From an uncultured Lachnospiraceae bacterium (GTDB lineage Bacteria > Bacillota > Clostridia > Eubacteriales > Anaerofustaceae): a stretch of 64,000 nt of DNA. This document shows, piece by piece, positions 1-64,000 of the stretch (position 1 is its first letter; every line of letters starts with the position of its first letter). A program made the position numbers and the translations under genes. The notes beneath the pieces are model-generated. The model had not been told where the DNA came from. It did not search any database and saw nothing but the letters and a program-made list of their open reading frames with translations. The stretch lies in assembly GCA_944381375.1 (NCBI GenBank), contig CALWKX010000022.1, forward strand, positions 62,001 to 126,000, read 5' to 3'.

Positions 1-531
1 TCCGACGTCAGGAGCTACTATTACTAAATTCTTCATATCAAAATCATGCGTGCTGATATAATCCGCAATCAACGGAAGAGCCATAAGCCTGTCCACCGGT
101 ATATTGAAAAAGCCCTGAATCTGATCAGCATGAAGATCAACCGTTATAACTCTGTCCGCGCCGGATACTCCGATAAGATCAGCCACAAGCTTAGCCGTTA
201 TGGGAACTCTAGCCTTATCTTTGCGGTCCTGGCGAGCATAACCGTAATAAGGTATTACCAAATTAATCCTGCCTGCCGAAGCCCTTTTAAGAGCGTCCGT
301 TATTATGAGTATCTCCATTAGATTGTCATTGACGGGCGGACATGACGATTGTATTACAAATACGTCGTTGCCTCTTATGGAGTCATTGATTTTGACCGAA
401 ATTTCACCGTCAGCAAATCTTTTGACCTCTGTCGGACAAAGCGGTATGTCAAGGTATTCGCTGATTTCATTTGACAGCGGAAGGCTTGCATTGCCGGATA
501 TCAGGCTGATATCAGAATAGTTTCCGTTCAT
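1..531 (-). CDS. prs: Ribose-phosphate pyrophosphokinase (partial, C-terminus outside window)
   Basis: Makes phosphoribosyl pyrophosphate from ribose 5-phosphate and ATP for nucleotide, His and Trp synthesis in the cytosol. About 177 N-terminal residues are visible. They begin MNGNYSDISLISGNAS and include the PRPP synthetase sequences RFADGEISVKI and YYGYARQDRK and the metal-binding stretch VDLHADQIQGFF. The ATG at 531 follows an AGGGAG ribosome binding site. The gene lies 26 bp after glmU, the glmU-prs order known from Bacillus. The protein is cut by the window edge, so its C-terminal half cannot be judged. Confidence 0.95.
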   Translation of the reverse strand, partial: MNGNYSDISLISGNASLPLSNEISEYLDIPLCPTEVKRFADGEISVKINDSIRGNDVFVIQSSCPPVNDNLMEILIITDALKRASAGRINLVIPYYGYARQDRKDKARVPITAKLVADLIGVSGADRVITVDLHADQIQGFFNIPVDRLMALPLIADYISTHDFDMKNLVIVAPDVG

Positions 532-557
532 AATTGAATTCTCCCTGCTATGATTGA

Positions 558-1913
558 TTATTCTTCGTTATTTTTATTTCTTTTCTTCAAAGTTTCCTTG
601 CACCTGGCAATTGCAAACGTATCATCTTCCAAGTCCTTTGTAATTGTAGAACCTGCGGCGATAAGCACGCGGCTGCCTATTTTTACAGGAGCTATAAGGT
701 TAGTATTGCATCCAATAAACGATTCATCGCCTATTACCGTTTTGTGTTTATTCACGCCGTCATAATTTGCAAATACAACTCCGCAGCCTAAATTTACATT
801 TTTGCCTATTTCGCCGTCTCCCACATAAGTAAGATGCGCTGCGGAACTTTTTTCGTCAATTATGGAATTTTTGACTTCAACAAAATTCCCAAGCTTTACA
901 TTATTTTTGATCAAAGTTTTAGGCCTGAGATGGGCATAAGGGCCTATCCGGCAAAAATCCCTCACTTCACATTCCTCCAAAGTAGAGGTATCTATAAAAT
1001 TGCCGCTGCCTATTTTGCTCAATGAGATTCTTGAGCTGATTATAGTATTATTGCACCCTATCTCACTGCCGGAATTTATGATAGTGTTCGGATAAAGCGT
1101 TGTGCCCGCACCTATTACTACGCCAGCGTCTATATAAGTTGTATTAGGATCGATCATTTTTACGCCGTTTAACATATGGCGTTCATTGATTTTTTTACGC
1201 ATCAGCCTTTCACATTCGCTTAAATCAGCCAGCGTATTAGCGCCCAAAACCACATTAGGATCATCACACATGTAGGCATCAGCTCTCAAGCCGTTTTTTA
1301 TAAACAGCTCTACTGCGTCAGTAAGATAATATTCATTCTGATTATTATCACAGCCTATTTCGCCGAGAACATCCAAAAGGCAATGAGCATCAAATATATA
1401 TGCTCCGGAATTAACCTCATTGATATACAATTGCTCTTTTGTGCAGTCTTTTTTTTCAGTAATGCGCTTAAGCGATCCGTTCTCGCGTATGATGCGCCCA
1501 TATGAAAGCGGATTCTCAAGATTAGCGGTAAGCACTGCCAGCTTTAGGTCATTATCACAATAAAAATCCATAAATGCCCGGAGCGTGTTTTCGTCAATCA
1601 AAGGTGCGTCTCCGCACAAAATTATTACCGGTCCGTCTGTCAGAAAATCCTTTGCGCACATCACGGCGTGAGCCGTTCCGAGCTGCTTTTCCTGATTATA
1701 ATATGAATATCCGCTTCCAATATGATTTCTTACAGTATCGCCTTTATATCCCGTAACTATACCTATGTTTTTAACGCCTGCATCGTTAAGGCCAGAAATC
1801 ACATGTTCCAAAAGAGATTTGCCGCAAATTTCGCTTAAAACTTTAGGCATTTCGCTTTTCATTCGCTTGCCCAAACCTGCCGCTAAAATTAAAGCGGAAA
1901 AATTCTCGTACAT
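558..1913 (-). CDS. glmU: Bifunctional UDP-GlcNAc pyrophosphorylase / GlcN-1-P acetyltransferase GlmU
   Basis: Cytosolic enzyme for the last two steps to UDP-N-acetylglucosamine, the precursor of peptidoglycan. The 451 residues are the usual full length. The N-terminal half is a nucleotidyltransferase with LILAAGLGKRMKSEMPKVL near residues 8-26 and the LCGDAPL site near 98-104. The C-terminal half is a left-handed beta-helix of hexapeptide repeats, including AHLTYVGDGEIG and GCGVVFANYDG. It lies between spoVG and prs, all on the minus strand, as in many Firmicutes. A TATAAT-like -10 lies at 1965-1970, but I see no convincing -35. Confidence 0.97.
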   Translation of the reverse strand: MYENFSALILAAGLGKRMKSEMPKVLSEICGKSLLEHVISGLNDAGVKNIGIVTGYKGDTVRNHIGSGYSYYNQEKQLGTAHAVMCAKDFLTDGPVIILCGDAPLIDENTLRAFMDFYCDNDLKLAVLTANLENPLSYGRIIRENGSLKRITEKKDCTKEQLYINEVNSGAYIFDAHCLLDVLGEIGCDNNQNEYYLTDAVELFIKNGLRADAYMCDDPNVVLGANTLADLSECERLMRKKINERHMLNGVKMIDPNTTYIDAGVVIGAGTTLYPNTIINSGSEIGCNNTIISSRISLSKIGSGNFIDTSTLEECEVRDFCRIGPYAHLRPKTLIKNNVKLGNFVEVKNSIIDEKSSAAHLTYVGDGEIGKNVNLGCGVVFANYDGVNKHKTVIGDESFIGCNTNLIAPVKIGSRVLIAAGSTITKDLEDDTFAIARCKETLKKRNKNNEE

Positions 1914-2121
1914 AATAATAACTCCATAAATTGATATAACTTATTACTACGCTTAACGAATTTTATTATACACTTCAACGGTTAAAAATGATAGCCGTTA
2001 ATGCAAAAAATTAAGATAAGATTAATATATGCGATATTTTTTTATCAATAAAAAAATGAAAATACATAATATTCAAAACTTTTCTACGCTTATTTGGCAA
2101 ATGATGCTTTGATTTTTTTCT

Positions 2122-2165
2122 TGCAAAAAAAACCGCAGAATACTACCTAAGCATTCTGCGGCGAA
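2122..2165 (-). terminator. Rho-independent terminator after spoVG
   Basis: On the minus strand CCGCAGAATG and its near-complement GTATTCTGCGG form a stem of about 10 bp with a short loop, followed by eight T residues. It lies about 40 bp after the spoVG stop, so spoVG and glmU may be separate transcripts. Confidence 0.85.
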
Positions 2166-2204
2166 ATTTTGAATAAAACGCATGATGTCGAATAATGAAA
2201 TTGT

Positions 2205-2498
2205 TCAGGCCTCTTGTTCCTGAGTTAAACCGGCTGCGTTTTCGGCAGCTTTTTCTTCATACGCTTTTATTATAGCGTCCTGAAGCATAAGTCTCGTTTC
2301 ACGGTTGATCGGGTGCGCGATATCTTTAAATTCACCGCCGGGCAGCTTTTTGCTTGGCATAGCGATAAAAACTCCATTCTCGCCTTCGATAACCTTAATT
2401 TCATGAATGACAAAGCAATTATCTATTGTAATGGATACCCTCGCCTTCATTTTTCCTTCGTCGAAAACCTGTCTTACGCGTATGTCTGTAATCTGCAT
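2205..2498 (-). CDS. spoVG: Septation/sporulation regulator SpoVG
   Basis: Small RNA/DNA-binding regulator that affects septation and sporulation in Firmicutes. The protein of 97 residues begins [19 protein letters not shown] and contains the family-typical stretches FVIHEIKVI and FIAMPSKK. The ATG at 2498 is chosen because AGGAGGAAC lies directly upstream; an in-frame ATG 21 bp earlier has no such site. The C-terminal tail is Ala/Glu-rich. The gene is divergent from murC and followed by a strong terminator. Confidence 0.95.
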
Positions 2499-2711
2499 AA
2501 AGTTCCTCCTATAGTACACTTTACAGTATCATTATAAACCCTATGCTCGAATAAAAAAAGTTTTTTTTAATTATAATTTGAAAAGAAAGTACGGTTTTTG
2601 AAAATAAAAGTTTTTTGCCGCATATAATAAACAGGCAAAAGCGCATTGAATTGCATGAAGCAAAATGTTAAAATTACATATTAAATAATTAATATATACG
2701 GGGGCTTAAAC

Positions 2712-4139
2712 ATGATAAAAACCATGGTAGAGCTTGATGAAATAAAAAAGATATATTTCATAGGCATCGGAGGAACCAGCATGAGCGGTCTTGCTATGAT
2801 GTCTTTGGCCAACGGATTTGAAGTATCAGGCTCAGATATGCGGCCATGTGTATACACAGATAAGCTTAAAGCTAAAGGGATAGAAGTATTCATCGGTCAT
2901 AATGCCGATAACGTGCCTGAGGACGCAGATCTTGTAGTGTATTCTTCAGCCATACATCTTGACAATCCTGAAATAACACGCGCGCAAAATCTTAACATAC
3001 CGATAATGGAACGATCATACTATTTAGGCATGCTTTCAAGACTTTATCCTGATACTATCGCTATCAGCGGCACACACGGCAAAACTACGACTTCATCATT
3101 GGTATCCTTAATGCTTTACAATGCTGATTACGATCCTTCTATTTCCATAGGAGGAACTCTTGAGAAGCTTGGAGGAAATTCAAGGGTAGGAGACAGCAGG
3201 TATTTTGTCATAGAAGCCTGTGAGTTCGTGGACAGTTTTCTGCACAGCAAACACTCTTTGGGTATCATACTCAATATTGAAGAAGATCATTTGGATTATT
3301 TTACGGGCGGTATTGAACAAATCACAAATTCATTTCTTAAATTCGCTCAAATAATACCGCGATATGGTCTGCTTATCGCCAACGGCGATGATCCTCAAGT
3401 ACAAAAAATACTTCCTCAGATCAAATGCCGCATACAAACATTCGGTTTCGGAAAAGACAATATGTGGAGAGCCGAAAACATTGTTTATGACAAACTCGGA
3501 AAACCGACTTTCGACGTATACAAAAAAGACGTATATTTTGGTACTTTTTACATGAGCATACCCGGAGCACATAATGTAATGAACGCTCTTTCGGTTATCG
3601 CCTGCGGAGATTATTTAAAAATTAGTCAGGATGTCATCAAAACTACTCTTAAAGACTTTACGGGAGCTAAACGCAGGTTCGAATTTGTAGGAAAGGAAAA
3701 TGGAATAAACGTATTTGAAGACTATGCGCATCATCCGACAGAGCTGAGAGTTACTATAGAAGCATGCAAAAACTATGAACACGGCAAACTGTGGGTTGTA
3801 TTTCAGCCGCATACATATTCGAGAACCTTTTATTTATTCGATGGATTTGTCGACGCCGTAGCTCTTGCCGACGAAGTTATTTTCAATGATATTTATTCGG
3901 ACAGGGAAAAAAACGAATGGGGCGTAACCAGTGAAGATCTGGCCGAAAAAGTACGTGAAAAACACAACATACCGGCTCGGGTTATATCCGGTTTTGATGA
4001 TATAATTGATTACATATGCAAAAACGCATCGCCGAACGACTTTGTACTTGTAGCGGGAAGTCAGTCTATTAATCAAGTTGCTAAAGACTTAATAAAAAAA
4101 CTAAAAGAAAGCAATAATACTAAAACAAATCGAAGCTGA
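2712..4139 (+). CDS. murC: UDP-N-acetylmuramate--L-alanine ligase MurC
   Basis: ATP-dependent cytosolic ligase that adds L-Ala to UDP-MurNAc, the first step of the stem peptide of peptidoglycan. The 475 residues carry the N-terminal Rossmann sequence FIGIGGTSMSGLA (about 16-28), the ATP-binding P-loop SGTHGKTTT (119-127) and the Mur ligase signature YAHHPTELR. The C-terminal domain ends with VLVAGSQSIN. A GGGGG run lies about 8 bases before the ATG. A small membrane-protein gene follows 15 bp downstream and is probably co-transcribed. Confidence 0.97.
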   Translation: MIKTMVELDEIKKIYFIGIGGTSMSGLAMMSLANGFEVSGSDMRPCVYTDKLKAKGIEVFIGHNADNVPEDADLVVYSSAIHLDNPEITRAQNLNIPIMERSYYLGMLSRLYPDTIAISGTHGKTTTSSLVSLMLYNADYDPSISIGGTLEKLGGNSRVGDSRYFVIEACEFVDSFLHSKHSLGIILNIEEDHLDYFTGGIEQITNSFLKFAQIIPRYGLLIANGDDPQVQKILPQIKCRIQTFGFGKDNMWRAENIVYDKLGKPTFDVYKKDVYFGTFYMSIPGAHNVMNALSVIACGDYLKISQDVIKTTLKDFTGAKRRFEFVGKENGINVFEDYAHHPTELRVTIEACKNYEHGKLWVVFQPHTYSRTFYLFDGFVDAVALADEVIFNDIYSDREKNEWGVTSEDLAEKVREKHNIPARVISGFDDIIDYICKNASPNDFVLVAGSQSINQVAKDLIKKLKESNNTKTNRS

Positions 4140-4154
4140 TAGAGGAACTGACAA

Positions 4155-4490
4155 ATGACAACTGGAGAAATTATTGCGGGCATTATAACAGTTATTATTG
4201 CTTTAGCCACGGCGGCATATGCAGTTTTAGCCATTTTTCGCAAAGGTCCGATACTGTCAAACACGTATTTATGGCTGAGCAAGGATGAAAAAAAACGCGC
4301 TGACAAAGAAGCTGAATACAAGCTGATAACTGTAGTTTTCGGTTTAATAGCAGCAAGTTTCGCTTTATTAGCGGTTTATATATTTACTGATGGCAAAGCA
4401 TTTTTAATCGCAGCGTTTATAGTTTTGGCAGTAAACGTGATATACGCGATTAGCGAAAGCGTAAAAACAGAAAAATCAAAAGTTAAATAA
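4155..4490 (+). CDS. Small membrane protein, DUF3784-like
   Basis: A 111-residue protein with three hydrophobic segments at roughly residues 7-27, 56-78 and 82-101. Between the first and second lies a charged linker that includes GPILSNTYLWLSKDEKKRADK. This linker and layout match, as I recall, the DUF3784 family of small Firmicutes membrane proteins. No catalytic motif is visible. It sits 15 bp after murC, is probably co-transcribed with it, and is followed at once by a terminator. A link to the cell envelope is only inferred from this position. Confidence 0.75.
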   Translation: MTTGEIIAGIITVIIALATAAYAVLAIFRKGPILSNTYLWLSKDEKKRADKEAEYKLITVVFGLIAASFALLAVYIFTDGKAFLIAAFIVLAVNVIYAISESVKTEKSKVK

Positions 4491-4521
4491 AAGGCTTCGG
4501 CGTTCGCCAAAGCCTTTATTT
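4488..4521. terminator. Bidirectional terminator between murC unit and acs operon
   Basis: AAAGGCTTCGGCG, a short loop and CGCCAAAGCCTTT form a stem with A/T tracts on both sides, so it can work for the plus-strand murC unit and the minus-strand acs operon. Two further hairpins follow at 4541-4563 (AAGGAAAGC/GCTTTCCTT) and 4591-4630 (GCGCGC arms), on the acs-operon side. Confidence 0.8.
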
Positions 4522-4679
4522 AAATCGGGGGAATATCTATAAGGAAAGCGGGAAGCTTTCCTTCATTAAACGGGAGGGTGGGATTATAATGCGCGCGGTA
4601 TTAATATTATCATCTTCAAGATACGCGCGCCCGCAATGCACGGCTTATATAGTGCCGATAAGCAATCTCGGTATAATAA

Positions 4680-5315
4680 TCATAAATTATTTACGATATT
4701 TTTCATATCATTTATGACTATTTCAACTAGTATCGCCATATCCTCCGCATTGAATGCATTTTCAAAATTATCCGAAAAAAGTATCTGCGCACTTGGAGGG
4801 AATTCTTCGTCCGCCTCCCACAACAAAAATCTGAGAAATAATCCATTCAAAAATTCTATATCAAACGATGCATCCGCCTTGCCGCAGGCCGTGCCGCCAA
4901 TGGCCGAACATGCTTTTTTGAAAAGTTCCAAATTCCGTCCGTAAGTGTAAGCCAAACGTTTAACACAGCGTCCGTCAAATTGTCTTTCATATACGCTTCC
5001 CCACGGCATCTGCCTATATGCAAGAAACCGGCCCGAAAAAGACGTAATACGGCCCTGCATTACAAGGCGTGCAAGAAGTATTGCTTTGGACTTGCCGGCG
5101 TCATTGCCGTCGGCATATACTGCATTCATATCAGGCCATAAAAGAAATATTTCTTTTGAAAGCATCCTGAAACAAAATCGTCCCTCGGAAAATTCAACAT
5201 TACTTGAATTGCTCATACTAAGAGGGTCTTTTTGCGAAAATACATTCTTATAATATTCGTATGGAGCATTTATTTTATTATTGGCTATATTTTTATTGTC
5301 CATTTTCATATTCAA
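4680..5315 (-). CDS. DUF3786 protein, last gene of the acs operon
   Basis: A 211-residue soluble protein without signal peptide or membrane segment. The stretches DPLSMSNSSNVEFSEG, FCFRMLSKEIFLLWPD and FLRFLLWEADEEFPPSAQILFSDN match my memory of the DUF3786 family, which occurs beside corrinoid or CODH/ACS genes in anaerobes. Its start overlaps the acsV stop by 4 bp (ATGA), so translation is coupled. This points to a role with the reductive activator of the corrinoid protein, but the biochemical role is unknown. Cysteines are few and I see no classical metal motif. Confidence 0.75.
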   Translation of the reverse strand: MNMKMDNKNIANNKINAPYEYYKNVFSQKDPLSMSNSSNVEFSEGRFCFRMLSKEIFLLWPDMNAVYADGNDAGKSKAILLARLVMQGRITSFSGRFLAYRQMPWGSVYERQFDGRCVKRLAYTYGRNLELFKKACSAIGGTACGKADASFDIEFLNGLFLRFLLWEADEEFPPSAQILFSDNFENAFNAEDMAILVEIVINDMKNIVNNL

Positions 5316-6982
5316 TCAAACAGTAAAGCATTGGTATGCGGCAAAAAACACGCGGCAATAAATTCTTCCATATATCCCGGATAAGTCGAAAGCTCTATAT
5401 ACGTCATATTTGAGGCTGTTTCAAATACTTTGTTTTCCGCTTCTTTACTCAACAGCATAGCACAAGCGCCCGATAGACTGCTGTTGCCGATATAACTGTA
5501 TTTGCGCTCTTCCACATTGGGGAGCATGCCGATTTTTATGGCTTTGCTAATATTAATGCCGCTGCCAATTCCTCCTGCTATATATATTTTCTCAATCATA
5601 TCAACGCTCATATCCAAAGAAGAAAGCAAGGTGCGCACGGCGGAAAATATCGCCGCTTTAGCTCTTATAAAATTATCTATATCCGTTTCGGTAATTTCTA
5701 TATCTTTACCATCAGCGCTTTGAGAAGCAAAAGCAACTACATAAGAAGATCCCATATATTCATCATGTTTAATACGTGCGCCCTCTTTAACAAACTTCCC
5801 TTTAGCGTTAATAATTCCCGTACGGAAAAGCTCGCTTATCAAATCTATAAGACCGCTTCCGCAAATACCCGCGGGAGGAACGTTTGCAATAACGCCAAGA
5901 ACAGGCTCCATACTATTTTCATCTATTGCGCATGATTCTATCGCTCCATCAGTTGCCCTCATACCGCAGCTTATATCCCCTCCTTCGAAAGCGGGCCCTG
6001 CGCTGCAAGCGCAGCAAAGAAGACAATCCTTATTTCCGAAAACTATCTCGCCGTTTGTTCCAAGATCTATAAACAAGCTCAATTCTTCGCTATTCCAAAT
6101 AAGCGTCATAAGCGTACCGGCAGTAATATCGCCGCCCACATAACTGCCAACATTCGGAGCAAATATTACCGGAGCGCTTTCACTGATTGGAAGGCCGACG
6201 TCTGCAGCAGTTTTTCCATGCAGTTCCAGAAATTTAGGCACGTATGGTTCGAGTCTTATGCTCTGAGCGTCCTCGCCGACGAACAAATGCTCCATGGTTG
6301 TATTGCCTGCTATAACGCATTTTATTATCTTTTCAGGCTCTATTTCAGCTTCATTGCACAGCGAAGATATAAGCGGCAATATGGTTTCTTCTCTCACTGC
6401 TTTTTTAAGTCTTGTCCGTCCGCCTTCTTTTGAAGAAGCGATTATTCTGTTAATCACATCAGCACCATAGCGTATTTGCGCATTACCGGCGCTTGCTTTG
6501 GCTTTTACATATCCGCTTTTCAAATCTATAAGGACGGCGGATACTGTTGTTGTTCCTATATCTACAGCAAGCCCAAAACCTGATGAGGATTCGTCTTTTT
6601 TTATTCCCGAATTAAATACTTTGCTTAATAGCAAAGAATATCTTTCAAGCTCATCTCTGCTTGAAAGAGAAGCTGTTTTAATATCTGACTTAAATGCCGA
6701 TAATGATGAAGGAAGGTATATTTCAGCATCAGATACTATGCGGCACTGACAAGCAAGTCTGTAGCCTTCGGAATATTCTTTATCGGACAGATGTATATTT
6801 TTCTCGTACTCAAGCGTGCCCGACAATATTTTTATTTTGCATTTACCGCAGGTACCTGCTCCTGCGCAAGGCGAATCTATCAAAACGCCCGCCAACAAAG
6901 CTGTTTCTAATAAATTTGCGCCTTTTTCGGCGCTCGTTTTTATATCCGGACAATTATCGGATTTGAATATAATATTAAACAT
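5312..6982 (-). CDS. acsV: Reductive activator of corrinoid protein (RACo/AcsV-type, 2Fe-2S plus ASKHA ATPase)
   Basis: Uses ATP to return the corrinoid iron-sulfur protein from inactive Co(II) to active Co(I). The 556 residues start with a plant-type 2Fe-2S ferredoxin domain: Cys39, Cys45 and Cys48 in SPCAGAGTCGKCK, plus Cys78 and Cys80 in LACQC. The rest is an actin-like ATPase domain with phosphate-binding AVDIGTTTVSAVLIDL (about residue 139) and GDITAGTL, LFIDLGTNGEI and IAGGIGSGI. It is somewhat shorter than the roughly 630 residues of characterised RACo. A cloverleaf repeat separates it from acsE upstream; no strong ribosome binding site is seen. Confidence 0.88.
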   Translation of the reverse strand: MFNIIFKSDNCPDIKTSAEKGANLLETALLAGVLIDSPCAGAGTCGKCKIKILSGTLEYEKNIHLSDKEYSEGYRLACQCRIVSDAEIYLPSSLSAFKSDIKTASLSSRDELERYSLLLSKVFNSGIKKDESSSGFGLAVDIGTTTVSAVLIDLKSGYVKAKASAGNAQIRYGADVINRIIASSKEGGRTRLKKAVREETILPLISSLCNEAEIEPEKIIKCVIAGNTTMEHLFVGEDAQSIRLEPYVPKFLELHGKTAADVGLPISESAPVIFAPNVGSYVGGDITAGTLMTLIWNSEELSLFIDLGTNGEIVFGNKDCLLCCACSAGPAFEGGDISCGMRATDGAIESCAIDENSMEPVLGVIANVPPAGICGSGLIDLISELFRTGIINAKGKFVKEGARIKHDEYMGSSYVVAFASQSADGKDIEITETDIDNFIRAKAAIFSAVRTLLSSLDMSVDMIEKIYIAGGIGSGINISKAIKIGMLPNVEERKYSYIGNSSLSGACAMLLSKEAENKVFETASNMTYIELSTYPGYMEEFIAACFLPHTNALLFD

Positions 6983-7008
6983 TGTATTATTCTTTCGAAT
7001 CTATAAAA

Positions 7009-7109
7009 CCCCGCCTGGCCGCGGCGGCAAGCGCTTCGCGCTTTGCGCCCTTGCGGGCGCCGCGCCTTCAGTCCGATGACTGAAGGCGCAGCCGCCGCGG
7101 CGGGCGGGG
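7009..7109. repeat. Three-armed GC-rich cloverleaf repeat, copy 1 (inside acs operon)
   Basis: Outer stem: CCCCGCC at 7009-7015 with GGGCGGGG at 7102-7109, and GCCGCGGCGGC at 7018-7028 with GCCGCCGCGGC at 7091-7101. Inside are three hairpins: AAGCGC/GCGCTT (7029-7043), GCGCCC/GGGCGC (7045-7060), and a perfect 12-bp arm GCGCCTTCAGTC/GACTGAAGGCGC (7062-7089). It fills the acsE-acsV gap and would be transcribed with the operon. The arm sequences are unlike those of the other copies, but the architecture is the same. Confidence 0.85.
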
Positions 7110-7130
7110 CAATTTTTTAAACGATACAAA

Positions 7131-7916
7131 TTAAAGTTCCAGATACGAATCAGCATAAAGCGTTTCGTTTTTGATTATATCGCATGACTTCACGGTTTCC
7201 ATAAGTCTTATGTCGCACGGATTAACTATAGCTGATGTTAGTCCGCACTGCATCGCCATGGCAAGCATACAGCTATCCATTATAGGACGAATATGTTTGG
7301 GCATCATGTTGGATACATTGGAAAGCCCTCCTGTAGAATTAAGACCCATGTCAGACAAATCTTTAATAAAATTCAGCACATCGCGCTGTTTATCCTGCAT
7401 GCCTTTTATTACAAGGAACAACGGATCAAACCATATGTCCTCAGGCTCCATACCAAGCCCCAAGCCTCTTTCCAAAAGTTCCTGGCAATATGCATTTCTT
7501 TCATCATTATCAGAAGGAACTCCCGCTTTTGAACATAATGCTATGCATATAGCCTCATTAGCAGCCGCCATATCGAGAAATTCCACTCTGTCTCCTGCGT
7601 CCGCAGAATTTACAATGGGCTTGCCTTTTGAGCGGTTATATACAGAAATACCTGCTTCTATGGCTTTCATATTCGCTGTATCAAGAGCCAAAGGTATGTT
7701 ATCGAAATTATCCTGCAAAAGCTTTACAGCCCATTTCATTAGCTCTACGCCATTTTTTTCAGCAGGACCTATGTTTACATCAATATAAGCCGCTCCCGCG
7801 TCAATTTGTTCCTTCGCCCTTTTAAGTATCGGTTCGGGCTGCATATTGTTCATCGCCTCGCGTATAACCGGCGATATGCAGTGAATTCTTTCACCTATAA
7901 CGATAAATTTAGACAT
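7131..7916 (-). CDS. acsE: Methyl-THF:corrinoid iron-sulfur protein methyltransferase AcsE
   Basis: Moves the methyl group from methyltetrahydrofolate to Co(I) of the corrinoid iron-sulfur protein, linking the methyl and carbonyl branches of the Wood-Ljungdahl pathway. The 261 residues match the family length. A pterin-binding TIM barrel is indicated by IGERIHCISP near the N-terminus, AAYIDVNIGPAEKNG (about 42-56), LALDTANMKAIEAG, IVNSADAGDR, WFDPLFLVI and GGLSNVSNMMP. It follows acsC and acsD in the same operon. Confidence 0.95.
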   Translation of the reverse strand: MSKFIVIGERIHCISPVIREAMNNMQPEPILKRAKEQIDAGAAYIDVNIGPAEKNGVELMKWAVKLLQDNFDNIPLALDTANMKAIEAGISVYNRSKGKPIVNSADAGDRVEFLDMAAANEAICIALCSKAGVPSDNDERNAYCQELLERGLGLGMEPEDIWFDPLFLVIKGMQDKQRDVLNFIKDLSDMGLNSTGGLSNVSNMMPKHIRPIMDSCMLAMAMQCGLTSAIVNPCDIRLMETVKSCDIIKNETLYADSYLEL

Positions 7917-7947
7917 ATAATTCCTCCGTTATTTTATTAGTTTTTCG

Positions 7948-7988
7948 CATAAATTTCCCTCGCGGCTCCGCCGCGGGGGAAATTTATG
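7948..7988. repeat. Single long hairpin between acsC and acsE
   Basis: CATAAATTTCCC with GGGAAATTTATG, extended by a GC-rich inner part, makes an 18-bp stem with one G.T pair and a 5-base loop. No T tract follows on the minus strand, so it is not a standard terminator. It may act as an mRNA processing or stability element within the operon. Confidence 0.7.
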
Positions 7989-7993
7989 ATTAA

Positions 7994-9325
7994 CTAAACC
8001 TCTAGTTCCTTAAAATATTTAACTATGCTTACAGCCTCATTAGGCGCTATTATTATTTTCCAGTCCGGCAGTTTTTCTTCTACCTCGCCTTTAAGCACGG
8101 CAACTTTGCCGGGAAGTATTAGCACTCTGTTTTTGATTTTGTTTTCTACATCAAATTCCTTTATGAACTTAGCTATCGAACTTGCGCTGAGCTTGCCTGC
8201 CGCCCACGCCGTCAAAACTGAATATCCTCCCGAATCGGAAATAAGCAGATTCACGGGTACGCCGCTGCGTTCAAGCTCTCCTGAAACAAGGAAATAAGTT
8301 AAGGCAAAATCAACCGTTGTACAGCATACAGAGTTTTCATCAGCGCCGTTTATCGGATAAATGCCGGGTTCCACTTTCATTGGTTTTTGAGGATCAGTAT
8401 ATATATTCTGTCTTAATCCGTAAAGCGGAAGCGCCTGAGCGTAACTCATCGACTGCATTATGATTATGGAACCATATTTAAGCGTAAATACGGAAGCCAA
8501 AGCTGTTTGCATATTTATATCATCTTTTGCAAGAGCTGCCGCGTTTATTATTGACGGATAGCCGAAGGTGCGATCCTTGTCTTTGATAGCTGCGCGTCTT
8601 ACCTGTACGGCGTTTGCAAAAGCTTCTTTTATGCTGCTTCCCGTAACATCCAAAACAAGTTCTTTGTTGCCCAAAGCTTCTATTTTTGCAACAGTATCAT
8701 ATAAAGCGTCAATATCTTTAGCCCTTACTCCCAAAACAACTTTCTTTTCGACAGCGAGAGCATTCATTTGCTCATAATTTTCTTCATTAGCGCCGTTGAG
8801 GATAGGCTTTGCATCTGCGCATACGTCAAGCGCCGCCCTCGCGGCATCAACGCATTCGCAGTCAAGAATAAGAACCCTTCCTTTATTCAAGGTTTTGTTT
8901 ACGAGCTCAACGTATGCGTCTTTATCGCCTTCATATACAAGATTAATAAGCTCCACATACATGCGTTCGCCTATACGCTCGTAATCTACATTTTCAATTT
9001 CCTTAAGTTTTTCATCTACGCATGAAGCGCATACATTTACAGCATACAGATTTTTGGAAACGAAAGTCTTGTCGTGCCTGAAAAGAACGGTTTCACCGCC
9101 AATAGTATGTTCAGTCTCATTAACGCCTATTTTCAAGCTTTTCATCGGAGGCGCTGTCGCTTCGCTCAATTTCGCTTTCGCATCATCTGACAAATACGGG
9201 CATTTCTCAATGGGAACGCTGCCCTGCGCCGCTTTCATAGCAAAAGCCATGCATGTAGGATTACCACATTCCTTGCAGTTTGTTTTCGGAGTAAGCTTAA
9301 ATATATCAAGTCCTTTAAGAGCCAT
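7994..9325 (-). CDS. acsC: Corrinoid iron-sulfur protein large subunit AcsC
   Basis: Large (gamma) subunit of the methyl carrier that passes CH3 from AcsE to acetyl-CoA synthase. The 443 residues begin with a 4Fe-4S domain whose Cys17, Cys20, Cys25 and Cys42 (CKECGNPTC and EKC) have the spacing of the Moorella protein. A TIM barrel and a C-terminal B12-binding region follow, with LLISDSGGYSVLTAWAAG near residue 360. Its ATG at 9325 directly follows the acsD stop at 9326, indicating coupled translation and a fixed subunit ratio. Confidence 0.96.
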   Translation of the reverse strand: MALKGLDIFKLTPKTNCKECGNPTCMAFAMKAAQGSVPIEKCPYLSDDAKAKLSEATAPPMKSLKIGVNETEHTIGGETVLFRHDKTFVSKNLYAVNVCASCVDEKLKEIENVDYERIGERMYVELINLVYEGDKDAYVELVNKTLNKGRVLILDCECVDAARAALDVCADAKPILNGANEENYEQMNALAVEKKVVLGVRAKDIDALYDTVAKIEALGNKELVLDVTGSSIKEAFANAVQVRRAAIKDKDRTFGYPSIINAAALAKDDINMQTALASVFTLKYGSIIIMQSMSYAQALPLYGLRQNIYTDPQKPMKVEPGIYPINGADENSVCCTTVDFALTYFLVSGELERSGVPVNLLISDSGGYSVLTAWAAGKLSASSIAKFIKEFDVENKIKNRVLILPGKVAVLKGEVEEKLPDWKIIIAPNEAVSIVKYFKELEV

Positions 9326-10282
9326 TTAATTTCCCTCCTTATCGCACATTGCGCTGATCAGTTTTGAAATTGTCGCAATGCTTTCAGGGTGTCTGAGTAT
9401 AACCGCATTCGATCCGGCAGCAAGACAAGCGGCGGCAGTTGAAATTTCCATGCTTACGCCTCTTTGTTCCATGCTTCCCCACTGAGGAAATTCCTCTTGA
9501 GAAACTATGGATTCCTTCACACTCCATGCCTCATCGCTGACAGGCGTTATAACAGGCATTTGAAGCATAGTATCATTTTGGCTCAAAGCGGCGGAACGAA
9601 CTCTGTCCATTGTTGATGCAACATATTCAAAACCATAACCCGCAGCAGCGGAACCAAGGTTCATTACGATATTCTCACCTGCTACTCCCATTTGGTTTAT
9701 GAGTACATTGAGCTGCTTGGCCAAATTGATGTCGACCGCAGATTCGGCTCCGACTTTGTGTTTGTAAGCAAGACCTGCACTGGCTGCGATTTCCTTATAG
9801 TTTTCTTCCTGAGCGCTCAAAAACAGAGAGTTTTTGCCTTCAAGAGCCGCAGCTATTTTATCGAATAGCTTGGCGTCTTTTTCTTTATTTTTGCAGCCCT
9901 CTACCACTATGGGCATGTCAACAGCCTCAGCTATTTCCTTAGCCAGAGCCGCACATTCTTCCACTGAAGTATTTTCAGCATCCGGATTTGCGCTCTCAAA
10001 AGACAATACAAGGAAATCAGCTCCGGGCATCAAAGCAGCCTTCTTTGCCATATCCACAAAATTTTCGGCTCCTTTATAATACTCGGCGATACCGGCCACT
10101 GCATTATTGTAGCCTCTGTCGGATATTTGCACGCCTATTTTTGGCTTATTCTCAATCGGCGCGTCAAAAGAATATAAAGGGAATACGTTTTCTCCTCCGA
10201 TTGTTACTGCCTTTTCGCCCGTACCGATCGTTACGGCATTGACTTTGGCAGAAAACGTCTGAGGCGATCTTTTAAAACCCAT
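9326..10282 (-). CDS. acsD: Corrinoid iron-sulfur protein small subunit AcsD
   Basis: Small (delta) subunit that pairs with AcsC to hold the cobamide cofactor. The 318 residues form a TIM-barrel protein without cysteine clusters. Recognisable parts are TIGGENVFPLYSFD near residue 27, EVSDRGYNNA-like IGVQISDRGYNN, ADFLVLSFESANPDAENTS, PIVVEGCKNKEKDA and VITPVSDEAWSVKES. GGAGG lies close upstream of the ATG. It lies between acsB and acsC, as expected for the carbonyl branch. Confidence 0.94.
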   Translation of the reverse strand: MGFKRSPQTFSAKVNAVTIGTGEKAVTIGGENVFPLYSFDAPIENKPKIGVQISDRGYNNAVAGIAEYYKGAENFVDMAKKAALMPGADFLVLSFESANPDAENTSVEECAALAKEIAEAVDMPIVVEGCKNKEKDAKLFDKIAAALEGKNSLFLSAQEENYKEIAASAGLAYKHKVGAESAVDINLAKQLNVLINQMGVAGENIVMNLGSAAAGYGFEYVASTMDRVRSAALSQNDTMLQMPVITPVSDEAWSVKESIVSQEEFPQWGSMEQRGVSMEISTAAACLAAGSNAVILRHPESIATISKLISAMCDKEGN

Positions 10283-10321
10283 TTTTTAAATGCCTCCTAA
10301 AAGTATATTTTTTTATCAATA

Positions 10322-12451
10322 TTAAAGAAGCGGTTCCATTTCAAGCACAGGATGGCCTACTGTACCGAGATGTTCCAGCAGCGCTTCCGCATCCTCTGTT
10401 ACGGTTTCGTCCCCTATCATAGAGCAGAAATCATCAATTCCGTAGAGGTCTTTGGCCGTAGCGTTGAGCTTATCGTGCACTATTTCCTTGAGAGCCTTTG
10501 GCATCCATACTATTCTTGCAGGGCCTCCCTCAGCTCTCATAAATTTCTTGGAAGCTATAAAATGCTTACCATGCCCCATAAAGCCGGGCGTCTGCACTCC
10601 TCCGCCTGTCATCGAAGCCATCTCCGAGAACGTCATTCCCAAAGGAGTCATCCCCGTATGCTCGCGGTTTACTATTACAACGCCGTTGGAAAACGGTTCT
10701 ATTCCGCATATACATTCAAAGCACCCGCAGCTTGTCATAGGATCTTCCATAATAGAATATAATGTCACTTTCTCAAGCGCGCCGTGCGAATATTTGCTTA
10801 CTGCTTCGTTTACATCCTCGTAAGCGCCCAGACGTTCGTCAATAAGGGAATTCTTGGTAACGATCTGGCTTGGGCCGTTCGGATCAAGTTCAAAAGTCGC
10901 TTTGGCGTCAAGCCATGACACAGCCCCGCAAAGTCCAAGTCTTTCAGGCGTTACTATGCATACATGCGATGGCGAAAAACTCTGGCACAAAATACAGGTA
11001 TAAAACTGATCCACGCTTTCATCGGTAAGCGCCATCAAACGCGCGTCACGGGCGTCATACACTTCATTGGCCTCCGCTCTGAGCTCTTTACATTTTGCCG
11101 GATCCGTATATATTCTTACCTGGCACTTATCAATTACGCTTTCATATTCGCTTTTAACCTTCGCGTAAAGTATCTCTCCTATATGCTTAAGCCTGAAGCC
11201 TGCTTCAAATGCAGAAAGGCTGACGCGGATACGAATAAGATCTCTTTGTCCGGTATGCATAACGCCTTCCGCGCAATTGACAAAATTATGGAAGCGTCTT
11301 TCAAATACAGGCTCAAAATCTGACTGCATGTTTTTTCCGGCAACTTCCACGATAAAGCCTGCGCACATTTTGCTGCCCGGCTCGATTTCATCAATATCGG
11401 GGCCTTCAAGTATGATAGAATGATCTTCTATCTCGTGCGCTTGCTTAGTACGCACCAGTTCAAAGCAATCAAGGCGCGAACCGTCTATATCCACATGAGT
11501 ATCTTTCTTACGTATGATTTCTCCTTCAAAAGCATTGGAAAACGCTACGGGTATATCTATATTCGTAACTTTTATCTTTATATCTCTGGCCTCAAGAGAG
11601 GTCTCGATGAAATCAGACGTATCCGGCTGAATTATAAGGCTTTTCGGCACTCTCCACATATTGTTCTCATCATTTGTGATAACAGGAAAGCCCATAGCTA
11701 TTGCGCCGCCGCCGCACGCGACAGTTATATCGTCAACAGGAGCGAAAGCGTTTACAAATGCGAATATTCTTTTGAATGTATATTCATTTACAGCGTCCCA
11801 ATCTCCCGGCTGTACTGCGCCGAATATCATGGCTGCTCGCACGACAAGCGAGATTATATGTCCCACTGACCATATATCCTTGCCTGTAGGAACAACACGT
11901 ACGGCAAATCCCATTGATATGTTTTTCCTTTGCGCCTGATCAATAATATCGCCGATGAGGAATACGAAAATACCTCTGGATTGATATCCTTTAATAAGTT
12001 CGAACGCTTCATCGTCGCTTTTCGCCGCGCCTATAATTACGACAAAACCTGGTATTTCCTGAGTAACAAGCGGCACTCCGAGTTCTCTGACTTCCGCATC
12101 AGAAAAATGTCCGTGATATATGCTGTCTTCATATGGATTGGGGGATTTTGCATACTTTACCGCTTCAATGATTTCCGCGGCTATGGCAGTTGCAATCCCG
12201 TTTTTGAAAATATCCTCTGTTTTCTGCTCTCTTGTACAAAGAGCTTTTACATCATCAAAAGCTTCTTTAAGATCGCTGAGCTTAGCGACCTTACGCCCCG
12301 TATAAGCATAGATACAAGCGAGGAAATAACCTGTATCAGGCATTACCATGGGCGCGTCGATTCCCAATTCGTCTATAGCTGCGCTAAGATCCTGCTCTGC
12401 TTTTGCGAGCATATCATCCGCGCCTGCAAATACTCTGTCAAAAAGTCCCAT
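10322..12451 (-). CDS. acsB: Acetyl-CoA synthase (CO-methylating), ACS alpha subunit
   Basis: Joins CO, the methyl group from the corrinoid protein and CoA into acetyl-CoA at the nickel-iron A-cluster. The 709 residues start about 20 later than the Moorella enzyme. A-cluster cysteines are present at Cys486, Cys489, Cys498 and Cys508 (4Fe-4S), with Cys575-Gly-Cys577 binding the distal nickel; all are shifted by exactly 20 from Moorella numbering. It sits between cooC and acsD. It is the bacterial type, with the N-terminal domain that docks with CODH. Confidence 0.97.
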   Translation of the reverse strand: MGLFDRVFAGADDMLAKAEQDLSAAIDELGIDAPMVMPDTGYFLACIYAYTGRKVAKLSDLKEAFDDVKALCTREQKTEDIFKNGIATAIAAEIIEAVKYAKSPNPYEDSIYHGHFSDAEVRELGVPLVTQEIPGFVVIIGAAKSDDEAFELIKGYQSRGIFVFLIGDIIDQAQRKNISMGFAVRVVPTGKDIWSVGHIISLVVRAAMIFGAVQPGDWDAVNEYTFKRIFAFVNAFAPVDDITVACGGGAIAMGFPVITNDENNMWRVPKSLIIQPDTSDFIETSLEARDIKIKVTNIDIPVAFSNAFEGEIIRKKDTHVDIDGSRLDCFELVRTKQAHEIEDHSIILEGPDIDEIEPGSKMCAGFIVEVAGKNMQSDFEPVFERRFHNFVNCAEGVMHTGQRDLIRIRVSLSAFEAGFRLKHIGEILYAKVKSEYESVIDKCQVRIYTDPAKCKELRAEANEVYDARDARLMALTDESVDQFYTCILCQSFSPSHVCIVTPERLGLCGAVSWLDAKATFELDPNGPSQIVTKNSLIDERLGAYEDVNEAVSKYSHGALEKVTLYSIMEDPMTSCGCFECICGIEPFSNGVVIVNREHTGMTPLGMTFSEMASMTGGGVQTPGFMGHGKHFIASKKFMRAEGGPARIVWMPKALKEIVHDKLNATAKDLYGIDDFCSMIGDETVTEDAEALLEHLGTVGHPVLEMEPLL

Positions 12452-12474
12452 TATTATCTCCTTTCCGTTATCGC

Positions 12475-13242
12475 TTATGCATCAATAGCTTGTTTGATTA
12501 TTCTGACTTCTTCAACTGTCGAAGCGCTTGATTCAAACGGAGAAACTCCGTTTCTGTCGGCATCGCTGATATTTTCGCTGTAAGTCATAAAACCGAGAAG
12601 TTCATCAGGCGGTATTACTGATTGTATAAATTCTCTGTCCGCAAAACTTCTGATTTTATTCGCCACCACGCTGACTTTCCTTACTCCGATATCTTCAGCA
12701 AGGCGTTTTACGCTCTCATACGTCTGAACGCTCCTTTGACCCGGCTCTACAACTGTTATGAAGCGATCCACGAAATCGGCAGTACCGCGTCCCAAATGTT
12801 CTAATCCAGCTTCCATATCCAATATGACTACTTCGTCGCGGTTTAAAACAAGATTGGAAATAACTCGTTTTAAAATTACATTTTCAGGGCATACGCATCC
12901 GCTTCCGCCTGTTTTTACGGTTCCCATTATGAGCAATTTAACTCCGTTTTTTTCAAGCGCGAACCTGTCAGGTATATCGTCCACTTTAGGATTTATTTTG
13001 AAAAATTTACCGAAGTTTTCCTTGCTTGCGCCCGTTCGCTCCGCAATCAGATCGCTCATTTCCGAAATCGGCGTAAGCAAGGCAAGTTCTTTGGGCGTAA
13101 AACCGAGAGCAAATCCAAGATTTGCGTCAGGATCAACATCCGCAGCTAAAACCTTTTTACCTTCCTGGGCATAAAGCCTTGCAAGTATTGCGCTTAATGT
13201 AGTCTTACCGACTCCTCCCTTGCCGCTTATAGCAATTTTCAT
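12475..13242 (-). CDS. cooC: CooC/AcsF-type nickel-insertion ATPase (first copy)
   Basis: MinD-family dimeric ATPase that loads nickel into CODH or ACS. The 255 residues carry a deviant Walker A GKGGVGKTT near residues 7-15, a switch sequence VDPDANLG, the nickel-binding Cys-X-Cys in GSGCVCPEN, and VVILDMEAGLEHLGRG as Walker B. Its place between cooS and acsB fits either client; the copy next to acsB may be the AcsF-type ACS maturase, but this is inference. It lies 112 bp after cooS. Confidence 0.92.
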   Translation of the reverse strand: MKIAISGKGGVGKTTLSAILARLYAQEGKKVLAADVDPDANLGFALGFTPKELALLTPISEMSDLIAERTGASKENFGKFFKINPKVDDIPDRFALEKNGVKLLIMGTVKTGGSGCVCPENVILKRVISNLVLNRDEVVILDMEAGLEHLGRGTADFVDRFITVVEPGQRSVQTYESVKRLAEDIGVRKVSVVANKIRSFADREFIQSVIPPDELLGFMTYSENISDADRNGVSPFESSASTVEEVRIIKQAIDA

Positions 13243-13354
13243 ATTTTACTCCGTCGCTTCATTGTACTTTTTAATGTTATTTTGTCATTAAAACCGAGAA
13301 GCATTAATTCGAATTATCTATTGATATCATTACGATATTTACGGATTTTTTTAT

Positions 13355-15250
13355 TTAAATGCCTAACGCAGCGCGTTTAGCTTCTATACCGTCTATCATC
13401 GCCTGAACCAATTCGTGAGGGTCTTTATTTATAATATAACCAGCTCCCGTAATTTCACGCGTACCTTGTGTAATAAGCTGCATCATTTTTGCGCTGCCCT
13501 TTACCTGAGGCTCGATTCCCAAATACGTATCAATACCTGTGGAAACCACATAATTGGCGATTGATACGGCCTTTTCGCTCATCCATTCCGGAGCGCAGCC
13601 GACAACGGGCACTTTTGTTATATCAACGCCCCAGTCTTTTGCTATTCCTGTGGCCAAAAGCATCATACGGCTGATATCAACGCAAGAACCCATATGAAGC
13701 ACAGGTGGAATATCAGCAAGCTCACAAACTCTTTTAAGTCCTGCGCCGCACAAGTTTTTGGCTTCTTTGCTCAAAAGACCTGCTTTGGCTGCAGCCTGCG
13801 CCGAACATCCGCTGGCAACGATAATTATATCGTTTTTGATAAGCTTTTTCATTATTTCAATATGAGAATAATCCGGACGCACTTTCGGGTTATTGCAGCC
13901 TACGATAGCGACTGCTCCGCGCAAAACTCCGGAAGTTACACAATCAATAAGCGGTTTATAGGTATTGCGCTCGTCAAGATGTGAATTCGTAACCGTATCA
14001 AGCTGCTTCAAAATAGATTCACATGAATAACCTACAACAGCCTTTTCTTTTGTTTTGGGGATAAATATTTTGTTTTTGTCACGGTTGGCAAAATTCTCAA
14101 CGGCCATTTTGACAATTTGTCTTCCCTGTTCAAGCGCATTTTCCTTTTCCATTTTTATATGTATGGCTCCAGGAATACGCGCTATTTCGGAAGTAGTAAT
14201 AAACTTGGTATGGAAACACTCGCTCAATGGACCCAATGCAGGGAATATGCACTGTACGTCCACAGCGATAAGTTCTACACAGCCTGTAAGTATAGCATTT
14301 TCCTGCTGCAGGAAGTTGCCGGCCATTTTTACTCCGTGGCGCATAGCGACTTCATTTGCAGTACAACACAGTCCGGCGATATTAATTCCTTTTGCTCCAT
14401 AGCTTCTTGCAAGATCGAGTAAATCTTTATGTTCGGAGGCTTGCACTATCATTTCCGACATAGCGGGGTCATGGCCGTGAACAATTATGTTTACCATATC
14501 TTCTTCTATAACTCCCAAACCGCCTTCCGTCTCGCGCACGCTTGGAGTACCGAAAAGTATATCTGTAAACTCTGTGCCCATCATTGAGCCGCCCCAGCCG
14601 TCCGCCATGCCTGTTCTGAGACTTTGGCGCACCAATGCTTCAGCATCTGCGGTGTTACCCATATGAGTCATATGCATTGCAGTCGTTATTTCGCGGTCGA
14701 CAGCCCGGGGAGATATGCCTTGTTCTTCCCATGTTTTCTGTCTTTCTTCTGTAGCACGTTTAAGAAATTTCTGCGTGCCGAAAGGCTTGCCGTATTCGTT
14801 AAGCCCGCACAAAGCGACGTCATGCGCTATATCATAAATATCTCTTCCTTCAGTTTCGATATCCCATTCTTTTGCAAGATTAATAAGCTTTACGGTATCC
14901 GTAACTTTATAATAACCATCGGCCTTTGCGGCATAAAGAGTATGGCATATTTCGCGTCCATGGTCTGAATGTGCAGAACATCCTCCCGCTACCATACGCA
15001 GATAGTTTCTGCCTGCAATAGCGTCTGCGTCAGCGCCGCAAATGCCTCTGGGCGCTTTAGGCGTTATTCTGCAGGGTCCCATGGAACAGATCCGGCAACA
15101 TACGCCTTCTTCACCAAACTTACAATGAGGAGTTTGGTTTTTGTTTCTGTCCTCCCACGTTTGGGCGCCGGAGGCCTTGCTAAGCTCATAGAGTTTGGCG
15201 CTGTCAGCTTCCATTTGCTCAACCGTAGTAAAACAATTTTCGTCCTTCAA
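13355..15250 (-). CDS. cooS: Carbon monoxide dehydrogenase catalytic subunit
   Basis: Nickel-iron enzyme that reduces CO2 to CO for acetyl-CoA synthase, or oxidises CO. The 631 residues are full length. The D-cluster Cys43 and Cys51 and B-cluster Cys52, Cys55, Cys60 and Cys71 lie in the N-terminus (CCRICSMGPCRI). C-cluster ligands are seen in VHGHDPAMSEM, GLCCTANE, VGCNNP, ASGCSAQAA and MGSCVDISR. It lies between two cooC genes and upstream of acsB, so it most likely forms the CODH/ACS complex. Confidence 0.97.
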   Translation of the reverse strand: MKDENCFTTVEQMEADSAKLYELSKASGAQTWEDRNKNQTPHCKFGEEGVCCRICSMGPCRITPKAPRGICGADADAIAGRNYLRMVAGGCSAHSDHGREICHTLYAAKADGYYKVTDTVKLINLAKEWDIETEGRDIYDIAHDVALCGLNEYGKPFGTQKFLKRATEERQKTWEEQGISPRAVDREITTAMHMTHMGNTADAEALVRQSLRTGMADGWGGSMMGTEFTDILFGTPSVRETEGGLGVIEEDMVNIIVHGHDPAMSEMIVQASEHKDLLDLARSYGAKGINIAGLCCTANEVAMRHGVKMAGNFLQQENAILTGCVELIAVDVQCIFPALGPLSECFHTKFITTSEIARIPGAIHIKMEKENALEQGRQIVKMAVENFANRDKNKIFIPKTKEKAVVGYSCESILKQLDTVTNSHLDERNTYKPLIDCVTSGVLRGAVAIVGCNNPKVRPDYSHIEIMKKLIKNDIIIVASGCSAQAAAKAGLLSKEAKNLCGAGLKRVCELADIPPVLHMGSCVDISRMMLLATGIAKDWGVDITKVPVVGCAPEWMSEKAVSIANYVVSTGIDTYLGIEPQVKGSAKMMQLITQGTREITGAGYIINKDPHELVQAMIDGIEAKRAALGI

Positions 15251-15294
15251 TTTTTATGCTCCCTTCAAATTTTGCTTTTTTACATATATAAAAA

Positions 15295-16047
15295 TTATTC
15301 GAACAAACTGCCGATAAATTTTTCAAACGCTCCTCTTGCCGCAGTATCAGCTCCGAGTTTTGACGTCGGTTTGCCGGCGCAATCATATGCGTATACCATT
15401 TCATCGCCAGGCACGACTCCAAGAAGATCAAGCCCCTGAAGTTTTATTTCTTCTATTACTCCGTCGTCAAGCTTACCATCGGGAGCCCTGTTTACAATGA
15501 GTTTTGTTTTTTTAGGCTTAATTCCCATTTGATCGATCAACGCGGCAATGCGGCCTACAGCCTGAACGCCTCTTTTTGAGCAATCAGATACAAGCAGAAA
15601 ATAATCAACGGACGGCAGTATGCCACGGCTTATATGCTCCATACCCGCTTCATTGTCAACAACTACATATTTGTATGCCCCTGAAAGTTTGTTAAGTTGA
15701 TTTTGAAGCAAGCTGTTTACAAAACAGTAGCAGCCTTTACCTTCTGTACGCCCCATTATGAGCATATCGAAGTCGTCTTCTTCAATAAGCGCATCTGCAA
15801 ATTTGCAATCCATATAGTCCTGTTTGCTTATACCTGCCGGAATATTATCGGATAAAACCTGTTCTCTGATCTGACCAAGGGTAATATCCGCTTCAACGCC
15901 GAGCACTTCGTTGAGGTTGCTGTTCGCATCAGCGTCAACCGCGAGCACAGGCGTTTTGCCTGTTTTACACAGCCAATCAATCAAGAAACCGCACAGCGTT
16001 GTTTTGCCCGTTCCTCCTTTGCCGGCGACAGCTATAGTTTCAGACAT
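15295..16047 (-). CDS. cooC: CooC-type nickel-insertion ATPase (second copy)
   Basis: First gene after the strong promoter, 44 bp ahead of cooS. About 250 residues with deviant Walker A GKGGTGKTT, VDADANSNLNEVLG, the nickel-binding Cys-X-Cys in GKGCYCFVNS and VVVDNEAGMEHISRG. It differs widely from the other cooC in this operon, so the pair is not a recent duplication and may serve different sites (CODH C-cluster and ACS A-cluster). The ATG at 16047 is preferred over a GTG 18 bp upstream because AAAGGAG lies 6 bases before it. Confidence 0.93.
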   Translation of the reverse strand: MSETIAVAGKGGTGKTTLCGFLIDWLCKTGKTPVLAVDADANSNLNEVLGVEADITLGQIREQVLSDNIPAGISKQDYMDCKFADALIEEDDFDMLIMGRTEGKGCYCFVNSLLQNQLNKLSGAYKYVVVDNEAGMEHISRGILPSVDYFLLVSDCSKRGVQAVGRIAALIDQMGIKPKKTKLIVNRAPDGKLDDGVIEEIKLQGLDLLGVVPGDEMVYAYDCAGKPTSKLGADTAARGAFEKFIGSLFE

Positions 16048-16081
16048 GTTAACTCCTTTTGGCACAAGAAAAATTCAATAT

Positions 16082-16105
16082 TGCGCGCAGCATGAAAAGC
16101 GCGCA
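16082..16105 (-). promoter_or_regulatory. Leader hairpin of cooC-cooS-acs mRNA
   Basis: TGCGCGC and GCGCGCA form a 7-bp GC-only stem with a 10-base loop in the 5' leader, about 35 bases before the cooC start. It could protect the mRNA or affect initiation. No cobalamin riboswitch fits in this short leader. Confidence 0.55.
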
Positions 16106-16121
16106 TTTTCCCTACAATTTA

Positions 16122-16151
16122 ATTATAAAATCCCTCGGAGGGGGTTGTCAA
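16122..16151 (-). promoter_or_regulatory. Consensus sigma-A promoter of the CODH/ACS operon with palindromic spacer
   Basis: On the minus strand TTGACA (16151-16146), an 18-base spacer and TATAAT (16127-16122). The spacer contains the palindrome CCCTCGGAGGG (16132-16142), GC-rich in an AT-rich setting and placed where a bound repressor would block RNA polymerase. The predicted start is near 16115, leaving a leader of roughly 68 bases. Confidence 0.8.
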
Positions 16152-16249
16152 ATGATTCAAAATTCAACTTTAAATCCCGCGACCGTACTTAAGTATGTTT
16201 TTTTTGCTTTAATTTTTTAAATAAATGTGAAAAATCAAAAAATTGCAAT

Positions 16250-16278
16250 TAAAAAATGGCTTAACAAAGCCAAAAAAT
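16250..16278 (-). terminator. Terminator between cooT and the cooC-cooS operon
   Basis: On the minus strand TGGCTT, a 4-base loop and AAGCCA are followed by TTTTTTAATT. It lies about 160 bases after the cooT stop and 100 bases upstream of the next promoter, so cooT and cooC-cooS may be separate transcripts. The stem is only 6 bp. Confidence 0.6.
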
Positions 16279-16435
16279 TATCTGCGCAATTCTTTCAGGG
16301 CGGTTTTGCCCGATACGATGAATAAAGGCTCTGCCGCCGCTGAACGAAAAATTTTTTTAGATTTTTTAAAAAAAATTACCTGATTTTATTAATCATACAC
16401 GACATTTCTTGAATATCTTAAATGCTTTTTAAATG

Positions 16436-16621
16436 TTACTTTTCGATGGTAATTTCATTTTTTACAAGGTCTATATAACTTATATTTCCTGCAATTTCCT
16501 TTACAGCTCCCATTATGTCGCTTATAAATATTTTACCGTTTTCGATCTTTACTGAGCTTATATATTCTCCGATTTTTTCGTTTTTTCCGTTTACGACTTT
16601 ATATACTGTTGAAAGGCACAT
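16436..16621 (-). CDS. cooT: CooT-family nickel-binding protein
   Basis: A 61-residue protein starting MCLSTVYKVVNGKNEKIGEY. Cys2 directly after the start Met is the nickel ligand of the CooT family, small dimeric chaperones linked to CODH maturation. The rest has the family pattern of short beta strands, including VKIENGKIFISDIMG. It lies 4 bp after the His-rich gene and upstream of the cooC-cooS operon, which supports a role in nickel supply to CODH/ACS. Confidence 0.85.
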   Translation of the reverse strand: MCLSTVYKVVNGKNEKIGEYISSVKIENGKIFISDIMGAVKEIAGNISYIDLVKNEITIEK

Positions 16622-16625
16622 TATC

Positions 16626-16865
16626 TTACTCCTCAGATAATATTTTAAGCGCGTGAGCCAATTTCAGATTACCGCTGTCAAAATCATCCGCGGCGCTTTC
16701 TACAAGCTGAGATGCACGGATATCGTCTTTTGCCGCTAATTTTTCTGCGAGATCTCTGAGATCTTCAGCATGAGATTTATTATGTTCGAGCATATAACTT
16801 AAAAGCGCTTCGCTGTTTATTGGCTGTTGTTCATTTTCGTGATGATGGTGATGTCCTTCGTGCAT
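16626..16865 (-). CDS. Small His-rich protein, probable metal handling
   Basis: A 79-residue soluble protein starting MHEGHHHHHENEQQ, with six histidines in its first nine residues. The remainder is predicted alpha-helical and acidic, with AEDLRDLAEKLAAKDD and ASQLVESAADDFDSGN. I do not recognise a named family with certainty. The His cluster suggests binding of nickel or another metal, and co-transcription with cooT (4-bp gap) ahead of CODH/ACS supports nickel storage or delivery. GGAGATATT lies just upstream of the ATG. Confidence 0.7.
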   Translation of the reverse strand: MHEGHHHHHENEQQPINSEALLSYMLEHNKSHAEDLRDLAEKLAAKDDIRASQLVESAADDFDSGNLKLAHALKILSEE

Positions 16866-16977
16866 TATAATATCTCCTTTTAATATACTTTACTTATATA
16901 ATAATTTTATACCTGATAATATTTAAAATCAATGATTTGATTTATAAGCATACAAATTTTAAATAGCCGAAGCAATA

Positions 16978-17006
16978 TTGCTTTAATCATCAACACATGC
17001 TAACAT
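16978..17006 (+). promoter_or_regulatory. Possible promoter of the HPr-like gene
   Basis: TTGCTT (16978-16983), 17 bases, TAACAT (17001-17006). The match is moderate and the position, 40 bases before the ATG, is plausible. Confidence 0.35.
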
Positions 17007-17045
17007 AAAATAAACCTTGCATTATAAAACAAGAGGGAAATAAAA

Positions 17046-17357
17046 ATGATAGAAAGAATTGTAATACTCAAAAACATACCGTTAAGCTATGGAGCTAGCG
17101 CTTCAATGGTAGCGTGTTTATTGAAACGCAAAATGAATAACTTTGAGAGTGATTGTATTATTTCAGCGGGAGATTTTGTAACGGACATACGCAATGAAAA
17201 CTCCATACTAAGTCTATTTGACAGGCTTGAAGACGGGAGTGAAATCAATATTTGCGTAGTAGGAAGCGATGAAGAAAAAGCAATAAAAGCGCTGATTGAA
17301 TTTTTGGAGGAATACTGCGGAGAAGATGGCGTACCGACGTATTTCAATCAGTTTTAA
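17046..17357 (+). CDS. HPr-like protein lacking the active-site histidine
   Basis: A 103-residue protein with the length, secondary-structure pattern and C-terminal half of phosphocarrier HPr, such as EINICVVGSDEEKAIKALIEFLEE. The usual G-(I/L)-H-A-R-P site is replaced by LSYGASASM, so His15 is absent. The serine corresponding to regulatory Ser46 appears kept (Ser53 in NENSIL). It should not carry phosphate in the sugar phosphotransferase chain; a regulatory role like Bacillus Crh, which also lacks His15, is possible. It has no PTS neighbours and is convergent with the antiporter operon. GAGGG precedes the ATG. Confidence 0.7.
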   Translation: MIERIVILKNIPLSYGASASMVACLLKRKMNNFESDCIISAGDFVTDIRNENSILSLFDRLEDGSEINICVVGSDEEKAIKALIEFLEEYCGEDGVPTYFNQF

Positions 17358-17721
17358 GACAAGATAGAATTTGATGTTCAGCAACAGACGAAATATCGTT
17401 ATTTCTGATTAATGAAGTCTAAAAATCCCGTATTTAAAAAAAAAGCAATTCTGAAAAACGCACACGGGCGGGCGCGGCAGGCCGCGAAGCGGCCCATAAG
17501 CGGCGAAGCCGCTTATGCCAAAGCTTAAGGGGTCCCTTAAGCTTTGGCCGCGCCCGCCTGCGCTGCGGTTGTTGTTACGCGACACAACGCGGATATAACT
17601 TTCTTTCAATTTCCACATCATCTATTTATTATCAGAAAACGCATAAAGCGTTTTTACACCTGTTTTGCCGCACGTATACAACAAATTCCTTTTAAATTAT
17701 AAAGCCGCGCTTTTGTTGCAG
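17358..17721. other. Convergent intergenic region with cloverleaf copy 2
   Basis: Between the HPr-like gene and the end of the antiporter operon. It holds cloverleaf copy 2 and an extra hairpin AAACGC/GCGTTT at 17637-17653. A minus-strand open frame of 70 codons across the repeat is not a credible gene. Confidence 0.7.
17467..17558. repeat. Three-armed cloverleaf repeat, copy 2
   Basis: Outer stem GGCGGGCGCGG (17467-17477) with CCGCGCCCGCC (17548-17558). Arms: GGCCGC/GCGGCC (17480-17494), CATAAGCGGC/GCCGCTTATG (17495-17517) and CCAAAGCTTAAGGG/CCCTTAAGCTTTGG (17518-17547). It is nearly identical to copy 3 at 37613, with sequence similarity extending about 25 bases to the right and less to the left. 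Confidence 0.9.
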
Positions 17722-19674
17722 TCAGCTTAAAATCATACACAAAAGAACGACTAAAAGTCCCGCCGAAAACATCAATAAACTGGATGTAACAGTATCAAGC
17801 ATGGCGTTTTGCCCCACAGCATGACTGTTGGTTCCTTCTTTTTGGCTTGATGTAAAATACACTTCATTTTTCAAAAACCGGTATAAAAGTATTCCGAGAG
17901 CGGCAATACTGTCAACAAGCCTATCCAAAAAACGGCATATAACGGACAATATCATTGGTATAATCTTCGTTGCCAAAGGTCTGTAAAATTCAAGCTCAAT
18001 ATCGGTCCACTCCGGCAGTGCGTTGATATAATAACTGCGGCTTTCAGAATATTTTTTTACAAGCAGCGTTCTGACAATGCCGAAATATACCACAAGTCCA
18101 ATAGCTACTGATATTATTACTCCTTTAAGACATATAAATGATAAATAATGTATCTCATGGCTCAGCACATCAGCATGCATAAACGAAAGACACGCTTCGC
18201 CTATTTTTTCGTACAGTTTTTTTGGCATTACTCCGAATACAACAAGCATAAGCGCAGGCGCGGCAATGCTGACAGCGCTTAACGGCCTTATGTATTTTCT
18301 ATTTGAGAAACTTTGAATACTGTCTGAAGAAGGCTTTTGTATAAATACAGCGACAAATACTTTCAACATATACGCCGCTGTTAAACCTCCCGTAAATAAA
18401 AATACATATTCGGAAAGACGATAATACCACTCAAGCCCGCTGCCCGCAGCAATAACGATTTGTTCCACAATACTCTCATGCAGCATTGTCTTGCTGATAT
18501 AGCCGCTCGTACCGGGGATTCCCATCAATGAAAGCCCTCCCAAAGCAAACACCAAAAACAATAAGGGCTTATTCCTGCCATATCCTTTTATTTCATTTAA
18601 ATTCAATTCATGCGTATTCAAATATATAATTCCTGCCGCCATAAAAAGCGCAAGTTTAACAAGCGTATGGTTTACCATATGAAGACTCGTGCCATAAGCC
18701 GCCAAAGCATTGTGATGCCCAAGTATGCACTGCATGGCTATACCTGTAGTAATAAAACCGCTTTGCGATACCGAAGAGCAAGCCAAAGTTCGCTTTATAT
18801 CTACAGAAAAAAGCGCAAGTAAAGCGCCAAGAAGCATAGTAGCCAAACCAAACGCAAGAAGTATATTCCCCCACAGCGCATCATATCGCAATACTTCACA
18901 AGATAGTATTAGCATACCGAAAAAACCTGTTTTTATCATAATGCCGGAAAGCAGAGCTGAAGCCGGAGCCGGAGCGACAGGATGAGCCTTAGGCAGCCAT
19001 ACATGCATTGGGAATGTTCCAGCTTTCGTCGCAAACCCGAAAGCCATCAGAGCGCAGGCCGCATAAATTTTGTTTTTATTCTCATATGCACTCGCCGCCG
19101 CATATATTTCGTTTATTTCCACAGTACCCAGCATACTGTAAAGCATCAAAATGCCAAACAGCAGAACAAGGCCGCTCAATACGCTGATATATAAATACAC
19201 ATTGGCCGCTTCCTTTGTCTTGAGCTTTTCTTCATGCGCGACAAGCGCGAAAGAGGACAGCGACATGATTTCAAAGAAGATAAAAGTCGTTACAAGATCT
19301 GCGGATAAGAACACTCCGCTCGTCGCAGAAAGCGTAATCAACATAAAAAAGTAATATCTGTTGCGATTTCTGTAATGAGCAAAATATTCCATACCGAAAA
19401 CACTCGCAAGGAACCAGCCTAAGCACGTCAGCACAATATACACATAGCGAAATCCGCTCAAAGTAAGATTAATACCAAAGCCCATTACCATTTCTATGCA
19501 CAAAAAAGCAGTATCAACTTCTTTGTAAAGCATCACAGCAAATACAAGCTGTATAAACGTTATGCCTATAACAAATATATTCCTTAATTTCTTATTTTTC
19601 AGACCTGTCAGATACGATATGAAGGCTCCTGCCAAAGGCCATACTATCAGAGCCGCCATGATGAATTTGCCCAT
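17722..19674 (-). CDS. Large antiporter-like subunit (NuoL/MrpD family), third copy in the Mrp/Mbh cluster
   Basis: Multi-pass membrane protein of 650 residues in the proton-conducting family of complex I and Mrp antiporters. The key glutamate is in FIFFEIMSLSSFAL and the key lysine in FATKAGTFPMHVWLPKAHPVAPAPASA (cut here for length). The longer C-terminal part after about residue 500 adds transmembrane segments. It is the last gene of the operon. No hydrogenase or quinone-module gene follows it. The exact transported ion is not visible from the sequence. Confidence 0.85.
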   Translation of the reverse strand: MGKFIMAALIVWPLAGAFISYLTGLKNKKLRNIFVIGITFIQLVFAVMLYKEVDTAFLCIEMVMGFGINLTLSGFRYVYIVLTCLGWFLASVFGMEYFAHYRNRNRYYFFMLITLSATSGVFLSADLVTTFIFFEIMSLSSFALVAHEEKLKTKEAANVYLYISVLSGLVLLFGILMLYSMLGTVEINEIYAAASAYENKNKIYAACALMAFGFATKAGTFPMHVWLPKAHPVAPAPASALLSGIMIKTGFFGMLILSCEVLRYDALWGNILLAFGLATMLLGALLALFSVDIKRTLACSSVSQSGFITTGIAMQCILGHHNALAAYGTSLHMVNHTLVKLALFMAAGIIYLNTHELNLNEIKGYGRNKPLLFLVFALGGLSLMGIPGTSGYISKTMLHESIVEQIVIAAGSGLEWYYRLSEYVFLFTGGLTAAYMLKVFVAVFIQKPSSDSIQSFSNRKYIRPLSAVSIAAPALMLVVFGVMPKKLYEKIGEACLSFMHADVLSHEIHYLSFICLKGVIISVAIGLVVYFGIVRTLLVKKYSESRSYYINALPEWTDIELEFYRPLATKIIPMILSVICRFLDRLVDSIAALGILLYRFLKNEVYFTSSQKEGTNSHAVGQNAMLDTVTSSLLMFSAGLLVVLLCMILS

Positions 19675-19698
19675 TCACATTTTCCTTTAAATCTAAAT

Positions 19699-21168
19699 CT
19701 AAAATATCCTTAACGCCAAAGTCTGCGCTAACGAAATAAGCATATGCGGGTACACAGCGATAGCTATCCCGGCTAAAGTTAAAACTACGGGAGAAAATTT
19801 CATAATAAATCCAACGTCTATTTTCTTTAAGCTGCGGTACTCGTAATCGTCTCCAGGGAAAAAACCGTTGACCGAAACCGGAAGAAGGTACCCTGCCGTA
19901 AACAAAGCGCTGAGCATTAAAAGCGCCGAAGCAATATAACCTATAATTTCCGAAGAAAAGCTCAAAGCCCCCATTACGAGATAGCCTTTGCTCACAAAAC
20001 CGCCCATCGGAGGAATTCCTATAAGCGACAAAGACGCCGCGGCAAAACAAAGCATAGTCGTTTTCATCTCCTTGCCAATGCCGCGCATATCATTCACATC
20101 CGTTTTTCCTGTTTGCGTTATTATGGAACCGGCGCACATAAATAGCACGCTTTTAGCAATCCCATGAAATATTACTTGCAGCAGTGCCGCGGCAAAAGCC
20201 GTTTCGTTCAAAAGGAAGATTCCCAACAAAACATAGGAAACCTGACTTATAGATGAATAAGCCAGCCGCTTTTTCAGCTTGAACGTGCGAAAAGCAATTA
20301 CAGAACCTATCAGAATCGAAGCCATCGCAAGTATAATAAGCGTTGTTTGAACCCATTCGCCGCGTACAAAATCAACTCCTACCACATAAAAAGTAGTGCG
20401 GATTATAGCAAAAACGCCCATTTTTGTAATAACGCCGGATAAGACTGCCGAGGCGGGAGAAGGCGCCTGAGGGTGCGCTGCCGTAAGCCATGAATGAAGA
20501 GGGAAAAGTCCGGCCTTGCATCCAAACCCGATAATCGTTATGAAATACACTGCAAGCAGCATGTTTTTATTTTCGAAAGCGGCTGCACTTAATACGCCTG
20601 AAACGCTAAAAGTTGTACCGGCGCTGTAATTATAAAAATAAAATATTCCGATAAGCGCTAATGCCGCCCCTATAAAAGAATATATAAGATATTTTTTACC
20701 TGCGGCTATTGCTTCGCCAGTCTGCTCGTGCATGACAAGAGGAAAAGACAAAAGAGTCATGGCTTCGTAAAATATATACAACGTGAAAAGATTGGCCGAA
20801 AACACAATGCCGTTTATTACGCCTAAGGTCATCAGATAAAACACATAAAAACGCTTTTGCTTTGCATCATGACTCATGTATCCAAAAGAATATATGCCGG
20901 CCAAGAGCCATATACTGCATGAGAATACTGAAAAGAATATACTCAGCTCATCAACAGAAAATGCTATTGTCAAAGAGCTGGTAACGCTCAAAACAGTAAA
21001 GCTGGATTTCCCGCCTATTGCGCAGAATACTGACGCAGCGGCTGTTGCAGCCAATACTATCAGAATATATATATTTCTTTTTTTATCGCTTTTGAATTTT
21101 GCAAATACTGCGCCGAATGAGCCTGATACAGGCACAACAACTGCACATAAAGCTGCTATATAACTCAT
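19699..21168 (-). CDS. Large antiporter-like subunit (NuoM/MrpD family), second copy
   Basis: A 489-residue protein with about 14 transmembrane helices. The conserved glutamate lies in TLYIFYEAMTLLSFPLVM and the conserved lysine in FGCKAGLFPLHSWLTAAHP, with SPASAVLSGVITKMG following. It sits 18 bp after the first large subunit and 24 bp before the third. The three copies differ in sequence and so probably hold distinct places in one membrane arm rather than being redundant. Confidence 0.87.
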   Translation of the reverse strand: MSYIAALCAVVVPVSGSFGAVFAKFKSDKKRNIYILIVLAATAAASVFCAIGGKSSFTVLSVTSSLTIAFSVDELSIFFSVFSCSIWLLAGIYSFGYMSHDAKQKRFYVFYLMTLGVINGIVFSANLFTLYIFYEAMTLLSFPLVMHEQTGEAIAAGKKYLIYSFIGAALALIGIFYFYNYSAGTTFSVSGVLSAAAFENKNMLLAVYFITIIGFGCKAGLFPLHSWLTAAHPQAPSPASAVLSGVITKMGVFAIIRTTFYVVGVDFVRGEWVQTTLIILAMASILIGSVIAFRTFKLKKRLAYSSISQVSYVLLGIFLLNETAFAAALLQVIFHGIAKSVLFMCAGSIITQTGKTDVNDMRGIGKEMKTTMLCFAAASLSLIGIPPMGGFVSKGYLVMGALSFSSEIIGYIASALLMLSALFTAGYLLPVSVNGFFPGDDYEYRSLKKIDVGFIMKFSPVVLTLAGIAIAVYPHMLISLAQTLALRIF

Positions 21169-21186
21169 AAATACTCCTTTGACAGC

Positions 21187-22680
21187 CTATCCAATAAGAT
21201 CGGCAAGCCCTGTGTTAATAAGGGCGGAAAGAGGCGCGCTGAATAAACCCATAAGCACTATCACTAATGTAAGCACTATTTGAGACCATATCTCCTTGAA
21301 CGGCGCCTGTGAAGTGAATTTTTCAGCGGTCCGTGCCTCTTTGCTGAAACAGCCTCTTATTATCGGAGGGAAATAATACGATGCGTTCAGCAAAGTAGAA
21401 AGAGTTAGCGCTATTATCAAAACCCTGTTTTCACCGTCTATCGCCGCCTGAGCAAGATTCCACTTGCTTATAAAACCCATAAGCAAAGGTATGCCTATCA
21501 TCGACAATGCGCATATTACGAACATTGCCATAGTGACAGGCATTTTAGGCCCTATATCGCGCATTTTTCTCAAATCTCTCGTTTTTGAATATGAAATCAT
21601 ATTCCCCGCTATAAGAAACATATCAGCTTTTGTAACCGCATGAGTGATTATATGGTAAACTGCCGCTGCAAGTCCCAACGGGCTTGCAAGCCCTATGCCT
21701 GCATAAATATAGCCTATTTGAGATATAGACGAACAGGCTATCATTTTTTTGATGTCAGTCTGGCGCATTGCTTTTACGGAACCATAAATCATAGCGATTA
21801 CGCCAAAGACAAAAAGTACATTTGATATATTTGTTTCTCTTATGAATTCTATGCCGAAAACTCTGTAGAAAACTTTTATGAGCAACACTATGTAACCTTT
21901 AGTGATAAGGCTCGAAAGAATAGCGCTCGAAGTGACGGTAGCGGCGCTTGAAGCCTTTGGAAGCCATGCATGAAACGGGAAAAGCGCGCTTTTAACAGTA
22001 AGCCCCACGCACATCATACCCGCAGCTACCAAAACAGGAAGCCTATAGGAGCCCGATTCCCAAAGCAACTGTATGCTTTCAAACAAATAAAGCATATTAA
22101 GATGCCCTGTAACTGTATAAAGTATTGCTATCGAAAATAGTATCAGTCCTGAGGCAAGCATACTGACGATAAAATACCTGACGGTAGCCAGATACGTATC
22201 GTCCTTTTCTTTGGCCATTACTATAAAAAATGCCCCGACAGTATTTATTTCTATAAAGACATAGCAAGTAAAAATATCATTTGAGTAAATAATTGCCAGC
22301 ATAGACGCCAAAAGCAAATCAAGCATCATATAGTAGTACTGCGATGTTTTGTTTTCTAGATCATATTTTAAGTCTTTAAGCCCTCCGAATACGGAAAAAA
22401 GCATAACAAACGCAAACACGCTGGCCATGACAGACTCGAACACACCGCATTTCAGCTCATTTCCCCACGGGGCGCTGAAATACCCAGCCTGATAAATAAA
22501 GACTTCATTGCTCGGCACAATACATACGCTCAGTATCACGCTTGCAAGCAGCACTGTTGCTATAAGAGAGGTTGTAATAACAGCGGCGCATTTTTTATTT
22601 TTTATCAAAGGAGTGATAATGGCGGCGGCAAGCGAAATAAGAATACTAAACAAAGGAATATTTTTGTACCATTCAAGCAT
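21187..22680 (-). CDS. Large antiporter-like subunit (MrpD/MbhH family), first copy
   Basis: A 497-residue polytopic membrane protein. It has the channel glutamate in FTCYVFIEINTVGAFF and the lysine in LTVKSALFPFHAWLPKA, with SSAILSSLITKGY after it. It overlaps the preceding mrpC-like gene by 8 bp. The position right after the C subunit is that of MrpD in Mrp clusters and MbhH in Mbh clusters, so of the three this copy is the likely positional orthologue. Confidence 0.88.
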   Translation of the reverse strand: MLEWYKNIPLFSILISLAAAIITPLIKNKKCAAVITTSLIATVLLASVILSVCIVPSNEVFIYQAGYFSAPWGNELKCGVFESVMASVFAFVMLFSVFGGLKDLKYDLENKTSQYYYMMLDLLLASMLAIIYSNDIFTCYVFIEINTVGAFFIVMAKEKDDTYLATVRYFIVSMLASGLILFSIAILYTVTGHLNMLYLFESIQLLWESGSYRLPVLVAAGMMCVGLTVKSALFPFHAWLPKASSAATVTSSAILSSLITKGYIVLLIKVFYRVFGIEFIRETNISNVLFVFGVIAMIYGSVKAMRQTDIKKMIACSSISQIGYIYAGIGLASPLGLAAAVYHIITHAVTKADMFLIAGNMISYSKTRDLRKMRDIGPKMPVTMAMFVICALSMIGIPLLMGFISKWNLAQAAIDGENRVLIIALTLSTLLNASYYFPPIIRGCFSKEARTAEKFTSQAPFKEIWSQIVLTLVIVLMGLFSAPLSALINTGLADLIG

Positions 22681-23062
22681 TGCCGCTTTCTCCTTGTTTT
22701 TTTTCGTTTCTTACAATCAAAGTAAGCTCGTCGATGTTTACTGTACCGTATTTTTTATAAAGCCTCTGTGTCAACGCCAGGGCAAACGCAGTAACGCTTA
22801 CTGATACGACTATACCCGTAAGAACGAGTCCTGATGGAACAGGGTTTACATATACGTTTGACACATTGCCCGGCTCTATTATCGGCTCGATACCGCCGTT
22901 TACATATCCCTGCACTGCCAAAAACAAAAAAACAGCAGTATCCATAATATTGAGTCCGACTATTTTTTTTATCATATTGCGGCTTAACAAAAGCATCAGA
23001 AAACCTACCGCAAATAAGATCACAGAAAAATAAGAGTGATAATGCATTAAAAAATCAATCAA
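22673..23062 (-). CDS. mrpC: MrpC/NuoK-like antiporter subunit
   Basis: A 129-residue membrane protein with three hydrophobic segments. ILFAVGFLMLLLSRNMIKKIVGLNIMDTAVFLFL (shortened: RNMIKKIVGLNIMDTAV) is typical of NuoK/MrpC, followed by PSGLVLTGIVVSVSVTAFALAL near the C-terminus. It overlaps the B-like subunit by 8 bp and the first large subunit by 8 bp, so all are translationally coupled. Confidence 0.88.
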   Translation of the reverse strand: MIDFLMHYHSYFSVILFAVGFLMLLLSRNMIKKIVGLNIMDTAVFLFLAVQGYVNGGIEPIIEPGNVSNVYVNPVPSGLVLTGIVVSVSVTAFALALTQRLYKKYGTVNIDELTLIVRNEKKQGESGNA

Positions 23063-23501
23063 TACGACCTCCCCAATGGCTGAACAAAGAATACAGCAAA
23101 TAGATCATATCCGATACGACAAGCGCAATACAAATATTTACAGGCAATATCAGACCTGCGCTGAGTATGTTGCCGGGAGAGCCTAAAGGTATAACTGATT
23201 CATATCCATTGGCTCCAAGGAAAAACACTGCGCCTTTTAAAGCAAGATAAATAATCAGTGATACTGACATTGTTATTACGCAGCCTCTGAAAGTGAAAAA
23301 CTTATCGGATATTTTGCTTCCGAAAGCTATATTAAACAATATAAAGCCGACTCCTATGATAACGCCGCCTGCAAAGCCTCCTCCTGGAGATAAATGCCCG
23401 TTGAGAACAATGTATATACCGTACAAAAATATAATTGGTATGATAAAAGCGGCCACTGAACGAAGGATTTTGAATTCTCCCTGTTTGTTGAGGTTTTTCA
23501 T
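23055..23501 (-). CDS. mrpB: MrpB-like antiporter subunit
   Basis: A 148-residue membrane protein with four hydrophobic segments. The motif YIVLNGHLSPGGGFAGGVI near residue 27 is the hallmark of MnhB/MrpB. It overlaps the D/E fusion gene upstream by 4 bp and mrpC downstream by 8 bp. Order and overlap place it in the Mrp/Mbh membrane module. Confidence 0.9.
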   Translation of the reverse strand: MKNLNKQGEFKILRSVAAFIIPIIFLYGIYIVLNGHLSPGGGFAGGVIIGVGFILFNIAFGSKISDKFFTFRGCVITMSVSLIIYLALKGAVFFLGANGYESVIPLGSPGNILSAGLILPVNICIALVVSDMIYLLYSLFSHWGGRID

Positions 23502-24235
23502 TCGAACTTCTCCCGGCTGTAGCGTTTTTTGTCCCCTTCGGTAGTCTCTGCTTTTAGAAGATAAACTACCGCAACTGTAGCTGTAAACAGCATAGTGGTT
23601 TCAGCGAACGTATCTAAAGAACGGTAATCCAATATCATGCCTGTAACAGCGTTGAGAGCTCCTGTTTGCTCGACGGATTTTTCTATGTACATTTTGGAGA
23701 CTTCATTATTGGCAGGATTCTGAGGATCTCCGAACGCAGGAAGCTGAGAACACATGACAAGCATAACCGCGACAACCCCTAAAAAAGCCAGGGCTGCGGC
23801 TATTCTGCCCAATCGGTTGACAAGAGTCATATTCACGTTTATTTTGCCGCTTCTGCCTATTATCACTTCTTTTTCGCCTTTTTTTACGGGATAATTTTTG
23901 ACTGTATCTGCGCTTAATTCGCCTTTGAACCAAAGCGCAACGGCTTTAAGCTTATTCTTGGTGTTTTCTTCAATATGACTGTTCTTCGTTTTGTGCAGAG
24001 GAATAGCCTTTATTCTGTTCATAGTCAAAAAGAACAGTATCATGGATATTCCCACGTCTACCGCCGCTTTGGTAATTGCCAAATCAGGAGCGCGCAATGT
24101 AAAGAGGACGCAAGCCATTATTATGCTATATGGCATATAAATTAAAAGTGAAGCAAGCACGTTTTTTGAACAGGCGCTGGCAATGCTGAATATAACAAGC
24201 AAAACAAGAAGAGTTATTTCGAAGAACGTTGACAA
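23498..24235 (-). CDS. MbhD-MbhE fusion (C-terminal MrpA equivalent, DUF4040)
   Basis: A 245-residue protein made of two parts. Residues 1-75 resemble MbhD/DUF4040, with FTLRAPDLAITKAAVDVGIS. After a charged linker of about 75 residues, residues 150-235 resemble MbhE, with FGDPQNPANNEVS, TGALNAVTGMILDYRSLDT and MLFTATVAVVYLL. In Bacillus-type Mrp these parts form the C-terminus of MrpA; in archaeal Mbh they are separate. Here they are fused to each other without the NuoL-like part. It overlaps mrpG by 22 bp. Confidence 0.82.
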   Translation of the reverse strand: MSTFFEITLLVLLVIFSIASACSKNVLASLLIYMPYSIIMACVLFTLRAPDLAITKAAVDVGISMILFFLTMNRIKAIPLHKTKNSHIEENTKNKLKAVALWFKGELSADTVKNYPVKKGEKEVIIGRSGKINVNMTLVNRLGRIAAALAFLGVVAVMLVMCSQLPAFGDPQNPANNEVSKMYIEKSVEQTGALNAVTGMILDYRSLDTFAETTMLFTATVAVVYLLKAETTEGDKKRYSREKFE

Positions 24236-24546
24236 TCAATCACCTCATATTCCTTAGGATTATCGCCTGAGAGTATTTCGGCTTTTGTGATCATTACAGA
24301 AATCACAGGATTTGTGATCCACATAAAAAACAATATAACTATAAGCTTAAGCGTACTGAAAGAAAATCCGGATATGATAATAAGGCCTATTATAATCAAA
24401 AGCATCGCCAGCGTATCGCAAAAAGCGGTAACATGCAGACGGTTGATGACGTAATTCATTTTATATATGCCTTTTACACCTGTTGCAAAAACAAACATAC
24501 CGCCAAGAATAAATACGGTTGCAATAACAGCGCGAAGCATGATCAA
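24214..24546 (-). CDS. mrpG: MrpG-like antiporter subunit
   Basis: A 110-residue membrane protein with three hydrophobic segments. YKMNYVINRLHVTAFCDTLAML and ITNPVISVMITKAE match MrpG/MnhG, where the first region normally reads as MpD-x-YxRxH. It overlaps mrpF by 4 bp (ATGA) and extends 22 bp into the next gene. Confidence 0.86.
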   Translation of the reverse strand: MIMLRAVIATVFILGGMFVFATGVKGIYKMNYVINRLHVTAFCDTLAMLLIIIGLIIISGFSFSTLKLIVILFFMWITNPVISVMITKAEILSGDNPKEYEVIDCQRSSK

Positions 24547-24875
24547 TCTCCTTTTTTGTAAGGCATACCGGCCTTGTTATTCATATTTTTTTCGTTTCTC
24601 AGGTTTCTTGTATAGATTGCACAGAGCGTGCTGACCGCAAGAAAATTCAAAAGCGCATAAACCAAAGCTATATCAAGCAAAGAGGGGTAATCAAAGCATA
24701 CGGATATGATCAGAAGAAGCGCAATAACCATAACGCCGATCAAATTGCCGGCAACGATCCGGTCAGTAAAGCGCGGTCCTATGATAATGCGCGCTATGCA
24801 AAACGGAGTCGCCAAAGCGAAAAAAACCGTGGCGGCGTTTGCCGCTATTTTAAGATAAGCGCTTACGTCAGACAT
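24543..24875 (-). CDS. mrpF: MrpF-like antiporter subunit
   Basis: A 110-residue membrane protein with three hydrophobic segments. ARIIIGPRFTDRIVAGNLIG is the MrpF/MnhF signature (usually GPt-x-DRi-a-n), followed by LLDIALVYALLNFLAVS. It overlaps mrpE by 8 bp. The charged C-terminus is longer than usual. Confidence 0.88.
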   Translation of the reverse strand: MSDVSAYLKIAANAATVFFALATPFCIARIIIGPRFTDRIVAGNLIGVMVIALLLIISVCFDYPSLLDIALVYALLNFLAVSTLCAIYTRNLRNEKNMNNKAGMPYKKGD

Positions 24876-25338
24876 TAAGCGTATCCTCCATTTTTTTCAG
24901 CATTTTTACATAAGGAAGCTTTTCCATATCTATTATGGAATGTGAATCAATGACATGAACCAGAAGCTTGCCTTCTTTTGATTCCGCTGTAATCGTGCCA
25001 GGAGTAAGCGTTATTGAATTTGCAAGCACCACTTTAGCGGCGGTTGTTTTCAAAGGAGAATCAAAGCTTAAAAGCTTTGGGCTTACTTGCGCGTTTTTAT
25101 CACGCACTACATGAATCATATGAAGACTTGCTTTGGTGATCTCAAAAATGAGTACAAAAACATAAGCTATAGCCTGCAGCAGAATTAAAACGCTTTTCAA
25201 GCCGCTGTTGAGTCCATAACCGAAAGCCTTGCGTATGAAGAGCATAATCGCGGCAACTACAAAAAGACCAATTATAGCTACTTCTAAAGTAATCCGTCCG
25301 TTAAACACGAACCATAGCGCATATAGGAATACTGACAT
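24868..25338 (-). CDS. mrpE: MrpE-like antiporter subunit, first gene of the cluster
   Basis: A 156-residue protein with an N-terminal pair of membrane segments and a cytoplasmic C-terminal half. LANSITLTPGTITAE near residues 105-119 is the MrpE/MnhE signature, followed by LLVHVIDSHS. It opens a nine-gene minus-strand operon with overlapping genes, and a good promoter lies 25-50 bases upstream. Confidence 0.9.
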   Translation of the reverse strand: MSVFLYALWFVFNGRITLEVAIIGLFVVAAIMLFIRKAFGYGLNSGLKSVLILLQAIAYVFVLIFEITKASLHMIHVVRDKNAQVSPKLLSFDSPLKTTAAKVVLANSITLTPGTITAESKEGKLLVHVIDSHSIIDMEKLPYVKMLKKMEDTLNV

Positions 25339-25361
25339 ATTTTTCTTTCAAGAGTTGTTTG

Positions 25362-25390
25362 ATTATAAGAATATCATAATTTTTATACAA
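25362..25390 (-). promoter_or_regulatory. Promoter of the Mrp/Mbh-type operon
   Basis: On the minus strand TTGTAT (25390-25385), 17 bases, TATAAT (25367-25362). The start of transcription would be near 25355, giving a very short leader before the mrpE ATG at 25338. Confidence 0.65.
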
Positions 25391-25412
25391 AATCTATAGC
25401 ATTTGTATAAAA
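25381..25412. promoter_or_regulatory. 11-bp inverted repeat over the -35 of the antiporter promoter
   Basis: TTTTATACAAA (25381-25391) and TTTGTATAAAA (25402-25412) are exact reverse complements around 10 bases. The left half contains the -35 hexamer. This is the geometry of an operator for a dimeric regulator binding two helical turns. Confidence 0.6.
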
Positions 25413-25432
25413 ATGTGATTTTAATAAAACGG

Positions 25433-25527
25433 CGCGCTGAAAAAGCGCAAATCTATATGATTTGCGCTTTTAGGGGCGTAAGCCCCTAAAGGGCGAAGCT
25501 TAAACATAAGCGAAGCCCTCGAGCGCG
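25433..25527. repeat. Three-armed repeat, degenerate cloverleaf, copy 6
   Basis: Weak outer stem CGCGCT/AGCGCG (25433-25438 with 25522-25527). Inside are a 13-bp arm AAAAGCGCAAATC/GATTTGCGCTTTT (25441-25471), AGGGGC/GCCCCT with a GTAA loop (25472-25487) and an imperfect arm AGGGC/GCCCT (25490-25519). It lies between the helicase gene and the antiporter promoter. The architecture matches the other copies but the sequence does not. Confidence 0.6.
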
Positions 25528-25548
25528 GGGGGAGGGGTGGGCGAAATC

Positions 25549-27873
25549 TCACATACCCAGCGCTTTTTCAAGCTCTTTTTGTCCGTTTACATATATCCTG
25601 TGCGAATAATGAGGCGGAAAACAACGCTGATATGCTCCGTTTTTAAAACGGGCGTCCAGCAATACGGCACTGCCCGTATCAGTGTAAGTGCGTATAACTC
25701 TGCCCATAGCCTGAAGCACTTTGTTCATGCCCGGGTACACATATGCGTATTCAAAACCGTTTTTGCCTTCTTTTTCGTAATTTTCCCTGATGAGTTCTCT
25801 CTGCATACAAACCATCGGCAAACTAACTCCGCAAACAACACATCCTATGAGCCTTTTGCCTGTCAAGTCTATAGCCTCTGAAAACGCTCCGCCTGTTACA
25901 ACAAATGCTGTAAGAGCGTTTTCATTTGTAAACTGAGCTATAAAATCAGCTCTTTGAGCCTCAGTGAGATTGCGCTGCTGTAAAAGAACATCCCTGTCGG
26001 AATACAAAGCAGTATATTCGTCATAAACGCTTTGCATATAAGCATAAGAAGGGAAAAACACAAGTCTGTTGCCTTTTTCGCTGATGACGGCAGCATGAAT
26101 ACGCATAGCCGCTTCTGTGTAATACATTTTCCTTTTCTTATAATCAGTATGTATGCTTGTATCTACCACTATTTTAAAATTATCCTTTTCAAACGCGCTC
26201 GGAATATCCATGAGATAATCATCTTTGCCTCCGCCTAATACTTCGCAAAAATAACTCATAGGACTCAATGTAGCGGAAAACATCACGCATGCGCGCACAG
26301 CGCTTATGCGTTTTTTCAGGTATTCTTTTGCATCAGTGCAAAACAAGTGTAATGAATCTGATATTGAATCATAATATATGCGGTGCGACTGATTTATAAT
26401 ATCGCATAAAGACAAAAAAGTATTTACCTCAAAATACATCTCGTATACCGATTTATACGCATCAGTCTGTTTGACCGAATTCAATAAATATTTATCAGCA
26501 GCATGTTCAAAGCGGTATAATGAGCTTTTCAGATCTTCATCAATACCGTTCAGCAAAAGCGTGCCGTCTTGGCTGCATTTTTTTTTGTAAGACAAGAGTA
26601 TTTTATTTATCTCATTTATGCTTTTATACAGCGGCTTTTCACTGGAATCCACTTTTTTTCTCAATTTGAGAAAATCAGTTTTGCATAATCTTGCAGAATA
26701 CATCTCGCGTGCACGGTCCACCAAATTATGAGCTTCATCTATAAGTATTATTAATTCGGAGCACAATTCAGGTTCTTCGAAAAAACGCTTTAAAACAGCA
26801 AAAGGATCAAAAATATAATTATAATCGCAAATAATAATATCACATTCCGCAGCCAGATCCAAAGACAGTTCAAAAGGACACATTCCCCTGTTTTTTGCTT
26901 CTGATATAATATACTCCTCATCAAAAATATCGCGTTTTGAAATCATGTCCTTTACCGCATCATTTAACTTATCGTAATAGCCTCTGGCGTATTCGCAGTC
27001 ATTAGGATTGCAACTAGGAACATCATAAAAACATATTTTTTCCTTCGCCGTAATAACGAGAGCTTTGGCTTTGAGGCCATTATCAATCATAATCCTCACA
27101 GCATTGTTAGCTACCTGCTTTTGAGTGGATTTTGCAGTAAGATAAAATATTTTAGCATTTTTGCCTCTAAGCGCTTTAAGCGCCGGAAAAAGCGCATTAA
27201 GCGTCTTGCCTGTTCCGGTAGGAGCGTTTATGAAAATATTTTTACCGCAATTTATCGCATCAAATATTTTTTTTATTGCCTGTTTTTGATATTTTCTGTA
27301 TTCAAAAGGAAATTCCAGGCTGTCTATAGAATTATCCCTTTGCTGTTTTAGATAACTGATAAATAAAAGATAATCCGCATATTTTTCACAAATTCCGAAA
27401 AAAAATTCTTTTAATTCATCAAAATAATAATCGTATTCAAAGCTTTTAACGATATTCGTCTTTATATCGCAGTAAGTTACTTTTATTTTTATTTTATCGA
27501 GCTCATTGTCAAAACAATATATATATGCATATGCCATACACTGAGCTTTATGCACATAAACGGGTTCGCTCATAAAGTCGGGTGAATACAAAGTAGATTT
27601 TATCTCTTCAATACAAATACCGTCATTACTTTTTAATACGCCGTCAATACGGCCTCTTATTAATAAAGATATATTTTTTGAACTTAGATAACAGTATTTT
27701 ACCGCAACCTCTGACATATCGTTTTCATTATAGTTTTTTTGTATATAGCGGTGTACCCTTACGCCTTCCTTTAAACGGTCAGCTCCCATATAGCGGTTAT
27801 CTATATCGCCTGTAAGAGCGCAATATTCTACTAAGCTGCGCACGGATACGCTGTATTTATTATCATCAGCCAT
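25549..27873 (-). CDS. DinG/XPD-type helicase with N-terminal PD-(D/E)XK nuclease domain
   Basis: A 774-residue fusion. Residues 30-120 carry RecB/Cas4-like nuclease motifs: Gly37-x3-His41, Asp77 in GRIDG, Glu90-x-Lys92 in IEEIKST and Gln111-x3-Tyr115. The helicase part follows, with Walker A NAPTGTGKTLNA near 215, four cysteines suited to a 4Fe-4S cluster (ICF, SCN, DCE, MCP), and the DEAH box LIDEAHN. The C-terminal ATPase half ends with QAMGRVIRTYTDTGSA. Such proteins probably act in DNA repair or recombination as 5'-3' helicases. Confidence 0.87.
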   Translation of the reverse strand: MADDNKYSVSVRSLVEYCALTGDIDNRYMGADRLKEGVRVHRYIQKNYNENDMSEVAVKYCYLSSKNISLLIRGRIDGVLKSNDGICIEEIKSTLYSPDFMSEPVYVHKAQCMAYAYIYCFDNELDKIKIKVTYCDIKTNIVKSFEYDYYFDELKEFFFGICEKYADYLLFISYLKQQRDNSIDSLEFPFEYRKYQKQAIKKIFDAINCGKNIFINAPTGTGKTLNALFPALKALRGKNAKIFYLTAKSTQKQVANNAVRIMIDNGLKAKALVITAKEKICFYDVPSCNPNDCEYARGYYDKLNDAVKDMISKRDIFDEEYIISEAKNRGMCPFELSLDLAAECDIIICDYNYIFDPFAVLKRFFEEPELCSELIILIDEAHNLVDRAREMYSARLCKTDFLKLRKKVDSSEKPLYKSINEINKILLSYKKKCSQDGTLLLNGIDEDLKSSLYRFEHAADKYLLNSVKQTDAYKSVYEMYFEVNTFLSLCDIINQSHRIYYDSISDSLHLFCTDAKEYLKKRISAVRACVMFSATLSPMSYFCEVLGGGKDDYLMDIPSAFEKDNFKIVVDTSIHTDYKKRKMYYTEAAMRIHAAVISEKGNRLVFFPSYAYMQSVYDEYTALYSDRDVLLQQRNLTEAQRADFIAQFTNENALTAFVVTGGAFSEAIDLTGKRLIGCVVCGVSLPMVCMQRELIRENYEKEGKNGFEYAYVYPGMNKVLQAMGRVIRTYTDTGSAVLLDARFKNGAYQRCFPPHYSHRIYVNGQKELEKALGM

Positions 27874-28029
27874 ATTTATATTTTATCACTAAATAGTCCG
27901 TTAGCAAGACCGTTCAGAATACAGTAACGCGTGCATGATCAGCAATTAATTTCCGTATTCATATTTTCAGAACTCCAACAAAAACTCCATTTTGGCAAAT
28001 AACTGTATTTATTTTACGCTACGTCAAAG

Positions 28030-28064
28030 CAAAAAAACAAAGCCTTAATCACAAAGGCTTTGCT
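28030..28064 (-). terminator. Terminator after the membrane-anchored protein gene
   Basis: On the minus strand AAAGCCTTTGTG and TTAAGGCTTTG form an imperfect stem followed by TTTTTTT, just downstream of the stop at 28075. The 200-bp gap to the helicase gene holds nothing else I can support. Confidence 0.75.
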
Positions 28065-28074
28065 TTGAACTGTT

Positions 28075-28572
28075 TTATTGCTCAGGAGCCGGAGCCGCAA
28101 CATATGTAAATTTAAATTCCTGCGTGTATTTCTTTACAGAATTATCATACGTAACAGTTACTGTAAATTCCGTATCGCTGCTCATAGCATTGCTTATTAC
28201 TATGCTCGAATCATTGACAACAGTAGCCACAGCCGGATCTGATACTTTTATCGTAATATTGTCATTGACAAAATAATTTTCTAAAAATTCACTTTCAAGA
28301 GAATATATATATACAGCTTTAAAATCTATTTGCGTTTCAGCGCTTACAGTCGTATCCGTCTTTTCAGCTTCGCCCACATATGCTTTGATCTGTATATCCT
28401 TAAGCGAAATCTGCTGATTCTCCTGCTGCTCTATCTGTTTGACAACAGGATCATTCCTGCCTGCTCTGATTACTATCCATATTATAGCCGCTATAACAAT
28501 GATCAAAATCAAGATAACTGCAAGCAACCGTTTCAAATTTCCTACTTTTATCTTCATCTTTGGTTTTCCCAT
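28075..28572 (-). CDS. Membrane-anchored extracellular protein of unknown function
   Basis: A 165-residue protein with a basic N-terminus (KPKMKIKVGNLKR), one hydrophobic segment at about residues 14-37 and a predicted beta-rich outer domain with a short coiled Q-rich stalk (IEQQENQQ). The outer part, with NDNITIKVSDPAVATVVN and EFTVTVTYDNSVKKYTQEF, resembles a bacterial Ig-like fold in its strand pattern. It ends in a Pro/Ala tail. I do not recognise a family with a known role. It stands alone between a terminator and a divergent gene. Confidence 0.65.
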   Translation of the reverse strand: MGKPKMKIKVGNLKRLLAVILILIIVIAAIIWIVIRAGRNDPVVKQIEQQENQQISLKDIQIKAYVGEAEKTDTTVSAETQIDFKAVYIYSLESEFLENYFVNDNITIKVSDPAVATVVNDSSIVISNAMSSDTEFTVTVTYDNSVKKYTQEFKFTYVAAPAPEQ

Positions 28573-28670
28573 AAGTAAAAACCCTCCGTTTACATAAAAT
28601 TATAACAAATAATTGCAGCAAAGGCAATTTTTTTACAAATAATATGCCTGGGCTGATGTATAATTCGAAT

Positions 28671-29360
28671 ATGGACGATATTTATCTGAAAACATCAATA
28701 CTTTTGGGCAATGAAAAAATAATAAAACTGAAACAAAGCCGCGTCGCTGTATTTGGACTCGGAGGAGTTGGCTCGTTTGCCGTTGAAGCCCTAGTGAGAA
28801 GCGGTATAGGCAGTATAGTCCTTACCGACAAAGATGTATTTGAAGAATCAAATCTCAACAGACAACTTTTTGCGCTGAAAAGCACCTTAAACCAAAATAA
28901 AACAACCGTTGCATGTAATAGAATAAAAGATATAAATCCCGCGTGCAATGCCGATATTCATACATGCGCTCTTACTGAGCACAACGTATTTGATATCATA
29001 GACAACGATACCAATTTTGTGATAGACGCCATAGATGACGTCGACGGGAAAATTGCCATCATAAAATCCTGCATGCATCTGAATATACCTGTTATATCCG
29101 TCATGGGCACTGGCAATAAAACTGATCTTACAAAACTGAAAATTGCGGATATATATGCCACAAATACATGTCCTCTGGCTAAAGCTGTGCGCACACGCTG
29201 CCGCAAAGAAAATATACCGTCTCTTCCCTGCGTATATTCTTCGGAAATTCCCAAAATTACTCCTTCCACACCTTCAAGCATGATCTTCGTACCTGCCGCA
29301 GCCGGACTTTTGGCAGCGCAATATACTGTAAATTACCTGACAAATTCTGACATGATTTGA
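28671..29360 (+). CDS. tcdA: tRNA threonylcarbamoyladenosine dehydratase (TcdA/ThiF family)
   Basis: E1-like ATP-dependent enzyme that cyclises t6A37 of tRNA. It has an N-terminal Rossmann site VAVFGLGGVGSFAVEAL, DxFEESNLNRQLFA, the adenylation-domain FVIDAIDDVDGKIAII and NTCPLAKAVRTRCRK. The start is uncertain. The frame opens at 28644, but the ATG at 28671 (MDDIYLKTS) better fits family length. A TATAAT sits at 28659-28664, seven bases before that ATG, which could mean a leaderless mRNA; neither start has a clear ribosome binding site. Confidence 0.85.
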   Translation: MDDIYLKTSILLGNEKIIKLKQSRVAVFGLGGVGSFAVEALVRSGIGSIVLTDKDVFEESNLNRQLFALKSTLNQNKTTVACNRIKDINPACNADIHTCALTEHNVFDIIDNDTNFVIDAIDDVDGKIAIIKSCMHLNIPVISVMGTGNKTDLTKLKIADIYATNTCPLAKAVRTRCRKENIPSLPCVYSSEIPKITPSTPSSMIFVPAAAGLLAAQYTVNYLTNSDMI

Positions 29361-29389
29361 CTTATGGACAATTAGTCATTGGTTGTTTA

Positions 29390-29418
29390 TTGACAAATTT
29401 TTACTATAATGATATATT
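29390..29418 (+). promoter_or_regulatory. Sigma-A promoter of the DUF1492-like gene
   Basis: TTGACA (29390-29395), 17 bases, TATATT (29413-29418). Predicted start near 29425, just ahead of the LexA box. Confidence 0.75.
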
Positions 29419-29433
29419 ATTCCTATAAAATTA

Positions 29434-29445
29434 GAACGTTTGTTC
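29434..29445. promoter_or_regulatory. LexA (SOS) box
   Basis: GAACGTTTGTTC fits the Gram-positive LexA/DinR consensus GAAC-N4-GTTC exactly. It lies about 10-20 bases after the predicted transcription start and 18 bases before the ATG, a good position for repression. Confidence 0.75.
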
Positions 29446-29462
29446 GATATAGCAGGGGAAAA

Positions 29463-29951
29463 ATGAACGGTACTATGCAAACAGGAACAGTCAATGTCGT
29501 TAAATTAACAAAAGAAGACTTGCGAAAAGCAGTCAATAAATTATCATCCGCCAGCAGATATGACGAAAACATAAGACTTAAGCAACAAGAACTGGAATAT
29601 CTGATGAATCTTGCTCAAGGTCTGTGTTCTCCTACGTATGCTTTGGGTACAAGAATAAATTCCGGCTTCGCGACAAAGGAAAGCACTATATGCGCAATAA
29701 TAAATCTGCGCCGGCAAATCGAAAACGAAATCAAAGAACTGATGAACAGCTATACAAAAATAAAAAATGCGATCATAAAGCTTGACAACAAAGAATTCAA
29801 AATGCTTCTGGAGCTCAGATATCTAACATACAAAACATGGGAGGAAATTGCAGAAATAATGAATTATTCCCCTAGACATATTGTAAGAGTACATGAAAAA
29901 GCCTTGATGTCGCTTTGCAGCACTGATTTTTACGCCGATAATTTTGAATAA
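29463..29951 (+). CDS. Phage-type sigma-70 region-4-like regulator (DUF1492/ArpU-like)
   Basis: About 162 residues. The N-terminal two thirds are charged and helical, likely a coiled coil (LKQQELEYLMNLAQG and NLRRQIENEIKELMNS). The C-terminal third, with MLLELRYLTYKTWEEIAEIM and SPRHIVRVHEKAL, is a sigma region-4-like helix-turn-helix as in DUF1492/ArpU phage late regulators. The ATG at 29463 follows AGGGGA; an in-frame ATG 54 bp upstream overlaps the promoter and LexA box. No other phage gene is nearby, so it is an orphan, probably induced by DNA damage. Confidence 0.78.
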   Translation: MNGTMQTGTVNVVKLTKEDLRKAVNKLSSASRYDENIRLKQQELEYLMNLAQGLCSPTYALGTRINSGFATKESTICAIINLRRQIENEIKELMNSYTKIKNAIIKLDNKEFKMLLELRYLTYKTWEEIAEIMNYSPRHIVRVHEKALMSLCSTDFYADNFE

Positions 29952-30029
29952 TTTAAAATTATTAAAAAACCAGGATATATCAGAACATAATAATGTATTT
30001 TAATAAAAAAAACTCCTGAATACGCAATA

Positions 30030-30036
30030 TTCGACA
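30030..30036 (-). promoter_or_regulatory. Possible Spo0A box
   Basis: TTCGACA, the exact reverse of the Spo0A core TGTCGAA, lies 50 bases before the Spo0E-like gene. The core is only 7 bases, so chance occurrence is possible; the functional match makes it worth noting. Confidence 0.4.
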
Positions 30037-30085
30037 TTTTTTTTAAGATTGCAGTCGTATTATGGCAGCATAAAGGAGAAAAAAG

Positions 30086-30280
30086 ATGAAATATATTAAC
30101 TCTTACATTCCCAAAAAAGTCAGTGAAGATGAATCCTTCGAATACGAGCTTACAGTCATGAGAGAACGTCTTGAGTCTGCCATTGAGGATGCTGATTGGA
30201 ACCTTTTGGATCCTGAGGTAATTCGCCTCAGCAACAAGCTTGACGAATTGATCAATCAATATATTCTTTCCAAGCTTTAA
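30086..30280 (+). CDS. Spo0E-like aspartyl-phosphate phosphatase
   Basis: A 64-residue helical protein with the Spo0E-family pattern S-x2-L-D-x2-I-x2-Y in LSNKLDELINQYI near the C-terminus. This family removes phosphate from Spo0A and so delays sporulation. The first half is acidic and helical (MRERLESAIEDADW). AAAGGAG lies 8 bases before the ATG. It is a single gene convergent with ung. Confidence 0.8.
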   Translation: MKYINSYIPKKVSEDESFEYELTVMRERLESAIEDADWNLLDPEVIRLSNKLDELINQYILSKL

Positions 30281-30282
30281 AT

Positions 30283-30960
30283 TTACATATTCGGAATAGA
30301 CCAATCTACGCAGGGAATACCGGAAGCCGCTAAAAACGCATTAGCCTTTGAAAAAGGGCGGCTTCCGAAAAAACCTCTATTAGCGGAAAGAGGTGAAGGA
30401 TGTGCTGATTGTAAAACAAGATGACGCCCGTTTGTAATATAAGACGCTTTGCTCTGTGCAAAAGCGCCCCAAAGTATAAATACAACAGGCTTTGAGCGTT
30501 CATTAAGTAATTCTATGATGTTATCAGTAAATCTTTCCCAGCCCAGAAACTTATGAGACGCAGCTTCATGAGCGCGCACGGTAAGCACGCTGTTCAGCAG
30601 CAAAACGCCTTCCTTCGCCCACTTTACCAGATAACCGTGATTGGGCGGATCAATACCCAAGTCGCTCTTCAACTCTTTGTATATATTGACCAGAGAAGGA
30701 GGAATATCAACGTAAGGCTTAACGGAAAAGCTGAGGCCGTGCGCTTGCCCTTCGTTATGATAAGGATCCTGACCGAGTATCACAACTTTTGTATCCGAGT
30801 ATGAAGTAAGATGAAGCGCATTAAATATATCGTGCATATCAGGATACACCGTGTAATTTTTATATTCTTTTTTCAGCTTTTCTCTCAACTGCGTGTAATA
30901 ATCTTTGTTGAACTCATCTTTAAGATATATCGCCCAATCGTTTTCAAAAACAACCGACAT
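30283..30960 (-). CDS. ung: Uracil-DNA glycosylase, family 1
   Basis: Removes uracil from DNA to start base-excision repair. The 225 residues are full length, with the water-activating motif GQDPYH (63-68, Asp65 catalytic), the uracil-binding [11 protein letters not shown] loop and the HPSPLSA leucine-loop motif (187-193). The stop is 3 bases from the end of the convergent Spo0E-like gene. It shares the minus strand with the RseC-like gene 8 bp upstream, so they are probably co-transcribed. Confidence 0.97.
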
Positions 30961-30968
30961 AAGGTAAG

Positions 30969-31385
30969 TTAATCCTCCACTATTGTCATTTTGAAATCCT
31001 TATCGAACGCCCCTTTTTGCTCAAACTTTCTTATAACATAATAAGAAACTGCCAAAAGAACAAAACCCGTCAGAGCTCCCAGTAAATTCGGGTCAACGCC
31101 TACACGCGAAGCCAGCAGAAAATACCCTGCTGCGACGCCGATAAAAAACATCAGCAGCGGTATGCCATACATAATCAACGTGGCTTTATACAAATTGGGC
31201 GTTTGCATGTCTACCGTTACTATATCGCCGACTTTTACATTTACTTTTGTCTGAGTTTTGGCTCTTACTACACGGTTTTTCTGGCCTATCATGCATTTGC
31301 CGCATTCTTCGCATGCAGTCGAGCGTTCAACCTCAACCACAACACATTCATCGCTTATTTCGACGACTTTTGCACGTTCCCTCAT
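30969..31385 (-). CDS. RseC/MucC-family membrane protein
   Basis: A 138-residue protein with an N-terminal beta-rich part containing the cysteine cluster C-x2-C-x2-C ([11 protein letters not shown], near residues 20-30), followed by two membrane helices at about 70-90 and 100-117. This is the layout of the RseC/MucC (SoxR-reducing) family, thought to act in electron transfer or redox control at the membrane. It lies between gatB and ung on the same strand. Confidence 0.82.
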
Positions 31386-31408
31386 CTCGCACCTATCCTT
31401 TCGCGCAT

Positions 31409-32839
31409 TTACTCGCTTTTAATAATCTCATCTATTATCTGATTTACCAATGCGGGATTAGCCTTACCTTTCGTAAGACGCATAACGCGTCCTACGATAA
31501 ACGAAGCCGCTTTTGTCTTGCCCGCTTTTATGTCCGCAGCGCTTTGGGGATTTTCCTTGATTACCTCACGCACTATATTACTTATTTCACCGATATCGTT
31601 TACCTGCGTCAGCCCTTCTTTTTTGACTATGTCTTCAGGGCTAAGGCCTGTTTGAACAACTTTTGCAAGTACTTTTTTCGCAGTTACATTATTTATTGAG
31701 CCATTCTTTGTCATCTTTACCAGGCTTGCAATATCTGTATAAGAAAGCTTCACTCCCGATATATCGCAGCCTTGTTCTTTTAATAAAGCATAAAGATCCA
31801 CCAGTATCATATTCGCACAGGCGTTTGCATCGGCGCCTGCTTTTACGGCATTTTCAAACAATTCGCTTATCTGTCTGTCTTCGGTAAGCCTCAAAGCGTC
31901 AGATGCGTTCAGCCCGTACTGCTGCGTATATATTTTGTATTTCACATCTGGCATTTGCGGCATTTGCGCCTTAATATTATTTATATATTCATCAGTAAGA
32001 ACTACAGGCACCAGATCAGGATCAGGGAAATATCTGTAATCGTGAGCGTTTTCCTTAGAGCGCATGGCAATCGTTTTTGATTTTGCATCGTCCCAACGCA
32101 GCGTTTCCTGCACTACTTCGCCGCCTTTTTCTATTACGCTTATCTGGCGCTTTTGCTCATATTCAATAGCGCGGACTAATGATCTGAAAGAATTTAAATT
32201 TTTCATTTCAGTTCTCGTACCAAGCTTAGTGCTGCCTTTGGGCTTTACTGATAGATTAACGTCAAACCGTATCGAACCTTCCTGCATTTTACAGTCGGAA
32301 ACTCCAGCAAACTGCAAAGCCGCGCGCACCTTCCTTGCATAATCTTCAGCCTCTTCAGCTCCTGACATATCAGGTTCGGATACTATTTCTATCAAAGGCA
32401 CGCCGCATCTGTTATTATCAAGCAGTGTTGAGCCTTCATTATGAACGAGTTTGCCTGCATCTTCTTCTATATGAATACGCGTTATGCCTATTTTCTTCTC
32501 CTTACCGTCCTCTGCGTTGATTGTTATGCTTCCGTGCTCGCATATGGGCTTATGAAACTGCGAAATCTGATAAGCTTTCGGAAGATCTGGATAAAAATAA
32601 TTCTTTCTGTCGAAAACACTTTCTTTATGAATTGTGCAATTAAGAGCAATACCCGCTTTTACGGCAAATTCAACCACTTTTTCGTTCAGCACGGGGAGAG
32701 CGCCAGGAAGCCCCAAGCATACGGGGCATACATTATCATTTTCGGCTGCGCCGAATTCTGTAGAGCAAGAACAAAAAACTTTCGATTTAGTAGCCAATTC
32801 GCAATGTATTTCAAGTCCTATTACGGTTTCAAATTCCAT
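31409..32839 (-). CDS. gatB: Asp-tRNA(Asn)/Glu-tRNA(Gln) amidotransferase subunit B
   Basis: Kinase and tRNA-binding subunit that phosphorylates the acyl group before amidation. The 476 residues carry the N-terminal VIGLEIHCELATKSKVFC, the PDLPKAYQISQFHKPIC region, HIEEDAGKLVHNE (metal site), YRYFPDPDLVPV, and a C-terminal YqeY-like helical tail from about residue 400. It follows gatA by 16 bp in one operon. Confidence 0.97.
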   Translation of the reverse strand: MEFETVIGLEIHCELATKSKVFCSCSTEFGAAENDNVCPVCLGLPGALPVLNEKVVEFAVKAGIALNCTIHKESVFDRKNYFYPDLPKAYQISQFHKPICEHGSITINAEDGKEKKIGITRIHIEEDAGKLVHNEGSTLLDNNRCGVPLIEIVSEPDMSGAEEAEDYARKVRAALQFAGVSDCKMQEGSIRFDVNLSVKPKGSTKLGTRTEMKNLNSFRSLVRAIEYEQKRQISVIEKGGEVVQETLRWDDAKSKTIAMRSKENAHDYRYFPDPDLVPVVLTDEYINNIKAQMPQMPDVKYKIYTQQYGLNASDALRLTEDRQISELFENAVKAGADANACANMILVDLYALLKEQGCDISGVKLSYTDIASLVKMTKNGSINNVTAKKVLAKVVQTGLSPEDIVKKEGLTQVNDIGEISNIVREVIKENPQSAADIKAGKTKAASFIVGRVMRLTKGKANPALVNQIIDEIIKSE

Positions 32840-32855
32840 ATTCTGTTACCTTTCT

Positions 32856-34313
32856 TTAAATACAGGGACGCATTTTGTGCCAATCAGCCGCAAGCTGATA
32901 ATTATATACTGCTTTGAACAATACTTCCTCATTCAAAGCCTTTGATGAGAGCTGCATTCCTATGGGGAGTCCGTCTTTGTTTTTCCCCGCGTTGAAACTG
33001 ACAGCCGGCACGCCTGCTAAATTGGCTGTAACGGTAAATATATCAGCAATATACATGGAAAGAAAATCTTCAGTTTTTTCGCCGATCTTATAAGCCGGCG
33101 ATGGAGTCGTCGGGCATAAATATGCATCGCACTTATCCAATACTTTGTAGAAATCGTCCTTGATCAGCCGGCGCGCCTTGAGCGCTTTGTTGTAGTAAGC
33201 GTCATAATAGCCGGAGCTTAACGCATACGTACCCAACATAATACGCCTTTTGACTTCTTTGCCAAAGCCTTTGCTCCTGGAATTTACGATAATTTCTTCG
33301 GGAGAATTTCCTTCAGCTCTCACTCCGTATCGAATACCGTCATAGCGCGCTAAATTGCTGCTAGCTTCGGAACATGCTATGAGATAATACACAGGCACTA
33401 CGTATTCAAGCATTTTGAAGCTCACTTCAACAATTTCAGCTCCGCAAGAAGTAAATACATCGATAGTGTTTTCATAAGCTTTTATCGTATCCTCGTCCAC
33501 TCCCGAACTCAGACAGTTCCTGTCGACGCCTATTTTTATACCTTTCAGGTCTTTTTGCAGAAAAGCAGTGTAATCAAAAGGTTTATAATTGAGGCTCGTG
33601 GAATCGCGTTTGTCGTGACCGGCTATTACGTTCATAACAAGCGCAGCATCGGAAATATCACGGGTAAGCGTGCCTATCTGATCAAGAGATGAAGCAAAAG
33701 CAACCAACCCATAACGGGAAACTGTACCATACGTAGGCTTAAATCCCGTAAGCGCGCAAAATGCAGCCGGTGTGCGCACGCTTCCGCCCGTATCGCTGCC
33801 CAGAGCGAATGCAGCTTGCATTGAGGCTACACTGACGGCGCTTGCTCCGGAGGAGCCTCCGGGAACGCGCGTAAGATCATATGGATTTTTCACTGTGTTA
33901 AACGCACTGTTTTCGTTTGAAGCGCCCATAGCAAACTCGTCCATATCGACTTTGCCTATGAGCACAGCGCCGGCTTTATCAAGCCGTTCATATACGCATG
34001 ACGAATAAGGCGAAATGTAGTTTTCCAATATTTTTGAAGAGCATGTAGTACGCACGTCTTTTGCGCAGATATTATCTTTCAGTGCATAAACGACCCCTCC
34101 CAAAGCCCCTATATCCTCGCCTGCGGCAAGTTTTTTATCGAGCAAAGCGGCTTTTTTAAGCGCGCTGTCGAAAGTTTTTGTAAGGAAGGAATTAAGAGTA
34201 TCATTTGTTTCTTCAATTCTTTTAATAAAAGCCTGAGTCACTTCAAGGCATGAAACCGACTTATTTTTTATCATACCGGCGAGAGCATAAGCGCTCATTT
34301 CGTATAACTGCAT
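32856..34313 (-). CDS. gatA: Asp-tRNA(Asn)/Glu-tRNA(Gln) amidotransferase subunit A
   Basis: Glutaminase subunit of the amidase-signature family that feeds ammonia to GatB. In 485 residues the Ser-cisSer-Lys triad is seen as Lys in VVYALKDNICAKD, cis-Ser in GSDTGGSVRTPA and the nucleophile Ser in the latter motif, with GGSSGASAVSVA before it. It is the first gene of its operon. The 84-bp gap upstream is divergent promoter DNA and holds no gatC. Confidence 0.96.
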   Translation of the reverse strand: MQLYEMSAYALAGMIKNKSVSCLEVTQAFIKRIEETNDTLNSFLTKTFDSALKKAALLDKKLAAGEDIGALGGVVYALKDNICAKDVRTTCSSKILENYISPYSSCVYERLDKAGAVLIGKVDMDEFAMGASNENSAFNTVKNPYDLTRVPGGSSGASAVSVASMQAAFALGSDTGGSVRTPAAFCALTGFKPTYGTVSRYGLVAFASSLDQIGTLTRDISDAALVMNVIAGHDKRDSTSLNYKPFDYTAFLQKDLKGIKIGVDRNCLSSGVDEDTIKAYENTIDVFTSCGAEIVEVSFKMLEYVVPVYYLIACSEASSNLARYDGIRYGVRAEGNSPEEIIVNSRSKGFGKEVKRRIMLGTYALSSGYYDAYYNKALKARRLIKDDFYKVLDKCDAYLCPTTPSPAYKIGEKTEDFLSMYIADIFTVTANLAGVPAVSFNAGKNKDGLPIGMQLSSKALNEEVLFKAVYNYQLAADWHKMRPCI

Positions 34314-34335
34314 TTTGATTATCTTCCTTTTGTAA

Positions 34336-34371
34336 TTGAAAATTTACTCGCTTAATTGTATTATTATAGCA
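34336..34371. promoter_or_regulatory. Overlapping divergent promoters of gatA and the 5-formyl-THF cyclo-ligase gene
   Basis: Plus strand: TTGAAA (34336-34341), 17 bases, TATTAT (34359-34364). Minus strand: extended -10 TGCTATAAT (34371-34363). The two -10 elements overlap by two bases, so the two promoters cannot be occupied together. Confidence 0.65.
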
Positions 34372-34397
34372 CAAATACTATCAAGGAATAAACAATT

Positions 34398-34985
34398 ATG
34401 GATATTACGGCGCACAAAAAGATATTAAGAGAAAAGCTCATCAAACAAAGAAACTCAATCGACCGCAATGATATAGTCAGAGCCTCTGATAAAATTTATT
34501 CCAAGCTTATATCGCTTGATATAATAAATGAAGCTAAGACTGTAATGGTTTATGTGAGCTTTGCGAGCGAAGTGATGACGCATGAATTCATCAAATATTT
34601 AATCAACAAAAAAACAACGGTTTTAACTCCAGTATGCGTCAGCGGCGGACATATGATTGCGGCAAAAACGCAGTGTTTCCCTGAAGGCTTTGAAGAAAAC
34701 AAATACGGGATCCTGGAAATACCTCTTAAAAAAGCCGTAAGCGTTGAAGCGGACGAAATAGATGTGGTGATCGTCCCCGCAGTATCTTATGCGACAGACG
34801 GAAGGCGCTTAGGCTACGGCGGCGGATATTACGACAGATTTATTGAAAAGTTAAATGACAAAGCAATTACAATAGGCATACTGATGGACGAGATGATTTG
34901 CGAGCAAATACCGATAGATTCACATGACAAAAAAGCGGACATAATACTGACGCAGACGCTGAGTATTTTTAAAGGAAGATACTGA
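34398..34985 (+). CDS. 5-formyltetrahydrofolate cyclo-ligase
   Basis: Converts 5-formyl-THF to 5,10-methenyl-THF with ATP, returning folate to the one-carbon pool. The 195 residues have the N-terminal basic helix KKILREKLIKQRNSI, VMVYVSFASEVMTH, and the ATP/folate-binding GRRLGYGGGYYDRF near residue 135. It stands alone, divergent from gatA. In a Wood-Ljungdahl organism it would salvage methyl-branch folate, but it is a general housekeeping enzyme. Confidence 0.93.
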   Translation: MDITAHKKILREKLIKQRNSIDRNDIVRASDKIYSKLISLDIINEAKTVMVYVSFASEVMTHEFIKYLINKKTTVLTPVCVSGGHMIAAKTQCFPEGFEENKYGILEIPLKKAVSVEADEIDVVIVPAVSYATDGRRLGYGGGYYDRFIEKLNDKAITIGILMDEMICEQIPIDSHDKKADIILTQTLSIFKGRY

Positions 34986-35103
34986 TATGGGCAACAGCCC
35001 AATATCATTATTTGATATAAGCATATGGCATATTTCGTTGCTGAGAATTTCCAAAGCGGCTGAACGGCTTGCCATAAAATGAGGGCAAAAAGAATTTCGC
35101 CCT
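34985..35103. terminator. Two weak terminator-like hairpins between convergent genes
   Basis: GATATGGGC/GCCC-A-ATATC at 34985-35006 follows the plus-strand cyclo-ligase gene. AGGGC plus an A/T extension at 35082-35103 could serve the minus-strand TVP38 gene. Neither has a strong T tract. Confidence 0.35.
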
Positions 35104-35160
35104 GATGCTGCATGCAAAATAATCATGCAAAATATCAGCAGTATCTAAATAAATTAGAGT

Positions 35161-35856
35161 TTAAATATTATCTTCATGCTTTTTTGATATCCTGATATAT
35201 ATCCATATGCCGACAGCGCTCAAAATCGCTGTCACCGCAAATACGATAATTGCAAAAACATAATTTTTCACCCCTATCGCATCGCCTCCGACAGCGGAAG
35301 TTATAACGGAAGGGAGACGGGCGATAGTTGATAAAAGCAAAAATTTTGAAAGCTTTATCCCCGTAAGACCGGCAAAATACGTGAGCAGATCTTTGGGCGT
35401 ACCGGGTATGAAAAATACTATAAAAATCAAAAGATCTCTTCTTTTTGCATCCTTTAGAAATTTTACGGATTCGATTTTCTCACGGCTGAAAAAAACCTCT
35501 ACTGCCTGAACACCGAAACGGCGCACGAATGAAAATACAATAAAGCTGCCTATTAAAGCGCCTACAAGGCATAACAAAGTGCCTTCAATCGGACCGAACG
35601 CATATCCGGCCCCTATTTCAAACGGCTCACCGGGAATAAACGCAATAAATACTTGCAATATGATTATGCCGACAAATACAACACGGCCCCATATACCCAA
35701 TGAATCCAGCCATGATCGGAATTTTTCAGGTTCGGAGGCAAATTTTACAAGAGGTTTTCCTGCAAACCAACATATAGCGACCATAAGCAAAAAGAATAAG
35801 GCTATACATATTCCGTACAATATCTTCTTTTGCTTTGAACTCAATTCTTTGCTCAT
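35161..35856 (-). CDS. TVP38/TMEM64-family (SNARE-associated, DedA-like) membrane protein
   Basis: A 231-residue polytopic membrane protein with about six hydrophobic segments. It has the family's re-entrant region FIPGEPFEIGAGYAFGPIEG, FSFVRRFGVQAVE and FFIPGTPKDLLTYFAGLTG. Related proteins act in lipid scrambling or transport and membrane stability, but the substrate here is unknown. It is a single-gene unit on the minus strand. Confidence 0.88.
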   Translation of the reverse strand: MSKELSSKQKKILYGICIALFFLLMVAICWFAGKPLVKFASEPEKFRSWLDSLGIWGRVVFVGIIILQVFIAFIPGEPFEIGAGYAFGPIEGTLLCLVGALIGSFIVFSFVRRFGVQAVEVFFSREKIESVKFLKDAKRRDLLIFIVFFIPGTPKDLLTYFAGLTGIKLSKFLLLSTIARLPSVITSAVGGDAIGVKNYVFAIIVFAVTAILSAVGIWIYIRISKKHEDNI

Positions 35857-35892
35857 TTTGTTATTTTTGTATTTTGATCTTTCAAGAAATTT

Positions 35893-35930
35893 TTTAAAAA
35901 AAACTAAGGAACTTTACGTTCCTTAGTTTA
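35893..35930 (-). terminator. Strong terminator after the lyase gene
   Basis: AAACTAAGGAAC, a 5-base loop and GTTCCTTAGTTT form a perfect 12-bp stem. On the minus strand it is followed by TTTTTTT. It lies 35 bases after the stop of the lyase gene. Confidence 0.9.
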
Positions 35931-35963
35931 TACGTTTTTACACACTATGTAAACAATACTTTA

Positions 35964-37307
35964 TTATTTTAAGCAATCTTTAATGGCTCTGTCAACCATT
36001 TCAGGAGCAACGCCTATGTAGGAAACAGGATCGAATACTTCTTCGATTTCTTCCGGCGTCATAACAGCCATAATATCTTTGTCGGCAAGAATGAGGTCTT
36101 TGATGTGTTTGTTTTCCTCAAACGCCTGAACAGCATACTTATAAACTTTTTCATGCGCTTCAAAACGACCCATAGCTTTGGCAAGATGCATCATAACGTT
36201 TTCGCACATAATAGCGCCGTTCGTAATATCGAGATTCTTGCGCATGTTCTGCGGAAGAACATCAAGGCCCTTAAGAATCGGAATAGCATAAGCAAGGACA
36301 TGTTCGCACATATGGCAGATTGTCATATATGTAAAGCCTTCGCCGTCCTGTGTTCTGAAGTCTCTTTCATGCTGCTGCATCATAGCCTGGAACATAGCGC
36401 CTATCTGATAAGAAGAAAGTCTTCCTATTGCGGTCATAACTTCCATACCGAAAGCGTTTCTCTTCTGCGGCATTGTTGAAGAACCAACATTACCATAGAA
36501 CCATGGTTCCTGAACTTCCAAAACTTCAGTACGTCCGAGCTCATAAAGCTCATTACCGATCTTACCGTATGTGCATGTGATATTAACAAGGTCGCTCAAG
36601 AATTCTGCCATTGTATCTCTTGATGTGTGCCACGGAAGCGGAATATAAGCAAGGCCAAGATCTTTAGCCATGAGTTCGCATACCTTCATGCCGTTTTTGC
36701 CGAGAGAGTTTACGTTACCTGTTGCGCCGTAGAAGCTTACTGCGAACATTCTCTTTGAGCTTTCTTTGAGTCTGTCGATTTGACGCTGTGTCTCATAAAG
36801 CCAAATAGCTGTTTTATAACCAAAGGTAATCGGAACGGCATGCTGTGAATGTGTACGGCCTGCCATCGGCGTCATCTTATATTTCTGAGACAGATCTCCC
36901 AATATAACTTTAAGCTGTTCAAGCTCGTCTATAACAACGTCATAAACTTCTTTGAACTGAAGCACCATAGAAGTATCCAACACGTCCTGAGTTGTTGCGC
37001 CGTAATGTATAAGCTGAGCAATCTCTTTATCTTTAAAGAACGGCTGCCATGCTTTAAGGAAAGGTACAACAGGATGTCCTCCTGTTATTCTGAGCTGCTC
37101 GTTATAAATATCAAGATCCAAATACTCGATTCCAACCATTTCGTTTATAACTTTGGCTGCTTCTTTAGGAATTATTCCCAATTCGGCTTGAGCATTTGCA
37201 AGCGCAGCTTCCATTCTCTGCATCTTTGTGAGCTTGCTCTCGAGACTGAATATCTCTCTTATTTTATTGCTTTCCCATACTTCGCCTTCAAAAAGAAAAA
37301 TTGACAT
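35964..37307 (-). CDS. Fumarase/aspartase-superfamily lyase (adenylosuccinate lyase-like or PcaB-like)
   Basis: A 447-residue lyase with the superfamily signature GSSTMPQKRNAFG near residue 278, GRTHSQHAVPITFG and QHERDFRTQDGEG. Automatic annotation would probably say PurB. However, HYGATTQDVLDTS and GSSTMPQKRN resemble 3-carboxy-muconate cycloisomerase (PcaB) sequences more than typical PurB (HYGLTSTDVVDTA, GSSAMPHKRN). No purine or aromatic-degradation gene is nearby. Its substrate is therefore open. The only good Shine-Dalgarno sequence lies 28 bases before the ATG, separated by a hairpin. Confidence 0.75.
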   Translation of the reverse strand: MSIFLFEGEVWESNKIREIFSLESKLTKMQRMEAALANAQAELGIIPKEAAKVINEMVGIEYLDLDIYNEQLRITGGHPVVPFLKAWQPFFKDKEIAQLIHYGATTQDVLDTSMVLQFKEVYDVVIDELEQLKVILGDLSQKYKMTPMAGRTHSQHAVPITFGYKTAIWLYETQRQIDRLKESSKRMFAVSFYGATGNVNSLGKNGMKVCELMAKDLGLAYIPLPWHTSRDTMAEFLSDLVNITCTYGKIGNELYELGRTEVLEVQEPWFYGNVGSSTMPQKRNAFGMEVMTAIGRLSSYQIGAMFQAMMQQHERDFRTQDGEGFTYMTICHMCEHVLAYAIPILKGLDVLPQNMRKNLDITNGAIMCENVMMHLAKAMGRFEAHEKVYKYAVQAFEENKHIKDLILADKDIMAVMTPEEIEEVFDPVSYIGVAPEMVDRAIKDCLK

Positions 37308-37315
37308 AAACTTTT

Positions 37316-37345
37316 TTGCCCCGATAATGAGGCAATCCTCCTTTT
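37316..37345 (-). promoter_or_regulatory. Shine-Dalgarno and hairpin ahead of the lyase gene
   Basis: AAAAGGAGGA (37345-37336) is a strong ribosome binding site but lies 28 bases before the ATG at 37307. TTGCCTC/GGGGCAA at 37335-37316 can fold between them, which would bring the two within a normal distance. Confidence 0.45.
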
Positions 37346-37372
37346 AATACTATACATAAAGTATGCTTCTTT

Positions 37373-37401
37373 ATTATACAATGAACGTGCTTAGAAGTCA
37401 A
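37373..37401 (-). promoter_or_regulatory. Sigma-A promoter of the lyase gene
   Basis: On the minus strand TTGACT (37401-37396), 17 bases, TATAAT (37378-37373). Predicted leader of about 58 bases. Confidence 0.8.
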
Positions 37402-37612
37402 ATCGAAACAGGATTTTAACTTAATAAAACAAGATAAAAGGCTCACTTTATAATAATATTATAAATTTTGACTGAATATTTTGTGTTTGTTTAGGAAAAT
37501 AAAAAGTTGTATATGCAATATTGATTTATTTAATCTCCGATATTCAATGTTAAAAATTAATATATTATCAGAACGTCTAAAAAGCTGTATGAGCGGTCAT
37601 TTTGAAAAAACA

Positions 37613-37703
37613 GGCGGGCGCGGCAGGCCGCAAAGCGGCCCATAAGCGGCGAAGCCGCTTATGCCAAAGCTTAAGGCTTCCTTAAGCTTTGGCCGCGCCC
37701 GCC
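37613..37703. repeat. Three-armed cloverleaf repeat, copy 3
   Basis: Outer stem GGCGGGCGCGG (37613-37623) with CCGCGCCCGCC (37693-37703). Arms: GGCCGC/GCGGCC (37626-37640), CATAAGCGGC/GCCGCTTATG (37641-37663) and CCAAAGCTTAAGG/CCTTAAGCTTTGG (37664-37692). It is nearly identical to copy 2; the right flank TGAGCTGCGATCGTTATTAC is also similar. Confidence 0.9.
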
Positions 37704-37828
37704 TGAGCTGCGATCGTTATTACGCGCTACGGCGCCGTTTCAATTCCCGCCCCACTTATGTTGAAAAGCGCACAAAGCGCTTTCCGTACGTATTTGCCCC
37801 GATATAATGCATTCTTATAATAGAATCG

Positions 37829-37863
37829 AAAAAAACGGCGTGGATTTTGCCATGCCGTTTTCT
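37829..37863 (-). terminator. Terminator after the superoxide reductase gene
   Basis: On the minus strand AAAACGGCATGG, a short loop and CCACGCCGTTTT form an imperfect stem with a T tract. Confidence 0.7.
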
Positions 37864-37904
37864 CAGTAAATTCAATATTTTCAAAACTTCAATTTGCCGT
37901 TTCT

Positions 37905-38276
37905 TTATTTTCCAACCCATAACCCATGCAAATTACAGTAAGCATATACGCTATCAGCCGTATCTTTATTAAGCGCAAAAAGCGCCTCAGGTTCGTCAGA
38001 AGGCGAAAGATACTTGATCTGAGAACCCTTTTCGGTTTCTAAGTATATCCACTCTATGTAATGATCCTCAGTCATAGGATGTTTTGTGCTTCCGACTTTT
38101 ACATCTACGATCAAATTAGATTTTGTTACAACAGGAATATGTTTTTCCATAGCTGCATCAGTCGTATTGGCCTTCAGCTCTTTCATGGCTTCACCGCAGC
38201 ATATTGTGGGAATATCAGCCTTATCTTTTAGATATACTATTTTTCCGCAATGTTCACATCTGAAAAATCTTACCAT
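37905..38276 (-). CDS. dfx: Desulfoferrodoxin (superoxide reductase, two iron centres)
   Basis: Reduces superoxide to hydrogen peroxide without making oxygen, a common defence in anaerobes. About 123 residues. The N-terminal desulforedoxin domain binds one iron with C-x2-C in FRCEHCGK and the pair in ICCGEAM. The C-terminal reductase domain has the His/Cys iron ligands in EKHIPVV, KHPMTEDHYIEW and YCNLHGLW. The ATG at 38276 is chosen because GGAGG lies 8 bases upstream. It is the last gene after rpoD, with a 20-bp gap. Confidence 0.94.
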   Translation of the reverse strand: MVRFFRCEHCGKIVYLKDKADIPTICCGEAMKELKANTTDAAMEKHIPVVTKSNLIVDVKVGSTKHPMTEDHYIEWIYLETEKGSQIKYLSPSDEPEALFALNKDTADSVYAYCNLHGLWVGK

Positions 38277-38296
38277 TTTTCTATCCTCCATCTATA

Positions 38297-39430
38297 TCAT
38301 ATAAAATCTTTAAGCTTTTTACTGCGCGTAGGATGTCTAAGCTTTCTTAATGCTTTTGCCTCGATCTGTCTGATTCTTTCTCTCGTAACTTTAAAAGTCT
38401 CCCCCACTTCTTCAAGCGTACGCGGACGGCCGTCCTCAAGACCAAAACGAAGAATAAGAACTTTGGCTTCTCTTTCCGTAAGAGTCTCTAATACCTCAAA
38501 AAGCTGTTCTCTCAAAAGCATATACCCTGCTACATCCTCAGGAGCCAAAGCGTCTTCATCCGGTATAAAGTCTCCCAGATGACTGTCCTCTTCTTCTCCG
38601 ATAGGAGTTTCAAGAGAAACGGGGTCCTGTGCAATTTTTAAAATTTCAACAACTCTTTCCTCATTCATTCCCATTCTTTCGGCAATCTCCGCTGTCGAAG
38701 GATCTCTCCCAAGTTCCTGAACAAGTATTCGCGTCGCGCGCATTATTTTGTTTATGGTTTCCACCATATGAACAGGTATTCTTATTGTTCTGGCCTGGTC
38801 GGCAATGGCTCTGGTAATGGCCTGCCTTATCCACCATGTAGCATAAGTAGAAAACTTGTAACCTTTTGTATAATCAAACTTTTCAACTGCCTTTAAAAGG
38901 CCCAAATTGCCCTCCTGAATCAAGTCAAGAAAAGCCATGCCTCTGCCAACATAGCGCTTTGCTATACTCACGACAAGCCTCAAATTGGCATTTGTTAATA
39001 TCTGTTTAGCTTCTGCGTCACCTTTTTCGATCCTTTCAGCCAAGGCTACTTCTTCATCCGCCGTAAGCAAATCGACTTTGCCGATCTCCTTCAAATACAT
39101 TCTGACGGGATCCGAAGTTATATTCAAATTATCAAAATCATTCAGCTTGTCCTTTGAAACATCATCTCCGACCGAAAAATGAGCCTCCTCCTGCTGCGAC
39201 TTTACTTTTAAAACTTCGGGATCAACATCGGCCTCTAATTTATCTTTACTCAGATAATCAAGCACGGCATCGCTTTCTTCCGCGTTAAGATCCATCTCTG
39301 ATACGGCCTTTGCAAAATCATTGAAGGTGAGTCTTCCATCATCTTGTACTTTCTTTTTAAGCTGCTCTACCTTTTCGTTAAGCTCGTTGTTATGCGAAAT
39401 CAAATCCTCAATATTGGAAGGTTTTGTCAA
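38297..39430 (-). CDS. rpoD: Housekeeping sigma factor RpoD/SigA
   Basis: Directs RNA polymerase to TTGACA/TATAAT promoters, which are found throughout this window. The 377 residues include the N-terminal region 1.1-like part, region 1.2 [16 protein letters not shown], region 2 [20 protein letters not shown] and [14 protein letters not shown], region 3, and region 4 with [23 protein letters not shown]. Its start overlaps the dnaG stop by 4 bp. The dgt-dnaG-rpoD order is the classical macromolecular-synthesis operon of Firmicutes. Confidence 0.97.
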
Positions 39431-41223
39431 ATTATATTCACCTCTGACTTTATTTTTATAAGTTCCTTCTTCAGATATCCATACTCCTTAAGCAGCGCCG
39501 CATCGACTTTGCCGCAGTTTTTTTCAGTCTCATCGATCCTTTTTTTTATTTGCCTGAGTCTGCCTTCGTACAAACTCAGCCGAAGCGTTTTTATAATATC
39601 CTTCAAATGACCTTCGCTTGAAATATCCTGCGCATTATCAACGCTCACTACTGTTTGAGCTAATTGATTATTATATACCAAATTGTTAGAAATGTCAACG
39701 TTTCCGTTTTCCTCATAAAGCCGTTTTATTTCATCATATAAATCAGCCGCGTCTTCGTTGGAAAACAAACTTTTATCGCCTCCGAGACTTACGAAACGCT
39801 CAAAATAACTTTGTCCCTTCAAAATATATTTTAATGCAATAAGTTCCGCACTTGTGCTTTTTGACTGTTGCGGTACGCTTATGTTTATCATGTTACCGCT
39901 GTCTTCAATATTGCTATCGCTTTGTGCAGAAACGTATTTTGAGCTTTTGTATATCTGTTTTTTTATTACCAAAGGATCTGTACCCGTTAATGAAGAAATT
40001 ATTTTTACATAATAATCCCATTTTATCTCATCCCGCGTTTCCGCTGCAGCCTCGCACGCTTTTTTTGTAAATTCCGCAAGTTGCACTATATCGCTCAGAT
40101 CATACCGATTTTTGTAATAATCGATTTTATAGTCCGTTGAATATTTTGCCTCGGCGGCCTTCTGTTCAAATGCCTCTTTGCCGTACTTGAGCACATAGCT
40201 GTCAGGATCCTCTCCTTTTTCAAGCGTAAGCACTCTGGGATTAAGCCCCTGGCTGACAAGTATTCCAAGTCCTCTCATTGCTGCATTTTGCCCTGCCTCA
40301 TCCGCATCATAGCATAAGATAATATTTCGCGTATATTTCATCATCAGCTTTGCATGTTCAGCATTAAGTGCAGTACCCAACGTTGCACAGACATTTTCAA
40401 TTCCCTTATCAAAAAGAGATACAACATCCATATACCCCTCAACTACGATAAGCGGTTTTGAAGCTAATTTATTTTTCGCCCTGTTTAAATTGAATAGAGT
40501 TGCATGCTTTACGAATACGCTTGTTTCGGGCGAATTCAAATATTTGGGCTGCGAATTGTCAAACCTTCTTCCGCCGAAAGCCACTATATTATCCGAGACA
40601 TTTTGGATTGGAAACATTAGCCTGTCAGAAAAATAATCATAAAAATAACCTTTGGTTTCGTTTTTCCTGACAAGTGCCGACTCAATAAGCTCTTTATCGG
40701 AATATCCTTTTTCTTTAAGATACGAATACAGGACGCTGCGCCCCCCGGGAGCATATCCTATGCCGAACGTTTTGAGGCTTGAAGCACTGACGCCTCTTTT
40801 TTTGATATACGAAATCGCTTTTTCATTTTTTCTGCCTGCTAGATAATAAAAATTAGCAGCGTCTTTATTTATTTGAAAAAGTCTTTTCTTTCTCACATAA
40901 GCAGTATTGTCATCAAAAGTATTTACGCGCTCTATAGGTATATTCGCTCTTTCGGCCAAATATTCTATAGCCTCGGGAAACGAATACTTAAACATTTCCA
41001 TAACAAAGGAAACTACATTTCCGCCTCTTTGGCATCCAAAGCAATAATATAGTTTTTTATCGCCGTTAACTGTAAACGACGGTGTTTTTTCATTGTGAAA
41101 CGGACACAAACCTATATACCTGGGTCCGCTTTGTTTTAAATTTGTATGCTCAGATATAATAGATACTATATCCGAAGCATCTATTACCTTTTCAATAAAG
41201 TTTTGTGAAAACATCCCCGCCAT
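39427..41223 (-). CDS. dnaG: DNA primase
   Basis: Makes RNA primers for DNA replication. The 598 residues begin with the CHC2 zinc finger ([11 protein letters not shown] and YYCFGC, about 41-65). The catalytic core has [15 protein letters not shown] and [14 protein letters not shown] (Toprim, about 255-325), and a C-terminal helicase-binding domain follows. It lies between dgt and rpoD in one operon. A GAGG sequence precedes the ATG. Confidence 0.97.
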
Positions 41224-41241
41224 ATAAACCTCGTTCGCCTT

Positions 41242-42231
41242 TCAGCCCCATGGGCTTCGGGAATAAAATTTGATATATTCCGCTACAGCGTAATTATCCG
41301 TCATGCCTGCAATATAATCGCATATGGCGCGTTCTTTGCCGCACTCTTCTATGCGCTTGGCATACTCAGCGGGCAAACAATGAATATGAGAAGAAAGATA
41401 ATCAAACAAGCTGCGCAAAAGATCCTTTGCAGGCTTTTCCTTCCTTTTTGCTTCGCTTCCGAAATACAGATTTTCAAACAAGAATTCTCTGAGTCTTAGC
41501 GTTGCTTTTTCCACCTCTTCCGTCTTTACGACGTCGTTTTTCCCTTGGCTTGCAAAAACTATATCCCTTATCATAGTATCAATGCGCTTTGCAGGAGTAT
41601 TGCCCAATATTTCAATACACTCCTTTGGAAAGTCGCTTTCTTTGAGGATACCTCCCCTGACGGCGTCATCCATATCGTGGTTAATATAAGCTATCTTATC
41701 GGACATATATACAATTTTGCCTTCGAGAGTGGAAGGCGTATAACCCGAACAATGATTTTTTATGCCGTCTCTTACTTCCCACGAGAGATTAAGCCCCGTA
41801 CCGTTTTCCAGCGTGTCGACAACTCTTAAACTTTGTATATTGTGCTCAAAAGGAATAATTTCATTCAAAACATCCTCGCCGCTGTGTCCAAACGGCGTAT
41901 GACCCAGATCGTGTCCAAGAGCTATTGCTTCCGTAAGCGTATCGTTGAGCATAAGAGCTGAAGCTATAGTTCTGGCTATTTGGGAAACTTCAAGAGTATG
42001 AGTCAGGCGCGTCCTGTAATGATCACTCTCAGGATCGATAAACACCTGAGTTTTGTGCATAAGCCTTCTAAAGGATTTCGCATGAATAATCCTGTCCCTA
42101 TCACGTTCGAAACAGGTACGTATATCACAGGGATCTTCATATTTCATCCGTCCTTTTGATGAGTCAGAAAATACGGCGTATTTATTCATTATCAGATGCT
42201 CGTTTTGTTCTTTAAGCTGTCTGATATTCAT
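41242..42231 (-). CDS. dgt: Deoxyguanosine triphosphate triphosphohydrolase-like protein
   Basis: HD-domain enzyme that hydrolyses dNTPs and controls nucleotide pools. The 329 residues carry TRLTHTLEVSQIARTIA (first His), GHDLGHTPFGHSGED (HD pair and second His) and KIAYINHDMDDAVRGG. It is first in the dgt-dnaG-rpoD operon. The gene behind a promoter with an extended -10 (TGTTATAAT) has GGAGGG just before the ATG. Confidence 0.93.
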   Translation of the reverse strand: MNIRQLKEQNEHLIMNKYAVFSDSSKGRMKYEDPCDIRTCFERDRDRIIHAKSFRRLMHKTQVFIDPESDHYRTRLTHTLEVSQIARTIASALMLNDTLTEAIALGHDLGHTPFGHSGEDVLNEIIPFEHNIQSLRVVDTLENGTGLNLSWEVRDGIKNHCSGYTPSTLEGKIVYMSDKIAYINHDMDDAVRGGILKESDFPKECIEILGNTPAKRIDTMIRDIVFASQGKNDVVKTEEVEKATLRLREFLFENLYFGSEAKRKEKPAKDLLRSLFDYLSSHIHCLPAEYAKRIEECGKERAICDYIAGMTDNYAVAEYIKFYSRSPWG

Positions 42232-42274
42232 TCAAAACCCTCCTACTCAAAAGGAGCTTATTATTTGATTTATT

Positions 42275-42322
42275 TTGACATAACAGCCAATGCTTAATAT
42301 CATTATATATGATATTATAACA
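42275..42322. promoter_or_regulatory. Overlapping face-to-face promoters of maf-radC and dgt-dnaG-rpoD
   Basis: Plus strand: TTGACA (42275-42280), 17 bases, TATCAT (42298-42303), start near 42310. Minus strand: extended -10 TGTTATAAT (42322-42314), start near 42307. Each promoter lies in the early transcribed region of the other. Confidence 0.65.
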
Positions 42323-42362
42323 AAAAAACATTTTTTTCATTAAATAAAAAAGGAGATTCCGC

Positions 42363-42386
42363 TTGAGTGGAGTATATATACTATGA
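42363..42386 (+). CDS. Possible 7-codon leader ORF coupled to maf
   Basis: AAAGGAG lies 7 bases before a TTG that starts a 7-codon frame (MSGVYIL). Its TGA overlaps the maf ATG (ATGA). A second, weaker GGAG inside this frame is 10 bases before the maf ATG. The frame is too short to judge by composition. Confidence 0.25.
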   Translation: MSGVYIL

Positions 42387-42967
42387 GGATAATACTTGCG
42401 TCCAATTCGCCAAGAAGGAGGGAATTAATATCCAAGCTCGGTTTAGCGTATATCGTAAAAACGCTGAGCATTAAAGAAGTTTATGATAAAAACATCAGTG
42501 CCTTCGACAATGCTGTGCATACTGCAGAAGAAAAAGCAAAGCGTGTTTATACCGAAGGTATTGACAATGACGACATCATAATAGCCGCTGACACTATAGT
42601 CGAATTTGACGGCGAAGTATTCGGCAAACCCCGCGACAAAAAACATGCATACTATATGCTCAAAGCTTTGAGCGCGAATACGCATAAAGTAATAACAGGC
42701 GTATCCATGATGAGCAAAAACAAGCGGGAATCATTTTACGAAACAAGCCTTGTCGAATTTGCAAAACTCAGCGATGAGGAAATAAACCATTACATAGAAA
42801 CGGGCGAGCCTTATGATAAGGCAGGCGCATACGGCATACAGGGGAAAGCCGGAATATTCATTAAAAGGATAAGCGGATGTTATTATAATATTGTGGGCCT
42901 TCCTGTAAATGCGGTATATAAGCGGCTGATAAACGTATTTGGGTGTGATATTAAAGAAATATTCTGA
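42383..42967 (+). CDS. maf: Maf-family nucleoside triphosphate pyrophosphatase
   Basis: House-cleaning enzyme that hydrolyses dTTP, UTP or modified nucleotides; overproduction in Bacillus blocks septation. The 194 residues have the N-terminal LASNSPRRRELISKLG (6-21), IIAADTIVEFDGEVFGKPRDK and GAYGIQGKAGIFIKRISGCYYNIVGLP near the C-terminus (cited in part). The ATG overlaps the stop of a possible leader frame, and the stop overlaps the radC start by one base. Confidence 0.94.
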   Translation: MRIILASNSPRRRELISKLGLAYIVKTLSIKEVYDKNISAFDNAVHTAEEKAKRVYTEGIDNDDIIIAADTIVEFDGEVFGKPRDKKHAYYMLKALSANTHKVITGVSMMSKNKRESFYETSLVEFAKLSDEEINHYIETGEPYDKAGAYGIQGKAGIFIKRISGCYYNIVGLPVNAVYKRLINVFGCDIKEIF

Positions 42968-43650
42968 TGATACAACGAAAAAAAGATTCTGAAATACTTG
43001 ATGATATAAAAATGCGAATGGCAAAGCGCGGAACCGGTTCTCTTACGGATGAAGAGCTTATTGCATTGATAATAAAAAAAGGAAGCGGCTCTATGAACGT
43101 AACTGAGCTTTCGCGCATGCTTTTGAGACACTGCGACGGACTGAAAAATATATACGATATGCCCGCGGATATTATAATAAGCCAGAACAAAGGGATGACT
43201 CAAGCAAAAGTGATGGCTCTTAAAGTAATGATTGAAACGGGAATAAGATATTTTCACAAAAGAACGCATGACCTTAAGATGGACAGTCCAAAAAGCGTAT
43301 ACGAATATTTATCCGTACGAATGAAAAATCTGACGCAGGAATATTTCAAGGTCATACTCTTGAATACAAAAAACGAAATGATCAATGTGGAAGATATAAC
43401 AGTGGGGCTTATCAATTCTTCATTGGTTCACGCACGGGAAATTTTCAGGTGCGCAATACTAAAAAACGCCTACAGCGTCATATTGGCGCACAATCATCCC
43501 AGCGGGGATCCCACCCCAAGCGGCAATGACCGCGAAGTAACTGATAAAATAGTCGAAGCAGGCAAGATTTTAGGGATAAAAGTCTGCGATCATATAATTA
43601 TAGGCAATGAGAGTTATTACTCATTTCTTGAAAAAGGCATGATAGATTAA
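42967..43650 (+). CDS. radC: RadC/JAB-domain DNA repair-related protein
   Basis: The 227 residues have an N-terminal helix-hairpin-helix-like part (SLTDEELIALIIKKG) and a C-terminal JAMM metalloprotease-like domain with His175, His177 and Asp188 in HNHPSGDPTPSGND. The role in repair or recombination is still debated for the family. In Bacillus the maf-radC order is known next to mreB, which is not found here. It ends 12 bp before cloverleaf copy 5. Confidence 0.93.
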   Translation: MIQRKKDSEILDDIKMRMAKRGTGSLTDEELIALIIKKGSGSMNVTELSRMLLRHCDGLKNIYDMPADIIISQNKGMTQAKVMALKVMIETGIRYFHKRTHDLKMDSPKSVYEYLSVRMKNLTQEYFKVILLNTKNEMINVEDITVGLINSSLVHAREIFRCAILKNAYSVILAHNHPSGDPTPSGNDREVTDKIVEAGKILGIKVCDHIIIGNESYYSFLEKGMID

Positions 43651-43662
43651 ACAGAGCGGACA

Positions 43663-43753
43663 GGGCCGCGCCCGGCCTTGCCGTAAGGCAAGACGGGCGT
43701 GCGCCTTGCGCGCACGCCCGAACAAATTCGAAGAATTTGTCCGGGCGCGGCCC
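43663..43753. repeat. Three-armed cloverleaf repeat, copy 5 (between convergent radC and spoIIE)
   Basis: Perfect 13-bp outer stem GGGCCGCGCCCGG (43663-43675) with CCGGGCGCGGCCC (43741-43753). Arms: CTTGCC/GGCAAG with loop GTAA (43677-43692), CGGGCGTGCGC/GCGCACGCCCG (43694-43720) and ACAAATTC/GAATTTGT (43722-43740). The three arms share almost no sequence with copies 2-4, but the plan is the same. It fills the space between the two stop codons and may act as a bidirectional terminator. Confidence 0.9.
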
Positions 43754-43754
43754 T

Positions 43755-46094
43755 TTACTTTGTACAACGTGCTTTTACCACTATAATAGTTATATCGTCA
43801 GGAGCTTTTCCATCGCTCACACACAAAGCCTCCTCCAAAAGACTTTCTGCGATTTTTTGAGGGTTTCTTCCTTCGTAAGCCAAAAGCCTCTCTCTTACAT
43901 ATTCATCATCATCTCCGAACACTCTGAAAAAACCGTCGCTCATCATGAATACATAATCACCGTTTTTTATGCTTTTAAGGCCTTTTCTTATATTCACATA
44001 ATCCAAGATGCCTACCGGCATGCTTTCAAAGCTTATCTTCGTTACTTCTTTATCGCTTTTTATATATGAAGGACTTGCTCCGGCTTTTACAAATTCACCT
44101 ATGCCTTTTTGAAGATCATACAAAAATAAATCTATTGTTGAAAACATCTCCTCGGTTTCACACAACGTCAGTACTGAATTAACGGTCTCTATGGCGCTCG
44201 TTTCATCACACCCCGCATTCATAAGCTCTTCCATCAGACTCAATACTTTGGCGCTTTGCCTGTTCGCATTCTCTCCGCTTCCCATTCCGTCGCAAAGAGC
44301 TACCATTTGCAGTCCGTTGTCAAAAACAACATTTGAAAAATTATCACCAGAAGGCTCGTCCTCGTGCTTGGAGCAGCCGGCTGCTCCAACAATAAGTTTG
44401 TATTGATATTCCTGTCTGTAACAATATGTACAAATATCGCTCTGAGCGCTGCCTTCCGATACAAACTGCTTGCCGAGCGTTTTGGACAATACAAGCGGAA
44501 TTGTCGTTTTATATTGTTTTTCTTCCAATGCATCTTTGGACTGTATAATCGCTCTAAGCCGATTATCAAAATCTTGAAAAATCACTACATTAGTAATATT
44601 CATTCCAAAATTCTGCATTGCGCCCAAAGCATGTTTGGCTTCCGTTTTATATGTGTAAATACCTTTTGAAAGCTTAGAATAAAGTCTGTCAAGTACTCCC
44701 GCCATATGATCGAAGCGAACTTTCATAAGCTCTTTGAAAGAATCGATTTTAGCCGAATATGTTTGTTTGGCAGTATAACCGTCATAAATATAAGGTATTG
44801 ACTGAGTGATCAAATCAGCATTCTTACATTTTTCATATAGTCTTTTGGGAAAATACAGATCGGAAGAATTCCCGCAGCGCCATTTGTTTATAACAGACGA
44901 TAAATCTTCAAACGTCTCTTCTGATTCTTCACTCCAGCACTTTTCATAACGAGCGCATGAAAAACATATGTCGCCTGTAACAACTTTGCATATATAAGTA
45001 ACCGCGCTGTCCTGTTTTATAAAATTTGTATCTCTCAGCGCAGATGATATTTCATGCAGCATGCTTTTTTGTGTGTCTATTTCATTTTTTATAAGAGAAA
45101 CAGCTTCACTCTGAGCAACTATTTTTTCATATCCGCTGTGTTCCTGATTGGCTTTTTTGAATTTCATGAATTTAAAAACGCCTATATAAGCCACACATGC
45201 TATCAATGAAGCATAAAAATTAACGATAACATTGGCGGGAGAAGACAAAAGCAAAGTGCCGAAACTTATCGACAGTAAAAATGATATGCATGAAACTATC
45301 ATGCCCAAAGGTGATACAATCGACGAAACAATAGCGCTTATGCATAAAACGCTTATCATAGCGGAGTCAAACCCTGCGCTAAGGGCCAGAAGACATCCTG
45401 AAAGCACCGCGTAGGAAACGCTGCATGCGCTTGTAAAAAGTTTACCCAGAGCAAGTATAGTAAATACTGATAATATAAAAGCCGCATTGGCCTTAAATAT
45501 ATAAAGCTGCGAAAACCCGCATGTAAGACAGGAAAGCATTAACCCAAAGCATATCAAATCATTGGATGAATAAACAGTTTTTTGTTTTCTTATAAAAAAC
45601 ATATTAATAGATATTTTAAAAATATAATAAAAACACAGGCATATAATCCCTTCGGCGCCCATTGTAATCGTTGTGATAAAGCCTTGTTTTAAAATCACGC
45701 TTGCAGCAATACCGCTTAATGATGTAAGAATAGAGCATACGAACATTAGAGCTGTATCTGATAGAATATTTCTTTTCAAGCTTAAGGCAAAAATGAGCAA
45801 TGAAAACATCAAAGCGAATCGCGCAGTACCTACTATGCCTGTATTAATAATAACGCCGGGTACGGCAAAAATAAGAAATTTTATATATTTACGTTCATTG
45901 AAAATAATATATCCCATTAACGGATATATAAAAGGCGTAAAATTTTCAAAAAGCACTGCGAAAGAAGCTACAACAATAAAAAAGCACATAAAAAGAGCAT
46001 TAACAGCTTTTTCCTTTTTTGAGCTTTTCAGGTAGGAAGCGATAGATTTATGTATAGATGTTTTCTTTTGCGTATTCGCTTGCTCGGAAGACAA
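43755..46094 (-). CDS. spoIIE: Stage II sporulation protein E (membrane serine phosphatase)
   Basis: Sits at the polar septum and dephosphorylates SpoIIAA to activate sigma-F in the forespore. The 779 residues begin with a soluble basic segment, then about ten membrane helices (residues 35-305). A central regulatory region with a cysteine group (DICFSCARYEKCW) follows, then the C-terminal PP2C phosphatase with ALCDGMGSGENANRQSA and GDYVFMMSDGFFRVFGDD. The start is TTG at 46094, with GAGG 7 bases upstream. Confidence 0.95.
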   Translation of the reverse strand: MSSEQANTQKKTSIHKSIASYLKSSKKEKAVNALFMCFFIVVASFAVLFENFTPFIYPLMGYIIFNERKYIKFLIFAVPGVIINTGIVGTARFALMFSLLIFALSLKRNILSDTALMFVCSILTSLSGIAASVILKQGFITTITMGAEGIICLCFYYIFKISINMFFIRKQKTVYSSNDLICFGLMLSCLTCGFSQLYIFKANAAFILSVFTILALGKLFTSACSVSYAVLSGCLLALSAGFDSAMISVLCISAIVSSIVSPLGMIVSCISFLLSISFGTLLLSSPANVIVNFYASLIACVAYIGVFKFMKFKKANQEHSGYEKIVAQSEAVSLIKNEIDTQKSMLHEISSALRDTNFIKQDSAVTYICKVVTGDICFSCARYEKCWSEESEETFEDLSSVINKWRCGNSSDLYFPKRLYEKCKNADLITQSIPYIYDGYTAKQTYSAKIDSFKELMKVRFDHMAGVLDRLYSKLSKGIYTYKTEAKHALGAMQNFGMNITNVVIFQDFDNRLRAIIQSKDALEEKQYKTTIPLVLSKTLGKQFVSEGSAQSDICTYCYRQEYQYKLIVGAAGCSKHEDEPSGDNFSNVVFDNGLQMVALCDGMGSGENANRQSAKVLSLMEELMNAGCDETSAIETVNSVLTLCETEEMFSTIDLFLYDLQKGIGEFVKAGASPSYIKSDKEVTKISFESMPVGILDYVNIRKGLKSIKNGDYVFMMSDGFFRVFGDDDEYVRERLLAYEGRNPQKIAESLLEEALCVSDGKAPDDITIIVVKARCTK

Positions 46095-46108
46095 TTGCTT
46101 ACCTCGGC

Positions 46109-46162
46109 AATATATATTTGTAATTCAAAGTTTAACAATCATTTGGGGTAAGATTTGTCGGT
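46109..46162 (-). promoter_or_regulatory. Probable spoIIE promoter with Spo0A-like box
   Basis: On the minus strand TTGTTA (46138-46133), 18 bases, TATATT (46114-46109). About 17-24 bases upstream of the -35, TTGTCGG on the plus strand (46155-46161) is one base off the Spo0A core. Spo0A control of spoIIE is known in Bacillus, which makes this plausible but not proven. Confidence 0.4.
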
Positions 46163-46329
46163 TTTTCAGGAGGCAAACAATAATTATATGAACGAATATT
46201 CAATATTATGCACAATAAGATAAATAATAGATATAGCGCAATGATATTTGTATGGATGCAATATAGCATACGTTATTTAAAGCGGTACAAAATGAAAATT
46301 GCTTGTATAATATTCCAGGCATAAGCTGA

Positions 46330-46406
46330 CGGGCGCGCCAGGCCGCAAAGCGGCCCCTGAAGCGGCTAAGCCGCTTCAGCCAAAGCTTGCGCTTTGGCCG
46401 CGCCCG
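46330..46406. repeat. Three-armed cloverleaf repeat, copy 4
   Basis: Outer stem CGGGCGCG (46330-46337) with CGCGCCCG (46399-46406). Arms: GGCCGC/GCGGCC (46341-46355), CTGAAGCGGC/GCCGCTTCAG (46357-46379) and CCAAAGC/GCTTTGG (46380-46397). In the second arm two pairs differ from copies 2 and 3, and both changes are compensated on the other side. Confidence 0.88.
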
Positions 46407-46529
46407 CCAAAACCTCACTTTTGCATCACTCTTAAAGCCGGCGTGTCGAAAACTTTTAAATCCCGCCCATTCAATCCGCACGATATAAGTCAATCTTCTT
46501 CAAAGTAATATAAATATTCAATTACTCCC

Positions 46530-46562
46530 AATAAAAAAAGACACATATTGTGTCTTTTTTAC
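46530..46562 (-). terminator. Terminator after rpsI
   Basis: AAAAAAGACACA, three bases and TGTGTCTTTTTT form a near-perfect stem with a T tract on either strand, just after the rpsI stop. Confidence 0.9.
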
Positions 46563-46564
46563 AA

Positions 46565-46954
46565 TTATCTCTTTGAAAACTGAGGTGCGCGTCTGGCCTT
46601 TTTGAGACCGTATTTCTTTCTTTCAACCATACGCGAATCTCTCGTTAAGTAACCAGCTTTCTTGATGTCAGCCTTAAGAGCGGGATCAATAAGCACAAGA
46701 GCTCTGGCAACGCCATGACGAACGGCTCCCGCCTGTCCAGTGGGTCCTCCGCCTATAACATTCACCTTAATGTCATATTTGCCCGTAGTTCCCGTAAGGG
46801 TAAGAGGCTGCCTGGCTATTATTCTGAGTGTTTCCATGCAGAAATAATCTTTTATGTCTTTGTTATTTACGATAAATTCTCCGGTTCCTTCTTTTACCAC
46901 TACTCTGGCAATCGCTTTTTTCCTGCGTCCGGTCGCTAATATCTGCTGCGACAA
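46565..46954 (-). CDS. rpsI: 30S ribosomal protein S9
   Basis: Small-subunit protein whose C-terminal tail reaches the P-site tRNA. The 129 residues start [17 protein letters not shown] and end with the basic [13 protein letters not shown] typical of S9. [18 protein letters not shown] lies in the centre. It follows rplM by 13 bp, the standard rplM-rpsI pair, and has its own strong terminator. Confidence 0.98.
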
Positions 46955-46967
46955 ATGATTATCCTCC

Positions 46968-47411
46968 TTATCCCTTCAATTTATATTCTACGGGATTCTG
47001 CGCTTGATTGTTATGTTCGCTTCCCGCGTATACTTTTAATTTTTTGCCCTGGGCGCGTCCGAGTTTATTATGCGGAAGCATTCCCTTTACGGCCTTTTCT
47101 ATAACTAATTCGGGTTTTTCGGCTATCATTTGTTTATAAGGCTTTTCTTTGAGTCCTCCGATGTACCCCGTGTAGTGCTTATACATTTTTTGCTCAGCCT
47201 TGTTGCCTGTTACCTTCACTTTTGCCGCATTGATTATTATTACATAATCCCCCGTATCGATATTAGGCGTGTAACAAGGTTTTTTCTTGCCTCTTAGAAG
47301 CTCGGCCGCTTCGCTCGCAAGTCTTCCGAGAATTTGGCCTTCCGCATCAATTACATACCATTTTTTTTCGATATCACAGGGTTTTGCTGATAATGTGGTT
47401 TTTGTCAGCAT
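46968..47411 (-). CDS. rplM: 50S ribosomal protein L13
   Basis: Early-assembly protein of the large subunit. The 147 residues contain [36 protein letters not shown] and [21 protein letters not shown] consensus promoter lies 70-100 bases upstream and the leader can fold, which fits autogenous control as known for L13 leaders in Firmicutes. Confidence 0.98.
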
Positions 47412-47476
47412 TGTTTATTCCTCCCAAATGATTCGGCTTATCGTATCCGGGGGCTAAACGAAAACGAATAGAGCCA
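47412..47476 (-). promoter_or_regulatory. Structured leader of rplM-rpsI (possible L13 autoregulatory leader)
   Basis: About 65 bases between the predicted start and the ATG, with short complementary segments (GGCT/AGCC and CGG/CCG). L13-type ribosomal leaders exist in Firmicutes; I cannot confirm this match without a covariance-model search. Confidence 0.35.
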
Positions 47477-47482
47477 ACCAAT

Positions 47483-47511
47483 ATTTTATAAAAGTAATTA
47501 CTTATTGTCAA
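47483..47511 (-). promoter_or_regulatory. Promoter of rplM-rpsI
   Basis: On the minus strand TTGACA (47511-47506), 17 bases, TAAAAT (47488-47483). The spacing is ideal. Confidence 0.8.
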
Positions 47512-47526
47512 GTATTTTAAATATTC

Positions 47527-48264
47527 TTATTTATAATTAACGCCTTTCAGATAAAGCCCGCACGCAGGAGCCGTTTTAGCGCCTTTTGTCCTGTCTTTGG
47601 ATAAAATAATCTGTTCCACATCACTTCTGTTCAGCTTCCCGCTTCCTGCATACACAAGAGTGCCGGCAATTATTCTAACCATGTTATACAAAAAACCGTT
47701 TCCGGTCACAGTAATTCTTATCAAATTTTCTTGTTTCTCAATATCAAGCGAATAAACTGTGCGTACGGTATTCTGCACAATGCTGCCCGAAGCCATAAAA
47801 GCTTTAAAATCATGTTCTCCTTTAATAGCTTCAGCGCAGTCTCGCATTCTTTCCATATCAAGATTATGTTTAATATGCCATGCCCTGTTTACGAAAAAAG
47901 GCGATAAATATCTCATATTATATATAAGATACATATATGTTTTATTCACAGCGCTGCTTCTGGCATTAAAATCTATATCAACTTCTTCCGCCTGAGTTAT
48001 TGCAATATCTGAAGGCAGCATTGCATTCAGCGCTTCCTTAAGCTTGAAAATATCTATGGAACTATCAGTATAAAAATTAGCTCTCTGCCCCAATGCATGA
48101 ACTCCGGCGTCAGTGCGGCCTGACACATACAAAGTAGGAGCCTTGCCTATTATCCTTTCCAGAGCTTTCATTATTTCCCGGGCAATCGTCGGATGATCCG
48201 GCTGAAGCTGCCAGCCGAAATATTCAGTACCGTCATACATTATAGTAAGAAGTATATTTCTCAT
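47527..48264 (-). CDS. truA: tRNA pseudouridine synthase A
   Basis: Makes pseudouridine at positions 38-40 of tRNA anticodon stems. About 245 residues. The catalytic aspartate is in VSGRTDAGVHALGQRAN; MYDGTEYFGWQLQP lies near the N-terminus and GNGFLYNMVRIIAGTL in the C-terminal domain. The ATG at 48264 overlaps the ecfT stop (ATGA), so translation is coupled; a longer upstream frame lies within ecfT and is not used. ecfA-ecfT-truA after rplQ is the usual order in Clostridia. Confidence 0.95.
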   Translation of the reverse strand: MRNILLTIMYDGTEYFGWQLQPDHPTIAREIMKALERIIGKAPTLYVSGRTDAGVHALGQRANFYTDSSIDIFKLKEALNAMLPSDIAITQAEEVDIDFNARSSAVNKTYMYLIYNMRYLSPFFVNRAWHIKHNLDMERMRDCAEAIKGEHDFKAFMASGSIVQNTVRTVYSLDIEKQENLIRITVTGNGFLYNMVRIIAGTLVYAGSGKLNRSDVEQIILSKDRTKGAKTAPACGLYLKGVNYK

Positions 48265-49076
48265 ACCAGATTTACCGCCGGCAAAAATCTCGTGGCAGTA
48301 AGCGCAGCCATTACTGCAAATACAAGTATATATGCCCATGCATCGCGTTTTTTGTATTTAAGCTGCTTCAAACGCGTTCTGTTTTCTCCTCCGTGATAGC
48401 AACGCGATTCCATTGCCATTGCCAGTTCATTAGCTCTTTGAAATGCGCTTACGAAAAGCGGCACCAAAATCGGAATCAGGCTTTTTGCTCTTGCAATAAC
48501 ATTTCCGCTTTCAAAGTCCGCGCCTCTTGATTTCTGCGCCTTCATAATCCTTTCAGTTTCTTCCGTAAGGGTCGGAATAAATCTCAAAGCAATACTCATC
48601 ATCATACTGAGTTCATGGGCAATCCTTTTCACAAGCGGCACTTTTTTAATATCCGCTTCAAGCCCGTCAGTCAGATCAAGAGTAGAAGTAGTAAGCGTCA
48701 TAATTGACGTGCCTGAAATCAAAAGTATAAGCCTAAGCCCCATATTCACGGCATTGTTTATTCCCATATCAGTAATCTTTATAATCCATACCTGAAAAAT
48801 CACGTTTCCAGGAGTCCAAAGCATGTTCAAAAGCACAGTAAGCGTTATAATGATAACAAGCGGCTTAAGTCCTTTTAATATATATTTGACAGGAACTTTT
48901 GACAAAGTCACGACAAACGCCAAAAATACAAAGGCTGCCATGTATCCCCATAAGTTATTGACTACAAATAAAAATATAATATAAAGCAGCGTAGAGTTGA
49001 TTTTTGTACGCGGATCAAGCTTATGTATTATTGAATCAGTAGGATAATATTGTCCTATCGTTATATCTTTAAACAT
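48261..49076 (-). CDS. ecfT: Energy-coupling factor transporter transmembrane protein EcfT
   Basis: Membrane scaffold that links the two ATPases to interchangeable vitamin-binding S subunits. The 271 residues have several membrane segments and a cytoplasmic coupling region. Typical parts are DSIIHKLDPRTKI near the N-terminus and the Ala-Arg-Gly-like coupling motifs around QKSRGADFESG and AMAMESRCYHGGENRT. It overlaps ecfA2 by 8 bp and truA by 4 bp. Confidence 0.95.
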   Translation of the reverse strand: MFKDITIGQYYPTDSIIHKLDPRTKINSTLLYIIFLFVVNNLWGYMAAFVFLAFVVTLSKVPVKYILKGLKPLVIIITLTVLLNMLWTPGNVIFQVWIIKITDMGINNAVNMGLRLILLISGTSIMTLTTSTLDLTDGLEADIKKVPLVKRIAHELSMMMSIALRFIPTLTEETERIMKAQKSRGADFESGNVIARAKSLIPILVPLFVSAFQRANELAMAMESRCYHGGENRTRLKQLKYKKRDAWAYILVFAVMAALTATRFLPAVNLV

Positions 49077-49938
49077 TGTTCCCGCCGTTCTTTTTAAAAA
49101 ACTTTAAAAGCTCCTTGATCGTATCTTCAGTTGTATAAGCCGACGTATCCACATTAACTCCGCGGCTTTTCAGCGCCTCCAAAACCTGCTTGCCCTGAGG
49201 CACATCAAGACCCATTTCCTTGATTTTGCCGCTGTCGGCAAACACTTTGCTCGGTTCGTCAAACATAACCAGCTTTCCTTCATTGAACACCATTATTCTG
49301 TCAGCATACTGGGCCACATCGTCCATGCTGTGAGAGACGAGGAAAATACATATGCCCTTCTGCTTGTTCATGTTTTTTATACATTCCAGAATTTCGTATC
49401 TTCCCATGGGATCAAGACCGCTTGTCGGTTCGTCAAGGATAAGTATCTGAGGCTTCATAGCTAAAACTCCGGCTATCGCCACCCTTCTTTTCTGTCCTCC
49501 CGAAAGATCAAAAGGCGATACTTCTTTGACTTTATCGAAGTCCAGTCCTACTAACTCTATGCTTTCGCGCACATAAAAATCTATTTTCTCATCGTCAAAA
49601 CCTATATTTTTAGGCCCGAAAGCTACATCTTTATACACAGTTTCTTCAAACAACTGATATTCGGGATATTGAAAAACGATGCCCACACGCTTTACGATAT
49701 CTTTCATTAATACGCCTTTTTGATTAATGTCAATCCCGTTTATCACTACAGTCCCACTCGTAGGAACCAAAAGCCTGTTTAAATGCTGTATAAAGGTAGA
49801 TTTGCCGCTTCCCGTATGTCCTATGATGCCTATGAATTCATGTGCGCCGACTTCCAACGAGACGTCCTTTACGGCTGTATATTCAAATACGCTGCCCTGA
49901 GCATAAACATGCGTTAAATTTTTTACGCTAACCGACAT
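49069..49938 (-). CDS. ecfA2: Energy-coupling factor transporter ATPase EcfA2
   Basis: The second ATPase of the vitamin transporter core. The 289 residues carry Walker A GHTGSGKSTFIQH near residue 37, Q-loop VFQYPEYQLF, ABC signature DLSGGQKRRVAIAGVL and Walker B ILILDEPTSGLDP. The C-terminal extension of about 60 residues is typical of EcfA proteins. It overlaps ecfA1 by 16 bp and ecfT by 8 bp. Confidence 0.95.
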   Translation of the reverse strand: MSVSVKNLTHVYAQGSVFEYTAVKDVSLEVGAHEFIGIIGHTGSGKSTFIQHLNRLLVPTSGTVVINGIDINQKGVLMKDIVKRVGIVFQYPEYQLFEETVYKDVAFGPKNIGFDDEKIDFYVRESIELVGLDFDKVKEVSPFDLSGGQKRRVAIAGVLAMKPQILILDEPTSGLDPMGRYEILECIKNMNKQKGICIFLVSHSMDDVAQYADRIMVFNEGKLVMFDEPSKVFADSGKIKEMGLDVPQGKQVLEALKSRGVNVDTSAYTTEDTIKELLKFFKKNGGNNV

Positions 49939-50759
49939 AATTCATCCACCAGTTCGTCCATAGTTAAAATATTATTGCTTAATTTAACGCCTTCGCGTCT
50001 CAGCGCATTAGAAATTTCCACTATTTCAGGCACGCCGAGCCTCATTTGTTCCAATAGCTCTTGTTTTCGGAATACCTCGCAGGGAGGACCTTCAAGCACG
50101 CATTTCCCTTCGTCAATAACTATTATCCGGTTCGCCTCAGTCAATTCCTCCATATAATGCGTTATCATAACAATGCTCACGCCTTCCTGATTGAGACGTT
50201 TAACGGTCGCAAGCACTTCTTTTCTTCCGCTGGGATCCAACATAGCCGTTGCTTCGTCCAACACTATCAAATCGGGATGCATTGCCAGAACACCAGCAAT
50301 TGCAACGCGCTGCTTCTGGCCTCCGGAAAGCTTATGAGGTTTTTTGTCCTTGAATTTTTCCATGCCTACAGCTTTCAGACTCTCATCAACCAACTGTCTT
50401 AGTTTTTCCCGAGGCAAACCCAAATTTTCAGGTCCGAAGGCCACATCTTCTTCCACTATGGTAGCTACCATTTGATTGTCAGGATTTTGAAATACCATTC
50501 CGACTGTTTTTCTAATATCGAGCAGTTTGTTTTCATCTTTTGTATTTTGCCCCATTACAAAAACATCTCCCCGGTTCGGAAGATGAAGGCCGTTTAACAG
50601 CTTTGCAAGGGTGGATTTCCCTGAGCCGTTGCGTCCGGCAATACCGAGAAATTCACCCTTGTATATTTCTAAGTTTATATTGTCAAGCGCCTTTATGCCA
50701 GGTTCATTTTCCTCATCGTACATAAAGGTAACATTTTTTACTTCAATAAGCTTGTCCAT
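49923..50759 (-). CDS. ecfA1: Energy-coupling factor transporter ATPase EcfA1
   Basis: First ATPase of the ECF module. About 278 residues with Walker A GRNGSGKSTLAKLLNGL, Q-loop VFQNPDNQMVA, signature KLSGGQKQRVAIAGVL and Walker B LIVLDEATAMLDPSG. The ATG at 50759 (MDKLIEVKNVTFMYDE) is preferred because a longer frame reaching 50861 would run into rplQ and its extra 34 residues do not resemble ABC ATPases. It follows rplQ by 37 bp. Confidence 0.94.
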   Translation of the reverse strand: MDKLIEVKNVTFMYDEENEPGIKALDNINLEIYKGEFLGIAGRNGSGKSTLAKLLNGLHLPNRGDVFVMGQNTKDENKLLDIRKTVGMVFQNPDNQMVATIVEEDVAFGPENLGLPREKLRQLVDESLKAVGMEKFKDKKPHKLSGGQKQRVAIAGVLAMHPDLIVLDEATAMLDPSGRKEVLATVKRLNQEGVSIVMITHYMEELTEANRIIVIDEGKCVLEGPPCEVFRKQELLEQMRLGVPEIVEISNALRREGVKLSNNILTMDELVDELCRLA

Positions 50760-50796
50760 TGTAATTTTATAAAAAAGGTTATAAGCGAACGCCCGT

Positions 50797-51150
50797 TTAA
50801 GCGTCCGCCTCCACCAGTTCGAGTATTGCCATCTCAGCATTATCGCCTCTGCGGCTTCCAAGCTTTATTACTCGTGTATATCCGCCGTTGCGCTGAGCAT
50901 ATTTAGCGGCAGTTATATTAAAAAGATCGTAGACTACTGCGGGCTCATAAACATACGCCATAGCCTGTCTGCGCGCATGCAGGTCGCCGCGCTTTCCAAG
51001 CGTTATCATTTTGTCCACAATGCTTTGCGCTTCCTTTGCACGCATAAGAGTTGTTTCCACTTTGCCGTATTTAAGCACATTGGTTACAAGCCCTCTAAGC
51101 ATGGCTCTGCGCTGGTCGCTCGCTCTGCCTAACTTTCTGTATCCGGACAT
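50797..51150 (-). CDS. rplQ: 50S ribosomal protein L17
   Basis: The 117 residues include [20 protein letters not shown] near the N-terminus and [20 protein letters not shown] near the C-terminus, both diagnostic of L17. It is the last ribosomal gene of the alpha operon, 14 bp after rpoA, with GGAGG before its ATG. Confidence 0.98.
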
Positions 51151-51164
51151 TTTTGATCCTCCTA

Positions 51165-52112
51165 TTATTCATCGCTCTGCTTCAGCGAAAGACCTATCTC
51201 GCTGAGACGCTTTTTGATTTCGTTGAGTGATTTTTTGCCTAAATTGCGAACTTTTGCCATATCCTCTTCACTCTTTGAGATAAGCTGGTCAAGCGTATAT
51301 ATATCTGCTCTTCTCAAACAGTTGCTCGAACGCACAGAAAGCTCAAGCTCGTCAATAGACATTTCAAGGACTTTTTCCTTTTCATTTTCTTTACATTCCA
51401 CCATAAGCGAAACATTCTGAAGATTATCATTGAGATCTATAAACAGCTTAAAGTGATCGTTTAGAACTTTTGAAGCAAGCGATACGGCCTCTTCCGGAGT
51501 TATAGTTCCGTTAGTCCATACCTCCAAAGTAAGCTTGTCAAAATCAGTAACGTTTCCTACACGGGTATTTTCCACTGTAAAGTTGACTTTGCGAACGGGA
51601 GTGTATATTGAATCAACGGGAATCGTGCCTATCGGCATATCCTCTTTTTTATTTTTTTCGCTTGCGCTGTAGCCTCTGCCTGTTTCAACGGTCATAGACA
51701 TATTTATTTCCGCGCCGCTCATGAGAGAAGCTATATGCGCTTCGGGATTCAATACTTCAACCTCACTGTCGCATATGATATCCGCGCCCGTTACTTCTTT
51801 TTCGCCTTTAGCTTGAATATAGACTGTTTTCGGGCCGTTGTCGTGCAGCTTGAAAACTATCTTTTTCAAATTAAGTATTATTTCAAGAACATCCTCGCTT
51901 ACCCCCTCAATAGAAGTAAACTCGTGCAGCACGCCTTCTATTTTAACGCTCGTTATGGCGCTTCCGGGAAGGGAAGAAAGCATGATCCTTCTTAAGGAAT
52001 TGCCCAAAGTCGTGGCATATCCTCTCTCCAACGGTTCAACAACAAATTTGCCGTATGTTTTGTCGGCATTCACATCTGTTATTTGTATATTCGGTTTTTG
52101 AAATTCTAACAT
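51165..52112 (-). CDS. rpoA: RNA polymerase alpha subunit
   Basis: About 315 residues. The N-terminal domain dimerises and starts enzyme assembly ([36 protein letters not shown]). The C-terminal domain binds UP elements and activators ([34 protein letters not shown]). The ATG at 52112 (MLEFQKPNI) is chosen because GGAGG lies 6 bases upstream; an earlier frame start at 52145 is unsupported. Confidence 0.97.
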
Positions 52113-52163
52113 AAAACCCCTCCACATATTTTGTAATAACAGCAACCGAGGTAATGTGGATCA

Positions 52164-52790
52164 TTATTTGGAATAGAATTCGACAATTAAACGGTCCTCG
52201 ATGGGTATTTCCATATCTGCCTTAGTAGGCTTATTAAGAAGCGTCGCACTCATCTTTTCAAAATCCACGCTCAGAAAAGCCGGTATAACTTTTCCGGAAT
52301 TCGTTTCCACGATTTGCGTGAATTTAGGAGATTTTCTGCTTTTGCTTTTTACTTTTATGATTTGTCCCTGTTTTACTTGGAATGAAGGTATATTTACCTT
52401 TTTATCGTCTACAGTAAAATGATTGTGCAAAACAAGCTGTCTGGCTTCTTTTCTGGAATTCGCGAAGCCCATTCTGTATACAATATTATCAAGACGACAT
52501 TCAAGCAGCTCTATAAGGTTTTCACCCGTAACGCCGCTTTTTCTTTCGGCTTTATCAAAATAGCTTCTGAACTGCTTTTCCAAAACGCCGTAAATTCTTT
52601 TGGCTTTTTGTTTTTCTCTAAGCTGTACGCCGTATTCGCTCATTTTGCCGCCTTTTTTACCATGCTGACCCGGCGCGCTTGCTCTGCGCACAAGAGCGCA
52701 TTTATCCGTGTAGCATCTTGCGCCTTTAAGAAAAAGCTTTTCCTTTTCTCTGCGGCACAGCTTGCATGATGCGTCTGTATATCTGGCCAT
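52164..52790 (-). CDS. rpsD: 30S ribosomal protein S4
   Basis: Primary 16S-binding protein that nucleates 30S assembly. The 208 residues include CKLCRREKEKLFLKG near residues 9-23 (zinc-type cysteines of the long S4 form), KKGGKMSEYGVQLREKQKAK and the S4 RNA-binding domain with LDNIVYRMGFANSRKEARQL. It sits between rpsK and rpoA in the alpha operon. Confidence 0.98.
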   Translation of the reverse strand: MARYTDASCKLCRREKEKLFLKGARCYTDKCALVRRASAPGQHGKKGGKMSEYGVQLREKQKAKRIYGVLEKQFRSYFDKAERKSGVTGENLIELLECRLDNIVYRMGFANSRKEARQLVLHNHFTVDDKKVNIPSFQVKQGQIIKVKSKSRKSPKFTQIVETNSGKVIPAFLSVDFEKMSATLLNKPTKADMEIPIEDRLIVEFYSK

Positions 52791-52836
52791 ATTAAATGAT
52801 CAACCTCCGTATAATATAGATAATTCTTTCAAGCAA

Positions 52837-53232
52837 TCAGACTCTGCGTCTTTTAGGCGGACGGCAGCCGTTATGCGGTATAGGCGTAACGTCCTTAATG
52901 GATGTAATTTCAAGCCCTGCGGCCTGAAGCGCGCGTATAGCTGCTTCTCTTCCGCTGCCGGGACCTTTTACGAAAACGTCCACGGTTTTAAGCCCGTGCT
53001 CCATGGCTCTTTTGGCAGCCTCTCCCGCAGCCGTCTGCGCCGCATAAGGAGTACTTTTCCTTGAACCTTTAAATCCTAATTCGCCTGCGCTCGACCATCC
53101 CAAAGCATTGCCCTCAACGTCCGTAAGGGTTACTATCGTATTATTGAAGGAGGACTGAATATGCGCCTGACCCTTTTCTATATTTTTCTTAACTTTTTTC
53201 TTTCTGCCCTTTACTACTCTTTTCTGTGCCAA
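52837..53232 (-). CDS. rpsK: 30S ribosomal protein S11
   Basis: The 131 residues have a basic N-terminus ([10 protein letters not shown]), [20 protein letters not shown], and the end [13 protein letters not shown] (here [15 protein letters not shown]) that is nearly invariant in S11. It follows rpsM by 12 bp. Confidence 0.98.
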
Positions 53233-53244
53233 TTTGACCCCTCC

Positions 53245-53619
53245 TTAAGCTTTCTTGGACTTTCTTCCTACGGTCTTTTTAGGCCCTTTTCTTGTTCTCG
53301 CGTTCGTCTTTGAGTTTTGACCTCTTACAGGCAGCCCTCTTCTGTGACGCATTCCGCGATAGCAGCCGATCTCCGTAAGACGCTTTATGTCAAGAGATAC
53401 TTCACGCTTTAAATCTCCCTCGACAGTATAGGAATTGTCTATTATTGAACGCAGTGAGTTGATTTCGGCTTCCGTCAGATCCTTTACTCTTGTATCAGGA
53501 TTGACGCCGGCCTCAGCAAGTATTTTATTCGACAAAACTCTGCCGATGCCGTAAATATAGGTTAAGCCTATTTCTATGCGTTTTTCTCTCGGCAAATCCA
53601 CGCCGGCAATTCGTGCCAT
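53245..53619 (-). CDS. rpsM: 30S ribosomal protein S13
   Basis: Located at the head of the 30S subunit, contacting tRNA and the 50S. The 124 residues start [20 protein letters not shown] and carry [17 protein letters not shown] and a C-terminal [13 protein letters not shown]. It opens the S13-S11-S4-alpha group after rpmJ. Confidence 0.98.
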
Positions 53620-53729
53620 TAAATCTTGTACCTCCGTTTGTACTATGAGTTGGTTAATTTTTAAATATATAATAATCAGTTCATAAGATGAGTAGTAACT
53701 ACTCCAGCCGCTCTTGATGACTGTATTTT

Positions 53730-53870
<141 letters not shown>

Positions 53871-54095
53871 TTATTTGGCCTTGCCTCTCCATACGATCCT
53901 GCCCTTTGTCGGATCGTATGCCGAAAGCTGCAATACTACTTTATCGCCCGGCAGTATTCTGATATAGTTCATTCTGAGTTTGCCTGATATATGAGCCATT
54001 ACTTCATATCCGTTATCAAGCTTTACTTTAAACATTGTATTGGGCAATGCTTCCGTTACTGTGCCCTCAACTTCGATATAATCGCTTTTACTCAA
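53871..54095 (-). CDS. infA: Translation initiation factor IF-1
   Basis: A one-domain OB-fold factor that binds the ribosomal A site during initiation. About 74 residues: [18 protein letters not shown], then [20 protein letters not shown] and GRIVWRGK near the end. The start is best placed at the TTG at 54095, 6 bases after GGAGG; the ATG at 54101 directly abuts the GGAGG and is too close for initiation. Confidence 0.92.
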
Positions 54096-54110
54096 AAGCA
54101 TCCTCCGTTA

Positions 54111-54383
54111 TTATCTTATTTCATCATAAGATTTAAGCGCTTTTCTCAAAGCCGCATTATCGGCTTTTTTGCCGCTTTGATATATTGCTTTAATATCCTC
54201 GCATATCATATGAGTCGGCCGTATATGCTTTATCTTCTTTTTCTTCGGTTTTTCCGCTTTGCGCAATTTTCCATCCGCAAGATAAACGTATGAAGGCTCA
54301 ACTCCCACAATTATCATAAACGCTCCTTTGTCACGTCCCTGAGAGGATATTACTATCTGACCTATACTTAAACCTTCCAGCAA
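54111..54383 (-). CDS. KOW-domain RNA-binding protein (L14e-like)
   Basis: A 90-residue basic protein with a KOW domain at the N-terminus (IGQIVISSQGRDKGAFMIIVG) and a lysine-rich middle (KAEKPKKKKIKHIRP). It resembles the archaeal/eukaryotic L14e family. In Clostridia it regularly lies between map and infA, as here. It probably binds RNA or the ribosome, but its role is not established. Confidence 0.88.
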   Translation of the reverse strand: MLEGLSIGQIVISSQGRDKGAFMIIVGVEPSYVYLADGKLRKAEKPKKKKIKHIRPTHMICEDIKAIYQSGKKADNAALRKALKSYDEIR

Positions 54384-54392
54384 GCATTCACC

Positions 54393-55142
54393 TCACAAAA
54401 CCGTTAAAATGGAAGGCTCGCCTTTAGTCAGCGCAATAGTATTTTCATAATGCGCGCTTGCTTTTCCGTCAGCCGTCTTTACTGTCCACCCGTCAGCGCA
54501 GACTTTTGTATCATACACTCCGATATTTATCATCGGCTCTATTGCAAGCGTCATTCCAGCCTTAAGGCGCACGCCGAAGCCTGGATTGCCGTAATTGGGC
54601 ACTGATGGATCCTCATGCATGTTTTTTCCGACGCCGTGGCCCACATAATCGCGCACAACCGAATATCCTCTGCTTTCGGCATAAGACTGAATGGCATGCG
54701 ATACATCGTAAAGCCTGTTGCCTTCGCGGCAAAACTCAAGTCCTGCGTAAAACGAACCTTTTGTTGCTTCTATAAGGTCTTTTTTCTCCTGAGATATTTC
54801 ACCAACGGCAAACGTTCTGGCCATATCCCCCACATATCCGTTCAAAGTCGCGCCTATATCAATACTTACTATATCGCCTTCTTTTAAAACTTTTTTCTTA
54901 TCGGGTATTCCGTGAACTATCTCATCGTTAACCGAGGCGCAGATATTTTTGGGATATCCGTTGTATTGATAAAATGTAGGATATGCTCCGCAGCCAACAA
55001 TAACATCGCGCGCAATCTCATCGAGTTCAAGCGTTGTTATTCCGGGGCGAACGGCTTTTCTCACTGCCTCCATAGCCATGGCGGTCACTTTCCCCGCCAT
55101 ACGCATAAGGCGTATTTCGTTTTCGGATTTTATGATAATCAT
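54393..55142 (-). CDS. map: Methionine aminopeptidase type I
   Basis: Removes the initiator Met from new proteins. The 249 residues contain the metal ligands in SIDIGATLNGYVGDMARTF (two Asp), GHGVGKNMHEDPSVPNYG (His), AIEPMINIG (Glu) and AHYENTIAL (Glu). It follows adk by 10 bp, as in the standard spc operon. Confidence 0.97.
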   Translation of the reverse strand: MIIIKSENEIRLMRMAGKVTAMAMEAVRKAVRPGITTLELDEIARDVIVGCGAYPTFYQYNGYPKNICASVNDEIVHGIPDKKKVLKEGDIVSIDIGATLNGYVGDMARTFAVGEISQEKKDLIEATKGSFYAGLEFCREGNRLYDVSHAIQSYAESRGYSVVRDYVGHGVGKNMHEDPSVPNYGNPGFGVRLKAGMTLAIEPMINIGVYDTKVCADGWTVKTADGKASAHYENTIALTKGEPSILTVL

Positions 55143-55152
55143 TTCCGCCGTC

Positions 55153-55800
55153 CTAAAGCGCAGACAGAATATCGGCTATATCTTTTTCAACGGCGCTGAT
55201 TGACTGCTGTCCGTCAACTTTTTTGACGATGCCCTGTTTTTCGTAATAATCGATCAAAGGAGCAGTTTTTTCATCATATTCTTCGAGACGTTTGACAACA
55301 GTCGCTTCTTTATCATCATCGCGCTGATATAACTCGCTGCCGCACTTATCGCACACATCCTGCTTTTGGGGAGGATTGAATGTTACATGATACGTTGCTG
55401 CGCAGCCTTTGCATATTCTGCGTCCCACGATACGCTCTGTAAGTTTTGCGTAATCAGCCGTGATCACCAAAGCGCAGTCAAGCTTCTCGCCGGCTTTATT
55501 TAATATCTTATCAAGTTCCACGGCCTGATTAATAGTACGCGGGAAACCATCGAGCATATAGCCTGCTTTGCAGTCGTCCTCCTCAAGCCTTTGAGCTACC
55601 ATTGAAACCGTTACTTCGTCCGGCACCAAAAGGCCCTTTTGAGTATACTCCTTAACCTTAAGGCCCAAAGGCGTATTCTCTTTTATGTTTTTCCTGAAGA
55701 TATCCCCCGTTGAAATATGAACTATTCCGAAACGCTTTATTATGGCTTCGGCTTGAGTGCCTTTACCTGCGCCCGGAGGTCCGAGCAATACGATTTTCAT
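55153..55800 (-). CDS. adk: Adenylate kinase (zinc lid form)
   Basis: Interconverts ATP+AMP and 2 ADP. About 215 residues. P-loop GPPGAGKGTQAE, AMP site HISTGDIFRKNIKE and LDGFPRTINQA are present. The lid has a four-cysteine zinc site (CKGCAATYHV and CDKCGSEL), the usual Gram-positive form. The ATG at 55800 is used rather than a TTG 6 bases upstream, because its distance from the AAGAGG sequence is better. Confidence 0.97.
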   Translation of the reverse strand: MKIVLLGPPGAGKGTQAEAIIKRFGIVHISTGDIFRKNIKENTPLGLKVKEYTQKGLLVPDEVTVSMVAQRLEEDDCKAGYMLDGFPRTINQAVELDKILNKAGEKLDCALVITADYAKLTERIVGRRICKGCAATYHVTFNPPQKQDVCDKCGSELYQRDDDKEATVVKRLEEYDEKTAPLIDYYEKQGIVKKVDGQQSISAVEKDIADILSAL

Positions 55801-55814
55801 TTTCAAATGCCTCT

Positions 55815-57071
55815 TTATTTAAGAAATCCTTTATAGTTTCTCATAATCATTTGCTGTTCGAGCTGTTTGACTGTTTCCAAAGCAACTCCGACCACAATCA
55901 AAAGACTGGTGCCTCCGAATTGAAGGTTAAGTCCTGTTACGTTTCCTACGATAATAGGTATAATCGCTATCAACGCAAGGAACAATCCGCCGAAAAGCGT
56001 CAAGCGGTTCAATATCTTTGATAAATACTGTACCGTTGGCGCGCCGGGACGAATTCCAGGGATAAATCCGCCGTATTGTTTAAGATTATTAGCCACATCC
56101 TGTGGATTAAACGTAACAAGCGTATAAAAAAACGTAAACGCTATTGTAAGCACAACGTATATTATAGTGGGGACAGTTTTGCCCCAGCTCATAAACTCCG
56201 CAAAGCTTGCAAGCCAACCTACATTTGGGAAAAACGACGCTAATGTTGAAGGAAACATCGTTAATGTTGAAGCAAAAATAATCGGAATAACTCCTGATTG
56301 ATTGACTTTCAGCGGCAAATGCGTATTCCTTCCGCCGTACACTTTTCTGCCGACAACTCTTTTGGCATACTGTACAGGTATTTTCCTTGTTCCTTCCTGA
56401 ACTGCAACCACTCCTGCCACTGTAAGCAGTATAAATATAATCATAATGGGCAGCAAGTACAGTTTTGACGAATCAGTCTGCATTGTAAGCACAAGACTTT
56501 GTATAGCGGAAGGAATGGACGATATTATTCCAACGAAAATTATTATCGAAATACCGTTTCCTATCCCTTTTTCCGTAATGCTTTCGCCCATCCACAACAG
56601 CAGGCAGCTTCCGGCAGTTACAACGGTAATGACAAGCAGCTTCACCCAAAATGTATTTACAAGCAATACGGAGCCAACTGTAACCGTAACGCCGTATGCC
56701 TGGATAACTGACAATAATAAAGCTGCATAGCGCGTATATTTGGCAAGTTTCTTTCTTCCCGCCTCGCCTTCTTTTGAAAGTCTCTCCCATGAGGGTATGA
56801 CTACCGTAAGAAGATTAATGACGATTGAAGCCGTAATATACGGTGATATCGACATAGCAAATATGGAGAAATTGCTGAAGTTATTTCCTGAAATTATGTT
56901 CAAAAGCCCAAGCATGCTGTTGCTTCCTATAAGCTGCTCCACTGCTTGCGTATTGATATACGGAACCGCTATGAAGGAGCCTGCACGAAACAGCACTATC
57001 ATTATGAGCGTATAGATAATTCTTTTTCTTAGATCAGGTATCTTCCATGCACGCTTGATTGTTTGGATCAT
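55815..57071 (-). CDS. secY: Protein translocase subunit SecY
   Basis: Central pore of the Sec translocon in the cytoplasmic membrane. The 418 residues contain ten membrane helices and known signatures: ISPYITASIVINLL (helix 2), KVNQSGVIPIIFAS and GFIPGIRPGAPTVQYL. It lies between rplO and adk, its classical place, with no gap to rplO (the genes abut). Confidence 0.98.
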   Translation of the reverse strand: MIQTIKRAWKIPDLRKRIIYTLIMIVLFRAGSFIAVPYINTQAVEQLIGSNSMLGLLNIISGNNFSNFSIFAMSISPYITASIVINLLTVVIPSWERLSKEGEAGRKKLAKYTRYAALLLSVIQAYGVTVTVGSVLLVNTFWVKLLVITVVTAGSCLLLWMGESITEKGIGNGISIIIFVGIISSIPSAIQSLVLTMQTDSSKLYLLPIMIIFILLTVAGVVAVQEGTRKIPVQYAKRVVGRKVYGGRNTHLPLKVNQSGVIPIIFASTLTMFPSTLASFFPNVGWLASFAEFMSWGKTVPTIIYVVLTIAFTFFYTLVTFNPQDVANNLKQYGGFIPGIRPGAPTVQYLSKILNRLTLFGGLFLALIAIIPIIVGNVTGLNLQFGGTSLLIVVGVALETVKQLEQQMIMRNYKGFLK

Positions 57072-57515
57072 TTAGAGTTCCTCTACTTTACCGCCTGCGG
57101 CTTCAATTTTTTCACGGGCGCTCCGGCTTACATTCGCTATTTTTACTGTAAGCTCTTTTTTGAGTTCCCCATTTCCAAGTATTTTTACCTGAGAGTATTT
57201 ATTCTTTACAAGCCCTTCTTTTTTGAGCGAATCCAAGGTTATTACAGAGCCTTTTCTGAATTTGTTTAATTTATCTATATTAACGATAGCAATTTCGTTT
57301 TTGAATTTTGCGTTCGAAAAGCCTCTTTTGGGCACTCTTCTTGTAAGGGGCATCTGGCCGCCTTCGAAACCTATGCGCACACCTCCGCCCGAACGGGATT
57401 TCTGACCGTCCTGACCTCTGCCTGCAGTTTTGCCCTGTCCTGTCGCAGTGCCTCTGCCTTTTCTCTTTGGCTCCTTTGTCGAGCCGGGAGCCGGTTTAAG
57501 AGTATGAAGCTTCAT
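57072..57515 (-). CDS. rplO: 50S ribosomal protein L15
   Basis: The 147 residues start with the Gly/Arg-rich extension [21 protein letters not shown], then [20 protein letters not shown], and end in the globular domain with [19 protein letters not shown]. Fits the L15 length and its place after rpmD. Confidence 0.98.
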
Positions 57516-57528
57516 AATGCCTATCCTC

Positions 57529-57720
57529 CTATATTTCTTCGACTTTCAGCATAAAACCGACTTTTTGAATTATTCCTCTAATGGCGGGAGTATCCTGCCT
57601 TGTTACGCTTTGTCCTATTTTTTTAAGTCCCAAAGCTTCAATGATCTGTCTTTGCTGCTGATTTTTTCCTATAAGACTTCTATTAAGTGTGATTTTCAAC
57701 TGTTTGTTCGCCTTAGCCAA
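57529..57720 (-). CDS. rpmD: 50S ribosomal protein L30
   Basis: A 63-residue protein with [20 protein letters not shown] and a central [20 protein letters not shown], typical of the short bacterial L30. It lies between rpsE and rplO with a 14-bp gap upstream. Confidence 0.96.
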
Positions 57721-57734
57721 TTTTTTTCACACTC

Positions 57735-58241
57735 CTAACTTAATATTTCTTCTACGCTCTTGCCGCGCTTTGCTGCAACCTGCTGCGCACTGACAAGACT
57801 GCTAAGACCCTGCAATGTAGCCTTAACCATATTGTTGGCGTTGTTGGATCCTAATGATTTTGTTCTTATATCGGATATTCCGGCAAGCTCAAGCACTGCA
57901 CGAGCAGGTCCTCCTGCGATAACTCCGGTACCTTCGCCGGCAGGCATCAAAAGCATTCTGCCCGCTCCGAAACGCCCTATGATCTGATGAGGTATAGTTG
58001 TGCCTCTGAGCGGAACGCTTATCATATTCTTTTTTGCGTCCTCAGTGCCTTTGCGTATGGCTTCCGGTATTTCTATGGCTTTGCCAAGTCCTACGCCTAC
58101 ATGGCCGGCTCCGTCGCCTACAACTACCAGGCACGAAAAACGCATGTTGCGTCCGCCTTTAACCGTTTTGGCTACTCTGTTTATCTGAACTACTTTTTCC
58201 TTAAGATCCAGCTCAGCCGGATTAAAGTCATTTTTCTTCAC
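57735..58241 (-). CDS. rpsE: 30S ribosomal protein S5
   Basis: The 168 residues have the N-terminal double-stranded RNA-binding part with [20 protein letters not shown] and [18 protein letters not shown], then [21 protein letters not shown]5 acts in translational accuracy. Standard place between rplR and rpmD. Confidence 0.98.
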
Positions 58242-58252
58242 GCTAAGCCCTC

Positions 58253-58624
58253 CTAAAACTCAAGTCCCGCTTCTCTTGCGGCATCGGCAAGAGCTTTTAT
58301 TCTGCCGTGGTAGACATATCCGCCTCTGTCGAATACGACTTTGCTTATTCCCTTATCCGCCGCTGCCTTAGCGACCGCTTCGCCTACTTTTTTCGCAGCC
58401 TCTATGCCGGAAGTAGATATATTTTCTTCAATATCCTTCACAACGCTTTTTGAGCATGCGCTGGCCAGGGTCACACCGTTTACATCATCAATAATCTGAG
58501 CGTAAATATGCTTATTGCTGCGGAAAACATTCAGTCTGGGTATTTGAGGAGTGCCGCTGATGTGGTTACGTATTCTTTCATGTCTTTTCAATCTGATTTT
58601 ATTTCTGACAGGTTTACTTATCAT
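58253..58624 (-). CDS. rplR: 50S ribosomal protein L18
   Basis: Binds 5S rRNA. The 123 residues have the basic N-terminus [37 protein letters not shown] and a C-terminal [20 protein letters not shown]. It lies 13 bp after rplF. Confidence 0.98.
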
Positions 58625-58637
58625 AAAGCATCACTCC

Positions 58638-59177
58638 TTACTTCTTACCGGTCTTGCCTTCTTTTATTCTGACATACTCGCCGGCATATCTGACGCCTTT
58701 GCCTTTATAGGGTTCCGGCGGACGAACCTTCTTTATGTTGGCTGCGTGTTCGCCTACGCGCTGCTTATCGATGCCCTTTACGATTATCTTGTTGTTGCCT
58801 TCTACAACCGTTTGGATATCTTCGGGATCTACCATTTCCACAGGATGAGAATATCCCAAATTCAATATCAGCTTATTGCCCTGCTTTTGAGCTCTGTAGC
58901 CTACGCCGACGATTTCGAGCTCTTTTGTAAAGCCGTTTGTCACGCCTTCAACCATATTAGCTACCAATTTTCTTGTAAGGCCATGCAAAGCTTTATGTTC
59001 TTTATCGTCAGACGGTCTGCTTACGCAAAGCACTCCGTTTTGAATATCGAATATCATATCCTTTGATATTGCCTGGACTAACTCCCCTTTCGGTCCCTTT
59101 ACGCGAACCGAACCATTGTCGATTTTGATCTCGACTGAGGCGGGGATATTAATGGGCATTCTTCCTATTCTTGACAT
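58638..59177 (-). CDS. rplF: 50S ribosomal protein L6
   Basis: The 179 residues have two L6 repeats, starting [18 protein letters not shown], and the C-terminal signature [20 protein letters not shown]. It follows rpsH in the spc operon. Confidence 0.98.
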
Positions 59178-59205
59178 TTTATGCCTCCTTAATATTTTAT
59201 GCCTG

Positions 59206-59604
59206 CTACCATATATAGCAAAGCACCTCTCCGCCTACGTTTAATTTGCGGGCGTTTTTATCCGTCATAACTCCTTTGGATGTGGAGATTATGGCTATTC
59301 CGAGTCCGTTTAGAACCTTTGGAACTTCGTCTCTTGCGGCGTAGATTCTGAGTCCCGGCTTTGAAATCCTTTTAAGACCGGAAATTACCTTTGAATCGTC
59401 CTCGCCGTATTTCAGGGTTATTTCAAGCATTCCCTGCTTATCATTATCTATTTCGCTAACCTGCTTTATATAGCCCTCTTCCAACATAATATTGGCAATA
59501 GCCTTTTTTATATTTGAAGAAGGAACAGTAACTGACGCATGCTTGGCGTTGTTTGCGTTTCTGATTCTTGTAAGCATATCAGCAATAGGGTCAGTCATAA
59601 CCAT
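59206..59604 (-). CDS. rpsH: 30S ribosomal protein S8
   Basis: The 132 residues begin [18 protein letters not shown], nearly identical to other Firmicutes, and end with [21 protein letters not shown]8 binds 16S rRNA and, in other bacteria, represses the spc operon mRNA. Confidence 0.98.
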
Positions 59605-59634
59605 ACCGCTTATCCTCCTTAATAATTGATGTTA

Positions 59635-59820
59635 CTACCAGCTCGCCTTTTTGACTCCGGGAATCTCTCCCCTGTAAGCCAGCTCTCTGAAGCAAATTCT
59701 GCATATGCCGTATTTTCTCAGATAAGCATGAGGCCTGCCGCATATACGGCATCTTGAATACGCTCTTGTTGAGAATTTAGGCTCGCGTTTCTGCTTTGCT
59801 ATCATTGATTTTTTTGCCAT
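59635..59820 (-). CDS. rpsN: 30S ribosomal protein S14 type Z
   Basis: A 61-residue zinc-binding form with C-x2-C pairs in [20 protein letters not shown]. This short form is the usual one in Gram-positive bacteria. It lies between rplE and rpsH. Confidence 0.98.
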
Positions 59821-59831
59821 GAGCTACCTCC

Positions 59832-60374
59832 TTAAGCCTGAGAAAAAGGCATCCCGAGCTGTTTTAAGAGTTCGTATGCTTCCTCGTCGGTTTTAGCTGT
59901 CGTTACGAATATCACATCCATGCCGCGGATGGTCTCAACCTTATCGTAGTTTATCTCCGGAAAGATAAGCTGCTCTTTGATGCCCAAAGCATAGTTGCCG
60001 CGTCCGTCAAATGCGGAAGGCGACACTCCGCGAAAGTCCCTTATACGGGGGATGGCTATATTAATGAGCCTGTCTGCAAATTCGTACATTCTGTCTTTGC
60101 GAAGCGTTACTTTAGCGCCTATATCCATACCTTTACGCACTTTAAAGTTGGATACGGATTTTTTAGCTTTGATGATTATTGCTTTCTGTCCCGTTATTTG
60201 TTCAAGCTCGCGCACTGCTGATTCCATTGCTTTGGAATTATCCTTGCAATCGCCGAAACGCATATTCACAACGATTTTTTCAAGCTTGGGTATAAGCGTA
60301 ACATTTTCGTATTTGAATTTTTCTTTAAGCGCGGGAACAGCCGTTTCAACGTATTTATCAAACATTCTCGCCAT
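59832..60374 (-). CDS. rplE: 50S ribosomal protein L5
   Basis: Binds 5S rRNA and contacts P-site tRNA. The 180 residues include [37 protein letters not shown] and [18 protein letters not shown]. It follows rplX by 3 bp. Confidence 0.98.
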
Positions 60375-60377
60375 TTG

Positions 60378-60710
60378 CTATACCCCCTGCTTTCCTACAG
60401 CTTCGCCGCACTTTACGCAAACGCGTATTTTCGTGCCGTCGTTCAGCATTTTATGAGCGACTCTTACGCCTCTTTTGCACTTTTCGCAGTAAAGCATAAC
60501 GTTCGAAGCGTCTATTGAACCTTCCTGATCAATTATGCCGGCTTGCTGCATTTCGCGCGTCGGCTTAAGGTGTTTTTTCCTCATATTTATGCCTTCAACG
60601 ATTACTCTGCCTTTTTTCGGCAAAACCTTAAGCACTTTTGCTTTTTTATTTTTGTCCTTATCTTTTACTCCCGAAATTACTACGACAGTATCACCTTGTT
60701 TTACATGCAT
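60378..60710 (-). CDS. rplX: 50S ribosomal protein L24
   Basis: Assembly-initiating protein with an N-terminal KOW domain. About 110 residues starting MHVKQGDTVVVISGVKDKD. The ATG at 60710 is chosen because it lies 10 bases after AGGAGG and matches the MHVK start of the Bacillus protein; an ATG 9 bases earlier sits right at the AGGAGG. The C-terminus has paired cysteines (YCEKCKRG and CVKCGE), a zinc-ribbon-like form. Confidence 0.95.
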   Translation of the reverse strand: MHVKQGDTVVVISGVKDKDKNKKAKVLKVLPKKGRVIVEGINMRKKHLKPTREMQQAGIIDQEGSIDASNVMLYCEKCKRGVRVAHKMLNDGTKIRVCVKCGEAVGKQGV

Positions 60711-60724
60711 ATTACCCATACCTC

Positions 60725-61093
60725 CTAAAGCACTTCCGGAGCCAGCGATACTATTTTCATGAACTGCTTTTCTCTGAGTTCACGTGCTACCGGTCCGAAT
60801 ATACGCGTGCCTCTGGGCTGGCCGTCTTCTTTGATTATGACGGCTGCGTTTTGGTCAAATCTTATATAGCTTCCGTCCGGGCGTTTAGTCGGGTTAACTG
60901 TTCTTACCACAACGGCTTTTACGACGTCGCCTTTTTTGACGGTTCCTCCGGGCGCAGCGCTCTTTACAGACGCGACGATAATATCGCCTACATACGCATA
61001 GCGTCGTTTAGTTCCGCCGAGCACCCTGATACACAATAATTCTTTAGCGCCTGTATTGTCGGCGACTCTCAAACGCGTTTCCTGCTGTATCAT
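60725..61093 (-). CDS. rplN: 50S ribosomal protein L14
   Basis: The 122 residues begin [20 protein letters not shown] and end [12 protein letters not shown], both diagnostic of L14. [17 protein letters not shown] lies near the end. It forms part of the bridge to the small subunit. Confidence 0.98.
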
Positions 61094-61124
61094 TGTCTTA
61101 CCTCCTTAAAATACAAGCCCTTGA

Positions 61125-61379
61125 TTATTTTGCTCTTTCAACGATCTCCACGAGCCTGAAGCGTTTGTTTTTGCTAAGCGGGCGCGTTTCCATAATTTTT
61201 ACGGTATCGCCTACCCTGCACTCGTTGTTATCGTCCTGAGCCATGAATTTTGTCGTCCTCAACACACGTTTGCCGTAAAGCGGATGCTTTACCATGGTTT
61301 CAATAGCGACGACAATGCTTTTATCTGCCTTATCGGAAACAACCTTACCGATTTTTACTTTTCTGTTAGCTCTTACCAT
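61125..61379 (-). CDS. rpsQ: 30S ribosomal protein S17
   Basis: An 84-residue OB-fold protein with [19 protein letters not shown] and [19 protein letters not shown], typical of S17. Follows rpmC by 14 bp. Confidence 0.97.
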
Positions 61380-61393
61380 GTTATTTACCTTAC

Positions 61394-61588
61394 CTATGCG
61401 TTAATTTCTCTTTCGCGCAGCACTGTCTTTATTCTTGCATAATCCCTTTTAACTTCTCTGATTCGAAGCGGATTATCAAGCTGACCTGTTGCGTGCTGAA
61501 AACGAAGGTTGAAAAGCTCTTCCTTTAATGTCTTAAGCTGGTTGTTTAATTCTTCTATGGACTGAGTCTTTAAATCTTTAGCTTTCAT
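61394..61588 (-). CDS. rpmC: 50S ribosomal protein L29
   Basis: About 64 residues, a helical hairpin with [20 protein letters not shown] and [19 protein letters not shown]. The ATG at 61588 is preferred over one 6 bases upstream because of the distance to GGCGG. The start lies inside the end of rplP (overlap about 11 bp). Confidence 0.95.
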
Positions 61589-62015
61589 TTGCATTTACCG
61601 CCTGACTTTGTTCTTTGACGACAAATTTTGTTTTAATAGGGAGTTTATGCTGCGCAAGCCTCATGGCTTCCTTAGCAGTTGCTTCGTCAACTCCCGCAAG
61701 CTCGAACATTATGCGTCCGGGCTTAACCACAGCTACCCAATATTCGGGAGCGCCTTTACCGCTTCCCATACGGGTTTCAGCCGGTTTTTTGGTAACGGGT
61801 TTGTCCGGAAATATTTTTATCCAAACCTTTCCGCCTCTTTTGATATATCTTGTCATAGCGACACGAGCGGCCTCTATCTGGTTGGACTTAATCCAGCCGG
61901 GTTCAAGCGCCTGAATCGCGTAATCGCCGTATGTTATGGTATTGCCGCGCAGCGCTTTGCCCGTCATTCTGCCGCGGTGAACTCTTCTGCGCTTAACTCT
62001 TTTTGGCATTAACAT
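61578..62015 (-). CDS. rplP: 50S ribosomal protein L16
   Basis: The 145 residues include [20 protein letters not shown], then [20 protein letters not shown] and [20 protein letters not shown] (the L16 signature). It helps position tRNA at the A site. It overlaps rpmC. Confidence 0.98.
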
Positions 62016-62048
62016 TTTTAGCGTTCCTCCTTATATATACTGCGCTGC

Positions 62049-62696
62049 TCAGGCGTCTTTCTTTTTGGGAAGGATCTGGCCTTTATTTATCCAAACCTTT
62101 ACGCCTATTTTCCCATAGGTAGTATCTGCTTCAGCCTGCGCGAAATCTATATCCGCTCTTAATGTCTGCAAAGGAACATTGCCCTCGCTGTAGTGCTCTG
62201 TTCTTGCGATTTCCGCGCCGTTAAGCCTTCCGGAGCAGCTCGTTTTAATACCTTCGGCTCCGCCCTTCATTGCTCTTGAAATAGCCTGCTTCATAGCGCG
62301 GCGGAAAGCAATACGCTTTTCGAGCTGCTGAGCTATATTTTCAGCAACGAGCTGCGCGTCGCAATCAACGTTTTTAACTTCCATTATATTGATGTTTACG
62401 TCTTTGCCGCCTGTGAGTTTTTTAATCTGGCGTCTTAACGTTTCGATACCTGCTCCGCCTTTGCCGATGATGCGCCCCGGTTTTCCGGTATATATAAACA
62501 AGGATATCTTGTTTGCGCTTCGTTCTATTTCAACTTTGGAAATTCCTGTGGAATACTGTGTTTTTTTGATATATTCCCTGATTTTGCGGTCTTCTACCAG
62601 AAGGTCGGCAAAATCCCTGTCCTTTGCGTACCATCTTGACGACCAATCTTTAATTACGCCTACTCTAAGTCCGTGCGGATTAACTTTCTGACCCAA
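62049..62696 (-). CDS. rpsC: 30S ribosomal protein S3
   Basis: The 215 residues have the N-terminal [20 protein letters not shown], the KH domain with [20 protein letters not shown] and the C-terminal [21 protein letters not shown]3 lies at the mRNA entry of the 30S subunit. Confidence 0.98.
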
Positions 62697-62708
62697 GATT
62701 TTACCTCC

Positions 62709-63044
62709 TTATTGCCTTTCCATCAGCACCACGCTTAAGTGGGCGCTTCTTTTTTTAATGATGAAACCTCTTCCGTGCGATCCGGCCTTCATCCTTTTAA
62801 GTATAGGACCTCGGTTAGCGTTAACTTCGGCCACATAAAGTTTTTGAACATCCATTTCGTGATTATTCTGAGCGTTGGCCGCGGCGCTTTTTACGACTTT
62901 TTCGAATGCTCTTGACGGCTTATTGCCGTTAAGTTTTAATATTGCGAGCGCGTCGGTTAAGTTTTTACCTCTTATCAGATCAGCCACGCGTTTTGCCTTA
63001 AGAGGCGAGACACGCACGTATTTTGCAGTTGCTTTTGCTTGCAT
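62709..63044 (-). CDS. rplV: 50S ribosomal protein L22
   Basis: The 111 residues begin KATAKYVRVSPLKAKRVADL and have KRMKAGSHGRGFIIKKRSAH, the extended loop that lines the exit tunnel. Macrolide-resistance changes in other bacteria map to this loop. Confidence 0.98.
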   Translation of the reverse strand: MQAKATAKYVRVSPLKAKRVADLIRGKNLTDALAILKLNGNKPSRAFEKVVKSAAANAQNNHEMDVQKLYVAEVNANRGPILKRMKAGSHGRGFIIKKRSAHLSVVLMERQ

Positions 63045-63055
63045 TACTTTCCTCC

Positions 63056-63334
63056 TTAACGCTTGGCTGCTTTCTTTTCGCCCGCATGGCCTCTGAAGGT
63101 TCTTGTCGGAGCGAATTCGCCTAGCTTATGTCCTACCATATCTTCCGTTATAAATACCGGCACATGCTTTCTGCCGTCGTGCACGGCTATCGTATGAGAA
63201 ACCATTTGAGGGAATATGGTACAGTCTCTCGACCATGTTTTTATTACCTTTTTTTCGTTGGCCGAATTCATATCTTCTATTCTTTTCAGAAGTTTAGCGT
63301 CAACATAAGGTCCTTTTTTAGTAGATCTGCTCAT
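63056..63334 (-). CDS. rpsS: 30S ribosomal protein S19
   Basis: The 92 residues start [18 protein letters not shown] and have [20 protein letters not shown] and [14 protein letters not shown], all typical of S19. It follows rplB by 20 bp. Confidence 0.98.
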
Positions 63335-63354
63335 ATATTAGTATCCTCTCCCTC

Positions 63355-64000
63355 TTACTTCGTTCTTCTTCTGACGATATATTTATCGGAAGGTTTATTT
63401 TTCTTTCTCGTTTTATATCCGAGTGTCGGCTTGCCCCATGGCGTCATAGGACCGCTTCTTCCTATAGGAGCTTTGCCCTCGCCGCCGCCGTGCGGGTGAT
63501 CGTTGGGGTTCATTACGGAACCGCGCACTGTCGGTCTTATGCCCATATGTCTTTTTCTTCCGGCTTTACCTATATTTATATTGGCATGATCGAGATTTCC
63601 CACCTGGCCTATTGTGGCGCGACATTCTTTTCTTACCATTCTCATTTCTCCGGAAGGAAGTCTCAATGTGACGTAATTGCCCTCCTTGGCCATTAACTGC
63701 ACAAAGCTTCCCGCGCTTCTCGCAAGCTGAGCGCCTTTTCCGGCTTTAAGCTCCACATTGTGAAGCACGCTTCCTACGGGAATATTATCCATCGGAAGAG
63801 CGTTTCCTACTTTAATATCAGCTTCGGCTCCGCTCATCACTACATCTCCGACTTTGATTCCCTCAGGTGCGATAATGTAACGTTTTTCGCCGTCGGCGTA
63901 AAACAAAAGTGCGATATTAGCGCTTCTGTTTGGATCATATTCAATGGCTTTTACAGTTGCCTTGATACCGTCTTTGCTTCTTTTAAAATCAATAATTCTG
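63355..64000 (-). CDS. rplB: 50S ribosomal protein L2 (partial, N-terminus outside window)
   Basis: Needed for subunit joining and peptidyl transfer. The frame is open to the window edge. The visible 214 or so residues start in [20 protein letters not shown] and continue through the L2 signature [18 protein letters not shown] to the end RRRTK. An internal ATG at 63906 is not the start. Confidence 0.97.

Follow-up and report, generated by a model that had tools for sequence, protein, structure and literature searches.

How the CODH/ACS of acetogens is switched on and off is poorly known. In the published accounts, as far as their available text goes, control of acetogen genes is ascribed to housekeeping promoters, to a SigH motif and to a single TetR activator: the carbonyl branch of E. 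limosum is read from housekeeping promoters (PMC5651825), the Wood-Ljungdahl genes of Sporomusa carry SigH motifs (PMC12456013), and the regulator and motif published for the Wood-Ljungdahl genes of C. autoethanogenum are the TetR activator CAETHG_0459 and Pcauto, a series of spaced (A/T)G repeats unlike -35 and -10 hexamers, for which the excerpted text describes no G/C palindrome (PMC6873888). We found no report of a CsoR-family regulator of CODH/ACS in the open literature searched. The window analysed here, i.e. the whole 64,000-nucleotide stretch of DNA, contains an acs operon with a palindrome between the hexamers of its promoter. We asked whether this palindrome is an operator and, if so, which protein would bind it.

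The genes behind the promoter are ordered cooC-acsA-cooC2-acsB-D-C-E-V. The features of the region are the following:

16626-16865, minus strand: 79-amino-acid His-rich protein with a motif common to the acs operon-head proteins of relatives
16436-16621, minus strand: cooT (PF10133)
16257-16272, minus strand: terminator-like hairpin with a T run behind it, between cooT and the cooC promoter (terminator scan)
16146-16151, minus strand: -35 hexamer TTGACA (consensus match)
16130-16146, no strand assigned: 17-bp operator-like site, AACCC-CCTCCGA-GGGAT as read on the minus strand, occupying most of the promoter spacer
16132-16142, no strand assigned: core palindrome CCCTC-C-GAGGG, the site given in the initial annotation
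16122-16127, minus strand: -10 hexamer TATAAT (consensus match)
15295-16047, minus strand: cooC, the gene next to the promoter, for a P-loop nickel-insertion ATPase; named by its position, with profile HMMs matching only the MinD/ParA superfamily
13355-15250, minus strand: acsA, CODH catalytic subunit (TIGR01702)
12475-13242, minus strand: second CooC-like ATPase (profile match), called cooC2 here
10322-12451, minus strand: acsB, acetyl-CoA synthase (NF040764)
9326-10282, minus strand: acsD (NF040759)
7994-9325, minus strand: acsC (NF003195)
7131-7916, minus strand: acsE methyltransferase (NF040758)
5312-6982, minus strand: acsV-like corrinoid activator (NF040756, 780 bits, below the cut-off of 800)

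Upstream of the promoter and on the same strand lie the His-rich gene, cooT and the terminator-like hairpin; a new transcription unit therefore probably begins at the promoter of cooC. Further upstream, a 103-amino-acid HPr-like protein (17046-17357, plus strand; PF00381, 26.6 bits) is encoded between the acs region and the genes of an Mrp/MBH-like membrane complex (17722-25338, minus strand), the domains of which are Proton_antipo_M, Oxidored_q2, MnhB, MbhD/E, MrpF, MnhG and MNHE.

The initial annotation had described a near-perfect promoter with a palindrome between its hexamers, and this is what the window contains. TTGACA-N18-TATAAT at 16151-16122 (minus strand) matches the consensus at 12/12 positions with a spacer of 18 nt, and the ATG of cooC (16047) is found 74 nt downstream on the same strand, behind a good ribosome site, AAAAGGAGTTAACATG. 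The arrangement is that of a housekeeping sigma promoter, i.e. TTGACA, 16-18 nt, TATAAT and a gene on the same strand. TATAAT starts 69-80 nt ahead of cooC in 5/5 family members compared (window included), and this common placement supports the promoter. Perfect promoters are real features, with counts far above chance: the window has two (0.07 expected) and the genome 36, compared with five for the reversed pattern. We conclude that 16151-16122 is very probably a real promoter. The description of it as the strongest promoter in the window has to be given up, since a second sequence at 39698-39670 (minus strand; 17-nt spacer), inside the open reading frame 39427-41223 (minus strand), equally matches at 12/12 positions.

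The sequence between the two hexamers is CCCTCCGAGGG. It contains CCCTCGGAGGG (plus strand) at 16132-16142, and the only occurrence of CCCTCNGAGGG in the 1.54-Mb assembly is at these positions. Taken on its own, the palindrome is only mildly unusual. Dyads with 5-bp arms are present in 5.4% of random 18-mers from the window and in 7/36 perfect-promoter spacers of the genome (3.0 expected), and when the 140 nt ahead of cooC were shuffled with dinucleotides preserved, the palindrome had a p value of 0.23. Both the frequency of about 5% and this p value favour the explanation that the promoter is constitutive and the palindrome an accident of its base composition, with nothing bound to it; so does the description of the E. 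limosum acs promoters as housekeeping promoters in the available text of PMC5651825, and so does the distribution of the palindrome within the family.

To follow this distribution, 110 upstream regions of cooC homologues were collected, including the window (L003) and one repeat (L046, of L004); there were 0 genomes of the same genus among the 60 relatives listed. The palindrome, proposed to be kept in close relatives, is absent, as is the motif described below, from the 150 nt before cooC in four family members (L004-L007), where the -10 hexamer is kept. The operon order in these four is cooC-acsD-acsC, not cooC-acsA. The search of orthologous acs operons suggested by the initial annotation thus had a divided outcome, negative in L004-L007 and positive in operons with the gene order of the window. 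When all cooC upstream regions were pooled, CCC-N5-GGG was present in 6/87 non-redundant regions and other spacings were about equally frequent, a weak signal because many of the loci have cooC inside an operon or in another gene order. acsA adjoins cooC in 39/110 loci (window included; for some loci the downstream sequence is short), and 36/39 of them have an upstream gene for a His-rich protein with the motif of the window protein. The loci read in detail have the order His-rich gene, cooT, sometimes metF (named by eye), cooC. The relatives' proteins that share the motif of the 79-amino-acid protein head the acs operon, often behind the operator described below.

A motif matrix was built from 17 sites of other loci, with the window left out, and corresponds to WWCCC-N7-GGGWW (a pattern noticed post hoc, for which the p values ignore common descent). 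At a threshold of at least 14 bits and with leave-one-out scoring, the motif is present in 17/47 non-redundant acs head or cooC promoter regions, the cooC promoter of the window included, and falls below the threshold in the other 30; the threshold is reached by 3/739 control upstream regions from these loci and by 2/113 AT-rich ones. Sixteen of the 17 sites are located in the core promoter or at most 9 nt from it: eight in the spacer, four starting directly after the -10 hexamer (L037, L041, L056 and L066) and four ending at the -35 hexamer or within 9 nt before it. The remaining site (L108) is 15 nt before a weak promoter. Head-promoter examples are TTGCCAAAATCCCCCTATGGGGGTATAAT (L100), TTGCTAAATATCCCCCCATGGGGTATAAT (L086) and TTGCCTAAATCCCCCGTATGGGGTATAAT (L048), and L082 has TTGACATATCCCATATAGGGGGATATAAT ahead of cooC. 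The His-rich head unit of the window has only a weak promoter-like sequence, and its promoter region contains no WWCCC-N7-GGGWW site; L040 is similar to the window in this respect, having a His-rich gene upstream and the dyad not at the head but at the cooC promoter. Scored with the matrix from other genomes, the window site AACCC-CCTCCGA-GGGAT fits the acs motif: its 19.8 bits are the highest score in the 64 kb, no other independent site exceeds 12.1 bits, and its score was matched by 0/2000 mononucleotide shuffles of the 200 nt.

Two other measures of recurrence were obtained. CCC-N3..7-GGG is present in 25/50 head or cooC promoter regions (2.5 expected, at most 6 in 200 mononucleotide shuffles) and GGG-N3..7-CCC in 0/50, where the 50 regions include three near-duplicates and L003, L040, L063 and L079 are each counted at two promoters; a few of the 25 regions, e.g. 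L033 and L034, have the match near their far end. A CsoR-type matrix was made from 13 canonical operators of seven CsoR-family genes, chosen by eye and including no acs site. Upstream of cooC in the acsA class it detected 12/90 forward promoter-like elements (nine loci, window included, with L087 and L097 being weak) and 0/56 reverse ones, compared with 4/114 forward and 0/97 reverse elements in the other operon classes. On the acs promoters of L072, L063 and L079 it found nothing (p 0.79, 0.43 and 0.41, respectively).

Because it recurs at the acs promoters of other gut and rumen bacteria, the palindrome is more than a product of chance. This recurrence, far above that in the controls, together with the top rank of the window site under a matrix built without it, makes incidental base composition a very unlikely explanation. 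The earlier proposal that the palindrome serves as an operator is supported by the promoters of other lineages, and we consider with some confidence that it is probably the operator of the acs operon. Another possibility is that the palindrome serves cooT transcripts as a weak terminator or as a hairpin, since on the minus strand ATTTTATAATT comes after a GC-rich dyad. However, the stem is only about 4 bp long with a 3-nt loop and was not called by the terminator scan, a better terminator-like site is located at 16272-16257, and the motif keeps to the core promoter in relatives (before, within or after it), so that a terminator appears extremely improbable. An RNA element was rejected as well: the window gave no Rfam match at gathering scores, the palindrome precedes the position at which the transcript is expected to start, and the fold of the leader is ordinary (z -0.43 versus shuffles). 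The leader has a hairpin of its own, TGCGCGC-N10-GCGCGCA at 16082-16105 (minus strand), between the expected start and the ribosome site.

The CsoR family was suggested as a source of the DNA-binding protein by one of the dyad-bearing perfect-promoter spacers of the genome, TTGACAAATACCCCATAAGGGTATATAAT, behind which lie a CsoR-family gene and then a gene for a P-type ATPase. The window site has the two inverted short G/C tracts of CsoR/RcnR type 2 operators, in the form of CCC...GGG in AACCCCCTCCGAGGGAT, and canonical type 2 operators likewise have two G/C tracts in a pseudopalindrome, several of those seen here being located between -35 and -10 (PMC3902906, available in part). The same excerpts report a flanking dyad, TAC-X9-GTA, as required for CsoR binding (PMC3902906); the window has AAC...GAT instead, and for this reason we do not class its site with the type 2 operators of CsoR. 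The RcnR operator TACT-G6-N-AGTA (type 1), which belongs to the nickel/cobalt sensing branch, likewise combines a G/C tract with A/T flanks, but its G tract is unbroken, whereas the window has two inverted tracts (PMC7055735, available in part). We think that the window site works like an operator of the CsoR/RcnR family. The canonical CsoR operators, 13 of which were compared, have the half-sites ATACC/GGTAT (ATACC-N7-GGTAT), as opposed to WWCCC-N7-GGGWW at the acs promoters, where C occupies the third place of the half-site in 31/34 cases. This difference fits a paralogue other than canonical CsoR.

Among the window proteins scanned (558 to 34985), there were no DNA-binding regulators, apart from a weak match to sigma-70 region 4 at 29409-29951. 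Three CsoR-family genes are present in the genome of the window. The promoter of one of them (L140, G000:C24:382-410), located before CsoR-family and P-type ATPase genes, is perfect and has ATACCCCATAAGGGTAT in its spacer, an arrangement that resembles the canonical operator of a copper CsoR. Another gene, G000:C6:6667-7014, outside the window, encodes a CsoR/RcnR-family protein with a His-rich N-terminus and a Trns_repr_metal domain (PF02583, E 3.8e-26). Among solved structures it is closest to InrS, a nickel repressor of Synechocystis (best PDB match, E 2.4e-22), which it resembles in the His-Cys-His-Cys fingerprint and in the extra N-terminal histidines. Its residues 30, 62, 87 and 91, aligned to His21, Cys53, His78 and Cys82 of InrS, are invariant in 40/40 sequences of an alignment that includes the protein itself and is restricted to matches above 100 bits (fingerprint as given in the available part of PMC4235346).

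The gene of the His-rich protein carries the motif at its own promoter, AAGCCCCGCAGGGGGAT, immediately before the -35 hexamer (17.4 bits). In 41 genomes with the gene, we searched the 300 nt preceding the match to the protein for sites of at least 14 bits. Such sites were found in 6/16 genomes with the acs motif and in 0/25 others (Fisher p=0.0018), which leaves 10/16 motif-bearing genomes with no site upstream of the regulator gene. Removal of G063, G067 and G006, whose acs promoters had not been examined, gave 0/22 others and p 0.003, and removal of L092 and L093 gave 4/14 versus 0/25 and p 0.012. In L092 and L093, the regulator gene is divergent from the acs operon and one common site is placed between the two. 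The presence of the protein (E <= 1e-30, hand tally) does not track the motif, as it was found in 16/17 genomes with the motif versus 19/26 genomes that lack it.

A genuine acs operator might alternatively be bound by a different CsoR-family paralogue or by an unrelated factor that recognises G/C tracts. This is conceivable with three CsoR-family genes in the genome, and the perfect promoter of the one adjacent to the P-type ATPase gene contains ATACCCCATAAGGGTAT, to which the acs matrix gives 15.5 bits; furthermore, L067 has a site of 22 bits, yet its genome contains no match to the CsoR query. On the other side stand the divergence of the WWCCC half-sites from ATACC/GGTAT, the motif at the promoter of the His-rich protein itself and the two divergent pairs, the last two of which favour that protein. 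We therefore regard another binder as possible but rather unlikely.

The initial annotation had envisaged a repressor that would shut off a nickel-dependent pathway. The part of this proposal concerning the repressor now has a candidate, the InrS-like protein, with the motif at its own gene. Because the motif resembles CsoR/RcnR-family operators, and because the gene of the InrS-like protein carries it and is divergent to acs in two relatives, we infer a nickel-tied repressor. nrsD is a nickel efflux gene. According to the available part of the InrS study, InrS represses nrsD and nickel weakens its binding to DNA (PMC4235346); in the present case the operon of a nickel enzyme is the proposed target. 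The His-rich InrS-like protein, as a nickel-responsive repressor, is the best-supported partner of the operator, although its binding, repression and response to nickel are predicted from sequence.

In the mechanism that we favour, the housekeeping-sigma promoter would drive cooC-acsA-cooC2-acsBDCEV, with the operator WWCCC-N7-GGGWW between -35 and -10, where a bound repressor would block RNA polymerase. The repressor would most likely be the His-rich InrS-like protein G000:C6:6667-7014. When nickel is lacking, it would occupy the acs site and its own promoter, and binding of nickel would release it, so that CODH/ACS would be made only when nickel is available. To this mechanism as a whole, an operator together with a His-rich InrS-like repressor released by nickel, we assign a probability of about 0.6, with binding, repression and the nickel signal all being putative. 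More tentative is the broader proposal that several lineages of Clostridia from gut and rumen control CODH/ACS by an InrS-type nickel repressor and a conserved operator, and we put it at somewhat less than an even chance. With an operator common to several lineages and a named candidate sensor, the question can be tested with one protein, one probe and nickel. If the mechanism is correct, metal supply would be linked to carbon fixation in gut acetogens: nickel would license carbon fixation, the nickel enzyme of the pathway being transcribed only in the presence of nickel, and a nickel-tunable promoter could become possible.

Other elements were observed at the cooC and acs loci of relatives. 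The leader motif TCAACA-N3-TGTTCA with a divergent TetR-family gene was considered as an acs regulator and dropped: acsA, acsB, acsC, acsD and acsE were found in 0/23 loci with this motif (842 to 6762 nt downstream searched), which are thus separate cooC units. In these units (L053, L060, L049, L036, L069, L054 and others), AAAA[AG]TCAACA-N3-TGTTCA is located just after the -10 hexamer, and the divergent TetR-family gene encodes a product of ~200 amino acids with conserved cysteines. Among 85 non-redundant loci with at least 900 nt upstream, the gene accompanies the motif within 200 nt in 12/12 cases, and the motif is present in 0/68 loci that lack the gene; four of the five remaining loci with the TetR gene have the motif further upstream. 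A stricter TCAACA-type pattern occurs once each in 7/14 genomes searched and is absent from the genome of the window.

At the acs heads L037, L041, L048, L051, L056, L059, L100 and others, there is a leader motif like TGTCAAAAATTTAACA, which resembles a Rex operator. It was counted in 13/45 heads (two of them near-duplicates) versus 0.1 expected, and was not seen by eye in the leaders of the window. In L063 and L079, which lack the G/C motif and whose genomes have no match to the His-rich CsoR query, the cooC leader contains a long palindrome around ACTTGTATATACAAGT, and these two loci may use another regulator.
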